Notes under the pieces: generated by a model
Told to the model about the DNA's origin: nothing
The model's input: the letters and a program-made list of their open reading frames with translations, nothing else
Database searches by the model: none
Position numbers and translations under genes: made by a program
Origin: Sphingomonas quercus
Lineage (GTDB): Bacteria > Pseudomonadota > Alphaproteobacteria > Sphingomonadales > Sphingomonadaceae
Assembly: GCF_018863195.1 (NCBI RefSeq)
Contig: NZ_JAHKRT010000003.1
Location: 248,001 to 312,000 of the forward strand
Reading direction: 5' to 3'
DNA length: 64,000 nucleotides
In this document: piece after piece, positions 1 to 64,000 of the stretch
Layout: every line of letters begins with the position of its first letter
Numbering within the stretch: the first letter of the stretch is position 1

Positions 1-1
1 C

Positions 2-301
2 GGCCGCACCGCGGCCGACAACGCCACGGTCCGCACCGTGTTCGTCATCGGCCCGGACAAGCGCATCAAGCTGATGCTCAGCTATCCGATGACCACCGGA
101 CGCAATTTTGACGAGATCCTGCGCGTGCTGGATTCGATCCAGCTCACCGCCAGGCATCGCGTCGCCACCCCGGTCAACTGGCGGGACGGCGACAAGGTGA
201 TCATCGCCGGCTCCGTCTCCGACGATGAGGCGAAGACGCTTTATCCGAACGGGTGGGAGGCGCCGCGCCCCTATCTGCGCCTCGTCCCCCAGCCCGAATA
301 A
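2..301 (+). CDS. peroxiredoxin, 1-Cys (Prx6-type), C-terminal part
   Basis: The reading frame is open from the window edge, so the gene starts outside. The last 99 residues contain TVRTVFVIGPDKRIKL and SYPMTTGRNFDEILRVLDS, the typical C-terminal half of Prx6/AhpC-TSA peroxiredoxins that reduce hydroperoxides with a single peroxidatic cysteine; that cysteine lies upstream of the window and cannot be checked. The end (PNGWEAPRPYLRLVPQPE) is the usual arm of this family. The next gene, also sulfur and redox related, starts 4 bases after the stop, which suggests one operon. Confidence 0.85.
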   Translation, partial: GRTAADNATVRTVFVIGPDKRIKLMLSYPMTTGRNFDEILRVLDSIQLTARHRVATPVNWRDGDKVIIAGSVSDDEAKTLYPNGWEAPRPYLRLVPQPE

Positions 302-305
302 GGCG

Positions 306-1370
306 ATGCTTTTCGAAGCCTTCGCCGCGGGTGGCTGCCGCTCCTACATATTGGGATGCGAAGCATCGCGCGCGGCGGTGCTGATCGATCCTGAACTCAG
401 CCTCGCCGATCATTATCGCGGCCATCTGCTCCAGAACGCGCTGACGCTGCGCTACATCGTCGACACCCACACCCACGCCGATCATTTCTCGGCCAGCCGG
501 CAGCTGGGCGCGACGCTCGGCGTGCCGGTGGTGATGCACCGGCAGGCGGCAGCGCCCTATGCCGATCTCCGCCTCGACGACGGCGACATGCTGATCGCCG
601 GCGCGCTCAAGCTGACGGCCATGCACACGCCGGGCCACACCGGCGATTCCATGTGCCTGGTGATGGCCGATCGGGTGTTCACCGGCGACACGCTGCTGAT
701 CGGCGGCACCGGACGCACCGACCTGCCCTCGGGCGACCCTCACGCGCTCTACGAGAGCCTGTTCCAAAAGCTGCTCCGCCTGCCCGGCGACACGCGCGTC
801 TATCCGGCGCATGATTATAAGGACCGCGAGCATTCCACCATCGCCGACGAGATCGCCGCCAATCCCCGCCTTCAGAAGACGGAGCGCGCCGAGTTTGTGG
901 CGATGATGCGCGATCTCGATCTCGCCGCCCCCACCCACCTCACCGAGGCGCTGCGCACCAATATGAGCGGCGGCAAGACGGTGGCCCAGCTCCTCGCCGA
1001 GGCGGCCGCCCGCGTTCCATTCATGGCCATGGAGGAGCTGGATGCGCGGCTCGGCGCCAATAGCGGCGGCGATCTGGTCGTCCTCGATCTGCGTGAGAAG
1101 GAGGCGTTTGCCGCCGGCCACATCTCCGGCGCCCGCCACCTTCCGCGCGGCCAGCTCGAATTGCGCGTCAACAGCGAGCTACCCGATCCCACGGTCCGCA
1201 TCGTCACCTGCTGCGAGTTCGGTAAGATCTCCACGCTCGCCGCCGCTACGCTGCGTGAGCTTGGCTATCTGCGTGCCACAGCGCTCGACGGCGGCATCGC
1301 CGCCTGGCGCACGGCGGGCTATTCGCTGGAGGCAGAGGCGCCGGCCGTTCCACGTCCCTCGTCATCCTGA
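306..1370 (+). CDS. MBL-fold persulfide dioxygenase-like protein with C-terminal rhodanese domain
   Basis: A 354-residue protein starting at the ATG 4 bases after the peroxiredoxin stop; an upstream extension exists only inside that gene. The N-terminal metallo-beta-lactamase fold has THTHADHF (residues 54-61), HTPGHTGDSM and the metal-binding Asp in VFTGDTL, as in ETHE1-type glutathione persulfide dioxygenases. Residues of about 258-345 form a rhodanese domain with VTCCEFGKIS carrying the candidate catalytic cysteine (302/303). The combination fits sulfide/persulfide oxidation coupled to sulfur transfer. Known from the family: Fe(II) enzyme, glutathione persulfide to sulfite. Inferred: exact substrate. 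Confidence 0.85.
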   Translation: MLFEAFAAGGCRSYILGCEASRAAVLIDPELSLADHYRGHLLQNALTLRYIVDTHTHADHFSASRQLGATLGVPVVMHRQAAAPYADLRLDDGDMLIAGALKLTAMHTPGHTGDSMCLVMADRVFTGDTLLIGGTGRTDLPSGDPHALYESLFQKLLRLPGDTRVYPAHDYKDREHSTIADEIAANPRLQKTERAEFVAMMRDLDLAAPTHLTEALRTNMSGGKTVAQLLAEAAARVPFMAMEELDARLGANSGGDLVVLDLREKEAFAAGHISGARHLPRGQLELRVNSELPDPTVRIVTCCEFGKISTLAAATLRELGYLRATALDGGIAAWRTAGYSLEAEAPAVPRPSSS

Positions 1371-1687
1371 CCGCGCCGGAGCGGCCGGATCGCATACCGC
1401 GTTCGCGAGACGAACGGTCGCCTTCCATCTCCGTAGCGGTCATTCGCGTCAGGCTCAGTGAAAGAGCGGCCCTCGGCCGGGAAGGACCATGAGCGACCAC
1501 ATATCAGCAGCGTTTGGGCTGCTCGCTTCGTCTGCAACTGGGCGCGAGCAGCCGCCCCGGCCGATTCCGATGCCAGGTGACCGGTCCGGGATGGGAAGCG
1601 GTCAGCCCGCCTTCGGGCCTCCTGGGCCGAGAACTGGACGTCTTGTTGCTGATCGGAAGCGCAGCGCTTTATCCACTCGCCGTTAAA
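1371..1687. other. intergenic stretch, no supported gene
   Basis: About 317 bases between two convergent genes. Short open frames on both strands have arginine/proline-rich compositions typical of GC-rich noise and no ribosome binding site. No strong terminator hairpin was recognised. Confidence 0.5.
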
Positions 1688-4600
1688 TCAAGGGATCACG
1701 CCGTTGCGCCGGAATGTCGTCTCCACGATCCGGGAGAGGTCGCGCGCCCTGGCGAGGTCAGCCTCGCCCTCGGCGTTCCTTCCCTTGCCGATCAGGGCGA
1801 GGCCGCGGCCGTAATGCATGGCAGCCTCCGTTTCATAGCGGGCGGGCATTTTCTTCAGCCCCTCGTTATAGGCGGCGATCGCCTCGTCAAATCGCCTCAT
1901 CCGCAACAACACGAAGCCAAGACTGTCCTGCGTCGCCTCCGAAGCCTGCAAGGCCAGGGAGGCCCGGCAATCCGCCAGCGCCTGATCCAGCGCGAAATTC
2001 GCGACCGCTGCTTCATAGCAAAGACTATTCAACATGCTGGCGCCCTTGTCCTTTTCGCCGCGTACCTCCGCGAAAAGCTTGGTGGCGCCCTGCTTGTCAC
2101 CGCTGCGTGCGAGCACGCGGGCGATCGTGATTTGGGTCCAGGGGCGTTCCATGGGCGGGGAAAGGTCCCTCAGCTTCTTGTATAAATCCAGCGCGCCCGG
2201 ATAATCTCCTGCATTCTCGCGCAAGGCGGCGAGGCGTGACAACGCGGCCGGCGCGTCGGGCTTGATCGCGAGCGCCGTCTCGACATCGGCAACAGCCTTG
2301 TCACGTTGGTCCGCCGGCCAGATCGCGGACCGCGCCGTCCAGATAGACGGATCATCCGGAGTTTTCGCGACCAGCCCGTCATAGAGGCGCGCGGCATCCG
2401 CCGTCCGCCCGCCATTGCTGAACATTTCGGCGGCAAGCCTGATCGCCCTGGGATCATCGGGATAGGCGGCGAGCAGCGCATCGCCCTCGGCCGCCGCCTT
2501 CTCCCGGCCATCGCGGTGGAGCCTGGCGAGATATCGGGCAGAATAGGCCTGAACAAATTGGGTGGGATCCAGTTTGAGGGCCTGATCATAATCGCCAAGC
2601 GCGCCGTCGATATCGCCCGTGCGGAATTTCGCCGCCCCGCGCGAACCGACGAGCCATGCATCGCCGGGAGTCGCCGCGATCGCCTTGTCAAGAATCGGTA
2701 ACGCCGCGGCGTAATCGTTCATCCCGATCAACACGCCGGCCGCGATCCTCAATCCCGCCCGGTCATCCGGCTTGTCGGCGAGGATTTTGTCGCTCTTTTC
2801 CTTGGCCGCGGCGAACTCGCCTCTCGCCAGAAAGACCTGCGCCTGCCCGGCAAGGGCCGGCACATTATTCGTGTCCAGCTTCAGCGCCTGCGTATAGGCG
2901 TCGAGCGCATCCTGCCAGCGCTTCTGCCGTCCGAACGATTCTCCTCGCAGCACGTAACCGGCGGCATCTTTCGGTGTCTCCGCCTGGAAGGCCGCTTCGT
3001 CGCCATCGGTGGGGCGATAGGCTTGCGGGGGGCGAAGATAGATCGTGACATCCGCCATCGCGCGCAGCGCCTTTTCCGCCTCGGCGGCTTCGGCGGCGGG
3101 GAATTCGGGGACAAGGCTGCGCGTTTCCGCCGTCATGTGGATCACGCCGTCCCGCATCGTCATCCGGCGCAGGAAATGTCGTCCGGCGACGGTGCGATCC
3201 TCGTCGCCTGCCAGCTTGCCCGTAAAATCCCGCCCCCCGCGCGGCAGGATGACCTCCTCCTCGTCGCGGGTGAAGGATGGATAGTTTACCGCGAATGGCG
3301 CGTCCTTATAGGGCCCATCGGCGCGGGTGAAATCGGCGCGCCAGCCGAACGTGGCTCCGTTCACTTCATGGCCCGGCAAGCTCCTGCTGACCCACCAGTC
3401 CATCCGGTCGGTGCCGTCCATCACCATGGTCTCTTCGCCCGTCGCCTTGTCATAGCTGGCGGAGACCCTGGCTGGCGTGATGCTGTCGTACCGACCTCGA
3501 AAATAGTCGCGCAGCGCCTGATCGCGCGCGGCAGGCGTGAGATTGGCGAGACTGATCGAGGTGCCGAAGGCGAGGTCCCCCGTCATCACCACCTCGACAT
3601 GCGCCTTTGCCGGCGCATAGAGTCCGGCCGAGGCGTCCAGCTTCACGATGGAGCGCGTATCCGGCACGTCCGCGGGCGGCGGCATCAGCCGCTCCAGCGT
3701 TGCGCCCCTGGCCCTGAGCGGCAGCACCCAGCCGAACGCCGGCACGCGCAGCCGCGCCAGCGACGTGTCGCCCATGCGCGTGCCGTCCAGCCAATAGGCC
3801 TTGCCGGCGATGGTCGCGCGAACGAGCACGTGGTTGAAGGCGCCGACCCCCGGCAGCCGCTCGTCCATGCCGTCGCCGAGGATCACATTGGCGGCCACCG
3901 GCTCGGCCTGGATGCCGAGGCCGTCGAGCAGCGCCAGCAGCAGCGCCGTCTTGGCCTTGCAATCGCCATAGCGGCGCTGCCAGGTCGCGTCCGCGCTCGC
4001 CGGCACGAGATTGCCGTCGTTGAGGCTGATGGCGACATAGCGCACCTGATCCTGCGCCAGCTCCAGCGCCGCCTCGGCCTGCTTCACGGGATCGTTGGAA
4101 GCGGCGCGGATGCGCGCGACCTCGGCCTTGAGCGGGGAGGCAGCGTCAAGCGTCCGTGCCTTGGTGAAGAGCGGGGCGAACAGGGCCGCCACCTCTTCCC
4201 AGGAGCGAAAATCGCTGAACGACAGTAGGCGACCGAGTTGGAAACGCGCCGGTGCGCCCGCCGGCGACACGAGGGGCTGCACATCGGCGACATCCAGCGT
4301 CAGCCGTTGCCCGACCACCTTGGGCGTGGCGGGCAGGTCGGTCGGGCGCCAGCGCATCGGCTGGCCTTTGTCCCACTGGGCGGAAAGGTGGAAGGCACGG
4401 ATGGGCACCCCCGCCCCGCCGATCAGCATGCGCTCCCCATGGCCGGCGAGCACCGGATCGCGCCGCTCCAGCGTATAGGCTATGTCGATCGTGTCGCCGA
4501 CCTCCAGCGCCTCCGGCTGCATCGTCGCGGTCAGCACCCCATCGAGCGCCGCCAGTTCGAGGTTGTTCTCGCGGCGCAGGATCGTGAAATCCTCGGGCTT

Positions 4601-4960
4601 GACCGCCAGCTCGCGTGTCTGGCCCTGGTGGATCACGCGGATATGATGGACCGTGAGCACATCGCTGTCCGGACGCCAGACGAGACTGAGGGCGTTGGAT
4701 GCCGCCAGCCCTTGCGGCGTCTGGATACGCGAGACGCTATGCACATAGATCGCGGTGCCACCGGCCCTGAAATTGAGCTGCTGGTCGAGCAGCAATATGC
4801 GAATTGCCGCATCGTCACCGGGCACACCGGCAGGTGTGGCAATGGCTTGCACCCAGTCAGGAGCCGGCGCGAGCAACAACTTGTCCGCGGCGGACGCACT
4901 GGCTGGCGATACAAGCACGGCCACCAGTCCGAACAGTGGTCCGGCCAAACGCATCGACAT
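1688..4960 (-). CDS. secreted DUF3857/transglutaminase-like protein with TPR repeats
   Basis: A protein of 1090 residues. The ATG at 4960 is preferred over an upstream in-frame GTG because GGAAGGGG lies just before it and a signal peptide follows (MSMRLAGPLFGLVAVLVSPASA...). After a DUF3857-like beta domain comes a transglutaminase-like core: YGDCKAKTALLLALL with the putative catalytic Cys near residue 334, then AFNHVLVRA (His) and YWLDGTR (Asp). The C-terminal 450 residues are TPR repeats (for example ALDAYTQALKLDTNNVPALA). Such proteins are exported to the periplasm or cell surface; a protease or structural role is assumed for the family, but the substrate is unknown. The gene is monocistronic as far as can be seen. 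Confidence 0.85.
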   Translation of the reverse strand: MSMRLAGPLFGLVAVLVSPASASAADKLLLAPAPDWVQAIATPAGVPGDDAAIRILLLDQQLNFRAGGTAIYVHSVSRIQTPQGLAASNALSLVWRPDSDVLTVHHIRVIHQGQTRELAVKPEDFTILRRENNLELAALDGVLTATMQPEALEVGDTIDIAYTLERRDPVLAGHGERMLIGGAGVPIRAFHLSAQWDKGQPMRWRPTDLPATPKVVGQRLTLDVADVQPLVSPAGAPARFQLGRLLSFSDFRSWEEVAALFAPLFTKARTLDAASPLKAEVARIRAASNDPVKQAEAALELAQDQVRYVAISLNDGNLVPASADATWQRRYGDCKAKTALLLALLDGLGIQAEPVAANVILGDGMDERLPGVGAFNHVLVRATIAGKAYWLDGTRMGDTSLARLRVPAFGWVLPLRARGATLERLMPPPADVPDTRSIVKLDASAGLYAPAKAHVEVVMTGDLAFGTSISLANLTPAARDQALRDYFRGRYDSITPARVSASYDKATGEETMVMDGTDRMDWWVSRSLPGHEVNGATFGWRADFTRADGPYKDAPFAVNYPSFTRDEEEVILPRGGRDFTGKLAGDEDRTVAGRHFLRRMTMRDGVIHMTAETRSLVPEFPAAEAAEAEKALRAMADVTIYLRPPQAYRPTDGDEAAFQAETPKDAAGYVLRGESFGRQKRWQDALDAYTQALKLDTNNVPALAGQAQVFLARGEFAAAKEKSDKILADKPDDRAGLRIAAGVLIGMNDYAAALPILDKAIAATPGDAWLVGSRGAAKFRTGDIDGALGDYDQALKLDPTQFVQAYSARYLARLHRDGREKAAAEGDALLAAYPDDPRAIRLAAEMFSNGGRTADAARLYDGLVAKTPDDPSIWTARSAIWPADQRDKAVADVETALAIKPDAPAALSRLAALRENAGDYPGALDLYKKLRDLSPPMERPWTQITIARVLARSGDKQGATKLFAEVRGEKDKGASMLNSLCYEAAVANFALDQALADCRASLALQASEATQDSLGFVLLRMRRFDEAIAAYNEGLKKMPARYETEAAMHYGRGLALIGKGRNAEGEADLARARDLSRIVETTFRRNGVIP

Positions 4961-5057
4961 TGCCCCTTCCTTCGCGTCCACGTCGCGATGATCCCCCGGG
5001 CTCTAAGACCGATCAAAGCCATGCGTTCAAGAGATAGATCGACGGTTTCGGGGCTAT

Positions 5058-5342
5058 CTACAAAGTATGCGCTTTTTCTGGTCGCCTTGGATGCCCGTGC
5101 TCGGTTCGGGGTGGGAAGCGGACATTCACGCGGCGGCGGATCGCAGCAACGCCCAAAGCGACGAGGGCGCCCAGGTGGATGAGCAGGGTGAAGACAAACA
5201 GGCCAAAAGCGACGAGCAACGTATCGCCCTGGATACTGTCACCGTCCGGCACGCCAGCAGCAGGGAACGGGGACCGATCCCCCTGGGCGGACAAGGGTGA
5301 GGGCTCCGGGAATGACAGGAGATAATTTACGATCCAGCGCAC
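5058..5342 (-). CDS. small putative membrane protein, start uncertain
   Basis: An open frame of 94 codons from a GTG with one clear hydrophobic helix (GDTLLVAFGLFVFTLLIHLG) and a basic C-terminus. The frame remains open upstream of the GTG and encodes another hydrophobic stretch (ADTLILPTVLIAVPIGFEV) before an in-frame stop near 5450, but no ATG or ribosome binding site occurs there. Either the GTG is used or this is a gene that lost its 5' end. No family recognised. Confidence 0.35.
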   Translation of the reverse strand: MRWIVNYLLSFPEPSPLSAQGDRSPFPAAGVPDGDSIQGDTLLVAFGLFVFTLLIHLGALVALGVAAIRRRVNVRFPPRTEHGHPRRPEKAHTL

Positions 5343-5502
5343 TTCGAAACCGATGGGTACGGCAATCAGAACCGTTGGTAGAATGAGAGTGTCAGCTATC
5401 GGCCTATAGCTGATATTTGCTCCGCCTGGCTGGAACCGCGGCTATCCGCCCAGCAGCGGACGTTCCCCGCTGTTACAGGTGTCTCGTCAGGCTCCGTCGC
5501 AC

Positions 5503-6489
5503 TTAGTCCTTGCGGAGGAGGAACAGGCGCGCCTTGTCAGTCCGTGGATCGTCGTGAAGGCGCCACGAGAAGCCCGCCTTCTCGAACAGAGACATCAGGT
5601 AAGGTTGCGTAAAACCCAACTCCATCCAACCTCGAAGCCGCATCACGGCAACGTTCTGCCAGTCCAGTCTAATGCCCCAGTCGTAGGGAAGTAGGGCCTG
5701 GCCCTTCGGGACGATCGGTTCCCCTGCCAATATCAGACGACCTCCCGCCTTCAGCATGCCATGAAGGCGCGGTATCAGATCTCGGAAGTTGAACGCATGG
5801 TGAAAGCTCTCGTAGAAGAGGATAAGATCATAGGCGCAGTCATGACCTGCGGGATTGAACCCAAAAAGTCCCTTATAAGCATGGAGATCGACGTCATACT
5901 GACCCGCCGATGCTTCTACAGCCTGGCAAAAGCCCTGATCAACATCAACAGTATCGACTTTCGCACCTAGTCGGGCGAATGCGAGTGCATTGCGGCCGAA
6001 GCCGGCACCGTATTCCAGGACTCTGTCACCCTCCCGAATGCCGCTGTGGAGCAAGATGTTCCCCATAGCCAGCACGTGTGGCGCAGCTTCGTCGGCTCGC
6101 CCGGTGGAATAGAAGCTTGGTCGTCGGAGGAAATCCATGGTTAGAACCTCCGGCGACTCCTCGCACGTAACTGGATCGTAACTGCTCCGCAGCGTGATCT
6201 CGCTCCAGAGGCGCAGCTGTTGCCTAGCATAATCAGCGGTCTCGACATCCAGAGAAGGGTCGAACCACTCCGGCAACTCCAATACGCTGTTTCCAAACTC
6301 GCCATGTCGAGCAGGCTGGAGAAACACCTCAACAGCCTTATCGAGATCGGCAATGCTTAGTCGCCTAACAGCTTCCTCCTCCGCCGGAGCGATTTGGCCA
6401 TCAGCGGGGGCCTGAACGTTGGCTCGGAGGATGTGCGACCTGAGACCTCCTCCGACGCGTCTCCATAGGGCAGTTCGCGTAACAGGCAC
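5503..6489 (-). CDS. SAM-dependent methyltransferase
   Basis: A protein of up to 328 residues (GTG start, no good ribosome binding site, so the true start may be internal). The class I methyltransferase motif I is clear: VLEYGAGFGRNALAFARLGA, followed by VDTVDVDQGF (acidic residue binding the ribose) and YDLILFYESFHHAF (motif IV region) and LKAGGRLILAGEP. The N-terminal 130 residues are not recognised. The substrate is unknown; a sugar- or lipid-linked methylation would fit similar proteins near glycan genes, but no such genes are beside it. Confidence 0.7.
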   Translation of the reverse strand: MPVTRTALWRRVGGGLRSHILRANVQAPADGQIAPAEEEAVRRLSIADLDKAVEVFLQPARHGEFGNSVLELPEWFDPSLDVETADYARQQLRLWSEITLRSSYDPVTCEESPEVLTMDFLRRPSFYSTGRADEAAPHVLAMGNILLHSGIREGDRVLEYGAGFGRNALAFARLGAKVDTVDVDQGFCQAVEASAGQYDVDLHAYKGLFGFNPAGHDCAYDLILFYESFHHAFNFRDLIPRLHGMLKAGGRLILAGEPIVPKGQALLPYDWGIRLDWQNVAVMRLRGWMELGFTQPYLMSLFEKAGFSWRLHDDPRTDKARLFLLRKD

Positions 6490-6934
6490 CGATCGCTCCA
6501 GCGCATCTTCGTGGGAAGCCTAGATGCCCGAGCCATCAGCCGAGGTGAAGCGAGATATGTGCCTGACAGGGGGACAAGCGTTGCGCATCTCGAGCCGAGA
6601 CTGCCTGAAAGCGGCACGTCCGCATTTCGTCGATGATAGACGTCCAGCCGTTAAGCGTTATCGTTCCTCGCCGCTTTGGCTGCTCGGTCCGCCAGGCCCG
6701 TCGAGAGCGCCCCGGACGCGCTTTCCGTCGAACGACTGAAATGGAGCGCCGGGCTGCCTGCTGCGTAGGTCACATCAGCTTCGTGTGGAAGCTGGCAACT
6801 AACCCTTCACAGTACAGAGCGCCCCTTGCCTTTGCCACCATTTCGGACCCTTTCGTCAGGCTTTGCAACCTCGGCGGGTTGACCGGGCGCCTGTCGGCAG
6901 GCGAGCCTTCTCTGCTCGAAATGGGGAGTCGATT
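6490..6934. other. intergenic stretch, no supported gene
   Basis: About 445 bases between divergent genes. Overlapping open frames on both strands lack ribosome binding sites and have noise-like composition. It should contain promoters for the flanking genes, but none is obvious. Confidence 0.4.
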
Positions 6935-7501
6935 ATGCGCATCATGCTTTCGATCAGCGCCTTGTTGGCGACCGTCGCGGCGGCTCCGGCCTTTGCGGCT
7001 TGTTCCGTTTCATCGGATGTCGGCGCGGCCGTCAAGGAGGTGGGCGCATCCACCACCGAGGGCGCGCAGATCGTCGTCTCGATGAGCATGATGCCGAAGC
7101 TGTTGCGCATCGACTATAAGAGCGCTGCAAAGAGGCCCGAATGCGATCTGGGCCCATTGGCCGCAGGCGATGCCCGATATGAACTCTGGGGTGAGGACAA
7201 GCCTTCTCGCGAACGCAGGGCCATTCCCAAGGCAAAGGGCGCGCCGATCGCGCTCGTCATTCCCGTCACCGATATCATCAAGGCCATCGAGGCATCCCGC
7301 GCCGGAAAGCCCGGCACGGTGGAAGGCTATCTGCTCGCGACCATCACCGCGTCCGATCTCACCGGCTGGCGCTTCTATACCGGCATGCCCAGTCCGGAGA
7401 CGCTGCGACACGACATGGCAGAGGTGTTGGCGGGAGGCGCCAGCCCGATCTTCCGCAACGGCACTGACGGGAACACATCGTTGTTCGTTCATAAGGGCTG
7501 A
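6935..7501 (+). CDS. secreted protein of unknown function
   Basis: A 188-residue protein from the ATG at 6935, preceded by GGGGAG at the right distance; an in-frame upstream ATG gives an implausible arginine-rich extension. A Sec signal peptide is clear: MRIMLSISALLATVAAAPAF then cleavage after AFA. The mature protein (ACSVSSDVG...) has only two cysteines in the first 110 residues and no motif I recognise. It contains ELWGEDKPSRERRAIPKAKG and ends SPIFRNGTDGNTSLFVHKG. Probably periplasmic; function unknown. Confidence 0.65.
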   Translation: MRIMLSISALLATVAAAPAFAACSVSSDVGAAVKEVGASTTEGAQIVVSMSMMPKLLRIDYKSAAKRPECDLGPLAAGDARYELWGEDKPSRERRAIPKAKGAPIALVIPVTDIIKAIEASRAGKPGTVEGYLLATITASDLTGWRFYTGMPSPETLRHDMAEVLAGGASPIFRNGTDGNTSLFVHKG

Positions 7502-8025
7502 CCGCGATGCCGTCGTTCCTCTCTCCTCGCGGTCGCGGCCGCGGAAATGGTCTCGTTGACCAGCTCAACGGCGATGGCCCGTTTCCGACCTTCCAGCAGC
7601 GCGTATGCCAGGCCAGCCGGCGATTCCATCCGACCCGGGTTACCCCGTCCCACCGTACCGACATGCGGCTCATCGGCACGGCCTTGGGCATTGCGGCGTG
7701 GCGGGGCGACCGCACCGGGAGCACCACTGTCACCGATACCTGCCAACGGGCAACAGCAATCTCAACCCGCCTACAGTTACGACAATTCGACCGGATCGTC
7801 GCGGCGACGAACGCCAATGGCCTCTACAATATGTCCACCGGGCGCCGCCATCGGGCGCCCTGACCCTATCGGACCGGTCGCGGTCGCGATCACCAAGGGC
7901 CGCCAATTAAGTACGCTAAGGGGCGGGCGCGATACTACAGTGTCATTCTGGCCCGTTGCGATCTTATCTCGGCAGCCATAGACCGCCCCGACGACGGCGT
8001 GTGTCCCGACGGCATGGAGAGAGCA
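7502..8025. other. intergenic stretch, no supported gene
   Basis: About 520 bases with several overlapping frames on both strands (for example 7507-7863) but no ribosome binding site or recognisable domain. It may hold the remains of a small gene; nothing definite can be said. Confidence 0.4.
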
Positions 8026-8988
8026 ATGCAGGTGTCCGAAGAAATAATTCGCGATGTTTATCGCGGTCTCCTCGGCCGGGAGCCTGAAAATGAGGACGTC
8101 GTCCGCATGCATGCGGCGAGCGGCCGCACGCTAGCTGAGACCCTGGCCTCCGCGCTTCAGTCAGAGGAGTTTCGAAGCCGTTTCCGCGCTCCTGGCGATC
8201 CGGCGCGGATCGGGCGCCACCTCGAAGCTCGAGAAAACCGCGTCGAGGTGGACTGCACGCCGGATCAGGAGCAGGCTATGTTCGAGAGGATCGCTCGCCA
8301 TTGGCAGTCATTCGGCGAGACTGAACCATATTGGTCGGTTCTCACAAATCCCCTGTTTTTCAAGGACACGCTTCCCGAACACATCGACGGATTCTTCGAG
8401 CACGGGCGATCGGATGTAGAGAGAAGCCTGAATTATCTGCGCCGTGCGGATCTGGCTTGCGAGCATGTCGAGCGAGCGCTTGATTTCGGTTGCGGTGTGG
8501 GCCGCCTTACCGTGGCCCTGGCCCGCTATGCAAATACTGTCGTCGGGGTCGACATATCGCCAGGTCATCTTCGTGAAGCCGAGAAGTCCGCCGCCCGCTT
8601 CGGAATCGACAATGCCCAATTTCGACTGATTTCGAACGTCGCCGATCTCGATACGATTGGCAATTTCGATCTCATCGTCAGCAGGATCGTGCTCCAGCAC
8701 AATCCACCCCCCGTGATGGCTGCTCTCTATCGTAAGCTGTTGGGCTGCTTGCGGCCCCGCGGCATGGCCGTAGTCCAGATGCCGACTTACATTGCCGGCC
8801 AGTCGTTCGCGGTGGCGCCCTATCTGTCGGGTCCTGAGGAGCCAATGGAGATGAACGCGCTGCCGCAGCACGAGATATTTAGCATCATCGAAGCATCCGG
8901 GTGCAGGGTCATCGAGGTGCGGGAATGTTCTCATCTCGGCGACGTGGACGGGATTTCGCACACCTTTGCGGTGCAACGGCGGGCTTAG
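8026..8988 (+). CDS. SAM-dependent methyltransferase with N-terminal DUF4214-like segment
   Basis: The start at 8026 is chosen because GGAGAGAG ends three bases upstream; a GTG at 7999 is also in frame. The 320-residue protein opens with EEIIRDVYRGLLGREPENED and an ASALQSEEFRSRF segment, like DUF4214 repeats found in surface-glycan and S-layer-linked proteins. Residues of about 145-250 are a class I methyltransferase: ALDFGCGVGRLTVALARYA (motif I), VVGVDISPGHL (motif II), FDLIVSRIVLQHN (motif IV) and RPRGMAVVQMP. A role in modifying a saccharide or lipid is only an inference from the DUF4214 segment. Confidence 0.78.
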   Translation: MQVSEEIIRDVYRGLLGREPENEDVVRMHAASGRTLAETLASALQSEEFRSRFRAPGDPARIGRHLEARENRVEVDCTPDQEQAMFERIARHWQSFGETEPYWSVLTNPLFFKDTLPEHIDGFFEHGRSDVERSLNYLRRADLACEHVERALDFGCGVGRLTVALARYANTVVGVDISPGHLREAEKSAARFGIDNAQFRLISNVADLDTIGNFDLIVSRIVLQHNPPPVMAALYRKLLGCLRPRGMAVVQMPTYIAGQSFAVAPYLSGPEEPMEMNALPQHEIFSIIEASGCRVIEVRECSHLGDVDGISHTFAVQRRA

Positions 8989-9537
8989 CCCTGCCCGTGC
9001 ACTAATGCCGGCGGGTTGGACGGACAGACAGCGGGAGGGATGATCGCGCACCCCGAGCGACGATTCGAGAATTGTACAGCGCATGCATGAGGACCAGGAA
9101 AGCGGAGGACCGCCCGGCGAGGCTGACAGGGGGTTCTATGGCCGATGGGCACCTGCGCGCCCCCTCCAGATTACACGTCGAGCCAGTAGACACGCTGCGG
9201 GCCGCGGGGGCGTCTAGCTGTACTCCCCGGCGCCGCAGAGACGAGGCCGGACGAAACTCGTCCGCAACCGTTGGGACCGAAAGCACCGACGTGCTGACGG
9301 AAGCTGCCATCGATCGAATCGAGGTGAAACGGCCGTAAAGATCCTTCGAGCCGCCGAGGAACAGGGTGAACGAATACCAGGTCTCAGGACTCACGGCGCA
9401 GCCGCTGAATGACTGGCTTGGGCCGCGAGGCCGGCCGGCCAGCTTATACCTCGAACTGTCTAGCCGCTTTCGGCCCCGGAAGCCGACCGGCGGCTTCCGG
9501 GCAGCGCAGCATAAAAACCCACCCTTGGTTCGCTCCG
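8989..9537. other. intergenic stretch, no supported gene
   Basis: About 550 bases between convergent genes. Open frames at 9002-9394 (minus) and 9072-9338 (plus) overlap each other and show neither ribosome binding sites nor domains. The sequence CGGCCCCGGAAGCCG ... CGGCTTCCGGGCAGC near 9470-9505 forms an imperfect inverted repeat that could act as a terminator. Confidence 0.4.
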
Positions 9538-10233
9538 TTACCGAAGCGCGGCGATCACGACCTCGGCGAGGGGCGCTGACGACTGCGGATTCTGACCGGT
9601 CAGCAGATTGCCGTCCTTGACGACATGGGCGCGCCAGTTCGGACCTTGCTCGAACATACCACCACGTTCACGCAGCGCGTCGGCCAACAGCCACGGCGCG
9701 TTCTCCGCCGTCCCGAACTCGATCTCCTCCTCGTTGCTGAGCGCGGTCATCTTGCGGCCCGCAAAAGGCCAGCGGCCATTCTCATCCCGGGCCGCCAGAA
9801 ATGCTGCCGGGCCATGGCAAACTGCGGCGATGATCTTGGAGTCCCGGGAGGACTCGACCAAGATACGGCCCATATCGGGGTCTTTGTACAGATCCTCCAC
9901 CGGGCCGTGCCCGCCGGGGACGACGATCGCATCATATTCGGCGGTCCTGATATCGGCGAGCACGAGAGGCTTTTCGATCCGCGCGGCATTCTCGTCGAGA
10001 TAGGCGCGCATGCGGTCTGCCACGACATCGCCTACGATGCCCGGATCAAGGCTGCGCTTGTCCATCGTCGGCACGATGCCCCCGGGGCTCGCCAGGTCGA
10101 CCTTGAAGCCGGCTCTCACAAAGGCTTCGTCGAGATCGACGAATTCCTGGGCCCAGACGCCCGATTCATAGATGGAGCCATCGGCGCGGGTCCATTTGTC
10201 CGCGGCCGAGAGAATGATCAGGATATTCGTCAT
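9538..10233 (-). CDS. DJ-1/PfpI family protein (Hsp31-like glutamine amidotransferase fold)
   Basis: 231 residues, with GGAG 7 bases before the ATG. Recognisable elements: YDAIVVPGGHGPVEDL (residues near 105-120), the nucleophile elbow IIAAVCHGPAAFL with the cysteine, and GKMTALSNEEE; E/D near the start (SGVWAQEFVDLDEAF) fits the Hsp31/YhbO group of larger size. Family members are glyoxalase III/deglycase or stress chaperone-like enzymes in the cytoplasm. It lies 50 bases downstream of the SDR gene on the same strand, so the two may be co-transcribed under the divergent LysR regulator. Confidence 0.85.
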   Translation of the reverse strand: MTNILIILSAADKWTRADGSIYESGVWAQEFVDLDEAFVRAGFKVDLASPGGIVPTMDKRSLDPGIVGDVVADRMRAYLDENAARIEKPLVLADIRTAEYDAIVVPGGHGPVEDLYKDPDMGRILVESSRDSKIIAAVCHGPAAFLAARDENGRWPFAGRKMTALSNEEEIEFGTAENAPWLLADALRERGGMFEQGPNWRAHVVKDGNLLTGQNPQSSAPLAEVVIAALR

Positions 10234-10283
10234 CGACAGTCTCCTTCCGTCATGGTGGATAATGGATTGGTGGGCATGGACAG

Positions 10284-11036
10284 TCAGATGTTCTGGCCGC
10301 CCGACACTTCGATCCGCTGGGCAGTGATCCAGCGATTGTCGGGACCGAGCAGGCTGGCAATGGCCGGCCCGATATCGTCGGGCACGCCCACCCGCCCGAG
10401 CGCGATCATGTTGGCGAGAGCCTCGTTATATTCGGGCGTGTCTCGCACCGCGCCGCCGAGAAAATCGGTCTCGATGGCGCCCGGCGCGATCGTATTGGCG
10501 GTGATGCCCCGGCTGCCCAGTTCCTTCGCCATGTAGAGCGTGAGAATCTCGATCGCGCCCTTGGCCGCGGAATAGGCCGAGAAACCCGGATAGGACACGC
10601 GAGTGAGGCCCGACGAGAAGTTCACGATGCGGCCGCCATCGGCGAGTAGCGGCAGCAACGCCTGGGTGAGGAAGAACACGCCCTTCACATGGACCTTGAA
10701 GAGCTGATCGAATTGGGCCTCGCTGGTCTCCGCGAAGCTCGCCATCTCGCCGTGACCGGCATTGTTGACGAGATGATCGAAGCGCTCCCGGCCCCAGGAC
10801 CGGAGCGTGGTGCGAACCTGGTCGACAAAGGGCGGCAGCGCGGCGATGTCGCCGACATCGAGCCGGAGCGCGGCAGCCCTGCGGCCGAGGGACTCGATCT
10901 CGGCGACGACGGCCTGCGCCTGGCTCGCCTCGTTGCGGTAGGTGAAGATTACGTCGCCGCCGCGGCGAGCGATGCTGATCGCGGTGTTACGGCCGAGGCC
11001 GCGGCTGCCGCCGGTGACAATGGAAATCGTGGTCAT
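10284..11036 (-). CDS. short-chain dehydrogenase/reductase (SDR)
   Basis: 250 residues with a ribosome binding site AAAGGA 8 bases before ATG. Classical SDR signatures: TGGSRGLGR (NAD(P) binding, residues 7-15), NNAGHGE, the catalytic serine in NFSSGLTRVSYPGFSAYSAAKGA with Tyr and Lys, and APGAIETDF. The Arg after the glycine motif and TYRNEASQ suggest NADP preference. It is divergently transcribed from the LysR gene at 11233, a standard arrangement for a regulator and its target. The substrate is unknown. Confidence 0.88.
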   Translation of the reverse strand: MTTISIVTGGSRGLGRNTAISIARRGGDVIFTYRNEASQAQAVVAEIESLGRRAAALRLDVGDIAALPPFVDQVRTTLRSWGRERFDHLVNNAGHGEMASFAETSEAQFDQLFKVHVKGVFFLTQALLPLLADGGRIVNFSSGLTRVSYPGFSAYSAAKGAIEILTLYMAKELGSRGITANTIAPGAIETDFLGGAVRDTPEYNEALANMIALGRVGVPDDIGPAIASLLGPDNRWITAQRIEVSGGQNI

Positions 11037-11232
11037 GGATGGATCCTTTCACCTGGGTGAGCGCAATGGGCCGCCACAGGTCGGCCGCCCGGTCTTGCGC
11101 GTCGATTGTCGGCAATGCCCCTTCGGCATACCCGCCTGCGGGAGCTCTTAAGTGCCTCCAATAAATGCCTCAGGGAGCAGCGCAGCGGAAAGACTTTGTA
11201 GCTTTGTCCGTCATACCTGCTAGGCATGGCGC

Positions 11233-12126
11233 GTGGAGCTGCGCCATCTTCGTTACTTCGTCGCGGTTGCCGAGGAGGGCAGCTTGACGGTTGCTGCCGA
11301 AAAGCGCTTGCACACCGCCCAGCCCTCGTTGAGTCGGCAGCTTCGTGACCTGGAAATGGAGGTGGGCGCCCCCTTGCTCGTCCGCACCTCTCGCGGGGTG
11401 ACGCTGACCGCGGCCGGCCAAGCCTTTCTCGATCACGCGCGACTGGCTCTGGGCCAGGCGGCCGAAGCGATCGCCGCGGCCCGGCGCGCCGCCCGGCCGG
11501 CCAAGGCCAGCTTCTCGGTCGGCTTCCTGACCGGACAGGAAGTGGAGTGGCTCCCCCATGTCACGCAGATCCTCCGGGATCAGCTCAAGGAGATCGATTT
11601 TCGCGTTTCAAGCGACTTCTCGCCTGCCATTGCCGAGGCCGTGCAGCGCGGCGAGATCGACCTTGGCTTCTCACGCATCGAGCCGCAGGCCGACGTCAGC
11701 TACGAAGTGATCGCGTCCGAGCCGATCCTGGCGATCCTTCCGTCGGACCACCCCCTGGCCGCCGGAGCCGAGATCGACCCGACGGACCTCGGAGGCTTTC
11801 CCTTCATCGGCTATACCGATACACCGCATGTGCTGCGCGGCATCGTCGAACGCTACCTGCGCGAGCGGCGCATCTCCGTCTCGTCCAGCCATTTTCTCGA
11901 CAGCTTCGCCACCGGTATCTCGCTGGTGGCGTCGACCGGCGGGCTGACGCTTTTGCCGGCCTATGTCGAAAAGCTCCTGCCTCGTTCGGTCGTCAGCAGG
12001 CCACTCGCCGGGCCTTCTCCGGTCATCGAGATCGCGGTGGGGTATCGGGCGGACAATCCGTCACCGGTATTGCATGATTTTCTGAAGAACATCGACTGGC
12101 TCGTCGCTGCTCATTGTGCCGCCTGA
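11233..12126 (+). CDS. LysR-family transcriptional regulator
   Basis: 297 residues from a GTG. The N-terminal winged helix-turn-helix is typical: MELRHLRYFVAVAEEGSLTV, AEKRLHTAQPSLSRQLRDLE, then VRTSRGVTLTAAGQAFLDHA. The rest is a periplasmic-binding-like effector domain (FSVGFLTGQEVEWLPHV, DLGFSRIEPQ). The 196-base gap to the divergent SDR start should contain its operator; the T-N11-A half-sites common to the family occur but cannot be assigned. It likely controls the SDR and DJ-1/PfpI genes. Confidence 0.9.
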   Translation: MELRHLRYFVAVAEEGSLTVAAEKRLHTAQPSLSRQLRDLEMEVGAPLLVRTSRGVTLTAAGQAFLDHARLALGQAAEAIAAARRAARPAKASFSVGFLTGQEVEWLPHVTQILRDQLKEIDFRVSSDFSPAIAEAVQRGEIDLGFSRIEPQADVSYEVIASEPILAILPSDHPLAAGAEIDPTDLGGFPFIGYTDTPHVLRGIVERYLRERRISVSSSHFLDSFATGISLVASTGGLTLLPAYVEKLLPRSVVSRPLAGPSPVIEIAVGYRADNPSPVLHDFLKNIDWLVAAHCAA

Positions 12127-12364
12127 TCTTCGTTCTGACTGCGACGGGAGGCCGAGCTGTCCAATTCCCCGGACGGAGAAGCCCACGTCGATGCCCAGAT
12201 AACGCACGGTGTCTCGATTCCGGCAGGCCGAGCAGGACCTGCACCGCGCGCGGGCCGGCTCGTCGCCCGCGTGAGGGGCCGGAGCAAGGTCGGGACTACA
12301 CCCTTCGCTGTTTCATCTCACCTTCAGATCAGAGTCCAGATCGCCACCCCGGGTTCCGCGAAAG

Positions 12365-13243
12365 TCAGCCGGCGCGCCATTCGCTCAGGGTGGTGCCGCT
12401 TTCATCCTCATAGGTCACCCGATCGAGCTTTACGGCGATGATGCAGACCGGCCGCTGGTCCGGCCCGGTGGCGCGGCACTCGATCGCCTGGCCGCTCGGG
12501 AAGGCGGCAATCCGACCTTCGAGCAGCATCCGAAAGCCGTCTTGCGGCGGCATCAGCGGTGCATCACCCTTGGCGCGGATGGTATATTCATAAGCGCGAC
12601 CGTTGCGGCGGGCGAGCCGGGAGCTGCCGACTTCGAACACAGCGGCCAGCCCGACCGTCTGGGGCGATGCTGGTGGAGCGTCCGTCTGCAGGGGATCTGC
12701 CCGCACCGCCGGGCAGGTTTCGGAGGCGAGCCACGGTCGTGGGATCCAGAACCCCTCGACCGCTTCCCATTTGTCCAAAGCCCCCGCTCCGGCCAGCATC
12801 GCCGACCCGAGCCAGTCGCCCGGCGTCATGCGCAACTGGATCGATCCGTGGTCCGGCCCCCAGGTCCATGCGGCGAGGCCCTCGGCCTGTCCCCCCGCAT
12901 CGACGGCCTGAGACGGCCCGTTGCATCCGAAGGGAAGCCTGACCGCGAAATTGCGCGCGACCAGTGGGTCGGCCGTCGAGCGTGGCTTGCCTTCCGCATA
13001 GGCGGACGCCGCCTGGCCCGCCGCGCTGATCAGATCGCCGCGTGTCAGCGGCGGCGGCGGCACCGGCAGGGCCGGCGCCCTCGGCACGTCCTGCGGCAAG
13101 GCAGCCTCGGTCTGGATATTGGCGGCGGGAGGTTCCGCCGGCTCCCGGCCACAGCTCATCAGGGCGAGAGCGGCCAGGGGCGCCGCTGCCGCGCCCATTG
13201 CAACAAGCTGGCCAGATGAGAGCTTTTGTCGGCGCCGGGACAT
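12365..13243 (-). CDS. putative lipoprotein of unknown function
   Basis: The true start is probably the ATG at 13243, where MSRRRQKLSSGQLVAMGAAA begins; a longer frame runs on into the divergent permease gene. The 292-residue product has a signal peptide ending in ALALMSCGREP, where LMSC is a plausible lipobox, then a proline/alanine-rich linker. The body has GNGPSQAV-like and WTWGPDHGSIQLRMTPGDW segments and four cysteines, but no domain I can name. Probably anchored in the outer or inner membrane. The start-to-start gap with the divergent permease is 88 bases. Confidence 0.65.
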   Translation of the reverse strand: MSRRRQKLSSGQLVAMGAAAAPLAALALMSCGREPAEPPAANIQTEAALPQDVPRAPALPVPPPPLTRGDLISAAGQAASAYAEGKPRSTADPLVARNFAVRLPFGCNGPSQAVDAGGQAEGLAAWTWGPDHGSIQLRMTPGDWLGSAMLAGAGALDKWEAVEGFWIPRPWLASETCPAVRADPLQTDAPPASPQTVGLAAVFEVGSSRLARRNGRAYEYTIRAKGDAPLMPPQDGFRMLLEGRIAAFPSGQAIECRATGPDQRPVCIIAVKLDRVTYEDESGTTLSEWRAG

Positions 13244-13331
13244 TGCCGACCGATAGCACCGGGGACGCCAATATGGGAGCGTTGGCCGCGTCCCGCTTGA
13301 CGAAGGCGCCCCGGAAAGCTCTGCCAGTGGC

Positions 13332-14633
13332 ATGAGCTTCAACCAACTTGCGGCGCTCATCGTCCTTGTCGCGGTGGTCGGCGTGCTGATCCATGGCCGG
13401 ATCCGGGCGGAGATCGCCGCCTTGACGGCGGCCGCATCGCTGATGGTGCTGGGTGTCGTCCGCCCGTCCGAGGTGCAGGGGGCGTTCGCCAGCCCGGCGA
13501 TCATCGCGCTCGCCTGCCTCTTCGTCATCGCCTATGCGATCGAGCTGTCGGGCCTGCTCGGCCTGCTTATCCGGCAGGCGACGAAACTGTGCGGGCGTCT
13601 CGGCAGCGCCGGCTTGTGGCTGGTGCTGGTCCTGTGCGGCGGCGCATCGGCGTTCCTCAACAACACGCCCATCGTCGTGCTGGCCGCGCCAGTGGTGAAG
13701 GATGTCGCGACATCGCTGCGTCTGTCGCCGAAACGCTTCCTCATCCCGCTCAGCTACATCACCATCATGGGCGGGACATGCACGCTGATCGGCACGTCCA
13801 CGAACCTGCTCGTCAACGACATGGCCAGGAATGCGGGCCAGCCGGTGTTCGGCGTCTTCGAGATCACGCCCGTCGGGCTGATCGTTGCCGCAACCGGCGG
13901 CATCTATCTGTTCCTGATCGGCGGCCGCCTGCTGACCCACAGCGACAGGAGTGCGCGGCCCGCGCCTTACGAACCGGACGTCCAGACCGGAGACGGAATG
14001 CTGGGCGACATCGGGCTGTTCGCCGTGGACAAGCCCTTGAACCCAAGGAAGGCGATGCTGTCGCTGGGCGTCTTCCTTGCCGTCGTCCTTGCCGCGGCGG
14101 TCGGAATTACCTCCATCGCCGCGGCCGCCTTTGGCGGTGCGGTGCTGCTCATCCTGCTCAAGGTGATCAGCCCGGAGGAGGCCTATGCCGGGTTGCGCCC
14201 TGAGGTGCTGCTGCTGATCGCCGGCATGGTGGTGGTCGGATTGGCCATCGAGCTGACCGGGCTGGCTGCAGCGGGGACGGCGCTGCTGATCGACTTCATC
14301 CGCCCGTTCGGCCCCCTCGCCGCCCTCGCCATCCTCTATGGCGTGACGCTGTTCGCCACGGAATTCCTGTCCAACGCCGCCGTGGCGGTGCTTGTCACGC
14401 CGGTGGCCGTCGCGCTTGCCGAAAGCCTGGGGGTGGCGCCGCGGCCCTTCCTGATCGCGGTGATGATGGCGGCCAGCGCCGCCTTTGCCACCCCGTTCGG
14501 ATACCAGACCAACGTGCTCGTTTTCCAGCTTGGCGAGTATAGGTACATGGATTTCGTCAGGGTCGGCGTGCCGCTCAATGTCATCACCTGGGTGGCGGGG
14601 GTGGTTGCCATCCCCATCTTCTTTCCGTTCTGA
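13332..14633 (+). CDS. SLC13-family (ArsB/NhaD superfamily) permease
   Basis: 433 residues, about 11 hydrophobic segments. Two inverted-repeat helix-hairpin signatures occur: SAFLNNTPIVVLAAPVV with GTSTNLLV in the first half, and EFLSNAAVAVLVTPVAVALA with TPFGYQTNVLV in the second half, as in the DASS/SLC13 group of sodium-coupled anion (dicarboxylate or sulfate) transporters. The protein lacks the RCK/TrkA-C inserts of the large SLC13-like sulfur transporters. It is followed after 23 bases by a K+ channel gene, so it may work in ion homeostasis rather than carbon uptake. Substrate unknown. Confidence 0.85.
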   Translation: MSFNQLAALIVLVAVVGVLIHGRIRAEIAALTAAASLMVLGVVRPSEVQGAFASPAIIALACLFVIAYAIELSGLLGLLIRQATKLCGRLGSAGLWLVLVLCGGASAFLNNTPIVVLAAPVVKDVATSLRLSPKRFLIPLSYITIMGGTCTLIGTSTNLLVNDMARNAGQPVFGVFEITPVGLIVAATGGIYLFLIGGRLLTHSDRSARPAPYEPDVQTGDGMLGDIGLFAVDKPLNPRKAMLSLGVFLAVVLAAAVGITSIAAAAFGGAVLLILLKVISPEEAYAGLRPEVLLLIAGMVVVGLAIELTGLAAAGTALLIDFIRPFGPLAALAILYGVTLFATEFLSNAAVAVLVTPVAVALAESLGVAPRPFLIAVMMAASAAFATPFGYQTNVLVFQLGEYRYMDFVRVGVPLNVITWVAGVVAIPIFFPF

Positions 14634-14656
14634 ACTTGTTGCTGGTGGGGCCCCTC

Positions 14657-15682
14657 ATGCCAAGCGATCCGGACCCGACCCCGCTCAGCCTCCAGCGCAA
14701 GAGCCGGACGCCGGTATGGCTGGCGCTGGTCTGGCGCATCCTGCTCGCCTTGGGGCTGATCGGCATCGCGCTTGCGGTGCACTGGTTCGACCGCGAAGGC
14801 CTTCACGACAATGTCGACGGCGCGATCAGCTTCGCCGACGTGCTTTATTTCACGATGATCACCGTGACGACGGTCGGCTATGGCGACATCGTGCCGGTGA
14901 CGCAGCAGGCCCGGCTGTTCGACACATTCGTGGTGACGCCGATCCGCCTCTTCGTCTGGCTGATCTTCCTCGGCACAGCCTATAACTTCCTGCTCAAGCG
15001 CGTCTGGGAGAAATGGCGCATGAAGGTCATCCAGCAGCACCTGCACGGCCATGTCGTGGTCGCCGGCTATGGCACCAGCGGTTCCGAGGCGGTGAGCGAG
15101 CTCGTCCGCCGTGGCGCCGATCCCGAAATGATCGTCGTCATCGACAGCGATCCGTCGCAGCTTCGTCTGGCGGGAGACTGCGGGACCACCGTGATGGAAG
15201 GAGACGCCACGCGCAACGCGACGCTTGAAGCGGTGAAAGTGGCGCGCGCCAAGGCGATCATCGTCTCCGCAGGACGCGACGACACCTCCATCCTTATCGT
15301 GCTGACAGCCCGCCGCCTCGCCCCCAACGTGCCGATCAGCGTGGTCATCCGGTCTGAAGACAATGAGGCCATCGCACAGCAGGCGGGCGCCGATACAGTG
15401 ATCAATCCGGCGAGCTTTGCCGGACTGCTTCTGGCCGGGTCGACCCACGGCGCCCACCTGGCGGACTATATGGCCGACCTCGCGGCCTCCGGAGGGCGCG
15501 TCGCCCTTCATGAGCGGCCGGTGACGGAGGAGGAGGTCGGCAAGGCCCTGTCCGAGATCCGGACCGGCCTCGGGCACCGTATCTACCGTGGCGAGAAGAT
15601 GTTCGGTTTCTGGGAGCCGGAGGCGCGCCGCCTGCAGCGCGGCGATCTGATCGTCGAGGTGGTGCCGCGGCTGTCGCGTTGA
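14657..15682 (+). CDS. potassium channel with RCK/TrkA-N domain
   Basis: Start at ATG 14657, preceded by GGTGGGG; a TTG at 14636 is an in-frame alternative. The 341-residue protein has two membrane helices around the pore and a canonical selectivity filter TVGYGD (residues 72-77), so it is a 2-TM K+ channel like MthK/Kch. The cytoplasmic TrkA-N/RCK domain starts with VVVAGYGTSGSEAVSEL (Rossmann glycine motif) and IVVIDSDPSQ (nucleotide-ribose acid), ending with a TrkA-C-like segment. It sits between a SLC13-type permease and nhaA, all on the same strand. Confidence 0.9.
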   Translation: MPSDPDPTPLSLQRKSRTPVWLALVWRILLALGLIGIALAVHWFDREGLHDNVDGAISFADVLYFTMITVTTVGYGDIVPVTQQARLFDTFVVTPIRLFVWLIFLGTAYNFLLKRVWEKWRMKVIQQHLHGHVVVAGYGTSGSEAVSELVRRGADPEMIVVIDSDPSQLRLAGDCGTTVMEGDATRNATLEAVKVARAKAIIVSAGRDDTSILIVLTARRLAPNVPISVVIRSEDNEAIAQQAGADTVINPASFAGLLLAGSTHGAHLADYMADLAASGGRVALHERPVTEEEVGKALSEIRTGLGHRIYRGEKMFGFWEPEARRLQRGDLIVEVVPRLSR

Positions 15683-15844
15683 GCTGCCAATCGCGTCGGC
15701 GCGTCCGAGCGCGGCTGCAACAGGTTGCCCGCGGGCTGGGGCAATGCCATAGGCCGGCTGGGTGTTCGTATTCCGGGGTAAGGAGGCGGGCAGGTGTTTC
15801 CACGCTGGTCGGGCCGCCAGCGCTCAACATCTGCGTCCGAGGCA

Positions 15845-17065
15845 ATGCCGATGAACCCCAAGGCTCAGGTGCGGCCGAGCGCCGTCCGTCGTTTCCTCCA
15901 GTCCCAATCTGCCGCCGGCATGGTGCTGATGGCGGCGGCAATTGTCGCGCTGCTTATCGCCAACTCGCCGCTCGGGAGCCGTTATGAGGCGGCGCTTGAG
16001 GCCCATGCCGGGCCGCTGTCGCTTGCCCATTGGATCAACGATGGCCTGATGGCCATCTTCTTCCTCCTCGTTGGCCTGGAGATCAAGCGCGAGGTGCTTG
16101 ACGGCCAACTCTCCTCATGGCCGCGGCGCATCCTCCCGGGTCTGGCTGCCGCCGGCGGGATGGCGGTGCCGGCGTTGATCTACCTTTGGTTCAACCGCGG
16201 CCCGACCGCAGCAGGGTGGGCGATACCCGCTGCCACCGACATCGCCTTCGCCCTCGGCGTGATCGCCCTGCTCGGCAACCGCGTACCAGCCTCATTGCGG
16301 GTATTCCTGGCGGCATTGGCGATCATCGACGATCTCGGTGCCGTTGCCATCATCGCGTTCTTCTACACGGCCAAGCTGTCGCTGGTGGACCTCGCCGCGG
16401 CGACGGCCGTGCTCGGTGTGCTGATCGGATTCAACCGGTTCGGCGTCCGCCCGCTCACGCCCTATCTCGCTGCAGGCGTGATCCTTTGGGTGTTCGTGCT
16501 GCGCTCGGGCATCCATGCCACCCTTGCCGGGGTCGTGCTGGCGATGACCATTCCGATGGAGTGCACGCCCGCTCGCCCCGACGCGGGCACCATGAGTCCG
16601 CTCCATCGGCTGGAGCGCAGTCTCCATGTGCCGGTGGGCTTCCTGATCTTGCCGATCTTTGGACTCGCCAACGCGGCCGTGCCGATCCTCGGCTTGCAGC
16701 CGGGCGTCCTGGCGGCGCCTGTGACCCTGGGCGTGGCGGCGGGGCTGCTGGTCGGCAAGGTCACCGGCGTGTTCGGCTTTGCCATGCTCGCGATCAGACT
16801 GAAGCTTGCCGACATGCCGGCCTGCGCGGGACGTCTCCAGCTCCTCGGTGTGGCCATGCTCTGCGGCATCGGCTTCACGATGAGCATCTTCATCACGCTC
16901 CTTGCCTTCCCGGGCGATCCGCTGCTTCGGGCAGAAGCGAAGATCGGTGTCCTTGCCGGCTCCTTGCTCTCGGGACTGCTCGGCTATCTCATTCTGCGCG
17001 TCGCCAGGGGCGAGAGCCGAGGCGCGCCGTGCCGACCGCATCGGATCGTTTCGGCTAGAGAATAA
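15845..17065 (+). CDS. nhaA: Na+/H+ antiporter NhaA
   Basis: 406 residues from the ATG at 15845 (a second ATG at 15851 is equally possible; GAGG lies just before). Typical NhaA features: IFFLLVGLEIKREVLDG, the ATDIAFALGVIALLG segment carrying the conserved Asp of helix IV, ALAIIDDLGAVAIIAFFYT with the Asp pair of helix V that binds Na+, and the C-terminal MLCGIGFTMSIFITLLAF. It exchanges Na+ for H+ in the inner membrane for pH and salt homeostasis. It is the last gene of a run of ion-transport genes starting at 13332. Confidence 0.93.
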   Translation: MPMNPKAQVRPSAVRRFLQSQSAAGMVLMAAAIVALLIANSPLGSRYEAALEAHAGPLSLAHWINDGLMAIFFLLVGLEIKREVLDGQLSSWPRRILPGLAAAGGMAVPALIYLWFNRGPTAAGWAIPAATDIAFALGVIALLGNRVPASLRVFLAALAIIDDLGAVAIIAFFYTAKLSLVDLAAATAVLGVLIGFNRFGVRPLTPYLAAGVILWVFVLRSGIHATLAGVVLAMTIPMECTPARPDAGTMSPLHRLERSLHVPVGFLILPIFGLANAAVPILGLQPGVLAAPVTLGVAAGLLVGKVTGVFGFAMLAIRLKLADMPACAGRLQLLGVAMLCGIGFTMSIFITLLAFPGDPLLRAEAKIGVLAGSLLSGLLGYLILRVARGESRGAPCRPHRIVSARE

Positions 17066-17332
17066 GCCCCGCTGTTGCATGGGACATGTCTCTATTTGCG
17101 AGCCGCTTCGAGCGTGTCCATCTGACAAAACCCTCACGGGCAGCGTGCAAAGCCGAGGCCGTGCATTGGGCAGCCCGAGCCGCCAGCTACGGTGTTCCGA
17201 AGAACACGAAGGAGATGATCTCCTCGAGCGGTTGGACTATGTAACCAAGATCGGCCGCTAGAGACTGCCGCCCCGTGGTTGCTCCCAGGTTATCCAGATT
17301 TTTGCTTACTGCTACTATTCGAGCCTAAGATC
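17066..17332. other. degraded sequence downstream of nhaA
   Basis: No supported gene. A frame ending at 17261 finishes with DDLLERLDYVTKIGR and may be the tail of something lost, but the part before it is the out-of-frame end of nhaA. This marks the left border of the rearranged island. Confidence 0.4.
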
Positions 17333-17401
17333 ATGCTCTTCGATGAGCCTGACGCCTACCTTCATCCTGACAAGCAGGAACGTCTAATCAGACTTTGGAG
17401 G
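17333..17401 (+). pseudogene. fragment of an AAA/ABC-type ATPase (Walker B region)
   Basis: The frame reads IMLFDEPDAYLHPDKQERLI, a Walker B motif (LFDEP) followed by the D-loop-like AYLHP found in OLD/SMC-like and other AAA ATPases. Nothing else of the domain remains: no Walker A is present upstream, and the frame runs into unrelated sequence. It is a remnant about 23 codons long. Confidence 0.55.
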
Positions 17402-17428
17402 TGGCCGCGGCGGAAATTGACACGCAGA

Positions 17429-17565
17429 TAATTTTGACGCGGTAACGACCGACAGCAGGGCATCCTTCACAACCGAATTGTCGTGCTCGACCAGAATCAG
17501 CGTCTTCATGCGCCCGCTCCCAGCGCCTTGAGCTTCGCGACGAGCGCGTCCACGTCGGGGACCTT
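17429..17565 (-). pseudogene. etfB-etfA junction remnant (electron transfer flavoprotein)
   Basis: On the minus strand the sequence encodes KVPDVDALVAKLKALGAGA followed by a stop (17506-17508), the usual end of EtfB. The stop overlaps in ATGA fashion with a start giving MKTLILVEHDNSVVKDALLS and VVTASKLS, the usual start of EtfA. Only about 19 codons of etfB and 27 of etfA remain; both sides break into unrelated sequence at about 17565 and 17429. The overlap is that of a real etfBA operon, so this is a displaced piece of one. Confidence 0.75.
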
Positions 17566-17566
17566 G

Positions 17567-17758
17567 CGGAACTACGTACCGGGCCGTTTCCCCGATGTGA
17601 GCCGGACGGGCGACGTGATCGACGTCGCTCATTACACGCAGATCATATGGCGCGCGACGAGGGCTATGGGCTGCACGCTCGTCAGCGGCGAAGCGGATCA
17701 GTTCCTCACCTGCCGCTACGCAGAAGGCGGCAACGTGATCGGCGAACGCCCCTACTAG
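17567..17758 (+). pseudogene. C-terminal fragment of a CAP (SCP/PR1-like) domain protein
   Basis: The last 63 codons of a CAP protein: RNYVPGRFPDVSRTGD, then HYTQIIWRATRAMGCTLV and DQFLTCRYAEGGNVIGERPY. They align nearly residue for residue with the end of the complete CAP gene at 50410-50970. The N-terminal two thirds is missing, replaced at 17566 by the etfB remnant on the opposite strand. The fragment lacks a start and signal peptide and cannot be exported as such. Confidence 0.8.
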
Positions 17759-17771
17759 GCGCCCCCGCCCC

Positions 17772-19073
17772 TCACGCGATCCGGCGGCTCGCGTTCACCG
17801 TCAGGGCGAACAGCGCGCCCACCGCCGCCAGCCCGGCGATGACGAAGAAGGCGGCGTTCCATCCCTGATGCGCGACGATATAGCCGGTGGCGACCGCCGC
17901 GATCGCGCCGGCGGCATTGCCGAAGGTGTTCATCACGGCGGACACCGAGCCGGCATATTCGCCGCCGATGTCCAGCGTGATCGCCCAGGCCACGCCTACC
18001 ACCAACTCCAGCCCGAACACCGCGAGACCGAACCACGCGATGGCGACAACCGGATCGGCGGTGAGCGCCGCCAGCGGCACCGCGATCGCCGCCGTCGCGA
18101 AACCCAGCAGCAGCACCACGCGCCGCGCCATCGCCAGCGCGCCCGAGCGCCGGAACAACAGGTCGGATACCCAGCCACCCGCCAGATCGCCCGCGACGCC
18201 CGCGAACAGCGGCATGCTCGCCGCCAGCCCCATGGTCTTCAGGTCGAAACCGCGCGCGTCGCTGAGATAGGTGGGGAACCACTGCAGGAAGGTGACGATG
18301 CCCCAGCCGTAGCAAAAGTACATGCAGGACAGGAGCCACATCTGCGGCGCGGAAAGGATGCGGCCCCAGGGCACCCTGTGCTTCGCCCCCACCGGCGCGA
18401 CGCGGCCGATCGCGTCCTCGATCATCGCGCGCTCGGCGTCGTTGACGCCGCGATGCTCGGCCGGCGTGTCGCGATAGAAGAGGAACCAGAGCGCGGCCCA
18501 GCCCAGCCCGATCGCGGCGAAGATCAGGAAAGGCGACCGCCAACCGAAATCCGCGATCAGCAGGGCGACGAACACGGGCGTGATCGCGCCGCCAAGGCGC
18601 GAGCCGGCGTGGGTGACGCCCTGCGCGAAGCCCCGCTCGGCCGGCAGCATCCAGCGCGACAGCGAGCGCGTGGCGATCGGAAAGGCCCCCGCCTCTCCCA
18701 TGCCGAACAGGAAACGCGCGACGATCATCGATCCGGCCGACCATGTCGCCGCTGTCACCGCCGTGAAGGACGACCACCACACCACCACCGCCGTCAGCGC
18801 CTTGCGCGGCCCGAACTTGTCCCCCAGCCAGCCGCCCGGGATCTGGAACAACGCGTAGCTGATCTGGAACGCGCCCAATATCCAGCCCATCGTCTCCTTG
18901 GTCAGGCCGAACTCACGCTGGATCGACGGCGCCGCCGTCGAGATCACTACGCGGTCCATATAGGTGATCAGATAGGCCGCGACCGTGAGCCAGAGCACCG
19001 CGTGGCGGACACGCGTCGGGCGCGTGGTGGAGACGGGCATGGTGTCGATCTCGGCCTCGGGTTTGGTGTTCAA
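17772..19073 (-). CDS. MFS transporter, anion:cation symporter (ACS) type
   Basis: 433 residues with twelve predicted membrane segments. Signatures of the ACS group: YLITYMDRVVISTAAPSIQ (helix 1), GWLGDKFGPRKAL (the loop 2-3 motif), ARFLFGMGEAGAFPIATRSL and RDTPAEHRGVNDAERAMIED, as in hexuronate, glucarate or phthalate carriers. It starts only 3 bases after the stop of the SIR2/amidohydrolase gene, so the two are almost certainly co-transcribed; the carrier probably imports the amidohydrolase substrate. Substrate unknown. Confidence 0.87.
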   Translation of the reverse strand: MNTKPEAEIDTMPVSTTRPTRVRHAVLWLTVAAYLITYMDRVVISTAAPSIQREFGLTKETMGWILGAFQISYALFQIPGGWLGDKFGPRKALTAVVVWWSSFTAVTAATWSAGSMIVARFLFGMGEAGAFPIATRSLSRWMLPAERGFAQGVTHAGSRLGGAITPVFVALLIADFGWRSPFLIFAAIGLGWAALWFLFYRDTPAEHRGVNDAERAMIEDAIGRVAPVGAKHRVPWGRILSAPQMWLLSCMYFCYGWGIVTFLQWFPTYLSDARGFDLKTMGLAASMPLFAGVAGDLAGGWVSDLLFRRSGALAMARRVVLLLGFATAAIAVPLAALTADPVVAIAWFGLAVFGLELVVGVAWAITLDIGGEYAGSVSAVMNTFGNAAGAIAAVATGYIVAHQGWNAAFFVIAGLAAVGALFALTVNASRRIA

Positions 19074-19076
19074 GGG

Positions 19077-21245
19077 CTAGCGCTTGATGCTAGGCACGGG
19101 AAGGCCCGCGATATAGACTGCGCGGATCGCGCGGCTGTTGCGGATATCCGCGACCGGATTGGCGTCCAGTACCACTAAGTCAGCCCATTTGCCGCGCTCC
19201 AGGGTGCCGACGCTGGCGTCGTGGAGGAATTTGGCGCCGCCGCCAGTCGCGGCGACGATCGCCTGCATCGGCGTCAACCCCGCCTCGACCATCAGCGCCA
19301 GCTCGACATGCTCTGCATGGCCGGGAAAGCGCGCCGGACCGCCCGCGTCCGTGCCCATCGCATAGGGGATGCCCGCGTCGGCCAACGTCTTGAGGTTGCG
19401 CTGCGCCATCTTCAGGAAGCCGCGCAGTTCGCCGAGATGCGGCGCGGCCGCCACCTTCGCCTGATAGGCCGGGTCGGAAAGCTGGCGCAGGGCGTTGGGG
19501 CCAACCGCCTGGGTGAAGAAGGGGTCGCTCAGGAACGGCGCCCGCGTGCCATATGCGAACAGCGCTTCCTCCCGGGCCAGCGTCGAGGCCATCTGCCACG
19601 TGCCGTGGCGCTTCATCGCGGCGATCAGCGCCGGCGTCGCCGGCCGGTCGCGCACGCTGTGGGACAAGGCGTCCACGCCCTGATCGACGACGCGCTGGGC
19701 GTCCTCAAGATAGAAGATGTGGGAGGCGACGCGCAGATGGTCGCGATGCGCCTGATCGATCACCGCCTGGCTGATCTCCGGCGGCATCTTCGGCACGGTG
19801 CCCAGTTCGTCGTCGAGCCAGAACTTGATGATCTCGACATGACGCGCCACCTCACGGTCCACCGCCGCGCGCGCCTGGGCAGGCGTCGAGACCTTCCTCG
19901 TCACGCCGGCAAGCCCGCCATAACCGCCTTCCACCACCACGCCGAGTCCGGCAGCGTGGATGCGCGCCTCTGCGGGGCGACCGGTGGCGCGCTGCGCGTC
20001 GCGCATCTTCAGCACCACATCCTGCTCCGTGCCCATGGTCTGCACGGTTGTCACGCCATAGCGGGCATAGGCGCGTAGCTGGCTCTCGACATTGGCCTGG
20101 GTCTGGTTCGCCGCGTCGACGGTCAGCCCGTCCGCGGTCAGGCCGAGATGGACATGCGTATCGATCAGGCCGGGCATGACATATTTGCCGGCAAGGTCCG
20201 TCGTCTTAGCGCCCGTCGGCACCTTCAGCGCCGAGGCCGGGCCGACCCAGCTTATCTTGCCGTCGGTCACCACCATCGCCGATCCGGCGGCCGGAGTGCG
20301 GCCGGTCCCGTCGATCAGCGTGAAGCCCTTGAGCACCAGCGTCTCGGCCGCGTGCATCCAGCCGACGTTCTCGTAGATGTCGGCATAGCTCTTCGCTTCG
20401 ATGCAGCGGATGCCCACGGATTCCAGGAAGAAGTGCTTGCCCGCCTGCCGCTCGTCGCGCGGATCGTGGACATAGACATACCAGGCATCGCGCACGCGGT
20501 CGGGGAAGGTCCGGAAATACTTGGCCCGCTCGATCAGCAGCCAGCGGAGGAACACCTCGTTCTCGGCCAGCGCCAGTCCGACGAACAGCAGCGGCTTGTT
20601 GAAGACGAGATGCATCCAGGTCCGCGCGCCCTGCCACTCGCGACGGTTCTTGGCGCGGAACAGGTTCTCGTCGCTACGGCCGTGGATCCAGCCGCCGGCG
20701 CGTCGCACCGAGCCCATGTAGTGGCTAAGACCGAGGCGGATGCTGGTCTTGTACTTGGCCATGCCGTTGATGTGCCAGATGCCGAAGTCGGTGCAGGGAT
20801 CGTCGATCTCGTGCCGGGCGAAATGGCAGCCCCAGGGATAATAGGCGGTGAACTTCGGATCGCGCGGAAACTGGAATTCGCAGTCAGCCGCCTGGCTCAG
20901 CACGTCGTCGAAGTTGGTGGTGAGGATCGGCGCGCGATGGCGCAGCGCCCATTCCATGGTCCGGCGATGGTGCGGGAACGGTCGCCAATCCGACATCGAC
21001 TTGCAGAACTCGGCCTGCATCGCGCCGGTGCGACCGTGCGACTTGAGCTCGACGACGTCGTAGAATTCGGTGAGCGCGGTGCCCGGCGGCACGGTCGTGA
21101 CGCCAGGGACGCAATCGCGGGCGATGCCGATCAGCAGCGCGTCCCAGCTGTTGGTCGCGGCCGCGTTGGCGTGACGGTTGATGCCGTTGCCGATAACGAG
21201 TGCCAGGTCCGGCTCGCGCCGCCGCAGCAAGGTCTCCAGCTTCAT
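19077..21245 (-). CDS. SIR2-like domain fused to an imidazolonepropionase-type amidohydrolase
   Basis: 722 residues from ATG 21245, which has a strong GAGGGGG site. Residues 1-298: SIR2-like NAD-binding fold with LALVIGNGINRHANA, ILTTNFDDVLSQ, IWHINGM and LLFVGLALAENEVFLRWLL, the pattern of defence-type SIR2 NADases rather than histone-deacetylase sirtuins. Residues from about 299: metal-dependent amidohydrolase, beginning ETLVLKGFTLIDGTG, with YVMPGLIDTHVHLG (HxH at 364-366), IIKFWLDDE, VASHIF, ALSHSV and AMGTDAGGP (Asp 633). Homologues of the second half are normally exported; here the signal peptide is replaced by the SIR2 domain at about base 20350. The junction is seamless in frame. It may be a true fusion protein or the product of a deletion that joined two genes. 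Coupled to an MFS gene downstream. Confidence 0.75.
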   Translation of the reverse strand: MKLETLLRRREPDLALVIGNGINRHANAAATNSWDALLIGIARDCVPGVTTVPPGTALTEFYDVVELKSHGRTGAMQAEFCKSMSDWRPFPHHRRTMEWALRHRAPILTTNFDDVLSQAADCEFQFPRDPKFTAYYPWGCHFARHEIDDPCTDFGIWHINGMAKYKTSIRLGLSHYMGSVRRAGGWIHGRSDENLFRAKNRREWQGARTWMHLVFNKPLLFVGLALAENEVFLRWLLIERAKYFRTFPDRVRDAWYVYVHDPRDERQAGKHFFLESVGIRCIEAKSYADIYENVGWMHAAETLVLKGFTLIDGTGRTPAAGSAMVVTDGKISWVGPASALKVPTGAKTTDLAGKYVMPGLIDTHVHLGLTADGLTVDAANQTQANVESQLRAYARYGVTTVQTMGTEQDVVLKMRDAQRATGRPAEARIHAAGLGVVVEGGYGGLAGVTRKVSTPAQARAAVDREVARHVEIIKFWLDDELGTVPKMPPEISQAVIDQAHRDHLRVASHIFYLEDAQRVVDQGVDALSHSVRDRPATPALIAAMKRHGTWQMASTLAREEALFAYGTRAPFLSDPFFTQAVGPNALRQLSDPAYQAKVAAAPHLGELRGFLKMAQRNLKTLADAGIPYAMGTDAGGPARFPGHAEHVELALMVEAGLTPMQAIVAATGGGAKFLHDASVGTLERGKWADLVVLDANPVADIRNSRAIRAVYIAGLPVPSIKR

Positions 21246-21313
21246 CCCGTCCCCCTCAAACAACATCCGCCGGCGTCAGGCCGGCGGCAGAGCCTCCGCT
21301 GCCCGCGAAGGGA

Positions 21314-22018
21314 TCAATAGACCGTGTCCTCGACCGGCAGGCCCAGATCGAAATCGCTGTCGCGGCCGATCGTCCCGAGGTGCCGGTTGCCGTCTAGATG
21401 GGTCAGCCGGTAGGCGTGCGCGACGCCGCCCTCGGCGCGCGTGCTGGTGAACCGTTCGGTGTGGACCAGGTCGTTGACGGCGAGGATGTTGAGCGCCGGC
21501 CGGATGCGATCGTTGGCGACGCCGCAATGCTCGGTGATCTTCTCGTAGCTGATCGGCGCCATGTTCATCGCGTTGCTCCGGCGTGCCGCGAACAGGAAAT
21601 AGAGCTTCAGCGCGTCGAGCTCGACGCGCGAGCGGAGCTTGAACTCGGCGAAGGCGCGGACGCGGTCGCCGACATAGAGGCCGCGCACCGGCAGCTTCGC
21701 CCAGTTGCCGAGCGCGTTGTAGTCGGCCAGCCGATAGACGCTGCGCTGGCCCGAGACCTTCTCGATCAGGCCACGGGCCTCGAGGATCGAAAGGGCGCCG
21801 GCGACCTTCGCCCGGCTGAGGTCGGCCGCCTGGCAGAGCTGGTCGTAGGTCAGCTTCACCGACCCGTCCTCGGAATCCATGTGATGGGCGAGGACGGCGA
21901 GCAGCATCAGCGCCGCCGTCTCGTCCGAGCCACCCTGGTTCCACTTGAACGCCTTCAGGCCGCCCGCGTCGATCCAGCGAACGGGCAGCTTCACGAAGAC
22001 GGGCCGCTTCACCTTCAT
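21314..22018 (-). CDS. winged-helix (replication-initiator/GntR-like) DNA-binding protein
   Basis: 234 residues. The start at 22018 overlaps the stop of the upstream 47-residue gene (ATGA) and has GAAGGGG 8 bases before it. The protein contains KLTYDQLCQAADLSRAKVAG and ALSILEARGLIEKV, a clear winged helix, and a second similar unit (ISYEKITEHCGVANDRIRPA, LNILAVNDLVHTER). Two such units are seen in plasmid initiators and in some phage regulators. It ends 68 bases before the SIR2 gene on the same strand. A role as regulator of that operon or as a component of a defence module is inferred, not shown. Confidence 0.65.
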   Translation of the reverse strand: MKVKRPVFVKLPVRWIDAGGLKAFKWNQGGSDETAALMLLAVLAHHMDSEDGSVKLTYDQLCQAADLSRAKVAGALSILEARGLIEKVSGQRSVYRLADYNALGNWAKLPVRGLYVGDRVRAFAEFKLRSRVELDALKLYFLFAARRSNAMNMAPISYEKITEHCGVANDRIRPALNILAVNDLVHTERFTSTRAEGGVAHAYRLTHLDGNRHLGTIGRDSDFDLGLPVEDTVY

Positions 22019-22158
22019 TTCGACTGCCCCTTCACGACGCTGTGCACGACGTAGAGGCAGCCCGCGGCAAGGGCGATCGCGGCAAGGGCGATGAGCCCGA
22101 TCCACTGCTCGGGCGGCAGGCCGGAGAAATGGGAGAGAAAATCCAGAATGTCCTTCAT
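22015..22158 (-). CDS. 47-residue single-pass membrane protein
   Basis: A small gene starting at ATG 22158 with AGGAG 8 bases upstream. The product begins MKDILDFLSHFSGLPPEQWI and continues with one strong membrane helix (GLIALAAIALAAGCLYVV) and a basic tail (HSVVKGQSK). Its stop overlaps the start of the winged-helix gene by ATGA, so translation is probably coupled. Small membrane proteins of this sort occur as partners in toxin or defence operons; here that is inference from its position in front of a winged-helix gene and a SIR2-domain gene. Confidence 0.65.
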   Translation of the reverse strand: MKDILDFLSHFSGLPPEQWIGLIALAAIALAAGCLYVVHSVVKGQSK

Positions 22159-22257
22159 CGACGATGCTCCTGTCAGTTCGACATGAGCAATTTTTTGCCA
22201 CAGCCAAGCACTCTATATCTAGAAGCACTCGTGAGCAATCGAGCATGATTTCCCGAA

Positions 22258-22269
22258 AGAACCTGTTCT
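22258..22269. promoter_or_regulatory. palindrome AGAACCTGTTCT upstream of the small-membrane-protein/SIR2 operon
   Basis: A perfect 12-base palindrome in an AT-rich stretch, 100 bases before the start of the 47-residue gene. It resembles GAAC-type operators such as the LexA box of other phyla; alphaproteobacterial LexA normally uses GTTC-N7-GTTC, so the identity of the binding protein is open. Confidence 0.35.
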
Positions 22270-22319
22270 ATAACAAATACATATGTTCAAGGACGTCAGT
22301 GTTCGGCGGGAACGGTTTC

Positions 22320-22345
22320 AGTTCACGAAGGCGCGTCCGTGAACT
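22320..22345. promoter_or_regulatory. inverted repeat AGTTCACG-N10-CGTGAACT
   Basis: Two perfect 8-base arms separated by 10 bases, lying between the end of the minus-strand gene at 22427 and the operon starting at 22158. It may be a terminator hairpin for the former or an operator for the latter; there is no T-run on the minus strand. Confidence 0.4.
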
Positions 22346-22426
22346 TTCGGAAGTGCTTGAGGCGCGATGCGGATCGAATCGGTCCCTAGGCCAACGTGCG
22401 CCAGCGGCCCGGCGAGGGAAAGATGT

Positions 22427-22696
22427 CTAGCTGTTCCGATCGGGCGGACGGACCGAGAAGGCGGCCACCGCAGCTTCCAGCCCTTCGCCGATAATCCATC
22501 GCGCCCGCTCAAGATGCGATCGCCAGCAGGCCTCGGCATCGTCACGGGCCAAGTCGAGATCCATCAGGGAGGAAGCCGCCTCGCGCCAGTGGCGATCAGC
22601 ATCGTCGGCCTCGAGCAAAGCCGCATACAATGCCAGATTGCGCCGGTCATAGCTCTCGACATCTCCTACCGGAGCCAAGGGTTTGATCCCGATCAA
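22427..22696 (-). CDS. 89-residue protein of unknown function
   Basis: A TTG start at 22696 is preceded by GAGGGAG 8 bases upstream. The product has a coding-like composition, rich in Ala, Asp, Glu, Arg and Trp: RRNLALYAALLEADDADRHW, REAASSLMDLDLARDD and CWRSHLERARWIIGEG; it is predicted to be helical. It is divergent from the XRE gene at 22712, with only 15 bases between start codons, so the two probably share control. No function recognised. Confidence 0.5.
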   Translation of the reverse strand: MIGIKPLAPVGDVESYDRRNLALYAALLEADDADRHWREAASSLMDLDLARDDAEACWRSHLERARWIIGEGLEAAVAAFSVRPPDRNS

Positions 22697-22711
22697 GCGA
22701 CACGCTCCCTC

Positions 22712-22996
22712 ATGGCCGACGAGTATACTCCGTGGATTGTCACTCGACTATGCCGTCTTTTCGGGCTCGTGGCCAGTCGAGAGCATCTTGCCAGGAATCT
22801 GAAGCACCTGCGCACCGCGAGGGGGCTGTCCCAGGAAGCTCTCGCCGACGCGGCGGGGATCGATCGCACCTATGTCAGTGCGCTCGAACGTCAGAAATAC
22901 AGCCTGAGCATCGACCGGCTCGATCAAATCGCGTTGTCCCTCGGCGTGGAGCCGCATGTGCTGCTGATGCCTAACCTGCCGACGACAGGCAATTGA
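22712..22996 (+). CDS. XRE-family helix-turn-helix regulator
   Basis: 94 residues. The ATG at 22712 lacks a good ribosome binding site; an internal GTG at VASREHLARN is possible. The helix-turn-helix is textbook: NLKHLRTARGLSQEALADAA then GIDRTYVSALERQKYSLSID, RLDQIALSLGVEPHVLL. Proteins of exactly this type stand next to DUF2285 genes in integrative conjugative elements of sphingomonads and rhizobia, which agrees with the DUF2285 pseudogene next door. It probably regulates element functions. Confidence 0.8.
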   Translation: MADEYTPWIVTRLCRLFGLVASREHLARNLKHLRTARGLSQEALADAAGIDRTYVSALERQKYSLSIDRLDQIALSLGVEPHVLLMPNLPTTGN

Positions 22997-23023
22997 TCCA
23001 GTTTGGACCAATCGACCCGGGTG

Positions 23024-23762
23024 TCACATATCGGATTGGCGGCGGTGGCGCGGCGGCCGTCGCCCGTCGGCAAGGATGTCGCACGGTCCGGCGCGAAGCA
23101 TTCGGTCGCCGCTCGCGATCATTCGCCTGATCATGGATTTGCGGTGCTCGCCGTCGCCTGGCCAGTCTCCGGGGCCGAGGACATGGTCGGCGATCTCCTT
23201 GAGGCTTGCGCCGGCGTCCCGGCCATCGACTGCGCTCAAGGACAACAGCCGGCGTGCGAACTGAACGTGAGCGCCGTGACGCGACCGACCGCGGAGAACG
23301 CGGATGACGGCCACTCGGTCCTCCAGCCAGCCGTCGTCGGGCAGGTCAAAATGAAGCCGGACCGGTCCGTCGAGCGACCTGTGATCGACAAGGTCGACCC
23401 TGAGTAGTTCGCCGCGATCGATCAGGAGATGATCGATCCCCGCGGAGCGCATCCTTCGCACCACGGGCGCGAGCGCGAGCGCGCCGTTCGACTCCTGGTC
23501 GGATACGGGGACGACGCTCGCCGTGAGCACGCGCGGGTCCACGGCCGCCGACCACATCGGCCGGACAACGGCGCAGCTGTGCGCCGGATCCTCAGCGAAA
23601 GTGCAGCCCCCAGCGCGAAACGAATGCGGCATCTGCCGGCGAACCTGAGATGACCGTCCGATCGGCGCGATAGTCCGGATCGCGCCGCAGGACTTCCCAG
23701 GCGAGAGCCGAGCGGCCGCGCTGCAGGATCGCTTCGAAGGCGTCAGGGTCCGGCGCGAACAT
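23024..23762 (-). pseudogene. DUF2285-type integrative-element protein, frameshifted
   Basis: The N-terminal piece (23592-23762) starts MFAPDPDAFEAILQRGRSAL, AWEVLRRDPDYRAD and runs to SRWGLHFR then a stop. The continuation AEDPAHSCAVVRPMWSAAVD is in another frame (read to 23024) and leads into the DUF2285 DNA-binding region (DGPVRLHFDLPDDGWLED, QFARRLLSLSAVDGRDAG). Removing one base near 23597-23600 (one C after CACTTT) would restore WGLHFAEDPA, the form expected from intact relatives. Hence a single-base insertion or a sequencing error. The gene family belongs to conjugative elements. Confidence 0.7.
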
Positions 23763-23770
23763 GGCCGGTC

Positions 23771-24637
23771 TCAGCCGACCTCGCCCAGCTGCGATCGGAG
23801 GAACAGGTCGGCTGCCTCGGCCTGGTCAGGACGCAGGGCGTCTATCGCAGGCAGATGGTCGGGCACGGTGTCGCCAAGCAGGATCGACGGGCATTGTCCC
23901 TCGACATTGCCGAGATTGGGCCGGTGTTGCGCATAGCCGACCATTGCCGCCAACTCGGGCGAGAAATGTCGCGCGATCTGCGGCGGATAGACCAGCCATT
24001 GGAGCTCGAACGGCTTCAGCCAGCCGAGGCAGTAGCTGATGACGATCCCGCGACGCGGCGCCGGGCTGGCATTGCCGCCGCCGCCGTGGAGGGTCGAGCC
24101 GAGGAAGATCAGGGCATCGCCGGGCTGCACCGTCGGCACGAGGCTTTCCTGCTCCGGCAGCACAGGCACATCCTGATCGAAGTGGCTGCCCGTCCAAAGC
24201 CGCGTGCCGCCATTGTCGAAGGTGAAGGTGGTCAGGGGCCACATGACGTTCACGAGATATTCGAGGCTGCCCTTGGGTCCCTGCCACATGTCCTGATCGC
24301 GATGCGGCAGCTGCGGAAGGGCACCGGGATGGATCTCGATCGCCTGGGTGAGATTGAGCGCGATCCGCTCGCACCATGGCAGCAGCATCTGCTCGACGAT
24401 CTCGAGGATCAGGGGGTGCATGACCAGGCGTTCGGCCGCCGGCGACCGGGTCAGCAGCGAGCCGAAACGCTTCGTGCGCGCGCCATAGAAGACACCCTCG
24501 CACAGCGGGGTCTCCGCGAAGCGTTCTTCCAGGTCGGCCTCGATGCCGCTTATGACCGCAAGATCGACGGCGCGGCCGAACACGCACCAGCCATCGCGCG
24601 CGAGCGCTCCTGCCTGGCAATCCATCGCGGCGCTCAT
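23771..24637 (-). CDS. phytanoyl-CoA dioxygenase (PhyH) family protein
   Basis: 288 residues. Fe(II)/2-oxoglutarate dioxygenase of the PhyH type: PQLPHRDQDMWQGPKGSLEY supplies the HxD metal ligands, GDALIFLGSTLHGGGGN supplies the distal His, and RRGIVISYCLGWL the 2-oxoglutarate Arg region. Its start overlaps the luxI stop by 4 bases (ATGA), so it is translated with luxI. A linked luxR-luxI-phyH trio is a recurrent arrangement in sphingomonads; the hydroxylated substrate is unknown, and modification of a quorum-sensing-controlled metabolite or of the signal itself is only a possibility. Confidence 0.87.
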   Translation of the reverse strand: MSAAMDCQAGALARDGWCVFGRAVDLAVISGIEADLEERFAETPLCEGVFYGARTKRFGSLLTRSPAAERLVMHPLILEIVEQMLLPWCERIALNLTQAIEIHPGALPQLPHRDQDMWQGPKGSLEYLVNVMWPLTTFTFDNGGTRLWTGSHFDQDVPVLPEQESLVPTVQPGDALIFLGSTLHGGGGNASPAPRRGIVISYCLGWLKPFELQWLVYPPQIARHFSPELAAMVGYAQHRPNLGNVEGQCPSILLGDTVPDHLPAIDALRPDQAEAADLFLRSQLGEVG

Positions 24638-25239
24638 GCCGGCACCCGTGCATCGGCTTGCGGATAGACGCCGGTCCAGCGCAGCCGTTCGGGCGTGTCG
24701 GGCCGAACGTGGATGAGGAAGGCGCCGATTGGGCCGCCCGGGATGCGCACCGCCGGTCCCAGCGGTTCGGCCTGCCAGCCGAGGCTCAGCACCTCCTTGC
24801 GGAAGGGGTCGGGGATGACGCCAGTGTAGCGTTCGATGCCGCGCTCCAGCGCGACGTCGACCATCGCGGCGAACAGCATGTTGCGCAAGGTCCGCCGCCG
24901 CTCAGCACCGTGGCGTTGCGGCAGGCAGAGCCGGGTGCTCTCCCATGTGCCGGAATCGACCGGCACACCGAGCGGACAAAGGTGAGAAAAGAGGGTGCCG
25001 AGCATGTGCGGCTGGGTGCTCGGAAACAGCCGGATCGAGGCCGCGTGGCTGCCGTCGTTCTCGGTGGCGATCAGATAGACGGTGTGGTGATTGTCGAACT
25101 GGTCAATTTCATATTGATCGTCGACGACGGGCACGTCCCATCCGAACAGGTCGACGAAAAGCCGCTTGCGATCTGCGAACATGGATTGCAGCAGCGACCG
25201 GCTTTGCGGTGCCAGATGGTTGTCGATGACGTGTATCAT
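24634..25239 (-). CDS. acyl-homoserine-lactone synthase (LuxI family)
   Basis: 201 residues. The invariant residues of LuxI-type synthases are in place: Arg24, Phe28 and Trp34 in RKRLFVDLFGWDVP, Glu44/Asp46/Asp49 in QYEIDQFD, the Arg in AASIRLFPS, and the ESTRLCLP motif. The enzyme makes an N-acyl-homoserine lactone from SAM and an acyl carrier. The regulator gene lies directly upstream on the same strand with a 69-base gap that holds a 16-base palindrome at its upstream edge. The acyl chain cannot be predicted. Confidence 0.92.
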   Translation of the reverse strand: MIHVIDNHLAPQSRSLLQSMFADRKRLFVDLFGWDVPVVDDQYEIDQFDNHHTVYLIATENDGSHAASIRLFPSTQPHMLGTLFSHLCPLGVPVDSGTWESTRLCLPQRHGAERRRTLRNMLFAAMVDVALERGIERYTGVIPDPFRKEVLSLGWQAEPLGPAVRIPGGPIGAFLIHVRPDTPERLRWTGVYPQADARVPA

Positions 25240-25300
25240 GGTGTGCTCCCTCTCGCGATGTCGCGCACGAGGAAAGCAGCGGCCCGGGGTTCGAAATAGA

Positions 25301-25316
25301 CCGAGTGATTACTCGG
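25301..25316. promoter_or_regulatory. lux-box-like palindrome CCGAGTGATTACTCGG
   Basis: Six-base perfect arms around GATT, extending imperfectly to about 20 bases. It overlaps the stop codon of the luxR gene and is centred about 70 bases before the luxI start, the place expected for a lux box controlling luxI. It could alternatively be a short hairpin; no T-run follows. Confidence 0.5.
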
Positions 25317-26097
25317 GTTGACGGCGTTTCAGTTCGTGAAGTTCGACCTCTCCGGCCAGCACCGCGCAGACCACGAGTTCGGTGCGATCATGGGCGTCGA
25401 ACAGTTGGCGCGCCCTCGTCAAATAGCCATCGACAGTGCGCGGGGTCAGCGTGAGCGCCCGCGCAATCTGCTTGTTGGAATAGCCGCGGCCCGCCAGCAC
25501 GACGCAATCGCGGGGACGCGGATGCAGTTTCGGTGTCGCAGGTGCTGGCGGTCGTTCGCCTGACCGCAGATGGAGGGCGGCCTGGAACGCGAAGATGCCG
25601 ACCATCTGAGCCGCGCCGAGGAAGCGGTCCGCCTGATCGGGCTTGTCGGTGCCGGCGAAGGTGCACGAACCCATGCGGTCGCCCAGGCGCACATAGGGCA
25701 CGGTGATGCCCTCGTTGAGGCCCTCTTGCGCGCCGATCTCCAAGCTCCGGCGATCCTGGCGATCGATGTCGATGATGCGCGGCAGATCGGACCATAGGAA
25801 GGCGCCCGACGCGAAGATGCACCCGCGAATGACAGGGTCGCGCCGGTAGCGCCGTTCCCCGATCAGACGTTCGGCGATCGCGGCCGGATAGTCCTTGAAG
25901 TCGACCAGATCCCCGCGGGGGACGCGCAGATCGTCGTGGTGGATCAGCGCGTAGTGCCGGAAATCCATGGCGCGCGTGATCGCCTGCATGAGCGACGCCA
26001 GTTCCTCTTGCGACGAGATGTTACGCAATTCGTCGACGATGGCGCTGGTCAGCGCAAGATAGGATAGGCTCCGCGACAAGACGAGGTCGGAAAGCAT
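25309..26097 (-). CDS. LuxR-family quorum-sensing regulator
   Basis: 262 residues. The N-terminal autoinducer-binding domain shows MDFRHYALIHHDD, YRRDPVIRGC (the conserved Asp-Pro), FLWSDL (Trp) and GLNEGITVPYVRLG (Gly). The C-terminal GerE-type helix-turn-helix reads LAGRGYSNKQIARALTLTPR then TVDGYLTRARQLFDAHDRTE. The gene is immediately upstream of luxI on the same strand. It should bind the acyl-homoserine lactone and control luxI-phyH, probably through the palindrome at 25301. Confidence 0.9.
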   Translation of the reverse strand: MLSDLVLSRSLSYLALTSAIVDELRNISSQEELASLMQAITRAMDFRHYALIHHDDLRVPRGDLVDFKDYPAAIAERLIGERRYRRDPVIRGCIFASGAFLWSDLPRIIDIDRQDRRSLEIGAQEGLNEGITVPYVRLGDRMGSCTFAGTDKPDQADRFLGAAQMVGIFAFQAALHLRSGERPPAPATPKLHPRPRDCVVLAGRGYSNKQIARALTLTPRTVDGYLTRARQLFDAHDRTELVVCAVLAGEVELHELKRRQPE

Positions 26098-26190
26098 CCA
26101 GTCATGTCCTTCGCCCCCGATTGTGGCTGTGGCGCCCCAAACCCCTGCTCAGATCATTGCTATTGTCTTTTCATAAGGCGACCAGTTGAA

Positions 26191-26214
26191 GCCCGGGCAT
26201 CTCAATGCCCGGGC
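26191..26214 (-). terminator. hairpin after the catabolic operon
   Basis: GCCCGGGCAT-CTCA-ATGCCCGGGC: a 10-base perfect stem with a 4-base loop, 79 bases downstream of the aldolase gene that ends the minus-strand operon. There is no long T-run, so termination efficiency is uncertain; it also separates that operon from luxR. Confidence 0.55.
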
Positions 26215-26292
26215 GTTCCGCGTATCTCGATCCTGAACCCTCATTCCGGGGACGGGTAAACAAGCCGGCTCAGGATGCTGAGAAACAGCCAA

Positions 26293-27312
26293 TCATACCG
26301 GATGGCGACCGATGAAGAATTCGCTCAGCGGATCCATGCTGGGATTAAGGCCAGAATCGATCGCCGCCTTGCGTAGCGCCAGCATCTGCGGGTCATGGAT
26401 GCGCTGGGTCGGCATGCGCAACGGGCCGCCGTTATAGCCCTGCAGCCAGCCTTGGAACTTCCACGCCTGGCGGTTGATGAAGTTGCCGCCATGGAGCTGG
26501 GGTCGCAGCAGCGTCCGCGCCTTTCGGGCAGGATGCATGCGCCAGTAGATTTCGGTGGCGGCTTCGAAGTCGCCCTCGCGCAGGAGGTTGAAGACCTGCG
26601 GCATGAGCGGTCCCCAGAATTCGTGGTCGCTCGTCGCGGAGAGCTGGATGGGCATGATCTGCGCGAGCGGGATGAACTCGCCCTCGATCGGCATCGAGAT
26701 CACCACCTCCTTGCCGAACAGACGGTCGCACTCGATGACCGACTGGATCGACGGGAAACCGCCCTCCGCCTTGATCACCGCGATATTGGGACAGTCGTCG
26801 ATCAGCCGTCGGATCAGCGGGGTCGGGATATCGGAAGGATGGATGCGCGAGGAGAAGCCCCAGAGATACATGGGGAAGAGCATCACCGCGAGATCCGTCG
26901 CGTCGCAGACCGCCTTGGTATAGTCGTAAATGTCCTGCTCGGACTGGGGATAGAAGTTCGGCGGATAGCTGAGCAGCACCAGCTCCGCGCCGGCTGCCTC
27001 GGCGCCCCTGACCGCCTCGATGTTCTGGGCTAGGTCATTCCAGCTGGCGTGGTGGAGGATGACCAGCCGATCACCGGCCTCGTCCTTCATGAGCGCCAGG
27101 AAGTCGAGATACTCTGCAAGCGTGATCGAGACTTCCGAAACGCCGAGCGTTCCCATGAAGCCGTGTTCGATCGCGAGCCGCGTGTCATGGCGGATCGCCT
27201 TTTCATTGATCGCCTTCAGGTCCTGCGTGAACGACGGGATGGTGCAACTGATGACGCCGACGAGGCGCTCGCGCGCCCAGTCGCGCGCTTCATTTCTTTT
27301 ATAGCTTGGCAA
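26293..27312 (-). CDS. dihydrodipicolinate synthase-family aldolase/hydratase-aldolase
   Basis: 339 residues, longer than DapA (about 290). It has the class I aldolase barrel with the Schiff-base lysine in NIAVIKAEGGFPS and the tyrosine region of LVLLSYPPNFYPQSEQDIYD. The family includes DapA, N-acetylneuraminate lyase and the hydratase-aldolases (NahE, PhdJ) that remove a pyruvate side chain after aromatic ring cleavage; the length and the neighbouring aldehyde dehydrogenase fit the last group, but this is inference. Last gene of the operon starting at 31217. Confidence 0.72.
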   Translation of the reverse strand: MPSYKRNEARDWARERLVGVISCTIPSFTQDLKAINEKAIRHDTRLAIEHGFMGTLGVSEVSITLAEYLDFLALMKDEAGDRLVILHHASWNDLAQNIEAVRGAEAAGAELVLLSYPPNFYPQSEQDIYDYTKAVCDATDLAVMLFPMYLWGFSSRIHPSDIPTPLIRRLIDDCPNIAVIKAEGGFPSIQSVIECDRLFGKEVVISMPIEGEFIPLAQIMPIQLSATSDHEFWGPLMPQVFNLLREGDFEAATEIYWRMHPARKARTLLRPQLHGGNFINRQAWKFQGWLQGYNGGPLRMPTQRIHDPQMLALRKAAIDSGLNPSMDPLSEFFIGRHPV

Positions 27313-27324
27313 TGAACTGCTCCT

Positions 27325-28788
27325 TCAGAGAGAGTGCGCGCCTTCCCAGGCGAGATATTTGAGCTCGAGATATTCATCGATGCCGTAGATCGAGCCCTCG
27401 CGGCCGAGGCCCGACTGCTTGACGCCGCCGAACGGGGCGATTTCGTTCGAGATCAGGCCGGTATTGATGCCGACCATCCCGGACTGCAGCGCTGCGGCCA
27501 CGCGCCAGATCCGCGCCGCGTCGCGGGAAAAGAGGTAGGCTGCGAGGCCGAACTCGGTATCGTTCGCCATCGCGATCGCCTCTGCCTCGTCGTGGAAGCG
27601 CACGAGGGGCGCAACCGGGCCGAAGGTCTCCTCGCGGGTGACTAGCATGTCGGCGGTAACGCCGGTGAGGACGGTGGGCTCGAAGAACTGGCCTCCGCGC
27701 GCATGCCGGCTACCACCGGTAGCGAGTGTGGCACCCCTGGCGAGCGCATCGGCGATGTGGCTCTCGACCTTGGCTACCGCATCCTCGTCGATCAGCGGTC
27801 CCTGCTGCACCCCCTCCTCGAAGCCTTCGCCGACCCTGAGGGCGGCGACCCTTTCCACCAGCGCGGCGGCAAATCGGTCATGGATTCCATCCTGGACGTA
27901 GACGCGGTTCGCGCTGATGCATGCCTGCCCGGTATTGCGATACTTGGTGGCGAGCAGGCCGGCGACGGCCGCATCGACGTCTGCGTCGTCGAACACGATG
28001 AAGGGCGCGTTGCCCCCCAGTTCCATCGACATCTTCTTGATCGTGCCTGCCGACTGGGCGATCAGGATGCGGCCGACCTCGGTCGATCCGGTGAAGGTGA
28101 TCTTGCGTATCTTGGGATTGGCGGTGAGCTCGGCACCGATCGTGCGCGCATCGCCCGTGACGACGTTGAGCACCCCGGCCGGGACGCCCGCGCGCGAGGC
28201 GAGATCGGCCAGTGCGAAGGCGGTCAGTGGCGTCTGCTCGGCAGGCTTGACCACCATGGTGCAGCCTGCCGCGAGTGCAGGCGCGGCCTTGCGGGTGATC
28301 ATCGCCGCCGGGAAGTTCCAGGGCGTGATCGCCGCGCAGACGCCGACGGGCTCCTTCAGCGTGACGATGCGGCGGCCCGGCTCGGGGGCACCCATCACAT
28401 CGCCCTTCACGCGCTTGGCTTCCTCGGCGAACCATTCGACGAAGGAGGCGGCATAGGCGACCTCGCCCTTCGCCTCGGCGAATGGCTTGCCTTCCTCGAG
28501 CACGATCAGCCGGGCGAGATCGTCGCTGTTGGCGACGATGAGGTCGAACCATCGGCGCAGGATGGTCGATCGTTCCTTCGGTGGACGGGCGCTCCATGGC
28601 CCGAAAGCGGTGTGTGCCGCCTCGATCGCTTGCTCGACCTGCGCGCGGTCGAGTTCAGGAATATGGGCAAGGATGTTCCCGCTCGCCGGATTGCGGAGCA
28701 CTACGGAGCCTCCCGCTCCCTTCGAGATCCATTGCCCGTCGATCAGCGCCGCTTCCCGAAGAAGCGAGGCATCGCTCAATATCTGCAT
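27325..28788 (-). CDS. NAD(P)-dependent aldehyde dehydrogenase (succinate-semialdehyde dehydrogenase-like)
   Basis: 487 residues. ALDH signatures: TPWNFPAAMITRKAAPALAA, FTGSTEVGRIL, MELGGNAPFIVFDDADVD (general-base Glu), and NTGQACISANRVYVQDG with the catalytic Cys. The overall pattern (KMSMELGGNAPFIV) is that of GabD-type semialdehyde dehydrogenases. In this operon it should oxidise the aldehyde released by the neighbouring aldolase to the acid. It ends 12 bases before the aldolase gene, so they are tightly linked. Confidence 0.88.
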   Translation of the reverse strand: MQILSDASLLREAALIDGQWISKGAGGSVVLRNPASGNILAHIPELDRAQVEQAIEAAHTAFGPWSARPPKERSTILRRWFDLIVANSDDLARLIVLEEGKPFAEAKGEVAYAASFVEWFAEEAKRVKGDVMGAPEPGRRIVTLKEPVGVCAAITPWNFPAAMITRKAAPALAAGCTMVVKPAEQTPLTAFALADLASRAGVPAGVLNVVTGDARTIGAELTANPKIRKITFTGSTEVGRILIAQSAGTIKKMSMELGGNAPFIVFDDADVDAAVAGLLATKYRNTGQACISANRVYVQDGIHDRFAAALVERVAALRVGEGFEEGVQQGPLIDEDAVAKVESHIADALARGATLATGGSRHARGGQFFEPTVLTGVTADMLVTREETFGPVAPLVRFHDEAEAIAMANDTEFGLAAYLFSRDAARIWRVAAALQSGMVGINTGLISNEIAPFGGVKQSGLGREGSIYGIDEYLELKYLAWEGAHSL

Positions 28789-28794
28789 GTTGGA

Positions 28795-29796
28795 TTACTT
28801 TCGCTTGTTCACAGGTGCGATGCTGACCGGCAGCAGGGTGCCGATGCCGAGTTGGGCGCTTCGCCGCAGGCACAGCTCGGCGACCACCAGGTCCTGGATC
28901 GCTGCGCCGACGGACTTGTAGATCAGGATGTCCTCTGAGGATCGCCGCGCCGGCGTCCGTCCGCCCGCGACGTCGGCGAGCGACACGAGCCTGTCGGAAA
29001 AGCCGATGCCGGCCGCACTTGCCGCGAGCATGTCGCCGGTGTCGTGGGCGACCTCGTCGGGCATGTCCGCGACGATCAGGGAAGCACGGCGGATCGTTTC
29101 CGGATCGAGTTCCCGCTGCTCAGGCAATGTCGAACCGATCGAGATGACCGTCATGCCCGGCTCCAGCCAGGAGCCGTCGATGGTCGGCGTCTCGTCACGC
29201 GAGCGCGCCGCGCAGATCACTAGATCGGTGCCGCGCACTGCATCCTGCGCAGCCTCTGCCGGCGTGATCGCAAAGCCAAGGTCGGCGAGTTCGTCGGCGA
29301 AGGCCTGACGGCTGGCCGCGCGAGGGCTGAAGACGTTCACGTCGGAGAGATGTCGCAGCGACGCCAGGGCGCGGAGGTGGTTCTTTGCCTCGAACCCGGA
29401 GCCGATCACGCCGACCCGCAACGGCCCGTCCGCGGCGAGCAGGTCAGCCGCGACCGCAGACGTCGCGGCGGTACGGAACCCGGTGACGGAATTGCCATCG
29501 AGCAGCGCGACAAGTGACAGGCTGGACTGGTCGAACAGCGCAATGAGATAGGATGCAAAGCCGATCCGCGGCGAAGCTGCGATCAGCTTCGCGCCCATGA
29601 CCCGGCCGTCGGGCGAGATGCCGCTCAGCGTCCGCAGCCAGAGACCATCGCCGCGCGCCATTGTCCGCGGCGGGAACAGGCTCTCGCCCGCCGGCATGGC
29701 ATAGGCCGCGCGTAGCGCCTCGCAGGCTTCGCGCCAGTCGAAGGCCGACCGGACGTCATCGTCGGTCAGGAAACGTGGCGCATTGTCTTGTAGCAT
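28795..29796 (-). CDS. ornithine cyclodeaminase/mu-crystallin family protein
   Basis: About 333 residues from the ATG at 29796 (the in-frame TTG at 29799 has the better distance to GGGGAG; a longer frame overlaps the MFS gene). The family Rossmann motif is LRVGVIGSGFEAKNHLRALA, with NSVTGFRTAATSAVAADLLA upstream and SIGSTLPEQRELDPETIR downstream. Members are NAD(P)-dependent imine/keto-acid reductases or amino acid cyclodeaminases (OCD, alanine dehydrogenase, pyrroline-2-carboxylate reductase). What it does here is not clear; perhaps the substrate of the cluster carries nitrogen. Its stop is 6 bases before the ALDH start. Confidence 0.8.
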   Translation of the reverse strand: MLQDNAPRFLTDDDVRSAFDWREACEALRAAYAMPAGESLFPPRTMARGDGLWLRTLSGISPDGRVMGAKLIAASPRIGFASYLIALFDQSSLSLVALLDGNSVTGFRTAATSAVAADLLAADGPLRVGVIGSGFEAKNHLRALASLRHLSDVNVFSPRAASRQAFADELADLGFAITPAEAAQDAVRGTDLVICAARSRDETPTIDGSWLEPGMTVISIGSTLPEQRELDPETIRRASLIVADMPDEVAHDTGDMLAASAAGIGFSDRLVSLADVAGGRTPARRSSEDILIYKSVGAAIQDLVVAELCLRRSAQLGIGTLLPVSIAPVNKRK

Positions 29797-29855
29797 CAAG
29801 TTTGAACTCCCCGGTAAATGCTGTCGGCCTGGCTCACGCCTTGCGGACGTGGATG

Positions 29856-31217
29856 TCATTCGGCCGCTTCAGCGGCCGTGGGCGGCCGTGGGCTGCGCAG
29901 GAAGAGAACGGAGGCCGCGGCGAGCGCCACCAGGGCATATCCGCCATGCAGCACGCTCATCGCGGTCGAGATGGGGTGCGCAGCGGTCGCAAAGACGGTG
30001 TCGATAGCCACGGCCGTGACCGTGGGCGCGACCCCGGCGCCGAGAATGCCCTGGATGAGCAGGAAGATGGCCATCGCACGGCCGGTCATCGAAGGATCGA
30101 GCATACGGGCGACGAGACTGGACGTTACGAGCAAGTAAGTCGTCGATCCGAGCAGGATGACGGCCAGCCAGATCCAGAAGGCGATGCGGGTGGATGCGAG
30201 CGGCTGCATGATGGCCGGTAAGAAGAGCAGCAGCGACACAAGCAGCCCGACGAGCTGCGCGCCGCGCCCCCAGCGGCGTTCGATCCGATCGATGAGCATG
30301 CCGGCGGTGATCAGGCCGATCGGGCCGAAGACCAGGAGCAGCATACCGATGCGAGGCCCGGTCTCTCCGGGAGTCATATCGAAGCGTTCGGCAAGGAGCG
30401 GAGCCATCCAGAGGTTGAGCGAGTTGCTGAGCATCGCGAAAGCCACCGAGAAGATGGTCAGCGGCCCGAAAATCTCTCGCCTTGCCCAGAGTGCGCGCAG
30501 GACGTCGTTCAGCCGCACCGTCGGATCCGTTGCCTGCGGCGCGGCGCGATGCGGCTCCGCGAGGGAGAGGATGAGGAGGGCCACGGGGATCCCGAGCATT
30601 CCTGTAGCGACGAGCGTCACGCCCCAGGTGGGGAGATGCCCGATCAGCGGCAGCGCACTGATGTCGACGCCTTCAAGGAACGCCAGTGCGAAGCCGCCGA
30701 GGAGAAAGGCCAGTCCGCTCCCTACCAGCGCCGACATCGAGAAGATGCTGAGGGCTCGGCCGCGGTGATCGAGCGCGAGCGACTGGCGGATCAACGAATA
30801 GCAGGCGGGTGGAAGAAGCCCCTCGGCGAGACCCACCCCTGCCCTCGCGAGGAGGAGGGTGAAGAAGCCTTGGGAAAAGGCGCTGGTGACCGTCAGTATG
30901 GACCAGGCGGACATGGCCAGCATGATCATCAGGCGGCGATCTCCCCGATCCGCTAGCCAGCCGGCTGGGATCGTGATGCACAGGTTGGCGATCGCGAAGG
31001 CCGAGCCGAGTGCGAAGGCCGCCTGGGTAGGCGTCAGGCCCAGATCCGCCCGGATCGGTACGATCATGAGGGCGACGATATTCTTGTCGATGTAGGCCAG
31101 GGTGCTGACCGCCGTGAGCACGGCGACCAGCCACCAGTGCGGCGCGACTCTCCGGACCGCACTTTCGACGGGCTCGACTGCGGGTGTCGCAGTCACGGTT
31201 GTCGCCATCTTTCGCAC
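29856..31217 (-). CDS. MFS transporter of the catabolic cluster
   Basis: 453 residues, twelve predicted membrane helices. Helix 1 reads LTAVSTLAYIDKNIVALMIV, and the loop 2-3 motif is GWLADRGDRRLM. LARAGVGLAEGLLPPACYSL matches helix 4-5 of MFS carriers for organic acids in sphingomonads. It is the first gene of a four-gene minus-strand operon and stands 34 bases from a TTCCC-N6-GGGAA palindrome. It probably imports the substrate, or a hydrolysis product, across the inner membrane after the TonB receptors have brought it into the periplasm. Confidence 0.87.
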   Translation of the reverse strand: MRKMATTVTATPAVEPVESAVRRVAPHWWLVAVLTAVSTLAYIDKNIVALMIVPIRADLGLTPTQAAFALGSAFAIANLCITIPAGWLADRGDRRLMIMLAMSAWSILTVTSAFSQGFFTLLLARAGVGLAEGLLPPACYSLIRQSLALDHRGRALSIFSMSALVGSGLAFLLGGFALAFLEGVDISALPLIGHLPTWGVTLVATGMLGIPVALLILSLAEPHRAAPQATDPTVRLNDVLRALWARREIFGPLTIFSVAFAMLSNSLNLWMAPLLAERFDMTPGETGPRIGMLLLVFGPIGLITAGMLIDRIERRWGRGAQLVGLLVSLLLFLPAIMQPLASTRIAFWIWLAVILLGSTTYLLVTSSLVARMLDPSMTGRAMAIFLLIQGILGAGVAPTVTAVAIDTVFATAAHPISTAMSVLHGGYALVALAAASVLFLRSPRPPTAAEAAE

Positions 31218-31250
31218 CCTCCAGGCCTCTGGGAAGCCTCGTTTCTAATT

Positions 31251-31266
31251 TTCCCTTAATGGGGAA
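31251..31266. promoter_or_regulatory. operator a of the catabolic regulon (TTCCC-TTAATG-GGGAA)
   Basis: First of five copies of TTCCC-N6-GGGAA. It ends 34 bases upstream of the MFS start and lies in an AT-rich segment, flanked by TAATT and TTAAT. See operators b to e; the extended consensus is TTTATTCCC-N6-GGGAATAAA. Confidence 0.72.
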
Positions 31267-31355
31267 TTAATGGACGCCGGTAGCGCGACCGTCAAGCACG
31301 GCGTCGGTCGGCGTCTCAAAAAAACCGCGTTGACGACCTAACCGCATTGCCTTTA

Positions 31356-31371
31356 TTCCCCTCTGCGGGAA
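31356..31371. promoter_or_regulatory. operator b of the catabolic regulon (TTCCC-CTCTGC-GGGAA)
   Basis: Located 88 bases before the start of TonB receptor 1, in the same divergent promoter region as operator a (85 bases away centre to centre not exact). Left flank CTTTA matches copies d and e. Confidence 0.72.
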
Positions 31372-31459
31372 ATAGATCGTCCGGCCTGATGAAGGCTGGC
31401 GGCGGCCCGCAAAGGTGGGGGCAGAGGCGCCCGCACGAACCGATCCCGGGGGAGGAAAT

Positions 31460-33688
31460 ATGCAGGGAACCATGAAGCTCGGGCTGCTGCTGACCGCAGG
31501 CTGCGCCCCCGCGCTGGCCTGGGCGCAGGATGCCGTGCCGACGAATGTGCAGACGGGAGGCACCGAAGCGACGAGCACCGGTGCCGACGAGGGGACGATC
31601 GGCGATATCGTCGTCACCGCGCAGAAGCGCGCGGAGAATGTGCAGGATATCCCGCTCGCCATCACGGCGATCCAGGGCGATACGCTTCAGCAGCGGCAGG
31701 TAACCGCAGTCGACCAGCTCACGACGATCGCACCGAGCGTCAATTTTGGGACCTATGGCGGCGCCGCGCGGATCGCGATCCGTGGCATCGGCTTCGACAT
31801 TCCCGATCCAGGCTCCGAAGGACGGGTGGCCTATCACCTCGATGGCGTCTACATCAGCCGCCCGGCTGCACAGCTGGGCACCTTCTTCGACGTCGATCGC
31901 GTCGAGGTGCTGCGCGGCCCGCAGGGCACACTCTATGGGCGCAATGCCACCGGTGGTTCGATCAACGTCATTTCCCGGGCACCGACCGATGGCCTCAGCG
32001 GCTATCTGAACCTGACGATCGGCAATTATGGCCGCGTCGCTACCGAGGGCGCGATCAGCGGCAGCCTGTCCGACGATGTCGCGGCGCGCCTTGCCGTCAT
32101 GTCCAACAATCGCGGCGGCTACGGCAAGAACGAATATACCGGCAACGACATCGACGACGCCAACCAGCGCGGCGCCCGGGCCTCGGTACGCATCGAGCCC
32201 GCCAACGATCTCACGATAGATCTCTCCGCCGACTCCTATCGCGAGAACGACCACGCCTATGGCATCCACTATTTCGGGCAATATTCGCCCGACATCCCGC
32301 TCCGAGGCGCGGTGCTGGGCGGTACCACCTCATCAAAGCTGCGGAACATCCGGTCGGACTTCGATCCCACCAACCGCCGCGAACTCTATGGCCTTGCCGG
32401 CACGTTGACCTGGGACCTTGGGCCGGCGACGCTGAAGTCGATCAGCGCCTATCGCCATTCCGAGTTTCGCGACGTCACCGACATCGACATGACCGAGCGG
32501 CCGCTCTCGCAATTCATCTTCTTCGAGAGGGCGCGCCAGTATAGCCAGGAGCTTCAGCTCTCGGGATCGTTCGGCAACAGCAACTGGCTCATCGGCGGCT
32601 ATTATTTCGACGAGAAGATCCTCGGGTCGGCCCAGGCTGCCAGGAACCTGCTCGTCAACGGCGGCGCGGATCGCCTGGTCAACGGCTTCAAGGTCGAAGG
32701 GCGACTCGGCACCAAGGCCACGGCCGTCTTCGGCCAGCTCGACCTCGCCGTCAGCGACGCGTTCAAGGTCATCCTCGGCGCGCGCTACAATCACGAAAAG
32801 CACTCGATCAACGACATCTTCCAGCTCGATTTCGTCCGCGATTATGCGCCGAACGCACCACTGGTGCCGATGCCGGGCTTTCCTCGCCAGGACGAAGTGA
32901 CCGACAATGCCTTCACGCCAAAGGCGGGCTTTGAGCTGAAGCTCAACGACGATGCCCTGATCTACGGCACGGTATCGCGCGCGTTCAAGAGCGGTGGGTA
33001 TAATCTTGGCGTCAACGTGCCTGCATTCTCGCCCGAGAAGATCTGGGCCTATGAAGCGGGGCTCAAGCTGACGACCGCCGACCGCCGGCTGCGGGCGAAC
33101 ATTGCGGGTTTCTACTACGACTATTCCAACCTGCAGCTGGCGAAGGTGGTCAATAATTCCGTCGTGACCGAGAATGCGGGCGCAGCCATATTGTATGGCG
33201 GCGAGGCCGAGCTCACCTTCCTTCCCTTCAACGGCCTCCAGCTCGACGGCGTTCTCTCCGTCATGCATTCGGAGTATCGGGATTATTCCTCGGTCGATCC
33301 GGGGCGGCCTGCGCTCGGGCTCCAGAATCTCGAAGGGAACAGCCTGGTCCAGGCGCCCGACGTCACGCTGACCGCTGGCGCGCAGTACAGCTTCGCCGGA
33401 CTGGGTGGCGAGATCAAGCTGCGGGGCGAGCTCAACTATCGCTCGAAGGTCTATTTCACCGCCTTCAACGTCGACAGCATAGCGGAGCCCAGGAACACCA
33501 AGTTCAACGCGTTCCTGACCTGGACGAGCGATGACGGCCATGTGAGCGCGACGGTCTTCGGCCGCAATCTCACCGACAAGATCACGAAGACTGGCGGGAT
33601 CGTGAACTCGGCGTCGTTCGGCACGCCACTCTCGGGTTCGATCAGCCCGCCGCGCACCTTTGGCGTGACCGTAGGCTATAATTTCTAG
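31460..33688 (+). CDS. TonB-dependent outer-membrane receptor 1
   Basis: 742 residues from ATG 31460, with a GGGGGAGG site. A signal peptide is followed by a short linker and the TonB box-like segment GDIVVTAQKRAENVQDIPLA. The plug domain has QLTTIAPSVNFGTYGG and GIGF; DRVEVLRGPQGTLYGRNATG and GSINVISRAPTDG are family landmarks; the barrel ends in RTFGVTVGYNF with terminal Phe. It belongs to the large sphingomonad group that takes up aromatic or plant-derived compounds. It is very similar along its whole length to receptor 2 at 40740-42953, which is on the other strand. Probably co-transcribed with the FAD monooxygenase gene. Confidence 0.93.
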   Translation: MQGTMKLGLLLTAGCAPALAWAQDAVPTNVQTGGTEATSTGADEGTIGDIVVTAQKRAENVQDIPLAITAIQGDTLQQRQVTAVDQLTTIAPSVNFGTYGGAARIAIRGIGFDIPDPGSEGRVAYHLDGVYISRPAAQLGTFFDVDRVEVLRGPQGTLYGRNATGGSINVISRAPTDGLSGYLNLTIGNYGRVATEGAISGSLSDDVAARLAVMSNNRGGYGKNEYTGNDIDDANQRGARASVRIEPANDLTIDLSADSYRENDHAYGIHYFGQYSPDIPLRGAVLGGTTSSKLRNIRSDFDPTNRRELYGLAGTLTWDLGPATLKSISAYRHSEFRDVTDIDMTERPLSQFIFFERARQYSQELQLSGSFGNSNWLIGGYYFDEKILGSAQAARNLLVNGGADRLVNGFKVEGRLGTKATAVFGQLDLAVSDAFKVILGARYNHEKHSINDIFQLDFVRDYAPNAPLVPMPGFPRQDEVTDNAFTPKAGFELKLNDDALIYGTVSRAFKSGGYNLGVNVPAFSPEKIWAYEAGLKLTTADRRLRANIAGFYYDYSNLQLAKVVNNSVVTENAGAAILYGGEAELTFLPFNGLQLDGVLSVMHSEYRDYSSVDPGRPALGLQNLEGNSLVQAPDVTLTAGAQYSFAGLGGEIKLRGELNYRSKVYFTAFNVDSIAEPRNTKFNAFLTWTSDDGHVSATVFGRNLTDKITKTGGIVNSASFGTPLSGSISPPRTFGVTVGYNF

Positions 33689-33700
33689 CGCCGATCTGCG

Positions 33701-33741
33701 GGACCGGACCTCGCGGCGCACCGCGCAGCGAGGGCCGGTCC
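33701..33741 (+). terminator. strong hairpin after TonB receptor 1
   Basis: GGACCGG-A-CCTCGC pairs with GCGAGG-G-CCGGTCC around a 13-base loop, 12 bases after the stop. No T-run follows; it may stabilise the mRNA end or attenuate reading into the monooxygenase gene 90 bases further. Confidence 0.55.
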
Positions 33742-33832
33742 GCCTCCCAACCGAGCGGCGTTGTCGACGCCTCCCGTCGGGAAGGGCCGCGGGCGTCCAA
33801 CAAGGGCAAAGTAAATCAGGTGGGAGTACGCG

Positions 33833-34948
33833 GTGAGGATCCTGATTGTTGGCGGCGGCATCGCGGGCCTGTCTGCTGCCCTTGCGCTTTCGAAGCTTGG
33901 AAGCGAGGTGCATCTCGTCGAGGTCCAGCCCCGCCTCCAGGCCATCGGCACCGGTCTCACCATGTCCCTTCTGACTTGCCGGGCGCTGCGCGACCTCGGG
34001 GTCGGTGACGAGGTTGCCGCCCAAGGCTTTCGGCACAATGGATGGGACGTCCATGATCGCCACGGCAATCACATCGAGTCGGTCCTGTCAGCGCCTTCGG
34101 ATAGCGGTGAGCTGCTCGAAGGCGCCATCCTGCGGCCGGTTCTGCACGCCATTCTTGCCGACAGAGTCCGCGCGACCGACGTCAGACTCGAACTTGGTGC
34201 ATCGGTTTCAGGCCTCAGCAGCACCGCCACGGGCTGTACCGTGACCTTCTCGAATGGCCGGCAGGGCACCTACGACATGGTGGTGGCCGCCGATGGCGCA
34301 TATTCGAGCATGCGCCGCCTGATCATGCCCGAGTTCGCCGCGACCCCTTATTCCGGTCAGGTCTGCTGGCGCGCGCTGTTCGACCGACCGGCCCATGTGG
34401 TCCGAGGCATGATGTTCCAGTCGGATCACGCCAAGATGGGCCTCAATCCGTGCTCTAGCGACAAGATGTACATGTTCTTCAACGAGGCGGTCGCCGAGCC
34501 CCAGCGCCACAGCCGGAGCCATCTGGCCAACCGGCTGCGAGAGATATTGGGCGAGTTCGAAAAGGCCTTGGCCGGCCTCATCCCCGCGATCGACGAGCAT
34601 GTGGAGATCAACTACCGGCCGCTGGACGCCTGTCTCGTCCGGGGCGCTTACCACCGGGGTCGCGTCATCCTGATCGGTGACGCAGCGCATGGCCCGACCC
34701 CTCACCTCGGGGCCGGCGCCGGCCTCGCCGTAGAGGACGCCCTCGTCCTCGCGCGAGAAGTCGACGCAAGCGCTGGCTGCGTTTCAAGAGCCTTTGCCTC
34801 GTTCATGAAGATACGGTCTCCGCGCGTGGAGTATGTCGTGGAGACGTCATTGAAGCTGGGGCGGATGGAGATGGCCGGAGAGCCTGTCTCCCAAAGGACA
34901 GAGATCATGGCGCAGGCACGAGAGCGCATGAAGGAATCCTACAGCTAG
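33833..34948 (+). CDS. FAD-dependent aromatic monooxygenase (PF01494 type)
   Basis: 371 residues from a GTG with AGGTGGGAG upstream. FAD-binding motif RILIVGGGIAGLSAALALSK (residues 2-21), the conserved DG of MVVAADGAYSSMRRL, and the second FAD motif VILIGDAAHGPTPHLGAGAG with LAVEDALVLA. This is the 3-hydroxybenzoate/salicylate/UbiH-type group that hydroxylates aromatic rings with NAD(P)H and O2. In this cluster it would prepare the ring for the extradiol dioxygenase encoded at 44622. Exact substrate unknown. Confidence 0.87.
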   Translation: MRILIVGGGIAGLSAALALSKLGSEVHLVEVQPRLQAIGTGLTMSLLTCRALRDLGVGDEVAAQGFRHNGWDVHDRHGNHIESVLSAPSDSGELLEGAILRPVLHAILADRVRATDVRLELGASVSGLSSTATGCTVTFSNGRQGTYDMVVAADGAYSSMRRLIMPEFAATPYSGQVCWRALFDRPAHVVRGMMFQSDHAKMGLNPCSSDKMYMFFNEAVAEPQRHSRSHLANRLREILGEFEKALAGLIPAIDEHVEINYRPLDACLVRGAYHRGRVILIGDAAHGPTPHLGAGAGLAVEDALVLAREVDASAGCVSRAFASFMKIRSPRVEYVVETSLKLGRMEMAGEPVSQRTEIMAQARERMKESYS

Positions 34949-35077
34949 GCCAGTATGCTCGCTCGGTATTGTTCCCGGTTTTGGCAGCCCCGTGCTCGGT
35001 CGTGAATTCCGACAAGGGGGTCATCCGGGCTCTCCGTCGAGCGCGTCGATCTTGAGAGCATGTCCAAGGAGGATAAT

Positions 35078-35482
35078 GTGCGCTTTCGTCATGCGGAACG
35101 AGAAGCGAGCTTCACCATCGATGCGGACCAAGCCCGGCGATGGGTCCAGATCAGCATCGTCGGTACTTGGACAATATCGATTGCCGAACAGCACCGGGCC
35201 GCGCTGCTCAAGGTGGCCACAAGCCTCGATGCTGAGGCGGCGCGCTCCTTCTGGCTGGTCGACCTGCGCGAACGGCTCGCGCATCCCAAGGAGGTCGCCG
35301 ACTATATCGGCGGATCGATCGCGAAGGTGACGTCGGATAGCCGGCATGTCGTGGCGCTGGTGCTCGGAACGGCGATCGCGGGCCTGCAGGCCAAGCGGCT
35401 CTCGGCCGGCGAGGTCATTCGCGCCTTTCCCTCCTATGCCGAAGCCGAGCGGTGGCTCGAGGAACAGCAGGCTAGCGCATGA
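35078..35482 (+). CDS. STAS/SpoIIAA-like small protein of unknown function
   Basis: 134 residues from the GTG at 35078, chosen because AAGGAGG lies 5 bases before it; the ATG at 35060 is 6 codons upstream and lacks such a site. The sequence alternates helices and strands (WVQISIVGTWTISIAEQHRA, SFWLVDLRERLAHPKEVADY) and ends AFPSYAEAERWLEEQQASA, as in SpoIIAA/STAS-like proteins of proteobacteria. The function is unknown; it follows the monooxygenase gene after about 130 bases and precedes the convergent TetR gene. Confidence 0.5.
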   Translation: MRFRHAEREASFTIDADQARRWVQISIVGTWTISIAEQHRAALLKVATSLDAEAARSFWLVDLRERLAHPKEVADYIGGSIAKVTSDSRHVVALVLGTAIAGLQAKRLSAGEVIRAFPSYAEAERWLEEQQASA

Positions 35483-35515
35483 CCGTCCGCTGACCGCGAA
35501 AGCCCATGCCCGGTT

Positions 35516-36160
35516 TCACCGCTTCACGCCGTTCAGGATGATATCGGTCGCGAACTCGACATAGCGTCGTTCGAGATCCGGCCGGTCGCTGTCGTCCTTG
35601 AAGATTATGCCGATGATCGGCTCGTTGCTGCTCCAGAACTCGCAGATCGACACGATCATCATGTGAAGGAAACGTGGCTCGATCGGTCGCAGCTCTCCGC
35701 TGCGGACGCCCTCGTCCACGATGTTCTGGATGTCCGCGACGGTATCGTTGAGCAGCTTCACCCACTCGGTTCGCTCAGGCGATTCTTCCTCGTCGCCATA
35801 GAACATCGCCGAGACGAGCTTGTGATGCCCCCTGTTCTCATTGAACAGGCGGAATGTCCTCTCGACCCTAAAGCGGATACGGTCGGTCGGGCTATCCTCG
35901 CGCTTTGCCGCCATGTCGGTCCGGACCTGCCTGAGCACGCCCGAGACGACCTCGCCCAGGAGCTGGCGCATGTTGCCGAAATAATAGCGCACCAGTCGCG
36001 GTGCCACGCCGGCATGGGCTGCGACCGCCTGGCGCGTCACGAGCGCGGGATCGGTTTTCATCAGCACCTGGCGGGCGGCCTCGACCAGGGCATCGGGCCC
36101 CACATCACCGCTGTCCCGCGATGGCCGTCCCCTGCCACGCTTGGGTGTCTGCTCCGACAA
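35516..36160 (-). CDS. TetR-family regulator, candidate regulator of the catabolic cluster
   Basis: 214 residues from a TTG with AAAAGG upstream. The N-terminal KRGRGRPSRDSGD arm and helix-turn-helix VTRQAVAAHAGVAPRLVRYY then FGNMRQLLGEVVSGVL are typical of TetR repressors. It is the only regulator gene between 26.3 and 47.1 kb, so it is the natural candidate to bind the five TTCCC-N6-GGGAA palindromes. Its own promoter region (36161-36428) has no copy within 250 bases of the start; operator c lies between it and the next gene. Confidence 0.85.
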   Translation of the reverse strand: MSEQTPKRGRGRPSRDSGDVGPDALVEAARQVLMKTDPALVTRQAVAAHAGVAPRLVRYYFGNMRQLLGEVVSGVLRQVRTDMAAKREDSPTDRIRFRVERTFRLFNENRGHHKLVSAMFYGDEEESPERTEWVKLLNDTVADIQNIVDEGVRSGELRPIEPRFLHMMIVSICEFWSSNEPIIGIIFKDDSDRPDLERRYVEFATDIILNGVKR

Positions 36161-36488
36161 TAGTTGCGCCTTTTCAAGTCATCGTTCCAGCCCCTGGGCG
36201 GGCCCCATTCATGCAGCCACGATAGGAGGCGGCCGGGGAAAAGGCCAGATGCAGGCCTGCTCGGACGCTATGCAGCGACCGTCATAAGGCAGCCGTGCGA
36301 AGGCCACCCTACGGCCAGCAAGCCCTCGGCCGGCGCGCAACGATCATGGATCTCCTGCCGTCGCCCCGTCGAGGCGGGAGGCACCTTCCTGTTGCACTCC
36401 CTGGCGAGCCACGCTAGTCCGGGATATATTCCCTATAAGGGGAATAAATTCAGCCGCGAAGGTGGTTGCATGCGTCAGGGGACCGAGG
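36161..36488. other. divergent promoter region of TetR and histidinol-dehydrogenase-like genes
   Basis: No gene found in 328 bases. It contains operator c at 36429-36444 close to the right-hand gene; the remainder shows no recognisable site. Confidence 0.5.
36429..36444. promoter_or_regulatory. operator c of the catabolic regulon (TTCCC-TATAAG-GGGAA)
   Basis: The arms extend to TATTCCC and GGGAATA (7 perfect bases each). It ends 44 bases before the start of the histidinol-dehydrogenase-like gene. Confidence 0.75.
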
Positions 36489-37814
36489 ATGGCTTTTCAT
36501 CTCAAGCTGGGAACGACAACCGAGGCGAAGGCCAGTCGTGACAGGTCCGTGCGGCATATCGTCGAGGAGGTCCTTGCCGACATCGAGGCTCGCGGGGACG
36601 ACGCGGTACGCGAGCTGTCGATCAAATATGATCAGTGGGATCGCGAAAGCTACCGGCTGACCCCTGCCGAAGTCCAGGAGTGTATCGCCCAGCTGACCGC
36701 CCAGGATCTCAAGGATATCGAGTTCGCGCAGGCGCAGGTCAGGAACTTCGCGCGCATCCAGCGTCAATCCCTGGCCGATGTCGAGGTCGAGACGGTGCCC
36801 GGCGTGATACTCGGCCACAGAAATGTGCCGCTCAATGCTGCCGGCTGCTACGTTCCGGGCGGCAAGTACCCGCTGCTTGCATCTGCCCATATGTCGGTCG
36901 TGACGGCCAAGGTGGCCGGGGTCCCGCGCGTTGTCACCTGCGCGCCTCCCTTCCAGGGAAAGCCCTCGCCCGCGATCGTCGCCGCGCAGGCCCTGGCAGG
37001 CGCCGACGAGATTTATTGCCTCGGCGGCATCCAGGCGATCGGCGCCATGGGTCTGGGGACGCGAACCATCGCGCCTGTCGATATGCTTGTCGGTCCCGGC
37101 AACGCTTTCGTCGCCGAGGCGAAGCGGCAGCTCTTTGGCCGGGTCGGGATCGACCTGTTCGCCGGGCCGACCGAGACGCTCATCATCTGCGACGAGATCG
37201 GGTGCGACCCCGAACTGGCCGCGACCGACCTGCTGGGCCAGGCCGAACATGGGCCTGACAGCCCGGCAGTGCTGCTCACGACATCGACACATCTCGCCCG
37301 CGAGACGATTGCCGAGGTCGAGCGCCTCCTGGAAATCCTGCCCACGGCCGAGCATGCCCGGCGTGCATGGGAGGCGCATGGCGAGGTGATCGTAGCGGAG
37401 AGCGACGCCGAGATGGTCGCGATCGCCGACAGGATCGCCTCCGAGCATGTTCAGGTGATGACCCGCGACCCTGACTATTTCCTCGAGAACATGACCAATT
37501 ATGGCGCACTGTTCCTGGGTGCCCGCACCAATGTCAGCTACGGCGACAAGGTCATCGGCACAAACCACACGCTGCCAACCAGGAAGGCTGCGCGGTACAC
37601 GGGCGGCCTCTGGGTCGGCAAATTCCTCAAGACCTGCACGTATCAGAAGATCCTCACCGACGAGGCTTCGGCCATGATCGGGGAATATTGCTCCCGCCTG
37701 TGCGCGCTCGAGGGCTTTGCGGGCCATGGCGAGCAGGCTAATATCCGGGTTCGGCGCTTCGGCCATCGCAACGTGCCCTATGCGGGGCGGGTCGAGCCCG
37801 CCGACGCGATCTGA
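36489..37814 (+). CDS. histidinol dehydrogenase-like NAD-dependent alcohol dehydrogenase
   Basis: 441 residues from ATG 36489, with AGGGGA 6 bases before. HisD-family landmarks: [67 protein letters not shown] and NYGALFLG. It has no histidine biosynthesis neighbours, and the family includes HpsN-like sulfopropanediol dehydrogenases and other catabolic alcohol dehydrogenases. It probably oxidises a primary alcohol of the cluster substrate in two steps to the acid. Followed after 5 bases by an SDR gene. Confidence 0.85.
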
Positions 37815-37819
37815 AGCCT

Positions 37820-38584
37820 GTGGACCTGCCGCGCACTCCAAGTTTTCGGCTCGATCACCGGCGCGCACTGGTGACCGGCGCAGGCCGCGGGATCGGTCTC
37901 GCGCTGGCAGCGGCGCTGGCCGAGGCCGGTGCCGAGGTAACGCTGGTCGCGCGCACCCGCGATGAGATCGAGCAAGGCGCGCGGGCGATCGGAGCGGCGG
38001 GTGGACGTGCCCGGGCCGTTACCCTCGACGTGACCGATCTCCAAGCGGTCAGGGATTATTTCGCGCAGCAGCCCGCGTTCCACATTCTCGTCAACAATGC
38101 CGGGACCAACCGGCCGCGGGCCATGTGGGACGTCAGCGAAGCCGATTACGACGCCGTAATGGGCCTCAACCTCAAATCGGCCTATTTCGTCGCGCAGGCC
38201 TGCGCCCGCAGGATGATGGCTGAAGGCGTGCAGGGCAGCCTCGTCCATGTCGGATCGCAAATGGGTCATGTCGGCGGCCCCGATCGCTCGCTCTACTGCG
38301 CGTCCAAATGGGCGCTCGAGGGCATGAGCAAGGCGATTGCGCTGGACCTGGCGCCCTTCGGCATCCGCTCGAACACGCTCGCGCCCACCTTCATCGAAAC
38401 ACCCATGACCAGGCCTTTCTTCGAAGATCCTGCGTTCAAGGCGAGCGTCCTCGCCAGGATCAAGCTCGGGCGCCTTGGTGCGGTTGAGGATCTGATGGGA
38501 TCCGTCCTCTACCTTGCCAGCGATGCCGGCGCACTCGTGACGGGCACCAGCCTCGTCGTCGACGGCGGGTGGACCGCAGAGTGA
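37820..38584 (+). CDS. short-chain dehydrogenase/reductase (SDR)
   Basis: 254 residues from a GTG 5 bases after the previous stop. Motifs: RALVTGAGRGIGLALAAALA (cofactor), LVNNAGTNRP, the active-site Ser in GSLVHVGSQMG, the YCASKWALEG Tyr and Lys, and APTFIETPM. The overall look is that of gluconate/3-oxoacyl reductases (KduD-like). In an operon with the histidinol-dehydrogenase-like gene it likely interconverts a secondary alcohol and ketone of the pathway. Confidence 0.88.
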   Translation: MDLPRTPSFRLDHRRALVTGAGRGIGLALAAALAEAGAEVTLVARTRDEIEQGARAIGAAGGRARAVTLDVTDLQAVRDYFAQQPAFHILVNNAGTNRPRAMWDVSEADYDAVMGLNLKSAYFVAQACARRMMAEGVQGSLVHVGSQMGHVGGPDRSLYCASKWALEGMSKAIALDLAPFGIRSNTLAPTFIETPMTRPFFEDPAFKASVLARIKLGRLGAVEDLMGSVLYLASDAGALVTGTSLVVDGGWTAE

Positions 38585-38694
38585 AGCCGTCGGCATGGCC
38601 AAGGCAGCTTGCCTCATGATGATCGAGCCCGACCCCCATGAACTTGAACATGGCTCGGTCCCGACGGGGCAACGGGTCAACCCGGAGTGACCGC

Positions 38695-38817
38695 ATGACA
38701 CTTATCCGCACCTCGTCCGGCCCGAATTCCCTGGCCGGTTTCCGGCTCGATCCTCGCCAAGTCACCCATGCCGGCCAGGATCTGGTTCGTCCGGAATGCA
38801 TCCTGGCGGAATCGGAT
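38695..38817 (+). pseudogene. N-terminal remnant of an SMP-30/gluconolactonase-like gene
   Basis: MTLIRTSSGPNSLAGFRLDP and HAGQDLVRPECILAESDEAA resemble the beginning of SMP-30/gluconolactonase-type lactone hydrolases (RPECVLAE...). After about 41 codons the frame becomes meaningless, and the rest of the 420-base gap to the next gene (38585-39004) holds no gene. It suggests a lactonase gene of the cluster has been lost. Confidence 0.45.
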
Positions 38818-39004
38818 GAGGCAGCCTTCGGGAGACCTCGATCCCGAGTTTCCGCAGTCCCGTGGCAGGATTGGCGATGAGCGATTGGACACAGGCGGTT
38901 TGACGACGCGACCAGCCCGACCGGTCGTTGGGGGGGCTGGCCATCCCTTATCGAAGGCGATGAGATGCCCGGAAACAGGTCCGGGGTCGGCATATCGAAA
39001 CGCT

Positions 39005-40585
39005 CTACATGAATGCCAGCGTCCCGCCGCTCGCGGCAAAGTCCCGCAGCACGTCGAACCGCTGCTGGCTCGAGACACCAGGACGCGGCGCGTTGCTCGT
39101 GCCGAGGCCCATGACAATGAGCGATCGCTCGGAGGCACGGGGCCAGGGCGCTGCCGCGGCGGAAGGATCGCCGGAGCGGATGAATGCCAGCCACCGCGAC
39201 TGAAGTTCGGCCGTGACGCGACGGTCGTTCTCGCTGGGAGATCGGCCACCCTTGTCCAGCGCGCCAAAGATGAAGGGCACCTCGGCGGTATGAAAGGCGC
39301 CAAAGTCCTGGCCCGCCGCGTTGAGATACTTGTAGTCGAACAAATAGAGATAGACCGGCTGTCCGCCGCGCTCGCGCTTGCGTGCGAACAGGATCATGCT
39401 CGTCATATATTCGTCGCGCGACAGGGTTCGGGACGACTCCGCTGCCTCGTGATCGGTTGCATGGGGGTAGAGGGCCAGGATGCGGTCGGCGAAGGATCCG
39501 TAGCGATCGCGTACATGCGCTGCGAACGCGGCGGGCGTGCGCCTCACACCCATGAGGATATAGTCATCGCTATTGTAGCCGGTGAGCAGTGGAACGGCGC
39601 CGGTCACGGGGTGATCAACGTCTTCGGGCTCGGCCGGGATGATGGTTCCGTCGACCACGGGCGCAAAGGGAAGCGCCACTGGCGGCTTTGTCATCTCCGC
39701 AAGCGACAGGGTCGGTACGGCCGCCTGGATGACATCTGCCGGAATCGCGCGGAGTTGATCGATCGAGGCCGCCCCGAGCTTTTGGGCGAACGCCGCGCCG
39801 CGTGCCTCGGCTTCGCGGAGCGGGAGCATGTGGATGCCCATGGCTGTACCGCTCTCGGCGACGGCGCGCTTGAACAGGCCCTTGGCCTCCGGTGAGGTCA
39901 GGAGATTGTTCACTGACAGGCCGCCGGCAGACTGGCCTGCGATCGTCACATTTTCTGGATCACCCCCGAATGCTGCGATGTTGGCGCGGACCCATCTGAG
40001 CGCCTCTATCTGGTCGAGCAGCCCGTAGTTGCCCGAGCTGTTGAACTCGGATTCGCGTGTGAGTTGCGGGTGGGCGAGGAAGCCGAAGACCCCAACTCGA
40101 TAGTTGATCGTGACCACGATTACGCCCTGGCGGGCAAGTCCGGCTCCATCATAGATCGGGACGGCGCTGGAGCCGTTGGCGAAGGCACCTCCATGGACGA
40201 AGACATAGACGGGCAGCGGGTCGGACCTGTGCCGGGGCCGCCAGACGTTGAGGTAGAGGCAGTCCTCCGAGGTGGGGCCGCTGACCAGGAACTCGCTTCC
40301 AAATGGCCCGAACGGCTTTGATGGCGTCTGGATACAGGAATCTCCTGCGCGCGTGCCATCGCGTACGCCCGACCAGCGCGTTGCCGGCACCGGGTCGCGC
40401 CATCGCAGGGGTCCTATGGGCGGCTGCGCATAGGGTATGCCCTTGAAGGCCTCGGCGTCCTGTTCAACATTGCCGAGCACATCTCCAGTTTCGGTATGAA
40501 CGATGGCCTGCGCAAAGCTGCCGGAACTGGAAAGGAGGGCGTAGACAAAAAGCCCTGCGCGCATTCGAGACAACCAGCGCATCAT
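39005..40585 (-). CDS. secreted carboxylesterase (type B)
   Basis: 526 residues from ATG 40585, with an AGAGAG site; a longer frame upstream is arginine-rich noise. Signal peptide MMRWLSRMRAGLFVYALLSS ending in FAQA. Type B landmarks: GVRDGTRAGDSC, SEDCLYLNVW, the oxyanion FVHGGAF, and VTIAGQSAGGLSVNNLLTSP with the catalytic Ser; the acid residue is near GYNSDDYI and the His near FGAFHTAEVPF. It probably hydrolyses an ester of the cluster substrate in the periplasm after TonB receptor 2, with which it shares strand (155-base gap). Confidence 0.87.
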   Translation of the reverse strand: MMRWLSRMRAGLFVYALLSSSGSFAQAIVHTETGDVLGNVEQDAEAFKGIPYAQPPIGPLRWRDPVPATRWSGVRDGTRAGDSCIQTPSKPFGPFGSEFLVSGPTSEDCLYLNVWRPRHRSDPLPVYVFVHGGAFANGSSAVPIYDGAGLARQGVIVVTINYRVGVFGFLAHPQLTRESEFNSSGNYGLLDQIEALRWVRANIAAFGGDPENVTIAGQSAGGLSVNNLLTSPEAKGLFKRAVAESGTAMGIHMLPLREAEARGAAFAQKLGAASIDQLRAIPADVIQAAVPTLSLAEMTKPPVALPFAPVVDGTIIPAEPEDVDHPVTGAVPLLTGYNSDDYILMGVRRTPAAFAAHVRDRYGSFADRILALYPHATDHEAAESSRTLSRDEYMTSMILFARKRERGGQPVYLYLFDYKYLNAAGQDFGAFHTAEVPFIFGALDKGGRSPSENDRRVTAELQSRWLAFIRSGDPSAAAAPWPRASERSLIVMGLGTSNAPRPGVSSQQRFDVLRDFAASGGTLAFM

Positions 40586-40688
40586 GCATTTACTCTCTTC
40601 ACTCTTGTGGTGATGGATGACTTGGGGCGGGCGGACGTGGGTGCGACCGCCGATACGTCTGCGCGCGCGGGCGCATATTTTGTGAGGC

Positions 40689-40724
40689 GGGAAGCTTCTG
40701 CTGCGCGGAGCAGCGAAGCTTCCC
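40689..40724. terminator. hairpin after TonB receptor 2
   Basis: GGGAAGCTTC-T-GCTGC pairs with GCAGC-GAAGCTTCCC around GCGGA: a 15-base-pair stem with one bulge. It lies 16 bases after the stop of the receptor gene on the minus strand. No T-run; it may limit reading into the esterase gene. It may also serve as a transcript end. Confidence 0.5.
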
Positions 40725-40739
40725 GTCCTCGATGGCTGC

Positions 40740-42953
40740 TCAGATCGTATAGCCGAGGGTGAACCCGAACGTTCGCGGCGGGCTGATCGAACCGGAGATC
40801 GGCGAACCAAAGTCCACCGTGTTCACGAGACCACCGGTCTTGGTGATCTTGTTGGTGAGATTGCGCCCGAAGATCGTGGCGCTCACATGGCCGTCATCGC
40901 TTGTCCAGGTCAGGAAGGCATTGAACTTCGTGTTTCGCGCCTGGCCGACGCTGTCGATGTTGAAGGCGGTGAAATAGACCCGCGACCGGTAGTTGAGTTC
41001 ACCCCGGATCCTGATCTCGCCGCCCGGACCTGCAAAGCCATACTGGGCGCCTGCGGTCAGCGTGACGTCGGGCGCCTGGACGAGCCTATGTCCTTCCAGG
41101 TCCTGCAGCCCGAGGTTCGGATCGGCGGGATCCACCGAGGAGAAGTCGCGATATTCCGAGTGCATGACGGACAGGGCCCCGTCGAGCTGGAAGCCGGTAA
41201 AGGGAAGGAATGTGACTTCCGCCTCGCCGCCGTAGATGATTGCAGCGCCGGCATTCTCCGTGACGACATTGTTGTTGACCACCTTGGCCAGCTGCAAGTT
41301 GGAGTAGTCGTAGTAGAAGCCGGCGAGATTAGCCCGCAGCCGGCGATCGGCGGTCGTCAGCTTGAGCCCCGCTTCATAGGCCCAGATGTTCTCGGGCTTG
41401 AAGGCGGGGACATTGAGTCCAAGGTTGTAGCCGCCGCTCTTGAAACCGCGGGAAACGGTTGCGTAGAGCAGGGCATCGTCGTTGAGCTTGAATTCCAGGC
41501 CCGCCTTGGGCGTCACGACATTGTCGGTGACAGCATCGGAGCGCGGGAAGCCGGGGAAGGGAAGGAGCGGCGCGTTGGGCGCATAATCGCGATCATTGTC
41601 GAGCTGGAAGACATCGGTGATCGAGTGCGTCTCGTGGTTGTAGCGCGCGCCGAGGATGACCTTGAACGCGTCGCTGAGCGCCAGGTCGAGCTGGCCGAAG
41701 ACGGCGGTGGCCTTGGTGCCGAGATGCCCCTCCACCTTGAAGCCGTTGACGTAGCGGTCCGGGCCGCCATTGAGGATCAGGTTGGAAGGCACCTGCGCGG
41801 AGCCCACCACCTTCTCGTCGAAATAATAGCCGCCGATAAGCCAATTGCTGTTGCCGAACGATCCCGAGAGCTGGAGCTCCTGGCTGTACTGGTGGGCCTT
41901 CTCGGCAAAGATGAACTGCGACAGCGGCAGTTCGGTCATGTCGATATCGGTGACGTCGCGAAACTGCGAGTGGCGATAGGCGCTGATCGACTTGAGGGTC
42001 ACGGGACCGAGATCCCAGGTCACGGCACCGGCGAAGCCATAGAGCTCACGCCGGTTGGTGGGATCGAAATCCGAGTTCAGGTTGCGGAGCTTCGAGGGCG
42101 CCGTGCCGCCGAGTACCCCGGCGCGGAGCTGGATGTCGGGCGAATATTGCCCGAAATAGTGGATGCCATAGGCGTGGTCATTCTCGCGATAGAAGTCGGC
42201 CGAGAGATCGGTCGTGAGATTGTCGGCAGGCTTGATGCGTACCGAGGCCCGGGCGCCGCGCTGGTTGGCGTCGTCGATGTCGTTGCCGGTATATTCGTTC
42301 TTGCCGTAGCCGCCGCGATTGTTCGACATGACGGCAAGGCGCGCCGTGACATCGTCGGACAGGCTGCCGCTGACAGCCGATTCCACTGCCACGCGGCCAT
42401 AATTGCCAACGGTCAGGTTGGCATAGCCGCTGAGCGCTTCGGTCGGCGCCTTTGAAATGACGTTGATCGAACCACCGGTTGCGTTGCGGCCGTAGAGCGT
42501 GCCCTGCGGCCCGCGCAGCACCTCGACGCGGTCGACATCGAAGAAGGTGCCAAGCTGTGCGGATGGGCGACTGACATACACGCCATCGAGGTGATAGGCG
42601 ATGCGGCCTTCGGAGCCCGGATCGGGAAGATCGAAGCCGATGCCACGGATCGCGATCCGCGCGGCGCCGCCATAGGTGCCGAAGTTGATGCTGGGGGTGA
42701 CCGCGACAAGCTGGTCTACGCCATTCACCTGACGTTCGCGCAGGGTATCGCCGCCAACAGCCGTGATGGCGAGCGGAATATCCTGCACATTCTCCGCGCG
42801 CTTCTGGGCGGTGACGACGATCTCTCCAATCGTGCCGTCCTTCGCCGCAGCGGGCGAGTCGCCGGTCCCTGCGGCCGCCCCGGCCTGCGCCAATGCCAGT
42901 GCCGGCCAGCAGCTCGCGGCCAGGAGCAGCCCGCACCTGATCATCCTGTTCAT
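40740..42953 (-). CDS. TonB-dependent outer-membrane receptor 2
   Basis: 737 residues from ATG 42953, with GAGGAGGGG 8 bases upstream; an earlier in-frame start at 42977 has no such site. Signal peptide MNRMIRCGLLLAASCWPALA; the TonB-box segment GEIVVTAQKRAENVQDIPLA, plug landmarks DRVEVLRGPQGTLYGRNATG and a barrel ending in RTFGFTLGYTI. Most residues match receptor 1 by eye, with differences concentrated in the signal peptide and some loops, so the two arose by duplication. It is oriented opposite to receptor 1. Operator d precedes it. Confidence 0.93.
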   Translation of the reverse strand: MNRMIRCGLLLAASCWPALALAQAGAAAGTGDSPAAAKDGTIGEIVVTAQKRAENVQDIPLAITAVGGDTLRERQVNGVDQLVAVTPSINFGTYGGAARIAIRGIGFDLPDPGSEGRIAYHLDGVYVSRPSAQLGTFFDVDRVEVLRGPQGTLYGRNATGGSINVISKAPTEALSGYANLTVGNYGRVAVESAVSGSLSDDVTARLAVMSNNRGGYGKNEYTGNDIDDANQRGARASVRIKPADNLTTDLSADFYRENDHAYGIHYFGQYSPDIQLRAGVLGGTAPSKLRNLNSDFDPTNRRELYGFAGAVTWDLGPVTLKSISAYRHSQFRDVTDIDMTELPLSQFIFAEKAHQYSQELQLSGSFGNSNWLIGGYYFDEKVVGSAQVPSNLILNGGPDRYVNGFKVEGHLGTKATAVFGQLDLALSDAFKVILGARYNHETHSITDVFQLDNDRDYAPNAPLLPFPGFPRSDAVTDNVVTPKAGLEFKLNDDALLYATVSRGFKSGGYNLGLNVPAFKPENIWAYEAGLKLTTADRRLRANLAGFYYDYSNLQLAKVVNNNVVTENAGAAIIYGGEAEVTFLPFTGFQLDGALSVMHSEYRDFSSVDPADPNLGLQDLEGHRLVQAPDVTLTAGAQYGFAGPGGEIRIRGELNYRSRVYFTAFNIDSVGQARNTKFNAFLTWTSDDGHVSATIFGRNLTNKITKTGGLVNTVDFGSPISGSISPPRTFGFTLGYTI

Positions 42954-43022
42954 CGGATTTCCCCTCCTCGGTTGCATCGCGGGTGCTTTGCCCGCGCCCC
43001 GTGGGAGCTCGGGTTTGGACCA

Positions 43023-43056
43023 GAGCTTTTATTCCCTCTATGAGGAATAAAAGCTC
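43023..43056. promoter_or_regulatory. operator d of the catabolic regulon inside a 34-base palindrome
   Basis: The core TTCCC-TCTATG-AGGAA (43032-43047) differs from the consensus by one base but sits in a longer perfect palindrome with 13-base arms, GAGCTTTTATTCC and GGAATAAAAGCTC, around CTCTATGA. The core is 78 bases before the start of TonB receptor 2. Confidence 0.75.
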
Positions 43057-43276
43057 TTTATGGCGGCGTCAAGCCATCCTTCTTCTCGCGCCTCGCGATG
43101 AGATGCAGTCCAACGGGAGGGTCGGTGCGAAGGGGGAAAGCCCGCTTCTCCGGGTGAGCGTCCTCAGCGAATTTGCGGTTCCTGCTGGGCTTTTGCGCAT
43201 CGGCTCGAGCGCGAGGGCAGCAGAGGCATCACCGCGCTAGATTACTTGCTGCCCCGGTCCGAGCGGCGGATAAACG

Positions 43277-44620
43277 CTATGGGACTATCCGGCCGGTGCA
43301 AATGCCAAGGCCGATAGAGACATAACCGTCGGCGATGGCGCATCCTGCCAGCGTAACCTCATCGCCATCATGCAGGAACCGCCGCTCCTCGCCGGTGGGA
43401 AGCGTGATTGGGTCTGCGCCTCCCCGCGTCAGTTCGATCAGGCTTCCGCAGGAGCTTCGATCGGGCCCGGAGATGGTCCCGGTTCCCAGCAGGTCGCCCG
43501 GTCGGAGGTTGCACCCGTTGGAACTGTGGTGCGCCACCATCTGCGCGGCGGTCCAATAGAGGTTGGATGCGCAGACGCGTGTGATGCAAAGCGGGGGATG
43601 ACCAAGATCGCGCATCAGCGCCGACGAAAGAAAGGCTTCGAGCTGGATGCGAAAGGCGCCGCGCGATTGGTCACGCTCATGGTGGAGATGGGGTAGCGGT
43701 GGTGGGTCCTGAGGCCCTCTCGCCGGTTGGGCCATTCGGAACGGCGCCAGCGCCTCTGCCGTGACAACCCACGGCGAGACGCTCGTATGGAAGCTCTTGG
43801 CGAGGAAGGGACCGAGCGGCTGATATTCCCAGACCTGGAGATCGCGCGCCGACCAGTCGTTGAGCAGGCTCAGACCAGCGATCTGATCGCCTGCCCGATC
43901 GATCGGGATGGGTACGCCCAGATCGTTGCCTTGCGCGATCCACAGTCCGAGTTCGAGTTCGAAGTCGAGCCGGTCTGATGGCGCGAAAAGCGGGGATGAA
44001 GCGCCGCCGGGTCGATGCTGGCCTGACGGTCGACGTACTTGCTGCCCCGACACACGGACGGACGAGGCGCGCCCATGATAGGCGATCGGCATCCACTTGT
44101 AGTTCGGCAGCAGCGGATTGTCTGGACGCAACTGCCTTCCCACGCTCCTCGCGTGATGGATGCCGGCATAGAAGTCGGTATAATCGCCGGGCGCGAAAGG
44201 CAGATGCGGATCGCATGAGGCCGCATCGTGAAGAAATGGCTCCACTTCGCAGCGCTTCTCCGCGGAGGACAGCAGGTGAGACAGGCTGCGCCGCAAGAAC
44301 CGGCGATCGGCGGGGCTTCGGCTAAGCAAAGCATTGAGCGTCGAGTGCCCGAGCGCATCTGTGAACGGCGCGGGTAGCAGGTGAGCAACACCCGCCAGAT
44401 CGAGGATCCGATCCCCGATGGCTACGCCGGGGCCCGCTGACTTATCGGCCGTGGAGAAGATCCCCAGGGGCAAATTCTGGATCGGGAAGTCGGGATGGGA
44501 GACGGCTGACGAGACCCATGTCGATCGCATTGGATCATGTGTTTCGTCCAGCGTGCCCGCTAACCCGATCTCCTGACCCGGCTCCGGCATGAGCGGACGC
44601 TCTCCCATCCCGCACTTCAC
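43277..44620 (-). CDS. fumarylacetoacetase-type hydrolase
   Basis: Up to 447 residues. Relatives begin like MRSTWVSSAVSHPDFPIQNL (ATG at 44530), so the true start may be 30 codons further in; an ATG at 44590 preceded by GGGAGAG is a third choice. Fumarylacetoacetase landmarks: DFPIQNLPLGIFST, GDYTDFYAGIHHARSVG (Asp and catalytic His), FELELGLWI (metal Glu pair), NDWSARDLQVWEYQPLGPF and SPWVVT. The enzyme cleaves a C-C bond of a 2,4-dioxo acid in the homogentisate route or analogous ring-cleavage product. Last gene of a four-gene operon, 1 base after the dioxygenase gene. Confidence 0.87.
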   Translation of the reverse strand: MKCGMGERPLMPEPGQEIGLAGTLDETHDPMRSTWVSSAVSHPDFPIQNLPLGIFSTADKSAGPGVAIGDRILDLAGVAHLLPAPFTDALGHSTLNALLSRSPADRRFLRRSLSHLLSSAEKRCEVEPFLHDAASCDPHLPFAPGDYTDFYAGIHHARSVGRQLRPDNPLLPNYKWMPIAYHGRASSVRVSGQQVRRPSGQHRPGGASSPLFAPSDRLDFELELGLWIAQGNDLGVPIPIDRAGDQIAGLSLLNDWSARDLQVWEYQPLGPFLAKSFHTSVSPWVVTAEALAPFRMAQPARGPQDPPPLPHLHHERDQSRGAFRIQLEAFLSSALMRDLGHPPLCITRVCASNLYWTAAQMVAHHSSNGCNLRPGDLLGTGTISGPDRSSCGSLIELTRGGADPITLPTGEERRFLHDGDEVTLAGCAIADGYVSIGLGICTGRIVP

Positions 44621-44621
44621 C

Positions 44622-45515
44622 TTATCCGACGTTGGCTAGCCACACGGCCGTATTGGTCGGGATCAGGTCCCAGGACCGTGCCTCCCATCCTTCGTCCGCC
44701 CGGTCGATGTCCGCGACAAGCTCCATTGCGCCGCCTGCGGGACTGTCGAAGTACCAGAAGTAGCCGGAGGACACGCGATGGCGCCCGGGTCCCATTCGGC
44801 TTTTCCAGCCGTTTGCCAGCATCGCCTGCCCGCCGAGCATGAGCTCGTTGAAGCCATTTACGTGGAAGGAGAGATGGTGCAGCCCCTTCTCCTCACGCTG
44901 ACTGATGAAAAGATGATGGTGTTCTCCTCCGCCCGGCGCCCTCAGGAATATCCCCTTGCGGTCATTGAACCTGTCCGTGACCTGGAAGCCCAGCCGCTGG
45001 ATGTAGAACTCGGCCGCCCGCTCTACATCCGGCGAGAACAGCACGATATGGGCGATCGACTGCGGGGCAACTGGTGCATCGAAGTCGACCCTGCTGTTGA
45101 CCGGTCGTCCGGTCGCGGCGCCGAAAACGTTGCACAGGATCGGCTCTACCGTCAGCGGCTGCCGTCTTGAGGGACGGAAGGCGATGCCATAGCCATCGTC
45201 ATCGACGGTGCGCAGTTCGCCATCTTCGCCTAGCCGAATGTTGCGATCACCCAGGGCATTCTTGATCGATTCAAGGTCGCTTGTGCCTTCGACACCCCAG
45301 ATGATCTCGCGGATGGTGGGTCCCGAGCATACCGCAACAGGGAGCGAGGGGTCATGCATGTCGACCAGGATCGCCTCCGTCCCGTTTAAAGCCTGGTACG
45401 CCTTGCCGCTCCCGCGCTCCCCAGCATCCGCAAGGCCGAAGTCGCGGACGAACTTGGTGGCAGCTGCTAGGTCCGACACGCCCAGTATCGCCGCGTCTAC
45501 CCCGATGATTGCCAT
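44622..45515 (-). CDS. extradiol ring-cleavage dioxygenase-like VOC protein
   Basis: 297 residues with two vicinal oxygen chelate domains, residues 3-105 (DAAILGVSDLAAATKFVRDF) and about 150-285. The second holds the expected Fe(II) ligands: AHIVLFSPDVERAAEFYIQR (His), GLHHLSFHVNGF (His) and GAMELVADIDRADEG (Glu). This is the 2,3-dihydroxybiphenyl/catechol 2,3-dioxygenase superfamily. It most likely opens the catecholic or homogentisate-like ring, whose product is then cleaved by the fumarylacetoacetase encoded downstream. Confidence 0.82.
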   Translation of the reverse strand: MAIIGVDAAILGVSDLAAATKFVRDFGLADAGERGSGKAYQALNGTEAILVDMHDPSLPVAVCSGPTIREIIWGVEGTSDLESIKNALGDRNIRLGEDGELRTVDDDGYGIAFRPSRRQPLTVEPILCNVFGAATGRPVNSRVDFDAPVAPQSIAHIVLFSPDVERAAEFYIQRLGFQVTDRFNDRKGIFLRAPGGGEHHHLFISQREEKGLHHLSFHVNGFNELMLGGQAMLANGWKSRMGPGRHRVSSGYFWYFDSPAGGAMELVADIDRADEGWEARSWDLIPTNTAVWLANVG

Positions 45516-45590
45516 GGTAACCCTTACTTGAAAGAGCGGCTCGCGCCTGCGCAGGCCGGATTGTCCCTGTTAAAGCTGCTTCCATCGCGC

Positions 45591-46130
45591 TTACCGGCCG
45601 TCGATGAGGACGAACGCCACTCGCGCGATATCGTCGGTGCGGTTTTCCCACGCGTGGTTGGTTCCGCGCTGAATGAGGATGTCACCGGGATGAAGATCGG
45701 TTTCGCCATCATCCATGACCGCGGTGATCGTGCCGGATAAGACGATCGCGTAATCGACCGAGCGCGTGATGTGCATGCCGGGGTTGGGGTGGGACGCGTC
45801 ATGGACGCAGTCCTTGAACAGCGTCTGGAGCGAAGCTGACGCCTGCCGGCGGCGTTCTTCCGGGTCGTTGGAGATGGGCGGGAAATCGATGACGCGCAGG
45901 ATCGTGCCGTCCGCTGGCGGCTGAGCGCCGGAATGCTCCTGGATCGTATCGGCGGCATCGATGGCGGTCGGCGTGCCGACAGTTCGCCAGACATTGACAT
46001 TGCGATAGCCGGGACGGCCCGGGGGCGTCATTTCGACCAGCGACGAATGCTCCTCCTGAATGTAGGAACGACCGTCCGGTTTATTGGCGGTGACCACCCG
46101 GCGAACCGGCGGAAGGGGTGCAGGTAGCAT
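45591..46130 (-). CDS. cupin-domain protein
   Basis: 179 residues from ATG 46130, with GGAGAA 7 bases before it. One cupin fold in the C-terminal half: HITRSVDYAIVLSGTITAVM, DDGETDLHPGDILIQRGTNHAW with the metal His/Glu positions, and ARVAFVLIDG. Similar proteins act as isomerases or dioxygenase-like accessory enzymes in aromatic catabolism, and a single-cupin domain of this size is too small for gentisate dioxygenase. Its exact role is not known. Between the decarboxylase-like and dioxygenase genes. Confidence 0.75.
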   Translation of the reverse strand: MLPAPLPPVRRVVTANKPDGRSYIQEEHSSLVEMTPPGRPGYRNVNVWRTVGTPTAIDAADTIQEHSGAQPPADGTILRVIDFPPISNDPEERRRQASASLQTLFKDCVHDASHPNPGMHITRSVDYAIVLSGTITAVMDDGETDLHPGDILIQRGTNHAWENRTDDIARVAFVLIDGR

Positions 46131-46235
46131 TGATATTCTCCAGTGCAGGAGGTCGGCCGATCGCCGCAGGCTGGGCGATGACGGCCTCGATCCGAATTGA
46201 ATCGGTCCCGCGAGCAAAGTCTGCTGCGGCAGATT

Positions 46236-47063
46236 TCAGCTGCTCGTCAGGATGCGCTGGTCCGACAGGTCACTCGCGCCGCAGGAGTCGATCAGCGATC
46301 CGCCGCGCCATTCGACCACCGGTAGCGCGGCCAGCTTGTTGACGATGTGGAACATTGTCGGGAGTTGCTCCCAGCGGGACGGGACGAACTCAACCTTGCC
46401 AGAGCCTCGCAGAACGCGGTCATAATGGACCTGCGCCCCCGCGGACGCTGGAGTCAGGATCATTTGCTCCACCTCGGTTTCACCCTTGGTCGAAACCTTG
46501 GGAAGGAAGCGGTGATGCAGCAATCCGGCATGATCGGGCGGCGGTGGAGGCGGAGGATCGCCGGGGCTCAGGTCCTCGAGCGTCAGGTTGAGGAAGACAT
46601 GGCCGTCCCAGACCGCCCGATAGTGCGCCTGATGTTCGAAGACGCGCGGCGGCGGTAGCTCGCAATAGATCTTCGCCCATCCGATCTCCTCGCGTCCACT
46701 GAGGATCGGTTCGGGCATATTCTCCCACAGGACGGCGAGAAACGTGCCGTTGAGTTGTTCGGCGTCCCCCACGAAGCGGACCGGGTACTTAACGCCAAGC
46801 ATGGAGTATCCGCGTCCGGCAAGCCAAGCCAACTCTCGCAATTGCGTATGTTCGACGGTCACTACGGGCTCGCCGACGGGCTCGCAGCCTGGTGGAAGTA
46901 GTCCGCGCAGCGCCTCGGTTTCAGTCAGGAAGCTGACGGTAGCGGTCGTCCTCGGCGTTCTCGACATATCGAACTTGCCCCCGTCGGGCCCTTGTCGGGG
47001 GCCAGCAGTGGGCCCGAACACAAGCGGCATGCGATGGCGGCCATGATAAGTAGACAGCGTCAA
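46236..47063 (-). CDS. acetoacetate decarboxylase-family protein
   Basis: 275 residues. The ADC landmark GREEIGWAKIYCELPPPRVF carries the Schiff-base lysine (Lys131, Trp-Ala-Lys instead of the usual Trp-Pro-Lys); the N-terminal half contains VSFLTETEALRGLLPPGCEP and GVKYPVRF, and the end has the MFHIVNKLAALPVVEW strand. Members include decarboxylases and some aldolase/dehydratase-like enzymes. It is the first gene of the operon, 40 bases after operator e. A role in decarboxylation or retro-aldol cleavage of a 3-oxo acid fits. Confidence 0.8.
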   Translation of the reverse strand: MTLSTYHGRHRMPLVFGPTAGPRQGPDGGKFDMSRTPRTTATVSFLTETEALRGLLPPGCEPVGEPVVTVEHTQLRELAWLAGRGYSMLGVKYPVRFVGDAEQLNGTFLAVLWENMPEPILSGREEIGWAKIYCELPPPRVFEHQAHYRAVWDGHVFLNLTLEDLSPGDPPPPPPPDHAGLLHHRFLPKVSTKGETEVEQMILTPASAGAQVHYDRVLRGSGKVEFVPSRWEQLPTMFHIVNKLAALPVVEWRGGSLIDSCGASDLSDQRILTSS

Positions 47064-47631
47064 GGCGCGGTTCCTTCCCTAGTGATCTGACTGTCTGTTT
47101 TATTTCCCTCCATAGGGAATAAGGATCGAGTAGCAGTCCGCTCGTTGAAGCGCAAGAGGCGCCCTGCTCCTTGCGACAACGTGCAAGGCGCTCCTTGCCC
47201 CGCGCGGCCGCAGGTCAGCCATCGGGGCCGTTACGCCGCCCCGGATGGACAACTCATGGCGGAGAAGGTTGAGTACGAAGGACGGGCCCCGCCAGGGTGC
47301 TACGACCACGCGCCGCGGGGTGTTCGACCGGATTTGGTCAAGGCCGATGACCACCAACACGGTCGAGCTGGGCACCTCGGCGCCGGCTTTGGCTAGCCTA
47401 GCGAGAAATCCCCAGCTGCCCTTGCCGCGTACCGGGCACTGGATGAAGAAGGAGGTTGGCAAGGAACCGCCGACGCCTGAATATCGCGTGGACTCAGGAC
47501 TCGGCGCGCAGCACTATCTACTCCCGGTTCCTAAAACTTCCCGCGCGCCGAAGCGGCCGCCGCCGCGATACCAAGTGAAGAGCCACGCCTTAGCGATACA
47601 GAGAAGTCCCGCCGACCGGCTCAAGGTGCAC
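47064..47631. other. intergenic stretch with operator e and no supported gene
   Basis: After operator e at 47104-47119 the remaining 500 bases hold only overlapping noise-like frames. This is the right border of the catabolic cluster; the base composition changes to AT-richer sequence after 47640. Confidence 0.45.
47104..47119. promoter_or_regulatory. operator e of the catabolic regulon (TTCCC-TCCATA-GGGAA)
   Basis: Flanked by GTTTTATT on the left and TAAGG on the right; it ends 40 bases from the start of the acetoacetate-decarboxylase-like gene. Confidence 0.75.
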
Positions 47632-47997
47632 CTAGAACTTCTGCGTAGGAAATCCGCTAAATTGGGATGAACTGCACCTACCTAGTCCGGTGGTCGTCGA
47701 TCCGTTTGCCTTATACGTATAATTGTGCTCACCACTTTCTCTGTTAACGACGTGCTTGTTTACATCATTCGTCGAAAATGAGGACGTGTCCTGTAGAGTT
47801 ATTATAAATGGATTAACGTCCTTGATTTTACTTGTTTGCCGGCACTCTCCTTCGCAATAGCGCATACTATCTAGATTGACGCGGTATATAAGTGAATATG
47901 CGCCTTCGAGCGCACCCTCCGCACCCTTTTCAGGCACGATACGTTGGGTGCCGGAGCAAATGAGATTGAAGGCGACTGCTGTTACTAGCCAAAACAT
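47632..47997 (-). CDS. small secreted cysteine-containing protein of unknown function
   Basis: 121 residues from ATG 47997, with AAAGGA 6 bases upstream. It starts with a hydrophobic signal (MFWLVTAVAFNLICSGTQR), followed by LIYRVNLDSMRYCEGECRQT, FIITLQDTSSF and VVNRESGEHNYTYKAN, and ends GRCSSSQFSGFPTQKF. The four cysteines could form disulfides in the periplasm. The composition is clearly AT-richer than the neighbourhood, a sign of recent transfer, yet the codon pattern is regular. Similar small exported proteins are common in sphingomonads, but I know of no function. Confidence 0.6.
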   Translation of the reverse strand: MFWLVTAVAFNLICSGTQRIVPEKGAEGALEGAYSLIYRVNLDSMRYCEGECRQTSKIKDVNPFIITLQDTSSFSTNDVNKHVVNRESGEHNYTYKANGSTTTGLGRCSSSQFSGFPTQKF

Positions 47998-48117
47998 TGG
48001 ACATCCTTTCTAACAAATAGTTCGCCTCTCCGACATCGATTGGGTCTGTTCCTGGCAGTCGATCCGAAGAGCCCCCGAGTGGTGCACGCTAGATATCGAG
48101 GAGGATATCGCAGCGTC

Positions 48118-48270
48118 TTAGGCGCCGCGACCCGTGATCTGCCAGGGCAAACCAGGCTCCTTGATCATCTCGCGGCCGCATGTCGTGCAATGGCTGATGA
48201 AATACCCCTTTTCCCAATGGCTGGCCTTCAGGTCGGCGGTATGCCTGCCAAGGAGTTTGTGGAAGATCAT
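48118..48270 (-). CDS. 50-residue zinc-ribbon-like protein
   Basis: A gene of 51 codons from ATG 48270, overlapping the previous small gene by ATGA. The product starts MIFHKLLGRHTADLKASHWE and contains FISHCTTCGREM, a CxxC with nearby histidines that suggests a half zinc ribbon, then ends IKEPGLPWQITGRGA. It resembles short phage/ICE proteins that carry one CxxC. Function unknown. The ATG has no own ribosome binding site, in line with translational coupling. Confidence 0.55.
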   Translation of the reverse strand: MIFHKLLGRHTADLKASHWEKGYFISHCTTCGREMIKEPGLPWQITGRGA

Positions 48271-48422
48271 GACGCGTCCCGCGGCTGCCAGCAGCCCCTC
48301 CCATTGCTGCGGGCCTCTGTGGAATCGGCGGTCGGTCGGCTCCGGTCTTCGGCCGATCCGAGCGCGGATCGGAACGCGCTCATTCCCCTGCGAAGGTGTT
48401 CGACTTCATGAGGGCTAGACAT
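48267..48422 (-). CDS. 51-residue protein downstream of conserved leader A
   Basis: From ATG 48422 with AGGAG (48428-48432) 5 bases upstream. The product begins MSSPHEVEHLRRGMSAFRSA and is charged and helical. It is similar in opening (MS.SHE...LRRR) to the gene at 59385-59768, which carries the same leader. Its stop overlaps the start of the 50-residue gene. Function unknown; the shared leader suggests a common regulation. Confidence 0.5.
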   Translation of the reverse strand: MSSPHEVEHLRRGMSAFRSALGSAEDRSRPTADSTEARSNGRGCWQPRDAS

Positions 48423-48476
48423 AGCATCTCCTACCAGCGGGAGCGCCAAGTCTCTCAGTCGCCACCATGCTGAGCT
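48423..48476 (-). ncRNA. conserved leader A (structured 5' leader candidate)
   Basis: Read on the minus strand: CTCAG ... GCGACTGAGAG ... GCGCTCCCGCT ... AGGAG, then ATG. CTCAG (48474-48470) can pair with CTGAG (48458-48454), and GCGCTCC (48446-48440) can pair with GGAGATGC (48431-48424), which covers the ribosome binding site. Same layout as leaders B, C and D. Confidence 0.5.
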
Positions 48477-48639
48477 GGACTGACGATGCATCGGATATGG
48501 GGTACTTCTGTTCCAGCGCTAGGGGGAAGCCTAAAAACGACTGTTCTCACACGGGCCGGCCGAAAGCCGCGAGTCGGGGCACGCCCCCCCCAAAAGGAGT
48601 GGTCGGGCTTGAGTACTAGTGCATCGCCGTCTTCGCCGC

Positions 48640-49330
48640 CATGGCACAACAGCGGTGAAACGGAGCGGAAGCGGACGCCGACCGGGGTGCCCCCGCTTCT
48701 GGAGCCGGCCGCCAATCGACGAGGCTGCCGTGTGAAAAGGGTGGCATTGTGATGGTGGCGCGGGGCTTCGATCAGCCCCTCGGCCTCGACGGAGCTGCAG
48801 ACGATCTCGCTAGTCAGTAGCTCATGGCGCAACGGGCCCTTGACGCTCTCGTTATATCCGTTCTCCCAACGGCAAGCCTGCCGTATAATAATGCGTCCTC
48901 GCAACCGGGCTGCCACAGCCAGGCCGCACGGCGGCCGCGATACACTCCCTGCCATTGGCCGACCGGATGTGCGCGGGTGGGCCGCGGTCGATGAACAGCG
49001 AGCCCAGCCAGCACATCCTCGCGATCAAGCTGACCGCGACGCGGAGCGTCAGCCACCCACGGCTTGCCTCGTCGATGTTGACGAGAATGCGGAACTAGGC
49101 CTTCGTGAATGCGCCTCCAGGAAGTCGCCCGAAGGTCCCCCGATATCCTGGCCGTAGCCGGCTGCAGGCCATCGTCGACCACTGCCGGCTGCGTTTCGAC
49201 TGCCACTGCGGAACCTGCAGCCCCTCGCAGCCCCAGATTCGCTCGGCCCGCTCATGAGCCGTCGATGGGCCGGCGGAGTGCGCCAGCGCCGTCACGCGGC
49301 GAGAGCGGTAGTGCCCATATTGGCCGGCTT
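48640..49330 (-). pseudogene. decayed IS3-family transposase (copy 1)
   Basis: Pieces of an orfB product in several frames: THERAERIWGCEGLQVPQWQ and RLRPGYRG near 49255-49120, DREDVLAGLAVHRPRP near 49000, and WENGYNESVKGPLRHELLTS with EAEGLIEAPRHHHNA near 48880-48740. These are the DDE-region landmarks of IS3-family (IS407-like) transposases. Stops and frameshifts occur between them. No ends or target duplications could be defined. Confidence 0.6.
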
Positions 49331-49811
49331 AGGTAATAATATCCTCAGTCAGCGCCTCGTCCTCATCCCGACGCCGCGGTGCGTTGGGCTGCGTCGATCG
49401 ATGCTGGCGGCTCGCGGCATAGCGGCCGCTCGGACCAAGATGGCAGTGCGCAGCGAGCACGAGTCGCATCCTACGCTGCCGGCACAGGCGGGAACCGGAG
49501 CCCGGCTAGGCCATATCAGAAACGCGAAGGGATCAAACCCGGGTCCTACGCGAATACTTGATCGTTCATACAGCGCCCGAAGCCCGTCCGGGTGATCCAC
49601 ACAGGGCTGGGGCCTAAAGTGCGCGAGAAGCCGTCCAGTTTAGATCCGGCCGCGCGCCAGGTGCATAGCCATAGCTCTTGATATCGGCAATCTCGCGATC
49701 GGCACTTTCTCCCTCCCCGAAGGATTACCGCGACCGATACCGTGTTCCGTACCAGCACGTTTAGCGGCGCCGTTTAGCCCCGGCGAGGTTGTGATCGGTG
49801 GGGTGGGAGCG
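49331..49811. other. degraded intergenic stretch, no supported gene
   Basis: Only overlapping noise-like frames are present. It may contain more of the dead insertion sequence to the left. Confidence 0.4.
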
Positions 49812-50045
49812 ATGGAAATCAGCGCGGTTGAAGAGATCGAGGTATTTACGCGAACTGATCGTCGCGGTCGCACGACAAGCGTGTCGTTGTACCGCCTGGC
49901 AACGCGCTGCCGCCATCCTTACGGAGTGATCATCCAGTCTGATGGCGGGCATGAGATCGACTGGTATCACGAGAGCGAGCAACGCGCCCGCGCACAGTTC
50001 CAGCGGGAGAGAAGCGTTTACCGGACGCACCGGCGCATCTCTTAG
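49812..50045 (+). CDS. 77-residue protein of unknown function
   Basis: Starts at ATG 49812, with GGGAGCG directly before it. Sequence EEIEVFTRTDRRGRTTSVSL, RLATRCRHPYGVIIQSDGGH, ending VYRTHRRIS: a charged, coding-like small protein with no recognised domain. Probably cytoplasmic. Confidence 0.45.
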   Translation: MEISAVEEIEVFTRTDRRGRTTSVSLYRLATRCRHPYGVIIQSDGGHEIDWYHESEQRARAQFQRERSVYRTHRRIS

Positions 50046-50409
50046 TAGCCATCTAACGGAGCCACGTTACGCCGATCTCTCACGCGATGCTCAGATCAGT
50101 GGTGGCGTTAACCAAATTTTATCCGCGAATCGATACTTCCTAAAGGCATAGAGAGCGAGCCAAGTTGAGGCGGCCACTGGCTACATTTTGAGCCGCAGAA
50201 GCAATCGAGCAGTAGAACCGGTCGGCAAGCCGCCCGGAGACATGCGCCTTCGCAACGTCGTGGACGTCCAGGCGATAGTAGGCAACGTCTGCCGGGAAGG
50301 TCCGGCCGTGTTCGCCCCTCGTTAACGGCAAACCGCCAGCGATGGCGGGACGCAAACCCTCCGGCCTCGGCCGCGCCGAGGTAGCGGGGCTACCGAATAG
50401 GGCCAGATC
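50046..50409. other. intergenic stretch, no supported gene
   Basis: No gene or site recognised in about 360 bases preceding the CAP gene. Confidence 0.4.
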
Positions 50410-50970
50410 ATGCCAACCCTGCTGCGTGGTGTCTTGCAACGTTATGCTGTTGTCCGCCGCGTTATAGCGGCGACCCTGATGTCGGCATTGGCGCTTCCTT
50501 TTCTTACCGCCGCAATCGGCGCACCGACGACCCTCGAAGACCGCTTGCTGCTTGCCCATAATGTCGCGCGCCGGCAGCTTGGCCTCGGCCCGCTGGTCTG
50601 GGACGCGGCGCTCGCCGCGGACGCCGCGGTCTGGAGCCGGCATCTTGCCCGGGTGGGCTATCTCGTCCACTCGCCGAGCGATCCTCGCGATCCCGATCCA
50701 CAGGGCGAGAACCTGTGGGCCGGCACCAAGGGTTATTACTCGCCCGAACAGATGGTCGGCCTCTGGCTCAGTGAGCGGCGAAACTACGTGGGCGGCATTT
50801 TTCCCAATGTCAGCCGCACCGGCGACCTGGAAGACGTCGGCCACTACACGCAGATGGTGTGGCGATCCTCAACGACCGTCGGGTGCGCGGTAGTCAGTGG
50901 CGAACATGACCAGTTCCTCACTTGCCGCTATGCCGAGGGCGGCAATGTCATCGGCGAACAGGTGTTCTGA
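50410..50970 (+). CDS. CAP (SCP/PR1-like) domain protein, secreted
   Basis: 186 residues. A signal sequence (ATLMSALALPFLTAAIG) precedes LLLAHNVARRQLGLGPLVWD (CAP motif with His), HLARVGYLVHS, GENLWAG (Glu) and VGHYTQMVWRSSTTVGCAVV, DQFLTCRYAEGGNVIGEQVF. These are the four CAP landmarks (two His, two Glu/Asp) of cysteine-rich secretory-type proteins; the bacterial versions are exported and of uncertain function. The fragment at 17567-17758 is a truncated close relative. An ATG further in (MSALAL...) could also be the start. Confidence 0.85.
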   Translation: MPTLLRGVLQRYAVVRRVIAATLMSALALPFLTAAIGAPTTLEDRLLLAHNVARRQLGLGPLVWDAALAADAAVWSRHLARVGYLVHSPSDPRDPDPQGENLWAGTKGYYSPEQMVGLWLSERRNYVGGIFPNVSRTGDLEDVGHYTQMVWRSSTTVGCAVVSGEHDQFLTCRYAEGGNVIGEQVF

Positions 50971-51088
50971 AATTCTCACATCGGAGAGGTCAGCGAGGTT
51001 TTTCGAAGGGAATTGCGAGCAGGAAACGCACGTTCTGAAGACGGGCGATCAAGACCTGCGATCTGTCCGATCCCTTCGGCTGAGGAAG

Positions 51089-51884
51089 ATGGAGATTTGC
51101 GGCCGACAGAAGGACGTCTCCATCCATCTTGTCGAGACGGGCGAGAAGATTCAGGCTGCCTGCGACCTCATCAACGACCGCTATGCCTGGCGCGGCTACG
51201 GCTCTAGCCATCACATCCCCGATGACGCCCATCACGTGACCTTCACCGCCGAGGGTTGAGGACGAGGTCGTCGGCACCATCACGCTCGCGGTCGACTCGC
51301 CGCAGGGGCTGGCCGTCGACCGGGCCTTCAGAGACGAGGTGGATGGCCTTCGTGATCTGCCCGGCGTCAAGCTGTGCGAGTTGACCAAGTTCGCCTTCGA
51401 TCCCGACGTGCAGTCGAAGGAGCTGATGGCCGCCTTGTTCCACATCGTGTTCGTCTACGGCCACCGCACCCATGGCTGCACCGACCTGCTGATCGAGGTA
51501 AACCCGCGCCACGTCCGCTTCTACGAGGCGATGCTCGGCTTCCGGCGCGTCGGCGCCGTGAAGATGAACGACGGTGTGGCCGCTCCGGCCCAACTCATGT
51601 GGCTCAAGGTAGCGGCGATCAGGGAGCAGATTAACCACTTCGCGAACCGTCCAGATCATTTGGCTTCGCGCTCGCTCTACCCGTTCTTTTTCTCGCCAGC
51701 CGACGAGGCCGGTATCTATCGGCGCCTCACGCAAGCCGGCACGCCGGCCGTAGCCGAGGCAACCCGCCGCGATCGGGATGACGTAGAGCCGGTGCCGAGC
51801 AGTGGCCTGCGCCGCAGGCAGGAGCCTACCACTTCCCGGCGATCGTCGGACCAGCCCGAAGCGGCGATCCTTCTGACTGCCTGA
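51089..51884 (+). pseudogene. FeeM-like N-acyl amino acid synthase, frameshifted
   Basis: From ATG 51089 (GAGGAAG before it): MEICGRQKDVSIHLVETGEK, IQAACDLINDRYAWRGYG, then FTAEG and a stop at 51259. The following frame restores VEDEVVGTITLAVDS, then LPGVKLCELTKFAFDPDVQS, DLLIEVNPRHVRFYEAMLGF and the C-terminus to 51884. Removing one G from the GGG at about 51254-51256 would join them (TAEVEDEVV). FeeM-type acyltransferases (GNAT/autoinducer-synthase fold) make long-chain N-acyl tyrosines or similar. Either a real pseudogene or a homopolymer sequencing error. Confidence 0.72.
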
Positions 51885-52188
51885 GGCAGAACGGGGCACG
51901 TAATCCCCGGGCTGAAACGAAAGCCGGCCCACCAGCATGGTTCACCTTGCTACCGCCGATCTCCGTCCAAATCGTCCCACGCGCCCTGGGTGGCTGCGGC
52001 CTCGGGCAAGCCGATCCGGGCTCTTCCTCAGGCCGGTTAACATAAAAATGAAGCGCCTGCTGTCACTACGACGCCCTAGCGAGGCGTGACCGAACGTGAC
52101 GATCGGACCAGCTTGAGGCATACTGCCAAGCGAACGCTTGAGATTCGCTCACGTCGGAGCGATTGCTCGGTTGCATGGGAGAGGCGTC
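51885..52188. other. intergenic stretch, no supported gene
   Basis: No gene or regulatory element recognised in about 300 bases. Confidence 0.4.
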
Positions 52189-52530
52189 ATGCTGCGCTAT
52201 GTCATTGTCCTCGCTCTGCTCATTACCGCACCTGCTGCGGCGCATCATGGCTGGAGCAGCTATGATGAAAGCAAGTCACTTACCGTAACTGGAACACTCA
52301 CCCAGGTGAATTGGACTAACCCCCACGGCACGGCGCAAATGACCTGGAATAAGGAACTGTGGACCATTGTGCTCGCGCCCACGCAACGCATGGATGCACG
52401 AGGCCTTACCCAGGCAATGATCGCTCCTGGCCAGCGGGTCATACTCACTGGATACGCACGACGGGACGGAACCCGCGAGATGCGGATCGAGCGCATCACT
52501 GCCGGCGGGAAGACGGTCGAGCTACGCTGA
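52189..52530 (+). CDS. DUF6152-like secreted protein
   Basis: 113 residues from ATG 52189, with GGGAGAGG 5 bases upstream. Signal peptide MLRYVIVLALLITAPAAAHH with the mature end AHHGWSSYDESK; TVTGTLTQVNWTNPHGTAQM and VILTGYARRDGTREMRIERI are landmarks of DUF6152 proteins. These small periplasmic beta proteins are usually encoded next to a membrane protein, as here; function unknown. The next gene starts directly after its stop. Confidence 0.7.
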   Translation: MLRYVIVLALLITAPAAAHHGWSSYDESKSLTVTGTLTQVNWTNPHGTAQMTWNKELWTIVLAPTQRMDARGLTQAMIAPGQRVILTGYARRDGTREMRIERITAGGKTVELR

Positions 52531-52992
52531 GTGACATGGCTGACTGATGCAGCGTCGTGGCTCGAGGCTGCTGGTGTAAGAGCGTGGGCGGGCGGAGACC
52601 GTTACGCCTGGATCAACACGCTGCACCTCCTGGGCTTGGTGATGCTGATTGGCGGCATCGGTGTCGTTGATCTCCGGCTGGCGGGCGCATGGTCTGCCCT
52701 GCCAGCCAAGGAACTGTCGCGCGCCCTCACGCCGGTGGCTGTCGCGGGGCTGCTACTGATGGCGGCCACTGGTGTCCTGCTCTTTGCCGCAGATGGGAGG
52801 ACCTTGGCCACCTCTCGGGTCTTCCACGCCAAGCTTATTCTCATAGCCTTGGCGCTCGGTAACGCCATCACGTTCAGGGTGCTCTGGCGAGACTCTGCAA
52901 ATACCGGGCTCATCACGCGCTTGATGGCCGCGACCTCGCTCTTGCTGTGGCTGGCCGTCGGTTCATGCGGGCGCATGATCGCATATAGCTGA
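52531..52992 (+). CDS. DUF6644/DUF2214-like membrane protein
   Basis: 153 residues from a GTG immediately after the previous stop (TGAGTG). Four predicted membrane segments: YAWINTLHLLGLVMLIGGIG, LTPVAVAGLLLMAATGVLLF, AKLILIALALGNAITFRVLW and AATSLLLWLAVGSCGRMIAY; a His in the first segment is typical of these haem- or quinone-like membrane families. It forms a two-gene operon with the DUF6152-like gene. Confidence 0.68.
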   Translation: MTWLTDAASWLEAAGVRAWAGGDRYAWINTLHLLGLVMLIGGIGVVDLRLAGAWSALPAKELSRALTPVAVAGLLLMAATGVLLFAADGRTLATSRVFHAKLILIALALGNAITFRVLWRDSANTGLITRLMAATSLLLWLAVGSCGRMIAYS

Positions 52993-52994
52993 GC

Positions 52995-53740
52995 TCGTTC
53001 AGTAAAGTAGTCAGACGGGACGCGGCTGGCGCGCTACGATGAGCGCGAGACACTTCCGGCTGGCCTCGTCGATATGATGGTGAGGATGGGGAACTAAGCC
53101 CATCCTGGGCGCGCCCCTCAACGAAGTCATACGCCCAGACGTGCCCAGGATATTCCGGCCGACACCGGATGCATGATCCGTCGTTGAGCCACTGCGGACC
53201 CCGTTTCCGCCAACGCTGGGGCACCTTCAACCCCTCCCAGCGCCAGATCCGTTCGACGCGTTTGTGGTTCACCGTCCAACCGGCATCGCGCAGCAAAGCG
53301 GTTACCGGCTATAGCCATAACGCCCGTGCTGCTTCGCCAATGGCGGTGATGTCGTCGGCCAGCCGCTGCTCGTCGTCCGCCCCACGCGGCACCTTACGAT
53401 GTGTCGGTCGATGTTGTCCGAGAAGACGGCATATTCGCCGCTCGGACACCGGCAGCTCGCGCCGCAGATGATCGATACATCGACGTCGCCGCGCCGGGCC
53501 CAGAAGTTCCCCGTGCGGCTTCCTGCAAGATCAGCTCGTCGGGTGTCAGATCCGAGATCGCCCGGCGGAACCGCAGGTTCTCCTTCTCCGAATCCTTCGT
53601 TCGGCAAGCCTGGTCGGTCTACAGCCCGCCATATTCCTTGCGCCACCGATAGTAGGTCTGCTCGCTGACCGCGATCCGCCGGCGCGCCTCGGCACTGAGC
53701 GGCTGGCGCCACAACTACAACCGTGTGCGAGCGCATAGCT
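52995..53740 (-). pseudogene. decayed IS3-family transposase (copy 2)
   Basis: On the minus strand: orfA remains with KEYGGL then an in-frame TAG, TDQACRTKDSEKENLRFRRA and EAARGNFWARRGDVDV; then orfB remains SGEYAVFSDNIDRHIVRCRV, NHKRVERIWRWEGLKVPQRW and YPGHVWAYDFVEGRAQDG, ending near EASRKCLALIVARQ where it stops at about 53030. It is interrupted by stop codons and frameshifts, and the C-terminal third of orfB is missing. More complete than copy 1, same family. Confidence 0.68.
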
Positions 53741-53934
53741 GGGGCTGACGCTTGCCGATGCTGCCAGGCGGGTTGTGCAACACCGCCCGCATGAGCACGA
53801 GGACAGCTCCGGACTTCAGCTATGACTGAGGAGAAACGGGCAGCACGTCACGCGGGGAAATCACCTGGCGCGCTTCCCAGGCGCGGCATGATTTCAGCCA
53901 TGTGGGCATAGAGAGCCGACAAAAAAGAAAGGCA

Positions 53935-54063
53935 TCAACCCTTGATGGCGGGCTGAGCCTGAGGCGCGCCCTTCAGAGAGGGATTGGAGGCGTTTTGCTT
54001 TGGAGCCTCTGCCTTCTTTGGCTTGCGCGCTTCGCGGTTACCGCGTTGTTGGCCCTTGGCCAT
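53935..54063 (-). CDS. 42-residue basic protein
   Basis: From ATG 54063, with GAGGA about 9 bases before it. The product is MAKGQQRGNREARKPKKAEA followed by PKQNASNPSLKGAPQAQPAI and KG. Small lysine-rich proteins beginning MAKGQxRGNREARKPKK are widespread in alphaproteobacteria and of unknown function; a nucleic-acid or ribosome association is a guess from the charge. It follows the 52-residue gene of leader D on the same strand after 49 bases. Confidence 0.7.
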   Translation of the reverse strand: MAKGQQRGNREARKPKKAEAPKQNASNPSLKGAPQAQPAIKG

Positions 54064-54112
54064 ATCCAAATTATCCTCGAATTAATCTCGTTAGAATGGT
54101 GAGCGCAGCTCT

Positions 54113-54271
54113 TCAACGTCCAAAGAGTGACAGGATCGGACGACCGCGTGTCGCGTTGTGGACGCTGCCGAGCTGGGCGTGCATTAACCTTTCGGTTTCA
54201 GCCGTCTGCTCGGGGGCAGCGGGAGCTCGTAACTTGAGGCGGGCGAAACGGGTGTGGCGGACAGGCGGCAT
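54113..54271 (-). CDS. 52-residue protein downstream of conserved leader D
   Basis: From ATG 54271; GGAG lies 10 bases upstream in the leader hairpin. The product starts MPPVRHTRFARLKLRAPAAP, continues EQTAETERLMHAQLGSVHNA and ends TRGRPILSLFGR. No family recognised; the support comes from the leader that precedes three other small genes. Followed by the 42-residue gene. Confidence 0.35.
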   Translation of the reverse strand: MPPVRHTRFARLKLRAPAAPEQTAETERLMHAQLGSVHNATRGRPILSLFGR

Positions 54272-54336
54272 CGATAGAAGCTCCGCGTCAGAGCGGGAGC
54301 ATGAGGACTCTCAGTCGCGGGCAAGCTCGGAACGGA
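54272..54336 (-). ncRNA. conserved leader D (structured 5' leader candidate)
   Basis: Minus strand: CCGAGC ... GCGACTGAGAG ... ATGCTCCCGCT ... GCGGAGC, then ATG. GCTCC can pair with GGAGC across a loop of 10 bases, placing the GGAG ribosome binding site in the stem. Same modules as leaders A, B and C. Confidence 0.42.
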
Positions 54337-54788
54337 CGGCGCGATAGCCGCTATATGGGGACGGCGGCACTGGCATTCCAGCCCCACGCTGCGAATGCAA
54401 AGAGTTCACCCGCATCCTTGCGCTCGGCACGATCCGCCACGACATTGTTCGGCGCGGCTATCTGTCGGGGGATTGCTCCGGGCGGAGGGCTTCCGCCGTG
54501 GCGAGGAGACAGCCGCATGCGATGCTTGAACGATGCCCTCAGCCACCGGCCACACCTGCGGTACAGCCCCCCGCCCGCCCCCCGGCCTGATGGCCAGGGC
54601 GGCCCGAGTGGAGACCGGCTGTCCGAGCGTCCGGGGCTCAACTCCAATCCGGAACCGCGCAGAAGACCGCCCCCGTCGACAGCGGTCGCTTCCGAGCGTC
54701 GCGGAACACCGCCACGATCTCAGTCAGTTTCGACGGAAGTGGGGCGGCCATCGAGGGAATTATCGGCACGGGCGTGATGCACTGAGCG
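54337..54788. other. intergenic stretch, no supported gene
   Basis: About 450 bases of proline/arginine-rich noise-like frames before the antiporter gene. No element recognised. Confidence 0.4.
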
Positions 54789-56087
54789 GTGGCTGCGGAA
54801 GGAAACGCATTGGCAATCTCGCATCTTCTCTACGTCCTGTTTCTGGCCGGTGTTGGGATCATGGTGTTGATGACGGCGTGGCTGCCGATGGTACTCCGAA
54901 AGGCCCCCCTATCTCTCCCGATCCTGTGCGTTGGCGCGGGTGCCGCCCTATTCGCCCTGCCGCCACTCAGGCCCTTCGCCGTCCACCCGCTGCAATCTCC
55001 CGTTGCGGTGGAGCGGTTGAGCGAACTTGTCGTCATCGTCTCGCTCATGGGCGCGGGTCTCAAGATCGATCGGATGATCGGATTGCGCAGCTGGGCGCTG
55101 ACTTGGCGGCTGCTTGGGCTCGCGATGCCGATTACCATGCTCATCGTTGCAGGCCTGGCGTCCGTGCTGATGGGGTGGGGTATAGCCGCGGCACTACTGC
55201 TGGCCGCAGTGCTCGCGCCGACCGACCCCGTGCTCGCCAGCGACGTTCAGGTAGACGGTCCCGGCGAGGGCAGCGAAGACGAGGCGCGTTTTGCACTGAC
55301 CTCAGAAGCCGGCCTCAACGACGGTTTCGCATTCCCCTTCGTCCACCTGGCCGTCATCCTTAGCGCCGCCTCATTCGGGAGCGGCGACCTGCTATCGTGG
55401 TTCGGGCGAGATCTCTTGTGGAAGACATTTCTGGGGATTGCCGCGGGTTACGCCATTGGACGCGGCCTGGGGTATCTGACCTTCCACCTGCCGATGCGCG
55501 CGAACCTGTCGCGCACGGGCGATGGCTTCGTTGCGCTGGCGGCAACGCTGCTCACCTATGGCGCTGTCGAGACGTTGGGCGGCTTCGGCTTCCTGGCCGT
55601 CTTTGTATCGGCGCTGGCGCTCCGCAATGCCAGTCGCGACCATGATTATCACGACCGGCTGCATGGGTTTGCCGAGGAGGCGGAGCGGCTGCTGATGATG
55701 TTGCTGTTGGTGCTATTCGGCGGCATTGCCGCATTCGGGGGCCTTCTCGCGCCTTTCGACTGGTCGATGCTGCTGTTCGTTGTGGCAGTCCTGGTAGTGG
55801 CCCGCCCCGTCGCGGGCTTGCTCAGCCTTGTCGGATCAAAGCTCCCATGGCGCGAGCAATTGGTAATTTCGTTTTTCGGCATCCGCGGAATAGGCTCGAT
55901 CTATTATCTCGCCTTTGCACTTAATCATGGTTCGTTCGCCGATCCCTATAGGCTTTGGGCGATCGTCAGCGGGGTGGTGCTTGCGTCCATCGTCCTGCAT
56001 GGCGTGACCGTCACCCCGGCGCTGCTCGTGCTTGACCGATGGCAGCGGCGCCGGAGCCAGTCTTCGTCCGTCTCGAACGGCGTGTGA
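54789..56087 (+). CDS. cation/proton antiporter, CPA1 (NhaP/SOS1-like) family
   Basis: 432 residues from a GTG; a TTG a few codons in is also possible. Some twelve hydrophobic segments. CPA1 landmarks: LSELVVIVSLMGAGLKIDRM, AAVLAPTDPVLASDVQV, SEAGLNDGFAFPFVHLA with the ND pair that binds Na+ and protons, and FGIRGIGSIYYLAFAL with the conserved Arg. It exchanges Na+ or K+ for protons at the inner membrane. Isolated between decayed regions, apparently intact. Confidence 0.85.
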   Translation: MAAEGNALAISHLLYVLFLAGVGIMVLMTAWLPMVLRKAPLSLPILCVGAGAALFALPPLRPFAVHPLQSPVAVERLSELVVIVSLMGAGLKIDRMIGLRSWALTWRLLGLAMPITMLIVAGLASVLMGWGIAAALLLAAVLAPTDPVLASDVQVDGPGEGSEDEARFALTSEAGLNDGFAFPFVHLAVILSAASFGSGDLLSWFGRDLLWKTFLGIAAGYAIGRGLGYLTFHLPMRANLSRTGDGFVALAATLLTYGAVETLGGFGFLAVFVSALALRNASRDHDYHDRLHGFAEEAERLLMMLLLVLFGGIAAFGGLLAPFDWSMLLFVVAVLVVARPVAGLLSLVGSKLPWREQLVISFFGIRGIGSIYYLAFALNHGSFADPYRLWAIVSGVVLASIVLHGVTVTPALLVLDRWQRRRSQSSSVSNGV

Positions 56088-56190
56088 TCGACCCTCGGCA
56101 CGCCACGCGTGCGAGTAGCCGGGAAATTGAGCTGCCCCCGTCTGAATGGTCCACCGGCTATGGCAGTCCGGGTCAAGGAGGGTTCGACGA

Positions 56191-56283
56191 ATGCCAGCGA
56201 AGAAGAACAAGCCGGAAGAGATCATCGGCAAACTGCATGAGGTGGAGATCGTGCTGGGCCAGGGCGGCACGACCGCCGACGGA
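56191..56283 (+). pseudogene. orfA N-terminal fragment of an IS3-family element
   Basis: MPAKKNKPEEIIGKLHEVEI then VLGQGGTTADG, the beginning of IS3/IS407-type orfA (KPEEIIGKLREVEIVL...). It breaks off after about 31 codons. It is on the plus strand, opposite to copies 1 and 2; whether it belongs to the same element, split by an inversion, cannot be told. Confidence 0.68.
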
Positions 56284-56340
56284 ACGGGTGATCCGGATTA
56301 TGAACGACGCGGACAAATGCCTTACCGCGCGCCAGCCTGA

Positions 56341-57597
56341 GCTGACGGGGTCCGCCGCCGCGATCCGTTACGCCGTATCGCCATTGAGCGCGATCATAGT
56401 GCCGTCCGGGAGCGTCCCAGTCATCATCTCGCCGGGCGCGGGTGATCAGCGCCACGTCAGGCCTGTTCCGCGCGGCATCGGGACAAGGAAGATGCTGACC
56501 GAGGCTGCGAGTCTCGCCGTCGCTGGCGCCAGCCAGCCGGGACGGCGGTGCCAAGATGGCACCACCCGCTCATGCTCATCGTCATTCGCCGCCTCCGCCG
56601 AGCGCGGCCGCGGAAAGCGGCGATCTGCTTCTGCGGGATGCCCTCGATCCTGCGGCGACGCAGGATCCCTTCGGTGCGCGGGCCGAGCGCCCAGATCGTC
56701 TCATCGATGCTGCGCAGCTCCTCCCCGGGCGATCAGCACGCACTCGGCGTCCGGTTTGCTGTCCGGCAACCAATGCCGGCTCGTCGGCGCGCTCAACGGC
56801 ACCGGCAAGCTCCGTAAAGGACCATGGTCATGACGCGGATCCAATGTCGAGTGGGGGCAGGCGACGATGCGCTATGCGACCATGTTGTTCGCCGGATCGA
56901 TGGCCGCTGCCGCCCACCTGACGTCAGGTTTGGCAAAAAAGCGACCCGGGTGAGATGTGTAGCCCCCCCCCCGCCCCCCGCGCGCGGAACCAAGACGCGC
57001 GCGCTTGCTGGCACCCGGCATCCCGGACCCGTCGTGCCTGATCCACCCATTTTGCCATGATCCGGATGCGGGGCTGGGGAAAGCACTACGGCCCACATGT
57101 CGTGAGGGATTACGGCAGAACGATCTGCGACCCTACACCATGTCGCATCTGGGCCAGCCAAGCACCGCAGCAGGCGGGAGGAGTAGGCTGCTTTCGCCCC
57201 TGAGCGAGGTGACCGGCCAGGACGCTCGTCTGATCGCCGCTGCACCGGAGCCCCTGGAGGCAGTCGAGAGTCTTGCGAGCATATTGACGGGAACATCCGC
57301 TTCTAGTGCAGGTGGAGCTAGCACAGGCCCACGCGTCGCCATCACCAAGCAAAACGCGCTACGTTATTATCCATCCTTGGGACCGGCCGGAGATCGCCGG
57401 GAAGGTTTGTGCTGGCCGCGTACTCCCACAGGCCCGAGGCTCCGCGCTCATTCGACGATTTCCTTATGCTGGCCCCGCCGCAGCTGCGCCCCGTTCAGCT
57501 CAAAGGCGGGAGTCGCCAGCCTCGAGTTAATGGGACCCTCTCGGTCGGCCGATCGTTGAAGTTATGAAATCACCCGAAAAACCTAAAAGGATGGGTA
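56341..57597. other. decayed stretch with small remnants
   Basis: No intact gene in about 1.25 kb. It contains the sigma-factor-like remnant at 56590-56740 and a frame near 57140-57390 with TGQDARLIAAAPEPLEAVES, similar to short phage-type proteins (ARLIAAAPELLEALE), which could be a broken small gene. A poly-C/G tract at about 56962-56980 is also present. Confidence 0.4.
56590..56740 (-). pseudogene. ECF sigma factor-like remnant
   Basis: On the minus strand one frame reads EELRSIDETIWALGPRTEGI then LRRRRIEGIPQKQIAAFRGR, like region 4 of ECF sigma factors (the pattern LPPRTREIFLLRRVEGLSYKEIA). Neither region 2 nor a start is present. The DNA-recognition helix is truncated. Weak evidence, but the local pattern is specific. 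Confidence 0.4.
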
Positions 57598-57732
57598 ATG
57601 CGACATTATTTTACGATCGGAGCGGTGACAGTTTTTCTTACGCTCGCCGGGTGCAACACAGTGTCCGGCGCGGGCAAGGACGTATCCTCGGCTGGCAAGG
57701 CTGTGGAAAGAACTGCGGACGGCGCCAAGTGA
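57598..57732 (+). CDS. entericidin A/B-family lipoprotein
   Basis: 44 residues from ATG 57598, with AAAGG 7 bases before it. Signal sequence and lipobox MRHYFTIGAVTVFLTLAGCN with cleavage before Cys19, then TVSGAGKDVSSAGKAVERTA and DGAK, a typical entericidin (NTVxGAGKDxxxAGxAV). These tiny envelope lipoproteins are stress and stationary-phase induced; in E. coli they form an antidote/toxin pair, but here there is one gene. Confidence 0.85.
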   Translation: MRHYFTIGAVTVFLTLAGCNTVSGAGKDVSSAGKAVERTADGAK

Positions 57733-57873
57733 TATTGTCCCTAGGGCGAGAAGAACCGCCTTCCGCATGGTTGTATCGGGCGGTCTGCGACGAATATTAG
57801 TTACGGTGGCGATCTCTCTAGCGATTGCGTCCGTCGGCCTTGCGGCTTGATCGCTGAAAGTGCCTATGTCTGC

Positions 57874-57901
57874 CTCCGAAGCTTCAACCCGGGCTTCGGA
57901 G
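57874..57901. terminator. hairpin CTCCGAAGC-N10-GCTTCGGAG
   Basis: A 9-base perfect stem with a 10-base loop 140 bases downstream of the entericidin gene. No T-run; might end the entericidin transcript. Confidence 0.45.
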
Positions 57902-57948
57902 ACCGATAGAAGGCCGCCATTCCCTTTGAAACATGAAAATTGCTGGCG

Positions 57949-58158
57949 ATGCCGAACGCGCACGACAAATTGATCGCCAAGGTGACCTGCCCGGACTGCG
58001 GCGCGGTCCTGAAGGTGTCCTACCGTCAAATCCGGCTGTACAAGGCAGCCGGCTGCTCTTGCGGCTTCCTAATTCGCATCAACGAATCGGCGCCCATTTC
58101 CGAGGTGCAGCGTCTCCTTGACAAGGGCAGCCCGCTCAGCGGAGCGAATGACGGCTGA
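57949..58158 (+). CDS. 69-residue zinc-binding-like protein of unknown function
   Basis: Start at ATG 57949 (a TTG three codons upstream is also in frame); no strong ribosome binding site. The product MPNAHDKLIAKVTCPDCGAV has CPDC near residue 14 and CSC near residue 36 (KAAGCSCGFLIRIN), which could hold one zinc. The rest is SAPISEVQRLLDKGSPLSGA. Similar 65-75 residue proteins exist as hypothetical proteins in sphingomonads. Function unknown. Confidence 0.5.
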   Translation: MPNAHDKLIAKVTCPDCGAVLKVSYRQIRLYKAAGCSCGFLIRINESAPISEVQRLLDKGSPLSGANDG

Positions 58159-58200
58159 GGCCAGCGGATCAAAAAGGCTCCGGCCGACCCTCCTTGCGCG

Positions 58201-58425
58201 ATGAGCGCGAAGATTCCCCTTTTTCCTAACCTGCAGGGTCCCCTTCGATCCGGGACACTCCGCGAGATGTTCGCGGCGTGGCGCGCGCTTCCTGACGGGG
58301 TGAATAGTGAAAACGCGCATATCACGATGGATTTCGAAAACATTCGCCTGCCGGGCTCCGTGGTCGATGAGAATTTTGGAACGCTGCACGCCCGCCGGAT
58401 CCGACACCTGATCCGCCATCTGTGA
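58201..58425 (+). CDS. 74-residue protein of unknown function
   Basis: MSAKIPLFPNLQGPLRSGTL, then MFAAWRALPDGVNSENAHIT and MDFENIRLPGSVVDENFGTL. The amino-acid composition looks coding, with ITMDFENIRLPG reminiscent of small proteins of unknown function. No good ribosome binding site; minus-strand frames overlap it. Confidence 0.4.
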   Translation: MSAKIPLFPNLQGPLRSGTLREMFAAWRALPDGVNSENAHITMDFENIRLPGSVVDENFGTLHARRIRHLIRHL

Positions 58426-59384
58426 CCGCCCCGCGTGCGACTGACAGCAGCGACGTGTGGCGCCGAATGTAGCTGTTGACGTCGATGATCGTCGTGCGGG
58501 CGTCGATCTCCGCCATTATCTTGCGGACGATGTCCTTGCCGAGGCCGTTGTACGCCTCGCCGCGGTGAGAATCCGCGGCCCTTTGCTTTCGTCCGACCTT
58601 GCCTACTCGAGCAGAGCCGCGCGTTGACCGGCTGCGGGGCCTGCCGATACAGACTATTGGGGCACGGAGGCTATGGCCGGCCGACCAGCTACGGCTACTC
58701 CGGCAGATACGACTTCGGCATATGAGCGGGAATGAGAAGCGCACCGTCGCGGCGGAAGGCGCCCCCTCGACCGCTTTCAAGGACCGGCCCTTATTCTCAG
58801 ACCGCGAGGCTCCCGCCATATCGTTTTGGGCCGGCTTCGACGGGCAGCGACCAGTGCCCTTTGCAGAGGAGGGTGGGTGCGCGCGTCAGCGGACATTTCC
58901 CAAGAGCGCTGCTGGGCCGTCGCGCCGGCGGGCAGCGGCATACTGGACCCTCTCGTCACCATCTCATTGGCCACTACGAGGCACCGGCCAGCCTCTTCGT
59001 CGCCCTCGTCGGCGAGCCGATCCAGAATATCGACGCTCTCTGCCGAGATCCATCATGTCCGCGCCGCGCCCGTCCATTTCGGCGGCGCCAGAGGAGTGCA
59101 TGAGTATGCTGCATGTTGACGGCGCGAGGCAAGCGTGCCTCCGGACGTGAACACGCCATTTTGCGCCATCAGCTCAGCCAACCTCTGCCGATGGCATAGA
59201 GCCCCTGCGTCATGACAGCCTTTAGCTCGATGGCTAACGCATGCCGGGAGGACGGGTCTCCTCACGCAGCAAGAACAAGGAGATCGTCCGGGCTCAATCT
59301 GGACAGGTCAGATCGGTCATACCGCGTCGCTCCTTGTAATGGAGGGCGTCGGGTCACGCAGCTCCCGGCGGATGGCGGAGCGTA
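58426..59384. other. decayed stretch
   Basis: No intact gene in about 960 bases. Coding-like pieces on the minus strand include GLGKDIVRKIMAEIDARTTI then DVNSYIRRHTSL near 58445-58560, and ESVDILDRLADEGDEEAGRC then LVVANEMVTRG near 58960-59045. Both break into stops or noise. Probably remnants of lost genes. Confidence 0.4.
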
Positions 59385-59768
59385 CTATTCGGAAAGGTTC
59401 ATGCCGTCGCGCTCAACCTTTTTCTCAGCTTCGCCGAGGCTCCAAGCAGGAGCGCGTACCCACGCTCGGCAGTGATATGTCTCCTTGCGCATCAGGCGCC
59501 CTGACCTCCGGATTTCGGCTAGCTCTGCCGCCCCCGTTCTCCCATCGAGCAGCAGGGCGGGAAAGCTGGTCACTGGAAGGCAGGTCCGCCGCCCCTGGTG
59601 CGCTCTGTTTAGGGAATCCGATTTTGCGCTAGCATCCAGTCGCTTCTGATATTCATCGCGCATTGAAGCGTGCGAATGACGCACACCGCTGTCCTCGGCC
59701 AGCCCACGCGCGGTGCTCGCTCCATTTACTCGTCTGCGGAGATATCCGCTTTCGTGGGATTCGGACAT
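59385..59768 (-). CDS. 127-residue protein downstream of conserved leader B (N-terminal part coding-like)
   Basis: From ATG 59768 with AGGAG (59776-59780) 7 bases before it. The first 45 residues look genuine: MSESHESGYLRRRVNGASTA, RGLAEDSGVRHSHASMRDEY and QKRLDA, as in short helical hypothetical proteins of sphingomonads (R.RxN..R...AEDs.vR..H..Ma.EY..RL). The remainder after about residue 60 has lower quality, so the natural end may have been lost by frameshift. Function unknown. Confidence 0.5.
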   Translation of the reverse strand: MSESHESGYLRRRVNGASTARGLAEDSGVRHSHASMRDEYQKRLDASAKSDSLNRAHQGRRTCLPVTSFPALLLDGRTGAAELAEIRRSGRLMRKETYHCRAWVRAPAWSLGEAEKKVERDGMNLSE

Positions 59769-59823
59769 GGAAGCGCTCCTTGCCAGCGGCAGCGCTAGGT
59801 CTCTCAGTCGCCGCCGAACTGAG
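59769..59823 (-). ncRNA. conserved leader B (structured 5' leader candidate)
   Basis: Minus strand: CTCAGT ... GCGACTGAGAG ... AGCGCTGCCGCTGG ... AGGAGCGCT, then ATG. CTCAGT pairs with ACTGAG (59823-59803); AGCGCT (59796-59791) pairs with AGCGCT (59777-59772), enclosing GCC/GGC and overlapping the AGGAG site. Confidence 0.5.
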
Positions 59824-59916
59824 CCAAGCGATCGATAATATGAACATGGGAGCTCAGCTGCCGCCGCGCCAGGGGATGGCAAAATCCCCCGAAAGATTGC
59901 CCCCTCTAAGCGGCTG

Positions 59917-60174
59917 TCACCGGGCCGACCCACGCCGGATCAGGTTGACGATCCCGAGCAAAAGGACGGCTCCGCATAGCGACGCGGCGAAGGTCATGAC
60001 ATTGAGAGGAGCATCGTTGATATCACCTCGCGCCAGAAGCAGGCCACCGATGAACGCCCCGACGATGCCCACAATGAGGTTCAGGATAATTCCCTGCTGC
60101 CCATTTGTGCGCATGACCACGCTGGCGAGCCATCCGATGATGCCACCCACGACGAGCCACATGATAATGCCCAT
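59917..60174 (-). CDS. GlsB/YeaQ/YmgE family stress-response membrane protein
   Basis: 85 residues from ATG 60174, with GGAGAT 6 bases upstream; a 15-codon upstream extension is unlikely. The family pattern is present: MGIIMWLVVGGIIGWLASVV, MRTNGQQGIILNLIVGIVGA, FIGGLLLA; then the short tail. Three membrane segments. These are general stress genes of unknown mechanism. An AT-rich region of 200 bases lies upstream. Confidence 0.85.
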   Translation of the reverse strand: MGIIMWLVVGGIIGWLASVVMRTNGQQGIILNLIVGIVGAFIGGLLLARGDINDAPLNVMTFAASLCGAVLLLGIVNLIRRGSAR

Positions 60175-60567
60175 AGCCGATCTCCATCTAGCGAGGGTCG
60201 GCCGCAGTATGCCAACCACGTATTAATAATTAAACACGGTAATAGCGAGGCCCGTTCCCCATGGCCCATATCTGATAGTTTGAACACTTATTACCACAAA
60301 ATTGATCTTATGAGTGATTAACTCAATAAGTTTTTCTGCAACAATTTGCTGCGCCACACGCTATATAATGGCCCCATAATCCAAGGCGCTGTCGATGAGC
60401 GTACGCTTAATGCTGCTCGCTGCGACAAATCTGCGCCGGCCATTCGCCGCGGCAGACAGAAAGGGCCCTGGACAGCATACATCGGCGCCCGAACATGCCG
60501 ACAACAAACATCATATTCTTGGTATTCAACGGATACATCATCACCTTTGACTGAAAGGAGTGCCACC
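60175..60567. other. AT-rich divergent promoter region
   Basis: Between the GlsB-like and the PRC-barrel genes. About 180 bases (60205-60370) are strikingly AT-rich for this genome and likely hold promoters for both. No defined operator was identified. Confidence 0.4.
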
Positions 60568-60957
60568 GTGCCCACAAATCCAGAGACCTATCCTAATAGC
60601 GGCGCAGGACAAGCGCCGCTGGCATTCACCGGTGACATGCGCGGCATGGAGGTTCATGGCCGCGACGGCAATAAGATAGGAACGATAGACAGACTTGTTC
60701 TCGACAAGATGACGGGAGAAGTTGCTTTCGTTGTCCTCTCTTCAGGAGGGTTTCTCGGGCTTGGGCAGGCCTATCATCCAATTCCATGGCCGGCATTCCG
60801 TTATGACAGCAGGCGAGATGGCTATGTCGTGGCGATCGATAAGCGCCTGCTGGAGGGATCCCCGACTTATCGACCCGATACAGCACCGGTTTTCGATGAG
60901 GTCTACGGCCAACGTGTCCGCGAATATTATCGTGCATCTCTCGATGGAGCTTCCTGA
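60568..60957 (+). CDS. PRC-barrel domain protein
   Basis: 129 residues from GTG 60568, with AAGGAG 7 bases before it. After a 25-residue leader, a PRC barrel: MRGMEVHGRDGNKIGTIDRL, VLDKMTGEVAFVVLSSGGFL and ITHxx-like GQAYHPIPWPAFRYD, then a C-terminal extension. Such stand-alone PRC-barrel proteins are stress-associated in sphingomonads; function unknown. Near GlsB and entericidin genes, which have the same association. Confidence 0.82.
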   Translation: MPTNPETYPNSGAGQAPLAFTGDMRGMEVHGRDGNKIGTIDRLVLDKMTGEVAFVVLSSGGFLGLGQAYHPIPWPAFRYDSRRDGYVVAIDKRLLEGSPTYRPDTAPVFDEVYGQRVREYYRASLDGAS

Positions 60958-61006
60958 AGGCGATTGCGACCCGGTTGCTCACGATGAAGAATTACGACCA
61001 TGGGCG

Positions 61007-61282
61007 TTATGGACGGAGGTGCGCTACCATGAAACCGTGAGAAAGCCCTAGGGTGACAATCTGGGAGTCCCGGAATGGAGCCTCACCGCCGCGCATCATC
61101 GAGATTCCTTCCTGCTGTGACGACGAGTCCGGGGCGTCGCGGAGGTCCATGGCAAGCATGTCTCCAGCGACATCCTGTGATAGATAGGCATCGAGCGTCG
61201 GTCCGCGCTCGAGCATGTAGCGACAGGTCAGAAACAGCCTATCTGGCCATTGGAGGAACGTGATGCCGCCTGTCATGGGCAC
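61007..61282 (-). CDS. 91-residue protein of unknown function, doubtful
   Basis: From ATG 61282, without a convincing ribosome binding site. DRLFLTCRYMLERGPTLDAY, LSQDVAGDMLAMDLRDAPDS and GGEAPFRDSQIVTLGLSHGF look coding-like. No domain recognised, no conserved neighbour. It may be spurious. Confidence 0.32.
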   Translation of the reverse strand: MPMTGGITFLQWPDRLFLTCRYMLERGPTLDAYLSQDVAGDMLAMDLRDAPDSSSQQEGISMMRGGEAPFRDSQIVTLGLSHGFMVAHLRP

Positions 61283-61791
61283 GCTCGGCTGACGCTGCTC
61301 ACTCCGCAGGTGACGTGACGCTTCGGAGATGCCGCTAGAACTTCACTATTTCGCAACTTCCGCCCTTCCAACATGCCTATCCTTGCTGAACGCCGATCGT
61401 CACTGTCGATCATGGGATCTTTCCTCTCCTCAGGCCCTGCCCGGGCGAACCCGGGGCTGCCCGCGCGGCCTGGAAGCTACGTGAGCAGTCTATTCCTTGC
61501 ACGCCCAGCCCACCCGTCAGATTTGATGTTTCTGCGTCGGCGGAGCCAAAGCGACATCGCACGGCTTCAACGCATCAACGTGCGGAATAGCCGCTATTTG
61601 CAATTGTCGGTGCACCTCCATACCCGAAGCTCAGGCTGGTTCGGCGGCGCCAGGAGGAAGGCACGCCGGGCCGCGAGGAAGCGCCCGGCGTGCCTCCGGG
61701 CGGCACGACTGCTGCCCGCAAGTGACTGAAGCTCTTCGGGAGAGAAGCTCTGGCCCGCCCAGAGACAGCGATTTCCGGCTGTCAGGAAGTT
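61283..61791. other. intergenic stretch, no supported gene
   Basis: About 500 bases. A plus-strand frame at 61373-61729 is arginine-rich noise. No element recognised. Confidence 0.4.
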
Positions 61792-61983
61792 CTACACAGG
61801 CTTTCCGAGCGTAGCCCGCATTAGCCGAGCACGCGCATTCACGGCGTAGCGCTGACCGTGTCCCTCTATTATTGGCTCTCGGCCATGACCTTTAAGGGCG
61901 CGCGCATGCTCGACCGCCTGCCAAGCCGTAGGAAATTTGCTGACGCAGTTTGTGCCCACTGCATCCCAGGTAACGTACCACAT
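61792..61983 (-). CDS. 63-residue protein of unknown function
   Basis: From ATG 61983, with GGAGAGAG directly upstream. Sequence MWYVTWDAVGTNCVSKFPTA, WQAVEHARALKGHGREPIIE and GHGQRYAVNARARL: an N-terminal strand pattern and one helix, resembling small hypothetical proteins. Function unknown. Confidence 0.5.
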   Translation of the reverse strand: MWYVTWDAVGTNCVSKFPTAWQAVEHARALKGHGREPIIEGHGQRYAVNARARLMRATLGKPV

Positions 61984-62417
61984 ACCTCTCTCCAGCTCGC
62001 AAGAGAGGAGGCCGGACCGGCATGCCCAGGGAGCGGAGCAAGAACGCATGTCATCGGCATTCGTGCCAAGCCGACGGTGAACTATGCTCCGCTATACAAC
62101 GTTTCAAATTATTCGGCGCGGGATCATTTTCTGATAACATCGATCTCAGCCGCGGTCGCGCCGATCTCCCCGTCAGGGAGCCCCTGACGACAAGGCCGAT
62201 CATCATATATCCAGACAGCGATCTCGGCAGGCGGACAGCGAAACTTGCCCCGAATGAACGCTGTCATCGGCAGCTTGGTGGGGATCGGCGGCATTTAGAC
62301 CGCCGGCGCTCGCGACCGATCGGGTCGCAACGACCATAGAAGCTTGAGCGCTGAAGCCCATGGCGTACGCACCTTCGTGACGCCAAATCCGACACCCTCC
62401 GCAACCGGTCCCGATGC
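61984..62417. other. intergenic stretch, no supported gene
   Basis: About 430 bases with noise-like frames; no element recognised. Confidence 0.4.
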
Positions 62418-62681
62418 CTATTGCCTCGTCGCGGGCTCCTCGAAATCAAGGTAATTCGCCATTTTCCAGAGATCCTGGGACATCAAGCGCGCTTGGGGGC
62501 TCGTCAGCGTCACCTGTGTCGCAATGCCACCCGCCTCGACTTCCCGGTCGTTTTCCGCGTGCAGCAAGCGCAGGAGGCCCGTTTTCTGAGCCGTGGCGGC
62601 TTCCCATGACAGCGTGATTGAGAGGCGGACTGTGCCATCGGTGAGCCTATCCCAATGGTCGACGCTCTTCGCTGGGCTCAT
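62418..62681 (-). CDS. 87-residue protein of unknown function
   Basis: From ATG 62681, with GGAGA 6 bases upstream; an upstream TTG in frame is possible. MSPAKSVDHWDRLTDGTVRL, SITLSWEAATAQKTGLLRLL and VTLTSPQARLMSQDLWKMAN: coding-like mix of strands and helices. No family recognised. On the same strand as the two genes to the right. Confidence 0.5.
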   Translation of the reverse strand: MSPAKSVDHWDRLTDGTVRLSITLSWEAATAQKTGLLRLLHAENDREVEAGGIATQVTLTSPQARLMSQDLWKMANYLDFEEPATRQ

Positions 62682-62860
62682 GCCGGTCTCCAGTCGCGGC
62701 ACGGTGCCCGACTTGAGATGAACGTCTGAGCGCGGCAATCGGCCCAGCCTCGCGGCAATCGTTTCTGTCAGGCCATTCAGCCGTGCCCTTCCGGCCTGGT
62801 CAGCCGATACGCCCGAACTTCATTGCGAAGCGGGCTGAGCGGAGATAGCCCATACAGGAC

Positions 62861-63049
62861 CTAAGAACCGCTCTTGGTATGATCGAAAGGCTGTCGCTTG
62901 GCCTGTACGACCGCGTCCTTGAGATTGCTGTAACGAAATGCGCCAACGTTGAAGGAGTCGATTGGTCTGCGTACGATCCCGAACTCCGCCATCTCGACCA
63001 CTTCCTCTTCAGTGAGCGGAGCCAGCCCCAGTCCCCGCTCTATCGTCAC
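62861..63049 (-). CDS. 62-residue protein of unknown function, coupled to the upstream gene
   Basis: GTG start overlapping the stop of the preceding gene (GTGA). The product is MTIERGLGLAPLTEEEVVEM then AEFGIVRRPIDSFNVGAFRY and SNLKDAVVQAKRQPFDHTKS. Short proteins ending in FRYTNLDDAVAQAKR are common in sphingomonads as hypothetical proteins; a soluble helical protein is predicted. Probably co-translated with the 153-residue gene and under leader C. Confidence 0.6.
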   Translation of the reverse strand: MTIERGLGLAPLTEEEVVEMAEFGIVRRPIDSFNVGAFRYSNLKDAVVQAKRQPFDHTKSGS

Positions 63050-63507
63050 GACGCCTTCTCCGAATGATTGACACCTGACATATCAGCTAGCCTTGCCCGG
63101 TCTTGCCTGAGGAACCGGCTACGGCTCTGGAACGAGTTGACGCTGACTTCTCCGTCCGCGAACTGTGCTGCTAGCAGGCGCTCGTTTCCTTCCACAGACC
63201 GAATCAAATTCCTGAGGCTTTCCTCAAACGCGTTCGATTTTTCTGCCCGCTCCTGAGCAAAGACATGGCGCTCATTCTCTGGGTACGGAGTGGCGTTGAT
63301 CAATTCCCGGGTATCCAGCGATGCGTTGCGGTGCATCTCATACACCTCGGGGACCGCTGCTGCTTCGTTCATGATGGAGGTTTGCTCTTGCACGAGCAAC
63401 GAGTTGGGATCGCGATGCGGCGGAACCGCCTCAACACATCCGCCATCGTCTTCCCACGATGGCATGTCGAGATCGCGTAAACTCGTTTTATCTTGAGGCC
63501 GGACCAT
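63046..63507 (-). CDS. 153-residue protein of unknown function downstream of leader C
   Basis: From ATG 63507, with AGGAG (63515-63519) 7 bases upstream inside the leader hairpin; a longer start is unlikely. The product is acidic and helical: MVRPQDKTSLRDLDMPSWED, NSLLVQEQTSIMNEAAAVPE, ENERHVFAQERAEKSNAFEE and SRSRFLRQDRARLADMSG. No domain recognised. First gene of a two-gene unit. Confidence 0.6.
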   Translation of the reverse strand: MVRPQDKTSLRDLDMPSWEDDGGCVEAVPPHRDPNSLLVQEQTSIMNEAAAVPEVYEMHRNASLDTRELINATPYPENERHVFAQERAEKSNAFEESLRNLIRSVEGNERLLAAQFADGEVSVNSFQSRSRFLRQDRARLADMSGVNHSEKAS

Positions 63508-63568
63508 TGCGCTGCTCCTCTGCGTGTAAGCGGGAGCACATCGCATCTCTCAGCCGTCCACTTGCTCG
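63508..63568 (-). ncRNA. conserved leader C (structured 5' leader candidate)
   Basis: Minus strand: CCGAGC ... GGCTGAGAG ... GTGCTCCCGCT ... AGAGGAGCAGC, then ATG. TGCTCC (63538-63533) can pair with GGAGCA (63518-63513), covering the ribosome binding site. Same layout as leaders A, B and D; the region upstream has TAGATTGTACC, a weak -10-like stretch. Confidence 0.48.
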
Positions 63569-63778
63569 GATCGGCGGGCGGTACAATCTAGATGGTAGGT
63601 CGGTCAGCAGATTACAATGAGGCGCAGGGGAGCCCACCTTCGTCCCCTGTCCGTCGAACCGCCTAAACAGCGGCCCTCCACCTCAAGGCGGTCATAGCAT
63701 CTGCCGGAGCGGGTGGCTGCTATCGGCCAGTGGTCGTCGTTTCCGTAGCAAGTCCGTGATCCTGAAGCAGCCGTCCGT

Positions 63779-64000
63779 TCAGGCGTGCTCGGTAATCCGG
63801 GGGGATGGACCATCCAAGAGCATGTAAGCTTCGTCGAAGTCTTCGACCGCCATCAGCCGATCCCAATTATCGATCCGGACGGTTCCCGCGCTAATTGCGG
63901 CAATCCCCTGGATTCTCAACTCCCTCAGGGTACGGTTTACGTGGACACTCGTCAGGCCGGTCGCATCTCCTAGATCAATCTGCGTAATCGCCAGCGGAAA
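63779..64000 (-). CDS. Crp/Fnr-family regulator, C-terminal part
   Basis: Open to the right edge; the gene starts outside. The last 73 residues are FPLAITQIDLGDATGLTSVH, VNRTLRELRIQGIAAISAGT and VRIDNWDRLMAVEDFDEAYM: the Crp-type winged helix (Q-DLAD.-GLT.VH.NRTLREL) and the C-terminal DW..L..FD..YL segment common in alphaproteobacteria. Effector-binding domain not visible. Stop at 63779. Confidence 0.82.
   Translation of the reverse strand, partial: FPLAITQIDLGDATGLTSVHVNRTLRELRIQGIAAISAGTVRIDNWDRLMAVEDFDEAYMLLDGPSPRITEHA

Follow-up and report, generated by a model that had tools for sequence, protein, structure and literature searches.

As far as the excerpted text of its report goes, the nearest described case in kind to the locus presented here is EdcR of Caenibius tardaugens, which represses the estrogen (edc) cluster and is of the TetR type (PMC8700777). 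The likeness lies in a TetR-type repressor placed within a sphingomonad catabolic cluster and in a common palindrome, overlapping the -10 element, proposed at several promoters, whereas the differences in those excerpts concern the proposed operator, TnnCnnTACnAnTnGTAnnGnnA for EdcR versus ATTCYY-N6-RRGAAT in our locus, and the C-terminal domain, TetR_C_11 (PF16859) in EdcR versus a best match to TetR_C_29 (PF17938) in our regulator (PMC8700777). PheR of Sphingobium sp. SHPJ-2 is described in the excerpts of a second report as an IclR-family protein with the core GCAACG and binding at one promoter; it is alike in that a single sphingomonad repressor governs both the uptake and the catabolism of an aromatic substrate and is relieved through an effector, and differs in belonging to the IclR rather than the TetR family (PMC13273656). 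Among the open-access literature matches listed, titles and abstract beginnings gave no description of this operator, cluster or regulon, and the motif strings recovered, among the matches listed, only two nine-letter flank strings and no title on such a regulator.

The window, which is the whole stretch of 64,000 nucleotides that was analyzed, contains a catabolic cluster with the following features (gene assignments in the MFS operon from Pfam and NCBIfam; PWM, score against the position weight matrix described below).

26293-31217, minus strand: MFS operon, comprising an MFS transporter (29856-31217), an OCD/mu-crystallin protein (28795-29859), an SSADH-type aldehyde dehydrogenase (27325-28788) and a DHDPS-family protein (26293-27312)
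31251-31266, minus strand: candidate operator core before the MFS operon, exact TTCCC-N6-GGGAA, PWM 27.5
31290-31295, minus strand: TTGACG, -35-like hexamer, 29 nt before the MFS site core
31330-31335, plus strand: TTGACG, -35-like hexamer, 26 nt before the TonB receptor 1 site core
31356-31371, plus strand: candidate operator core before TonB receptor 1 (likely ATG 31460), exact, PWM 28.3
31460-34948, plus strand: TonB receptor 1 (to 33688) and FAD monooxygenase (33833-34948)
35516-36160, minus strand: TetR-family regulator of 214 aa, proposed to bind all five sites (PF00440, PF17938; recognition helix VAPRLVRYYFGN)
36429-36444, plus strand: candidate operator core before the histidinol-dehydrogenase-like (HDH) operon, within the divergent tetR-HDH gap, exact, PWM 31.6
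36489-38584, plus strand: HDH-like gene (to 37814) and SDR gene (37820-38584)
39005-42977, minus strand: TonB receptor 2 (40740-42977), then a carboxylesterase-family ORF (39005-40810)
43032-43047, minus strand: candidate operator core before TonB receptor 2, one core mismatch, PWM 32.7, the best in the window
43067-43072, minus strand: TTGACG, -35-like hexamer, 25 nt before the TonB receptor 2 site core
43277-47063, minus strand: ADC-like gene (46236-47063), cupin (45591-46217), extradiol-dioxygenase-like gene (44622-45515) and fumarylacetoacetase (FAH; 43277-44620)
47104-47119, minus strand: candidate operator core before the ADC/extradiol dioxygenase/FAH operon, exact, PWM 28.3

This gene content suggests breakdown of an aromatic or phenolic compound, and in the PDB the HDH-like protein is matched best by sulfopropanediol 3-dehydrogenase (8v35). 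Our main reading, which we hold at a probability of about 0.85, is that the TetR protein encoded at 35516-36160 uses the five palindromes as its operators. A TetR dimer would probably bind each palindrome (consensus ATTCYY-N6-RRGAAT with A/T-rich flanks; here ATTCCC-N6-GGGAAT) and, where it lies on or beside the promoter, would shut off five units, namely those of two TonB outer-membrane receptors, one operon for an inner-membrane transporter and two for enzymes predicted to serve an aromatic-type substrate. Release of the protein by the substrate or an intermediate would then switch on uptake and breakdown together. We infer binding, repression rather than activation, and an inducer from sequence.

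The five sites reported in the first-pass annotation were all recovered, exact at 31251, 31356, 36429 and 47104 and with one mismatch at 43032, and its proposal of a local regulon stands, each palindrome preceding one transcription unit of the cluster with a predicted start. The distance of 34-88 bases given there was accurate at its upper end only, since the measured spacing from site end to start is 33 bp (MFS), 88 bp (TonB receptor 1), 44 bp (HDH), 54 bp (TonB receptor 2) and 40 bp (ADC), the HDH value being taken to ATG 36489, near which most homologues' alignments begin, and not to GTG 36462. The extended form TTTATTCCC-N6-GGGAATAAA did not hold for all copies, both flanks being fitted only at 43032, where the core has its mismatch. 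The TetR gene, named there as the sole regulator inside the cluster, is the only one seen between the outermost sites, but a LuxR-LuxI pair (24634-26097) is located just past the MFS operon.

Confinement of the sites to the cluster was observed directly. At up to one mismatch, TTCCC-N6-GGGAA matches the window seven times against a shuffle mean of 2.02 (0 of 100 shuffles as high), the two matches outside the five sites being at 2147 and 12165. The exact string occurs four times in the whole 3.64-Mb genome, and 4/4 copies lie within the cluster, which rules out chance or a genome-wide repeat. Genome-wide, 55 sites with no more than one mismatch compare with 52 for the reversed control, which is no enrichment, and the signal thus resides in the exact core plus its flanks. 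The degenerate pattern WTTCYY-N6-RRGAAW has six genomic matches, five of which are the cluster sites and the sixth of which lies within an ORF, versus none for the control. The genome scan proposed earlier as a check showed, for the exact and degenerate forms, a motif that is local and not scattered. A matrix (PWM) made from the window's five sites alone, with the spacer ignored, scores them at 27.5-32.7, and the next window score is 12.8, shifted overlaps of the sites aside; this gap arises partly by construction, because the matrix was made on those same sites.

A motif of the whole bacterial family was also ruled out, TATTCCC-N6-GGGAATA being present in 5/397 genomes versus 2/397 for its control. 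Two of these five genomes (G000 and G011) possess the TetR. The copy in G088 is inside a called gene, that in G104 precedes an ORF that looks Clp-like by eye, in an 18-kb stretch without a related TetR, and that in G244 stands before luxI.

The hexamer TTGACG lies on the transcribed strand at 3/5 units, so placed that the A/T flank of the operator (e.g. ATTAAT, TTTATT) falls at the -10 position; the frequency of TTGAC in the window is 0.0005 per strand position. That three of the five sites follow TTGACG suggests repression. TTGACG is lacking at the usual distance at the HDH and ADC units, a sigma-70 promoter scan of four intergenic regions returned no match, and in the relatives TTGAC occurs within 40 nt before only 3/35 oriented sites, and promoter blocking is accordingly put forward here as a candidate mode of repression.

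The regulator itself matches PF00440 at its N-terminal helix-turn-helix (30.7 bits, cut-off 24) and PF17938 at its C-terminus (53.3 bits, cut-off 26.2). Its best match among solved sequences is the TetR-family structure 2qtq / 2rha (E 1.6e-10, residues 22-212), compared as a structure entry alone. The tetR start lies 268 bp from the nearest operator core, in the divergent tetR-HDH gap, whereas many of its relatives have a site close to their TetR gene. Homologues at E 1e-20 were present in 18/298 family genomes, its own included, and in 0/6 of the other same-genus genomes of that draw; because of this absence from the six congeners, the cluster may be an acquired island. A class-wide search for the subfamily at E 1e-35 was positive in 1/385 genomes, the window's own.

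The window-only matrix finds related ATTCYY-N6-RRGAAT palindromes beside TetR homologues of 26-48% identity. The closest TetR, 47-49% identical, is found in genome G220 (locus L119) with ADC (63%), extradiol dioxygenase (52%), MFS (57%) and FAH (58%) homologues, which marks this as an orthologous cluster. Looking for the motif in such clusters had been proposed as a further check; L119, the nearest orthologous cluster keeping the TetR, lacks the exact TTCCC-N6-GGGAA and retains a variant, TTTATTCCTTCAATAAGGAATTTA, before its ADC gene (matrix score 27.1), in which C-to-T changes in the same register give TTCCT-N6-AGGAA. The same locus has ATATTCTTTCTAGAGAGAAAAT before a TonB receptor (15.5), a further site after FAH (19.5) and AATTCCTTTCAGAAAGAATT before MFS, which fits the pattern at a matrix score below 12. 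From this variant and the related palindromes that accompany TetRs containing RYYF, the string first noticed appears to be one lineage's version of a wider operator of a TetR subfamily of Sphingomonadales.

More distant relatives carry comparable sites. In L120 (TetR 25-27% identical), where window-matrix scores of 24.5 and 21.5 occur, two exact sites stand before a TonB receptor and a TTCCT-N6-AGGAA-type site lies between a dioxygenase and an FAD monooxygenase (18.5). In L084, from Novosphingobium profundi, the TetR is 27-30% identical, and TTCYY-N6-RRGAA occurs seven times, three of these with exact cores; scores there reach 32.2. Scores reach 26.8 and 25.0 in L170, on a Polymorphobacter megasporae plasmid, and 26.7 in L124, and across L124, L125, L126, L167 (a plasmid locus of Novosphingobium sp. 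EMRT-2) and L170 such sites are found variously before TonB receptors, the TetR gene and enzyme genes. Partner genes recurring near the related TetRs are those for FAD monooxygenase, VOC/extradiol dioxygenase, FAA hydrolase and Amidohydro_2 proteins. Three of the five plasmid loci taken for weak TetR matches (L168, L169 and L171), whose TetRs lack RYYF, have no such site set.

In order to compare regulators, 68 TetR-model matches in the loci were reduced to 43 rows by dropping those with under 200 bp upstream or with a string similarity above 0.9 to a row already retained; 21/43 have RYYF within the matched TetR stretch. The co-occurrence was observed directly: TTCYY-N6-RRGAA lies within 500 bp upstream of 14/21 RYYF TetRs (window counted) and of 0/22 others, and, of the best 80 HDH loci described below, the single one with an RYYF TetR (L084) is also the only one with two or more strong sites, so that the operator covaries with the regulator subfamily. 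The link to TetR, which had been a guess in the first-pass annotation, thus gains support from sequence comparison. A matrix score of at least 11 is reached upstream of 16/21 RYYF TetRs versus 2/22 others (L144 and L162; Fisher p 9e-6), the threshold having been picked after the scores were known and the p-values being optimistic because the rows are related. Group statistics of this kind ignore relatedness; on the tree, the label needs 7 changes against a shuffled mean of 14.0.

Seven RYYF rows have no strict pattern upstream. Four of these (L084, L126, L128 and L164) have imperfect sites scoring at least 11; L157, which is the TetR of L120, and L170 have sites elsewhere in the cluster but not in the 500 bp upstream of the TetR; and the 3.6-kb locus of L134, whose helix also has RYYF, is without a site (best score 5.6). 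In L132 and L136 the strict pattern fits with a matrix score below 11. An unsupervised palindrome count in the 200-bp upstream regions, with the window and L084 left out, found ATTCCT-N6 in 13/19, where block shuffling gave a maximum of 5 in 40 trials; it ties there with AATGGC-N6, which we read as start-codon coding sequence. On 500-bp regions the count gave CAGCCC-N11 in 14 and CTCATC-N8, ATTCCT-N6 and AATGGC-N6 in 13 each of 19, a result read as confounded by conserved coding sequence.

The neighboring LuxR-LuxI pair raises the question of whether the palindromes are lux boxes of the LuxR-type protein (25309-26097), such that quorum sensing would control the cluster. This protein and LuxI (24634-25239) adjoin the MFS operon, and in G244 (L123) a related LuxR-LuxI-PhyH module has ATTCCCTGAACAGGGAAT 59 bp before luxI; the palindrome's likeness to a lux box is therefore real, in that one genome. 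Upstream of the window luxI, however, stands another palindrome, CCGAGTGATTACTCGG (25301-25316; 61 bp from the start of luxI), and no TTCCC site is found close by even when one mismatch is allowed. The G244 LuxR is only 31-32% identical to that of the window, with a helix-turn-helix that differs by eye, and tblastn with the window LuxR and LuxI (E 1e-3) gave no match in the 17-20 kb stretches of eight motif-bearing loci (L119, L120, L084, L124, L125, L126, L167 and L170). Given the separate palindrome of luxI and the eight loci without a LuxR or LuxI match, this explanation was dropped as very improbable. Control by a regulator whose gene lies elsewhere in the genome, with the TetR neighborhood being coincidental, would accommodate the want of a close site at the window tetR and the strong single sites in three HDH loci without an RYYF TetR, yet the palindrome tracks the RYYF subfamily across loci with different enzymes and 0/79 HDH loci without such a TetR have two or more strong sites; we regard it, too, as having very little chance of being correct.

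Somewhat less remote, though still unlikely, is that TetR binds the sites and activates or fine-tunes transcription, or that the units respond differently. The empty sigma-70 scan in four regions and the HDH and ADC units without TTGACG at the usual distance would agree with this, while the three units that put the operator flank at the expected -10, with TTGACG 25-29 nt before the core, argue for repression. Most described TetR proteins are repressors.

The HDH-like gene served as a control. Its homologues are 75-85% identical in the best 80 of 536 confirmed candidate loci, from sphingomonads, Caulobacter, Acetobacteraceae, Pseudomonas and Enterobacteriaceae, and 67/80 of these HDH loci (L034-L113) also carry an SDR gene at 45% identity or more; this spread and the retained SDR partner suggest a mobile catabolic module. 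Within this set, in which 9/80 loci are under 12 kb, L084 alone reaches two or more sites with scores of at least 20 (six sites, one of them before the HDH gene), and among the 79 loci with at least 100 bp upstream it is the sole one with a strong site before that gene. L091, L109 and L112 each have one site scoring at least 20, away from the HDH gene and without an RYYF TetR, and a single exact core is found in L055 and in L095. A palindrome belonging to the HDH gene itself was ruled out on these counts, with 1/80 loci having at least two strong sites and three having single ones, none of the three before HDH.

In the HDH tree (76 rows, being the window and 75 loci after five were dropped for stops in the matched stretch), the window pairs with L039 (100/91) and L084 falls in another part of the tree. 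Branches with strong support require two changes in operator presence, and since they split the window HDH from that of L084, the HDH/SDR operon was apparently recruited at least twice; a single old operator gain before HDH followed by many losses is the alternative. We consider it about an even chance that this TetR subfamily of Sphingomonadales, with its predicted operator ATTCYY-N6-RRGAAT, is a portable control unit for aromatic-degradation clusters that takes on new enzyme modules once an operator has emerged in front of them, the HDH/SDR operon apparently having been captured at least twice. If true, the double recruitment would offer a clear-cut example of a regulon taking over a catabolic module. 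The proposed operator code is testable, concerns a little-studied regulator family in bacteria that degrade pollutants and plant compounds, would place TonB receptors, transporters and enzymes in one pathway without knowledge of the substrate, and yields a candidate sensor-promoter pair.

Several minor observations accompany these results. Two plasmids, one from Roseomonas and one from Agrobacterium, carry ADC-like genes with other neighbors. To the right of the cluster, window positions 48455-48955 match the integrase core domain rve_3 weakly (22.5 bits, below the cut-off of 26.5). Positions 23771-26097 form a PhyH-LuxI-LuxR module whose perfect palindrome, overlapping the end of luxR, is a likely lux box; the same gene trio in G244 (LuxI 37%, LuxR 31% and PhyH 54% identical) has its palindrome at the matching place. 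Tandem operators 22-23 bp apart, which is about two helical turns, stand before TonB-receptor genes in L120 (9996/10019), L124 (3087/3109) and L125 (14666/14688), while the window sites are single.
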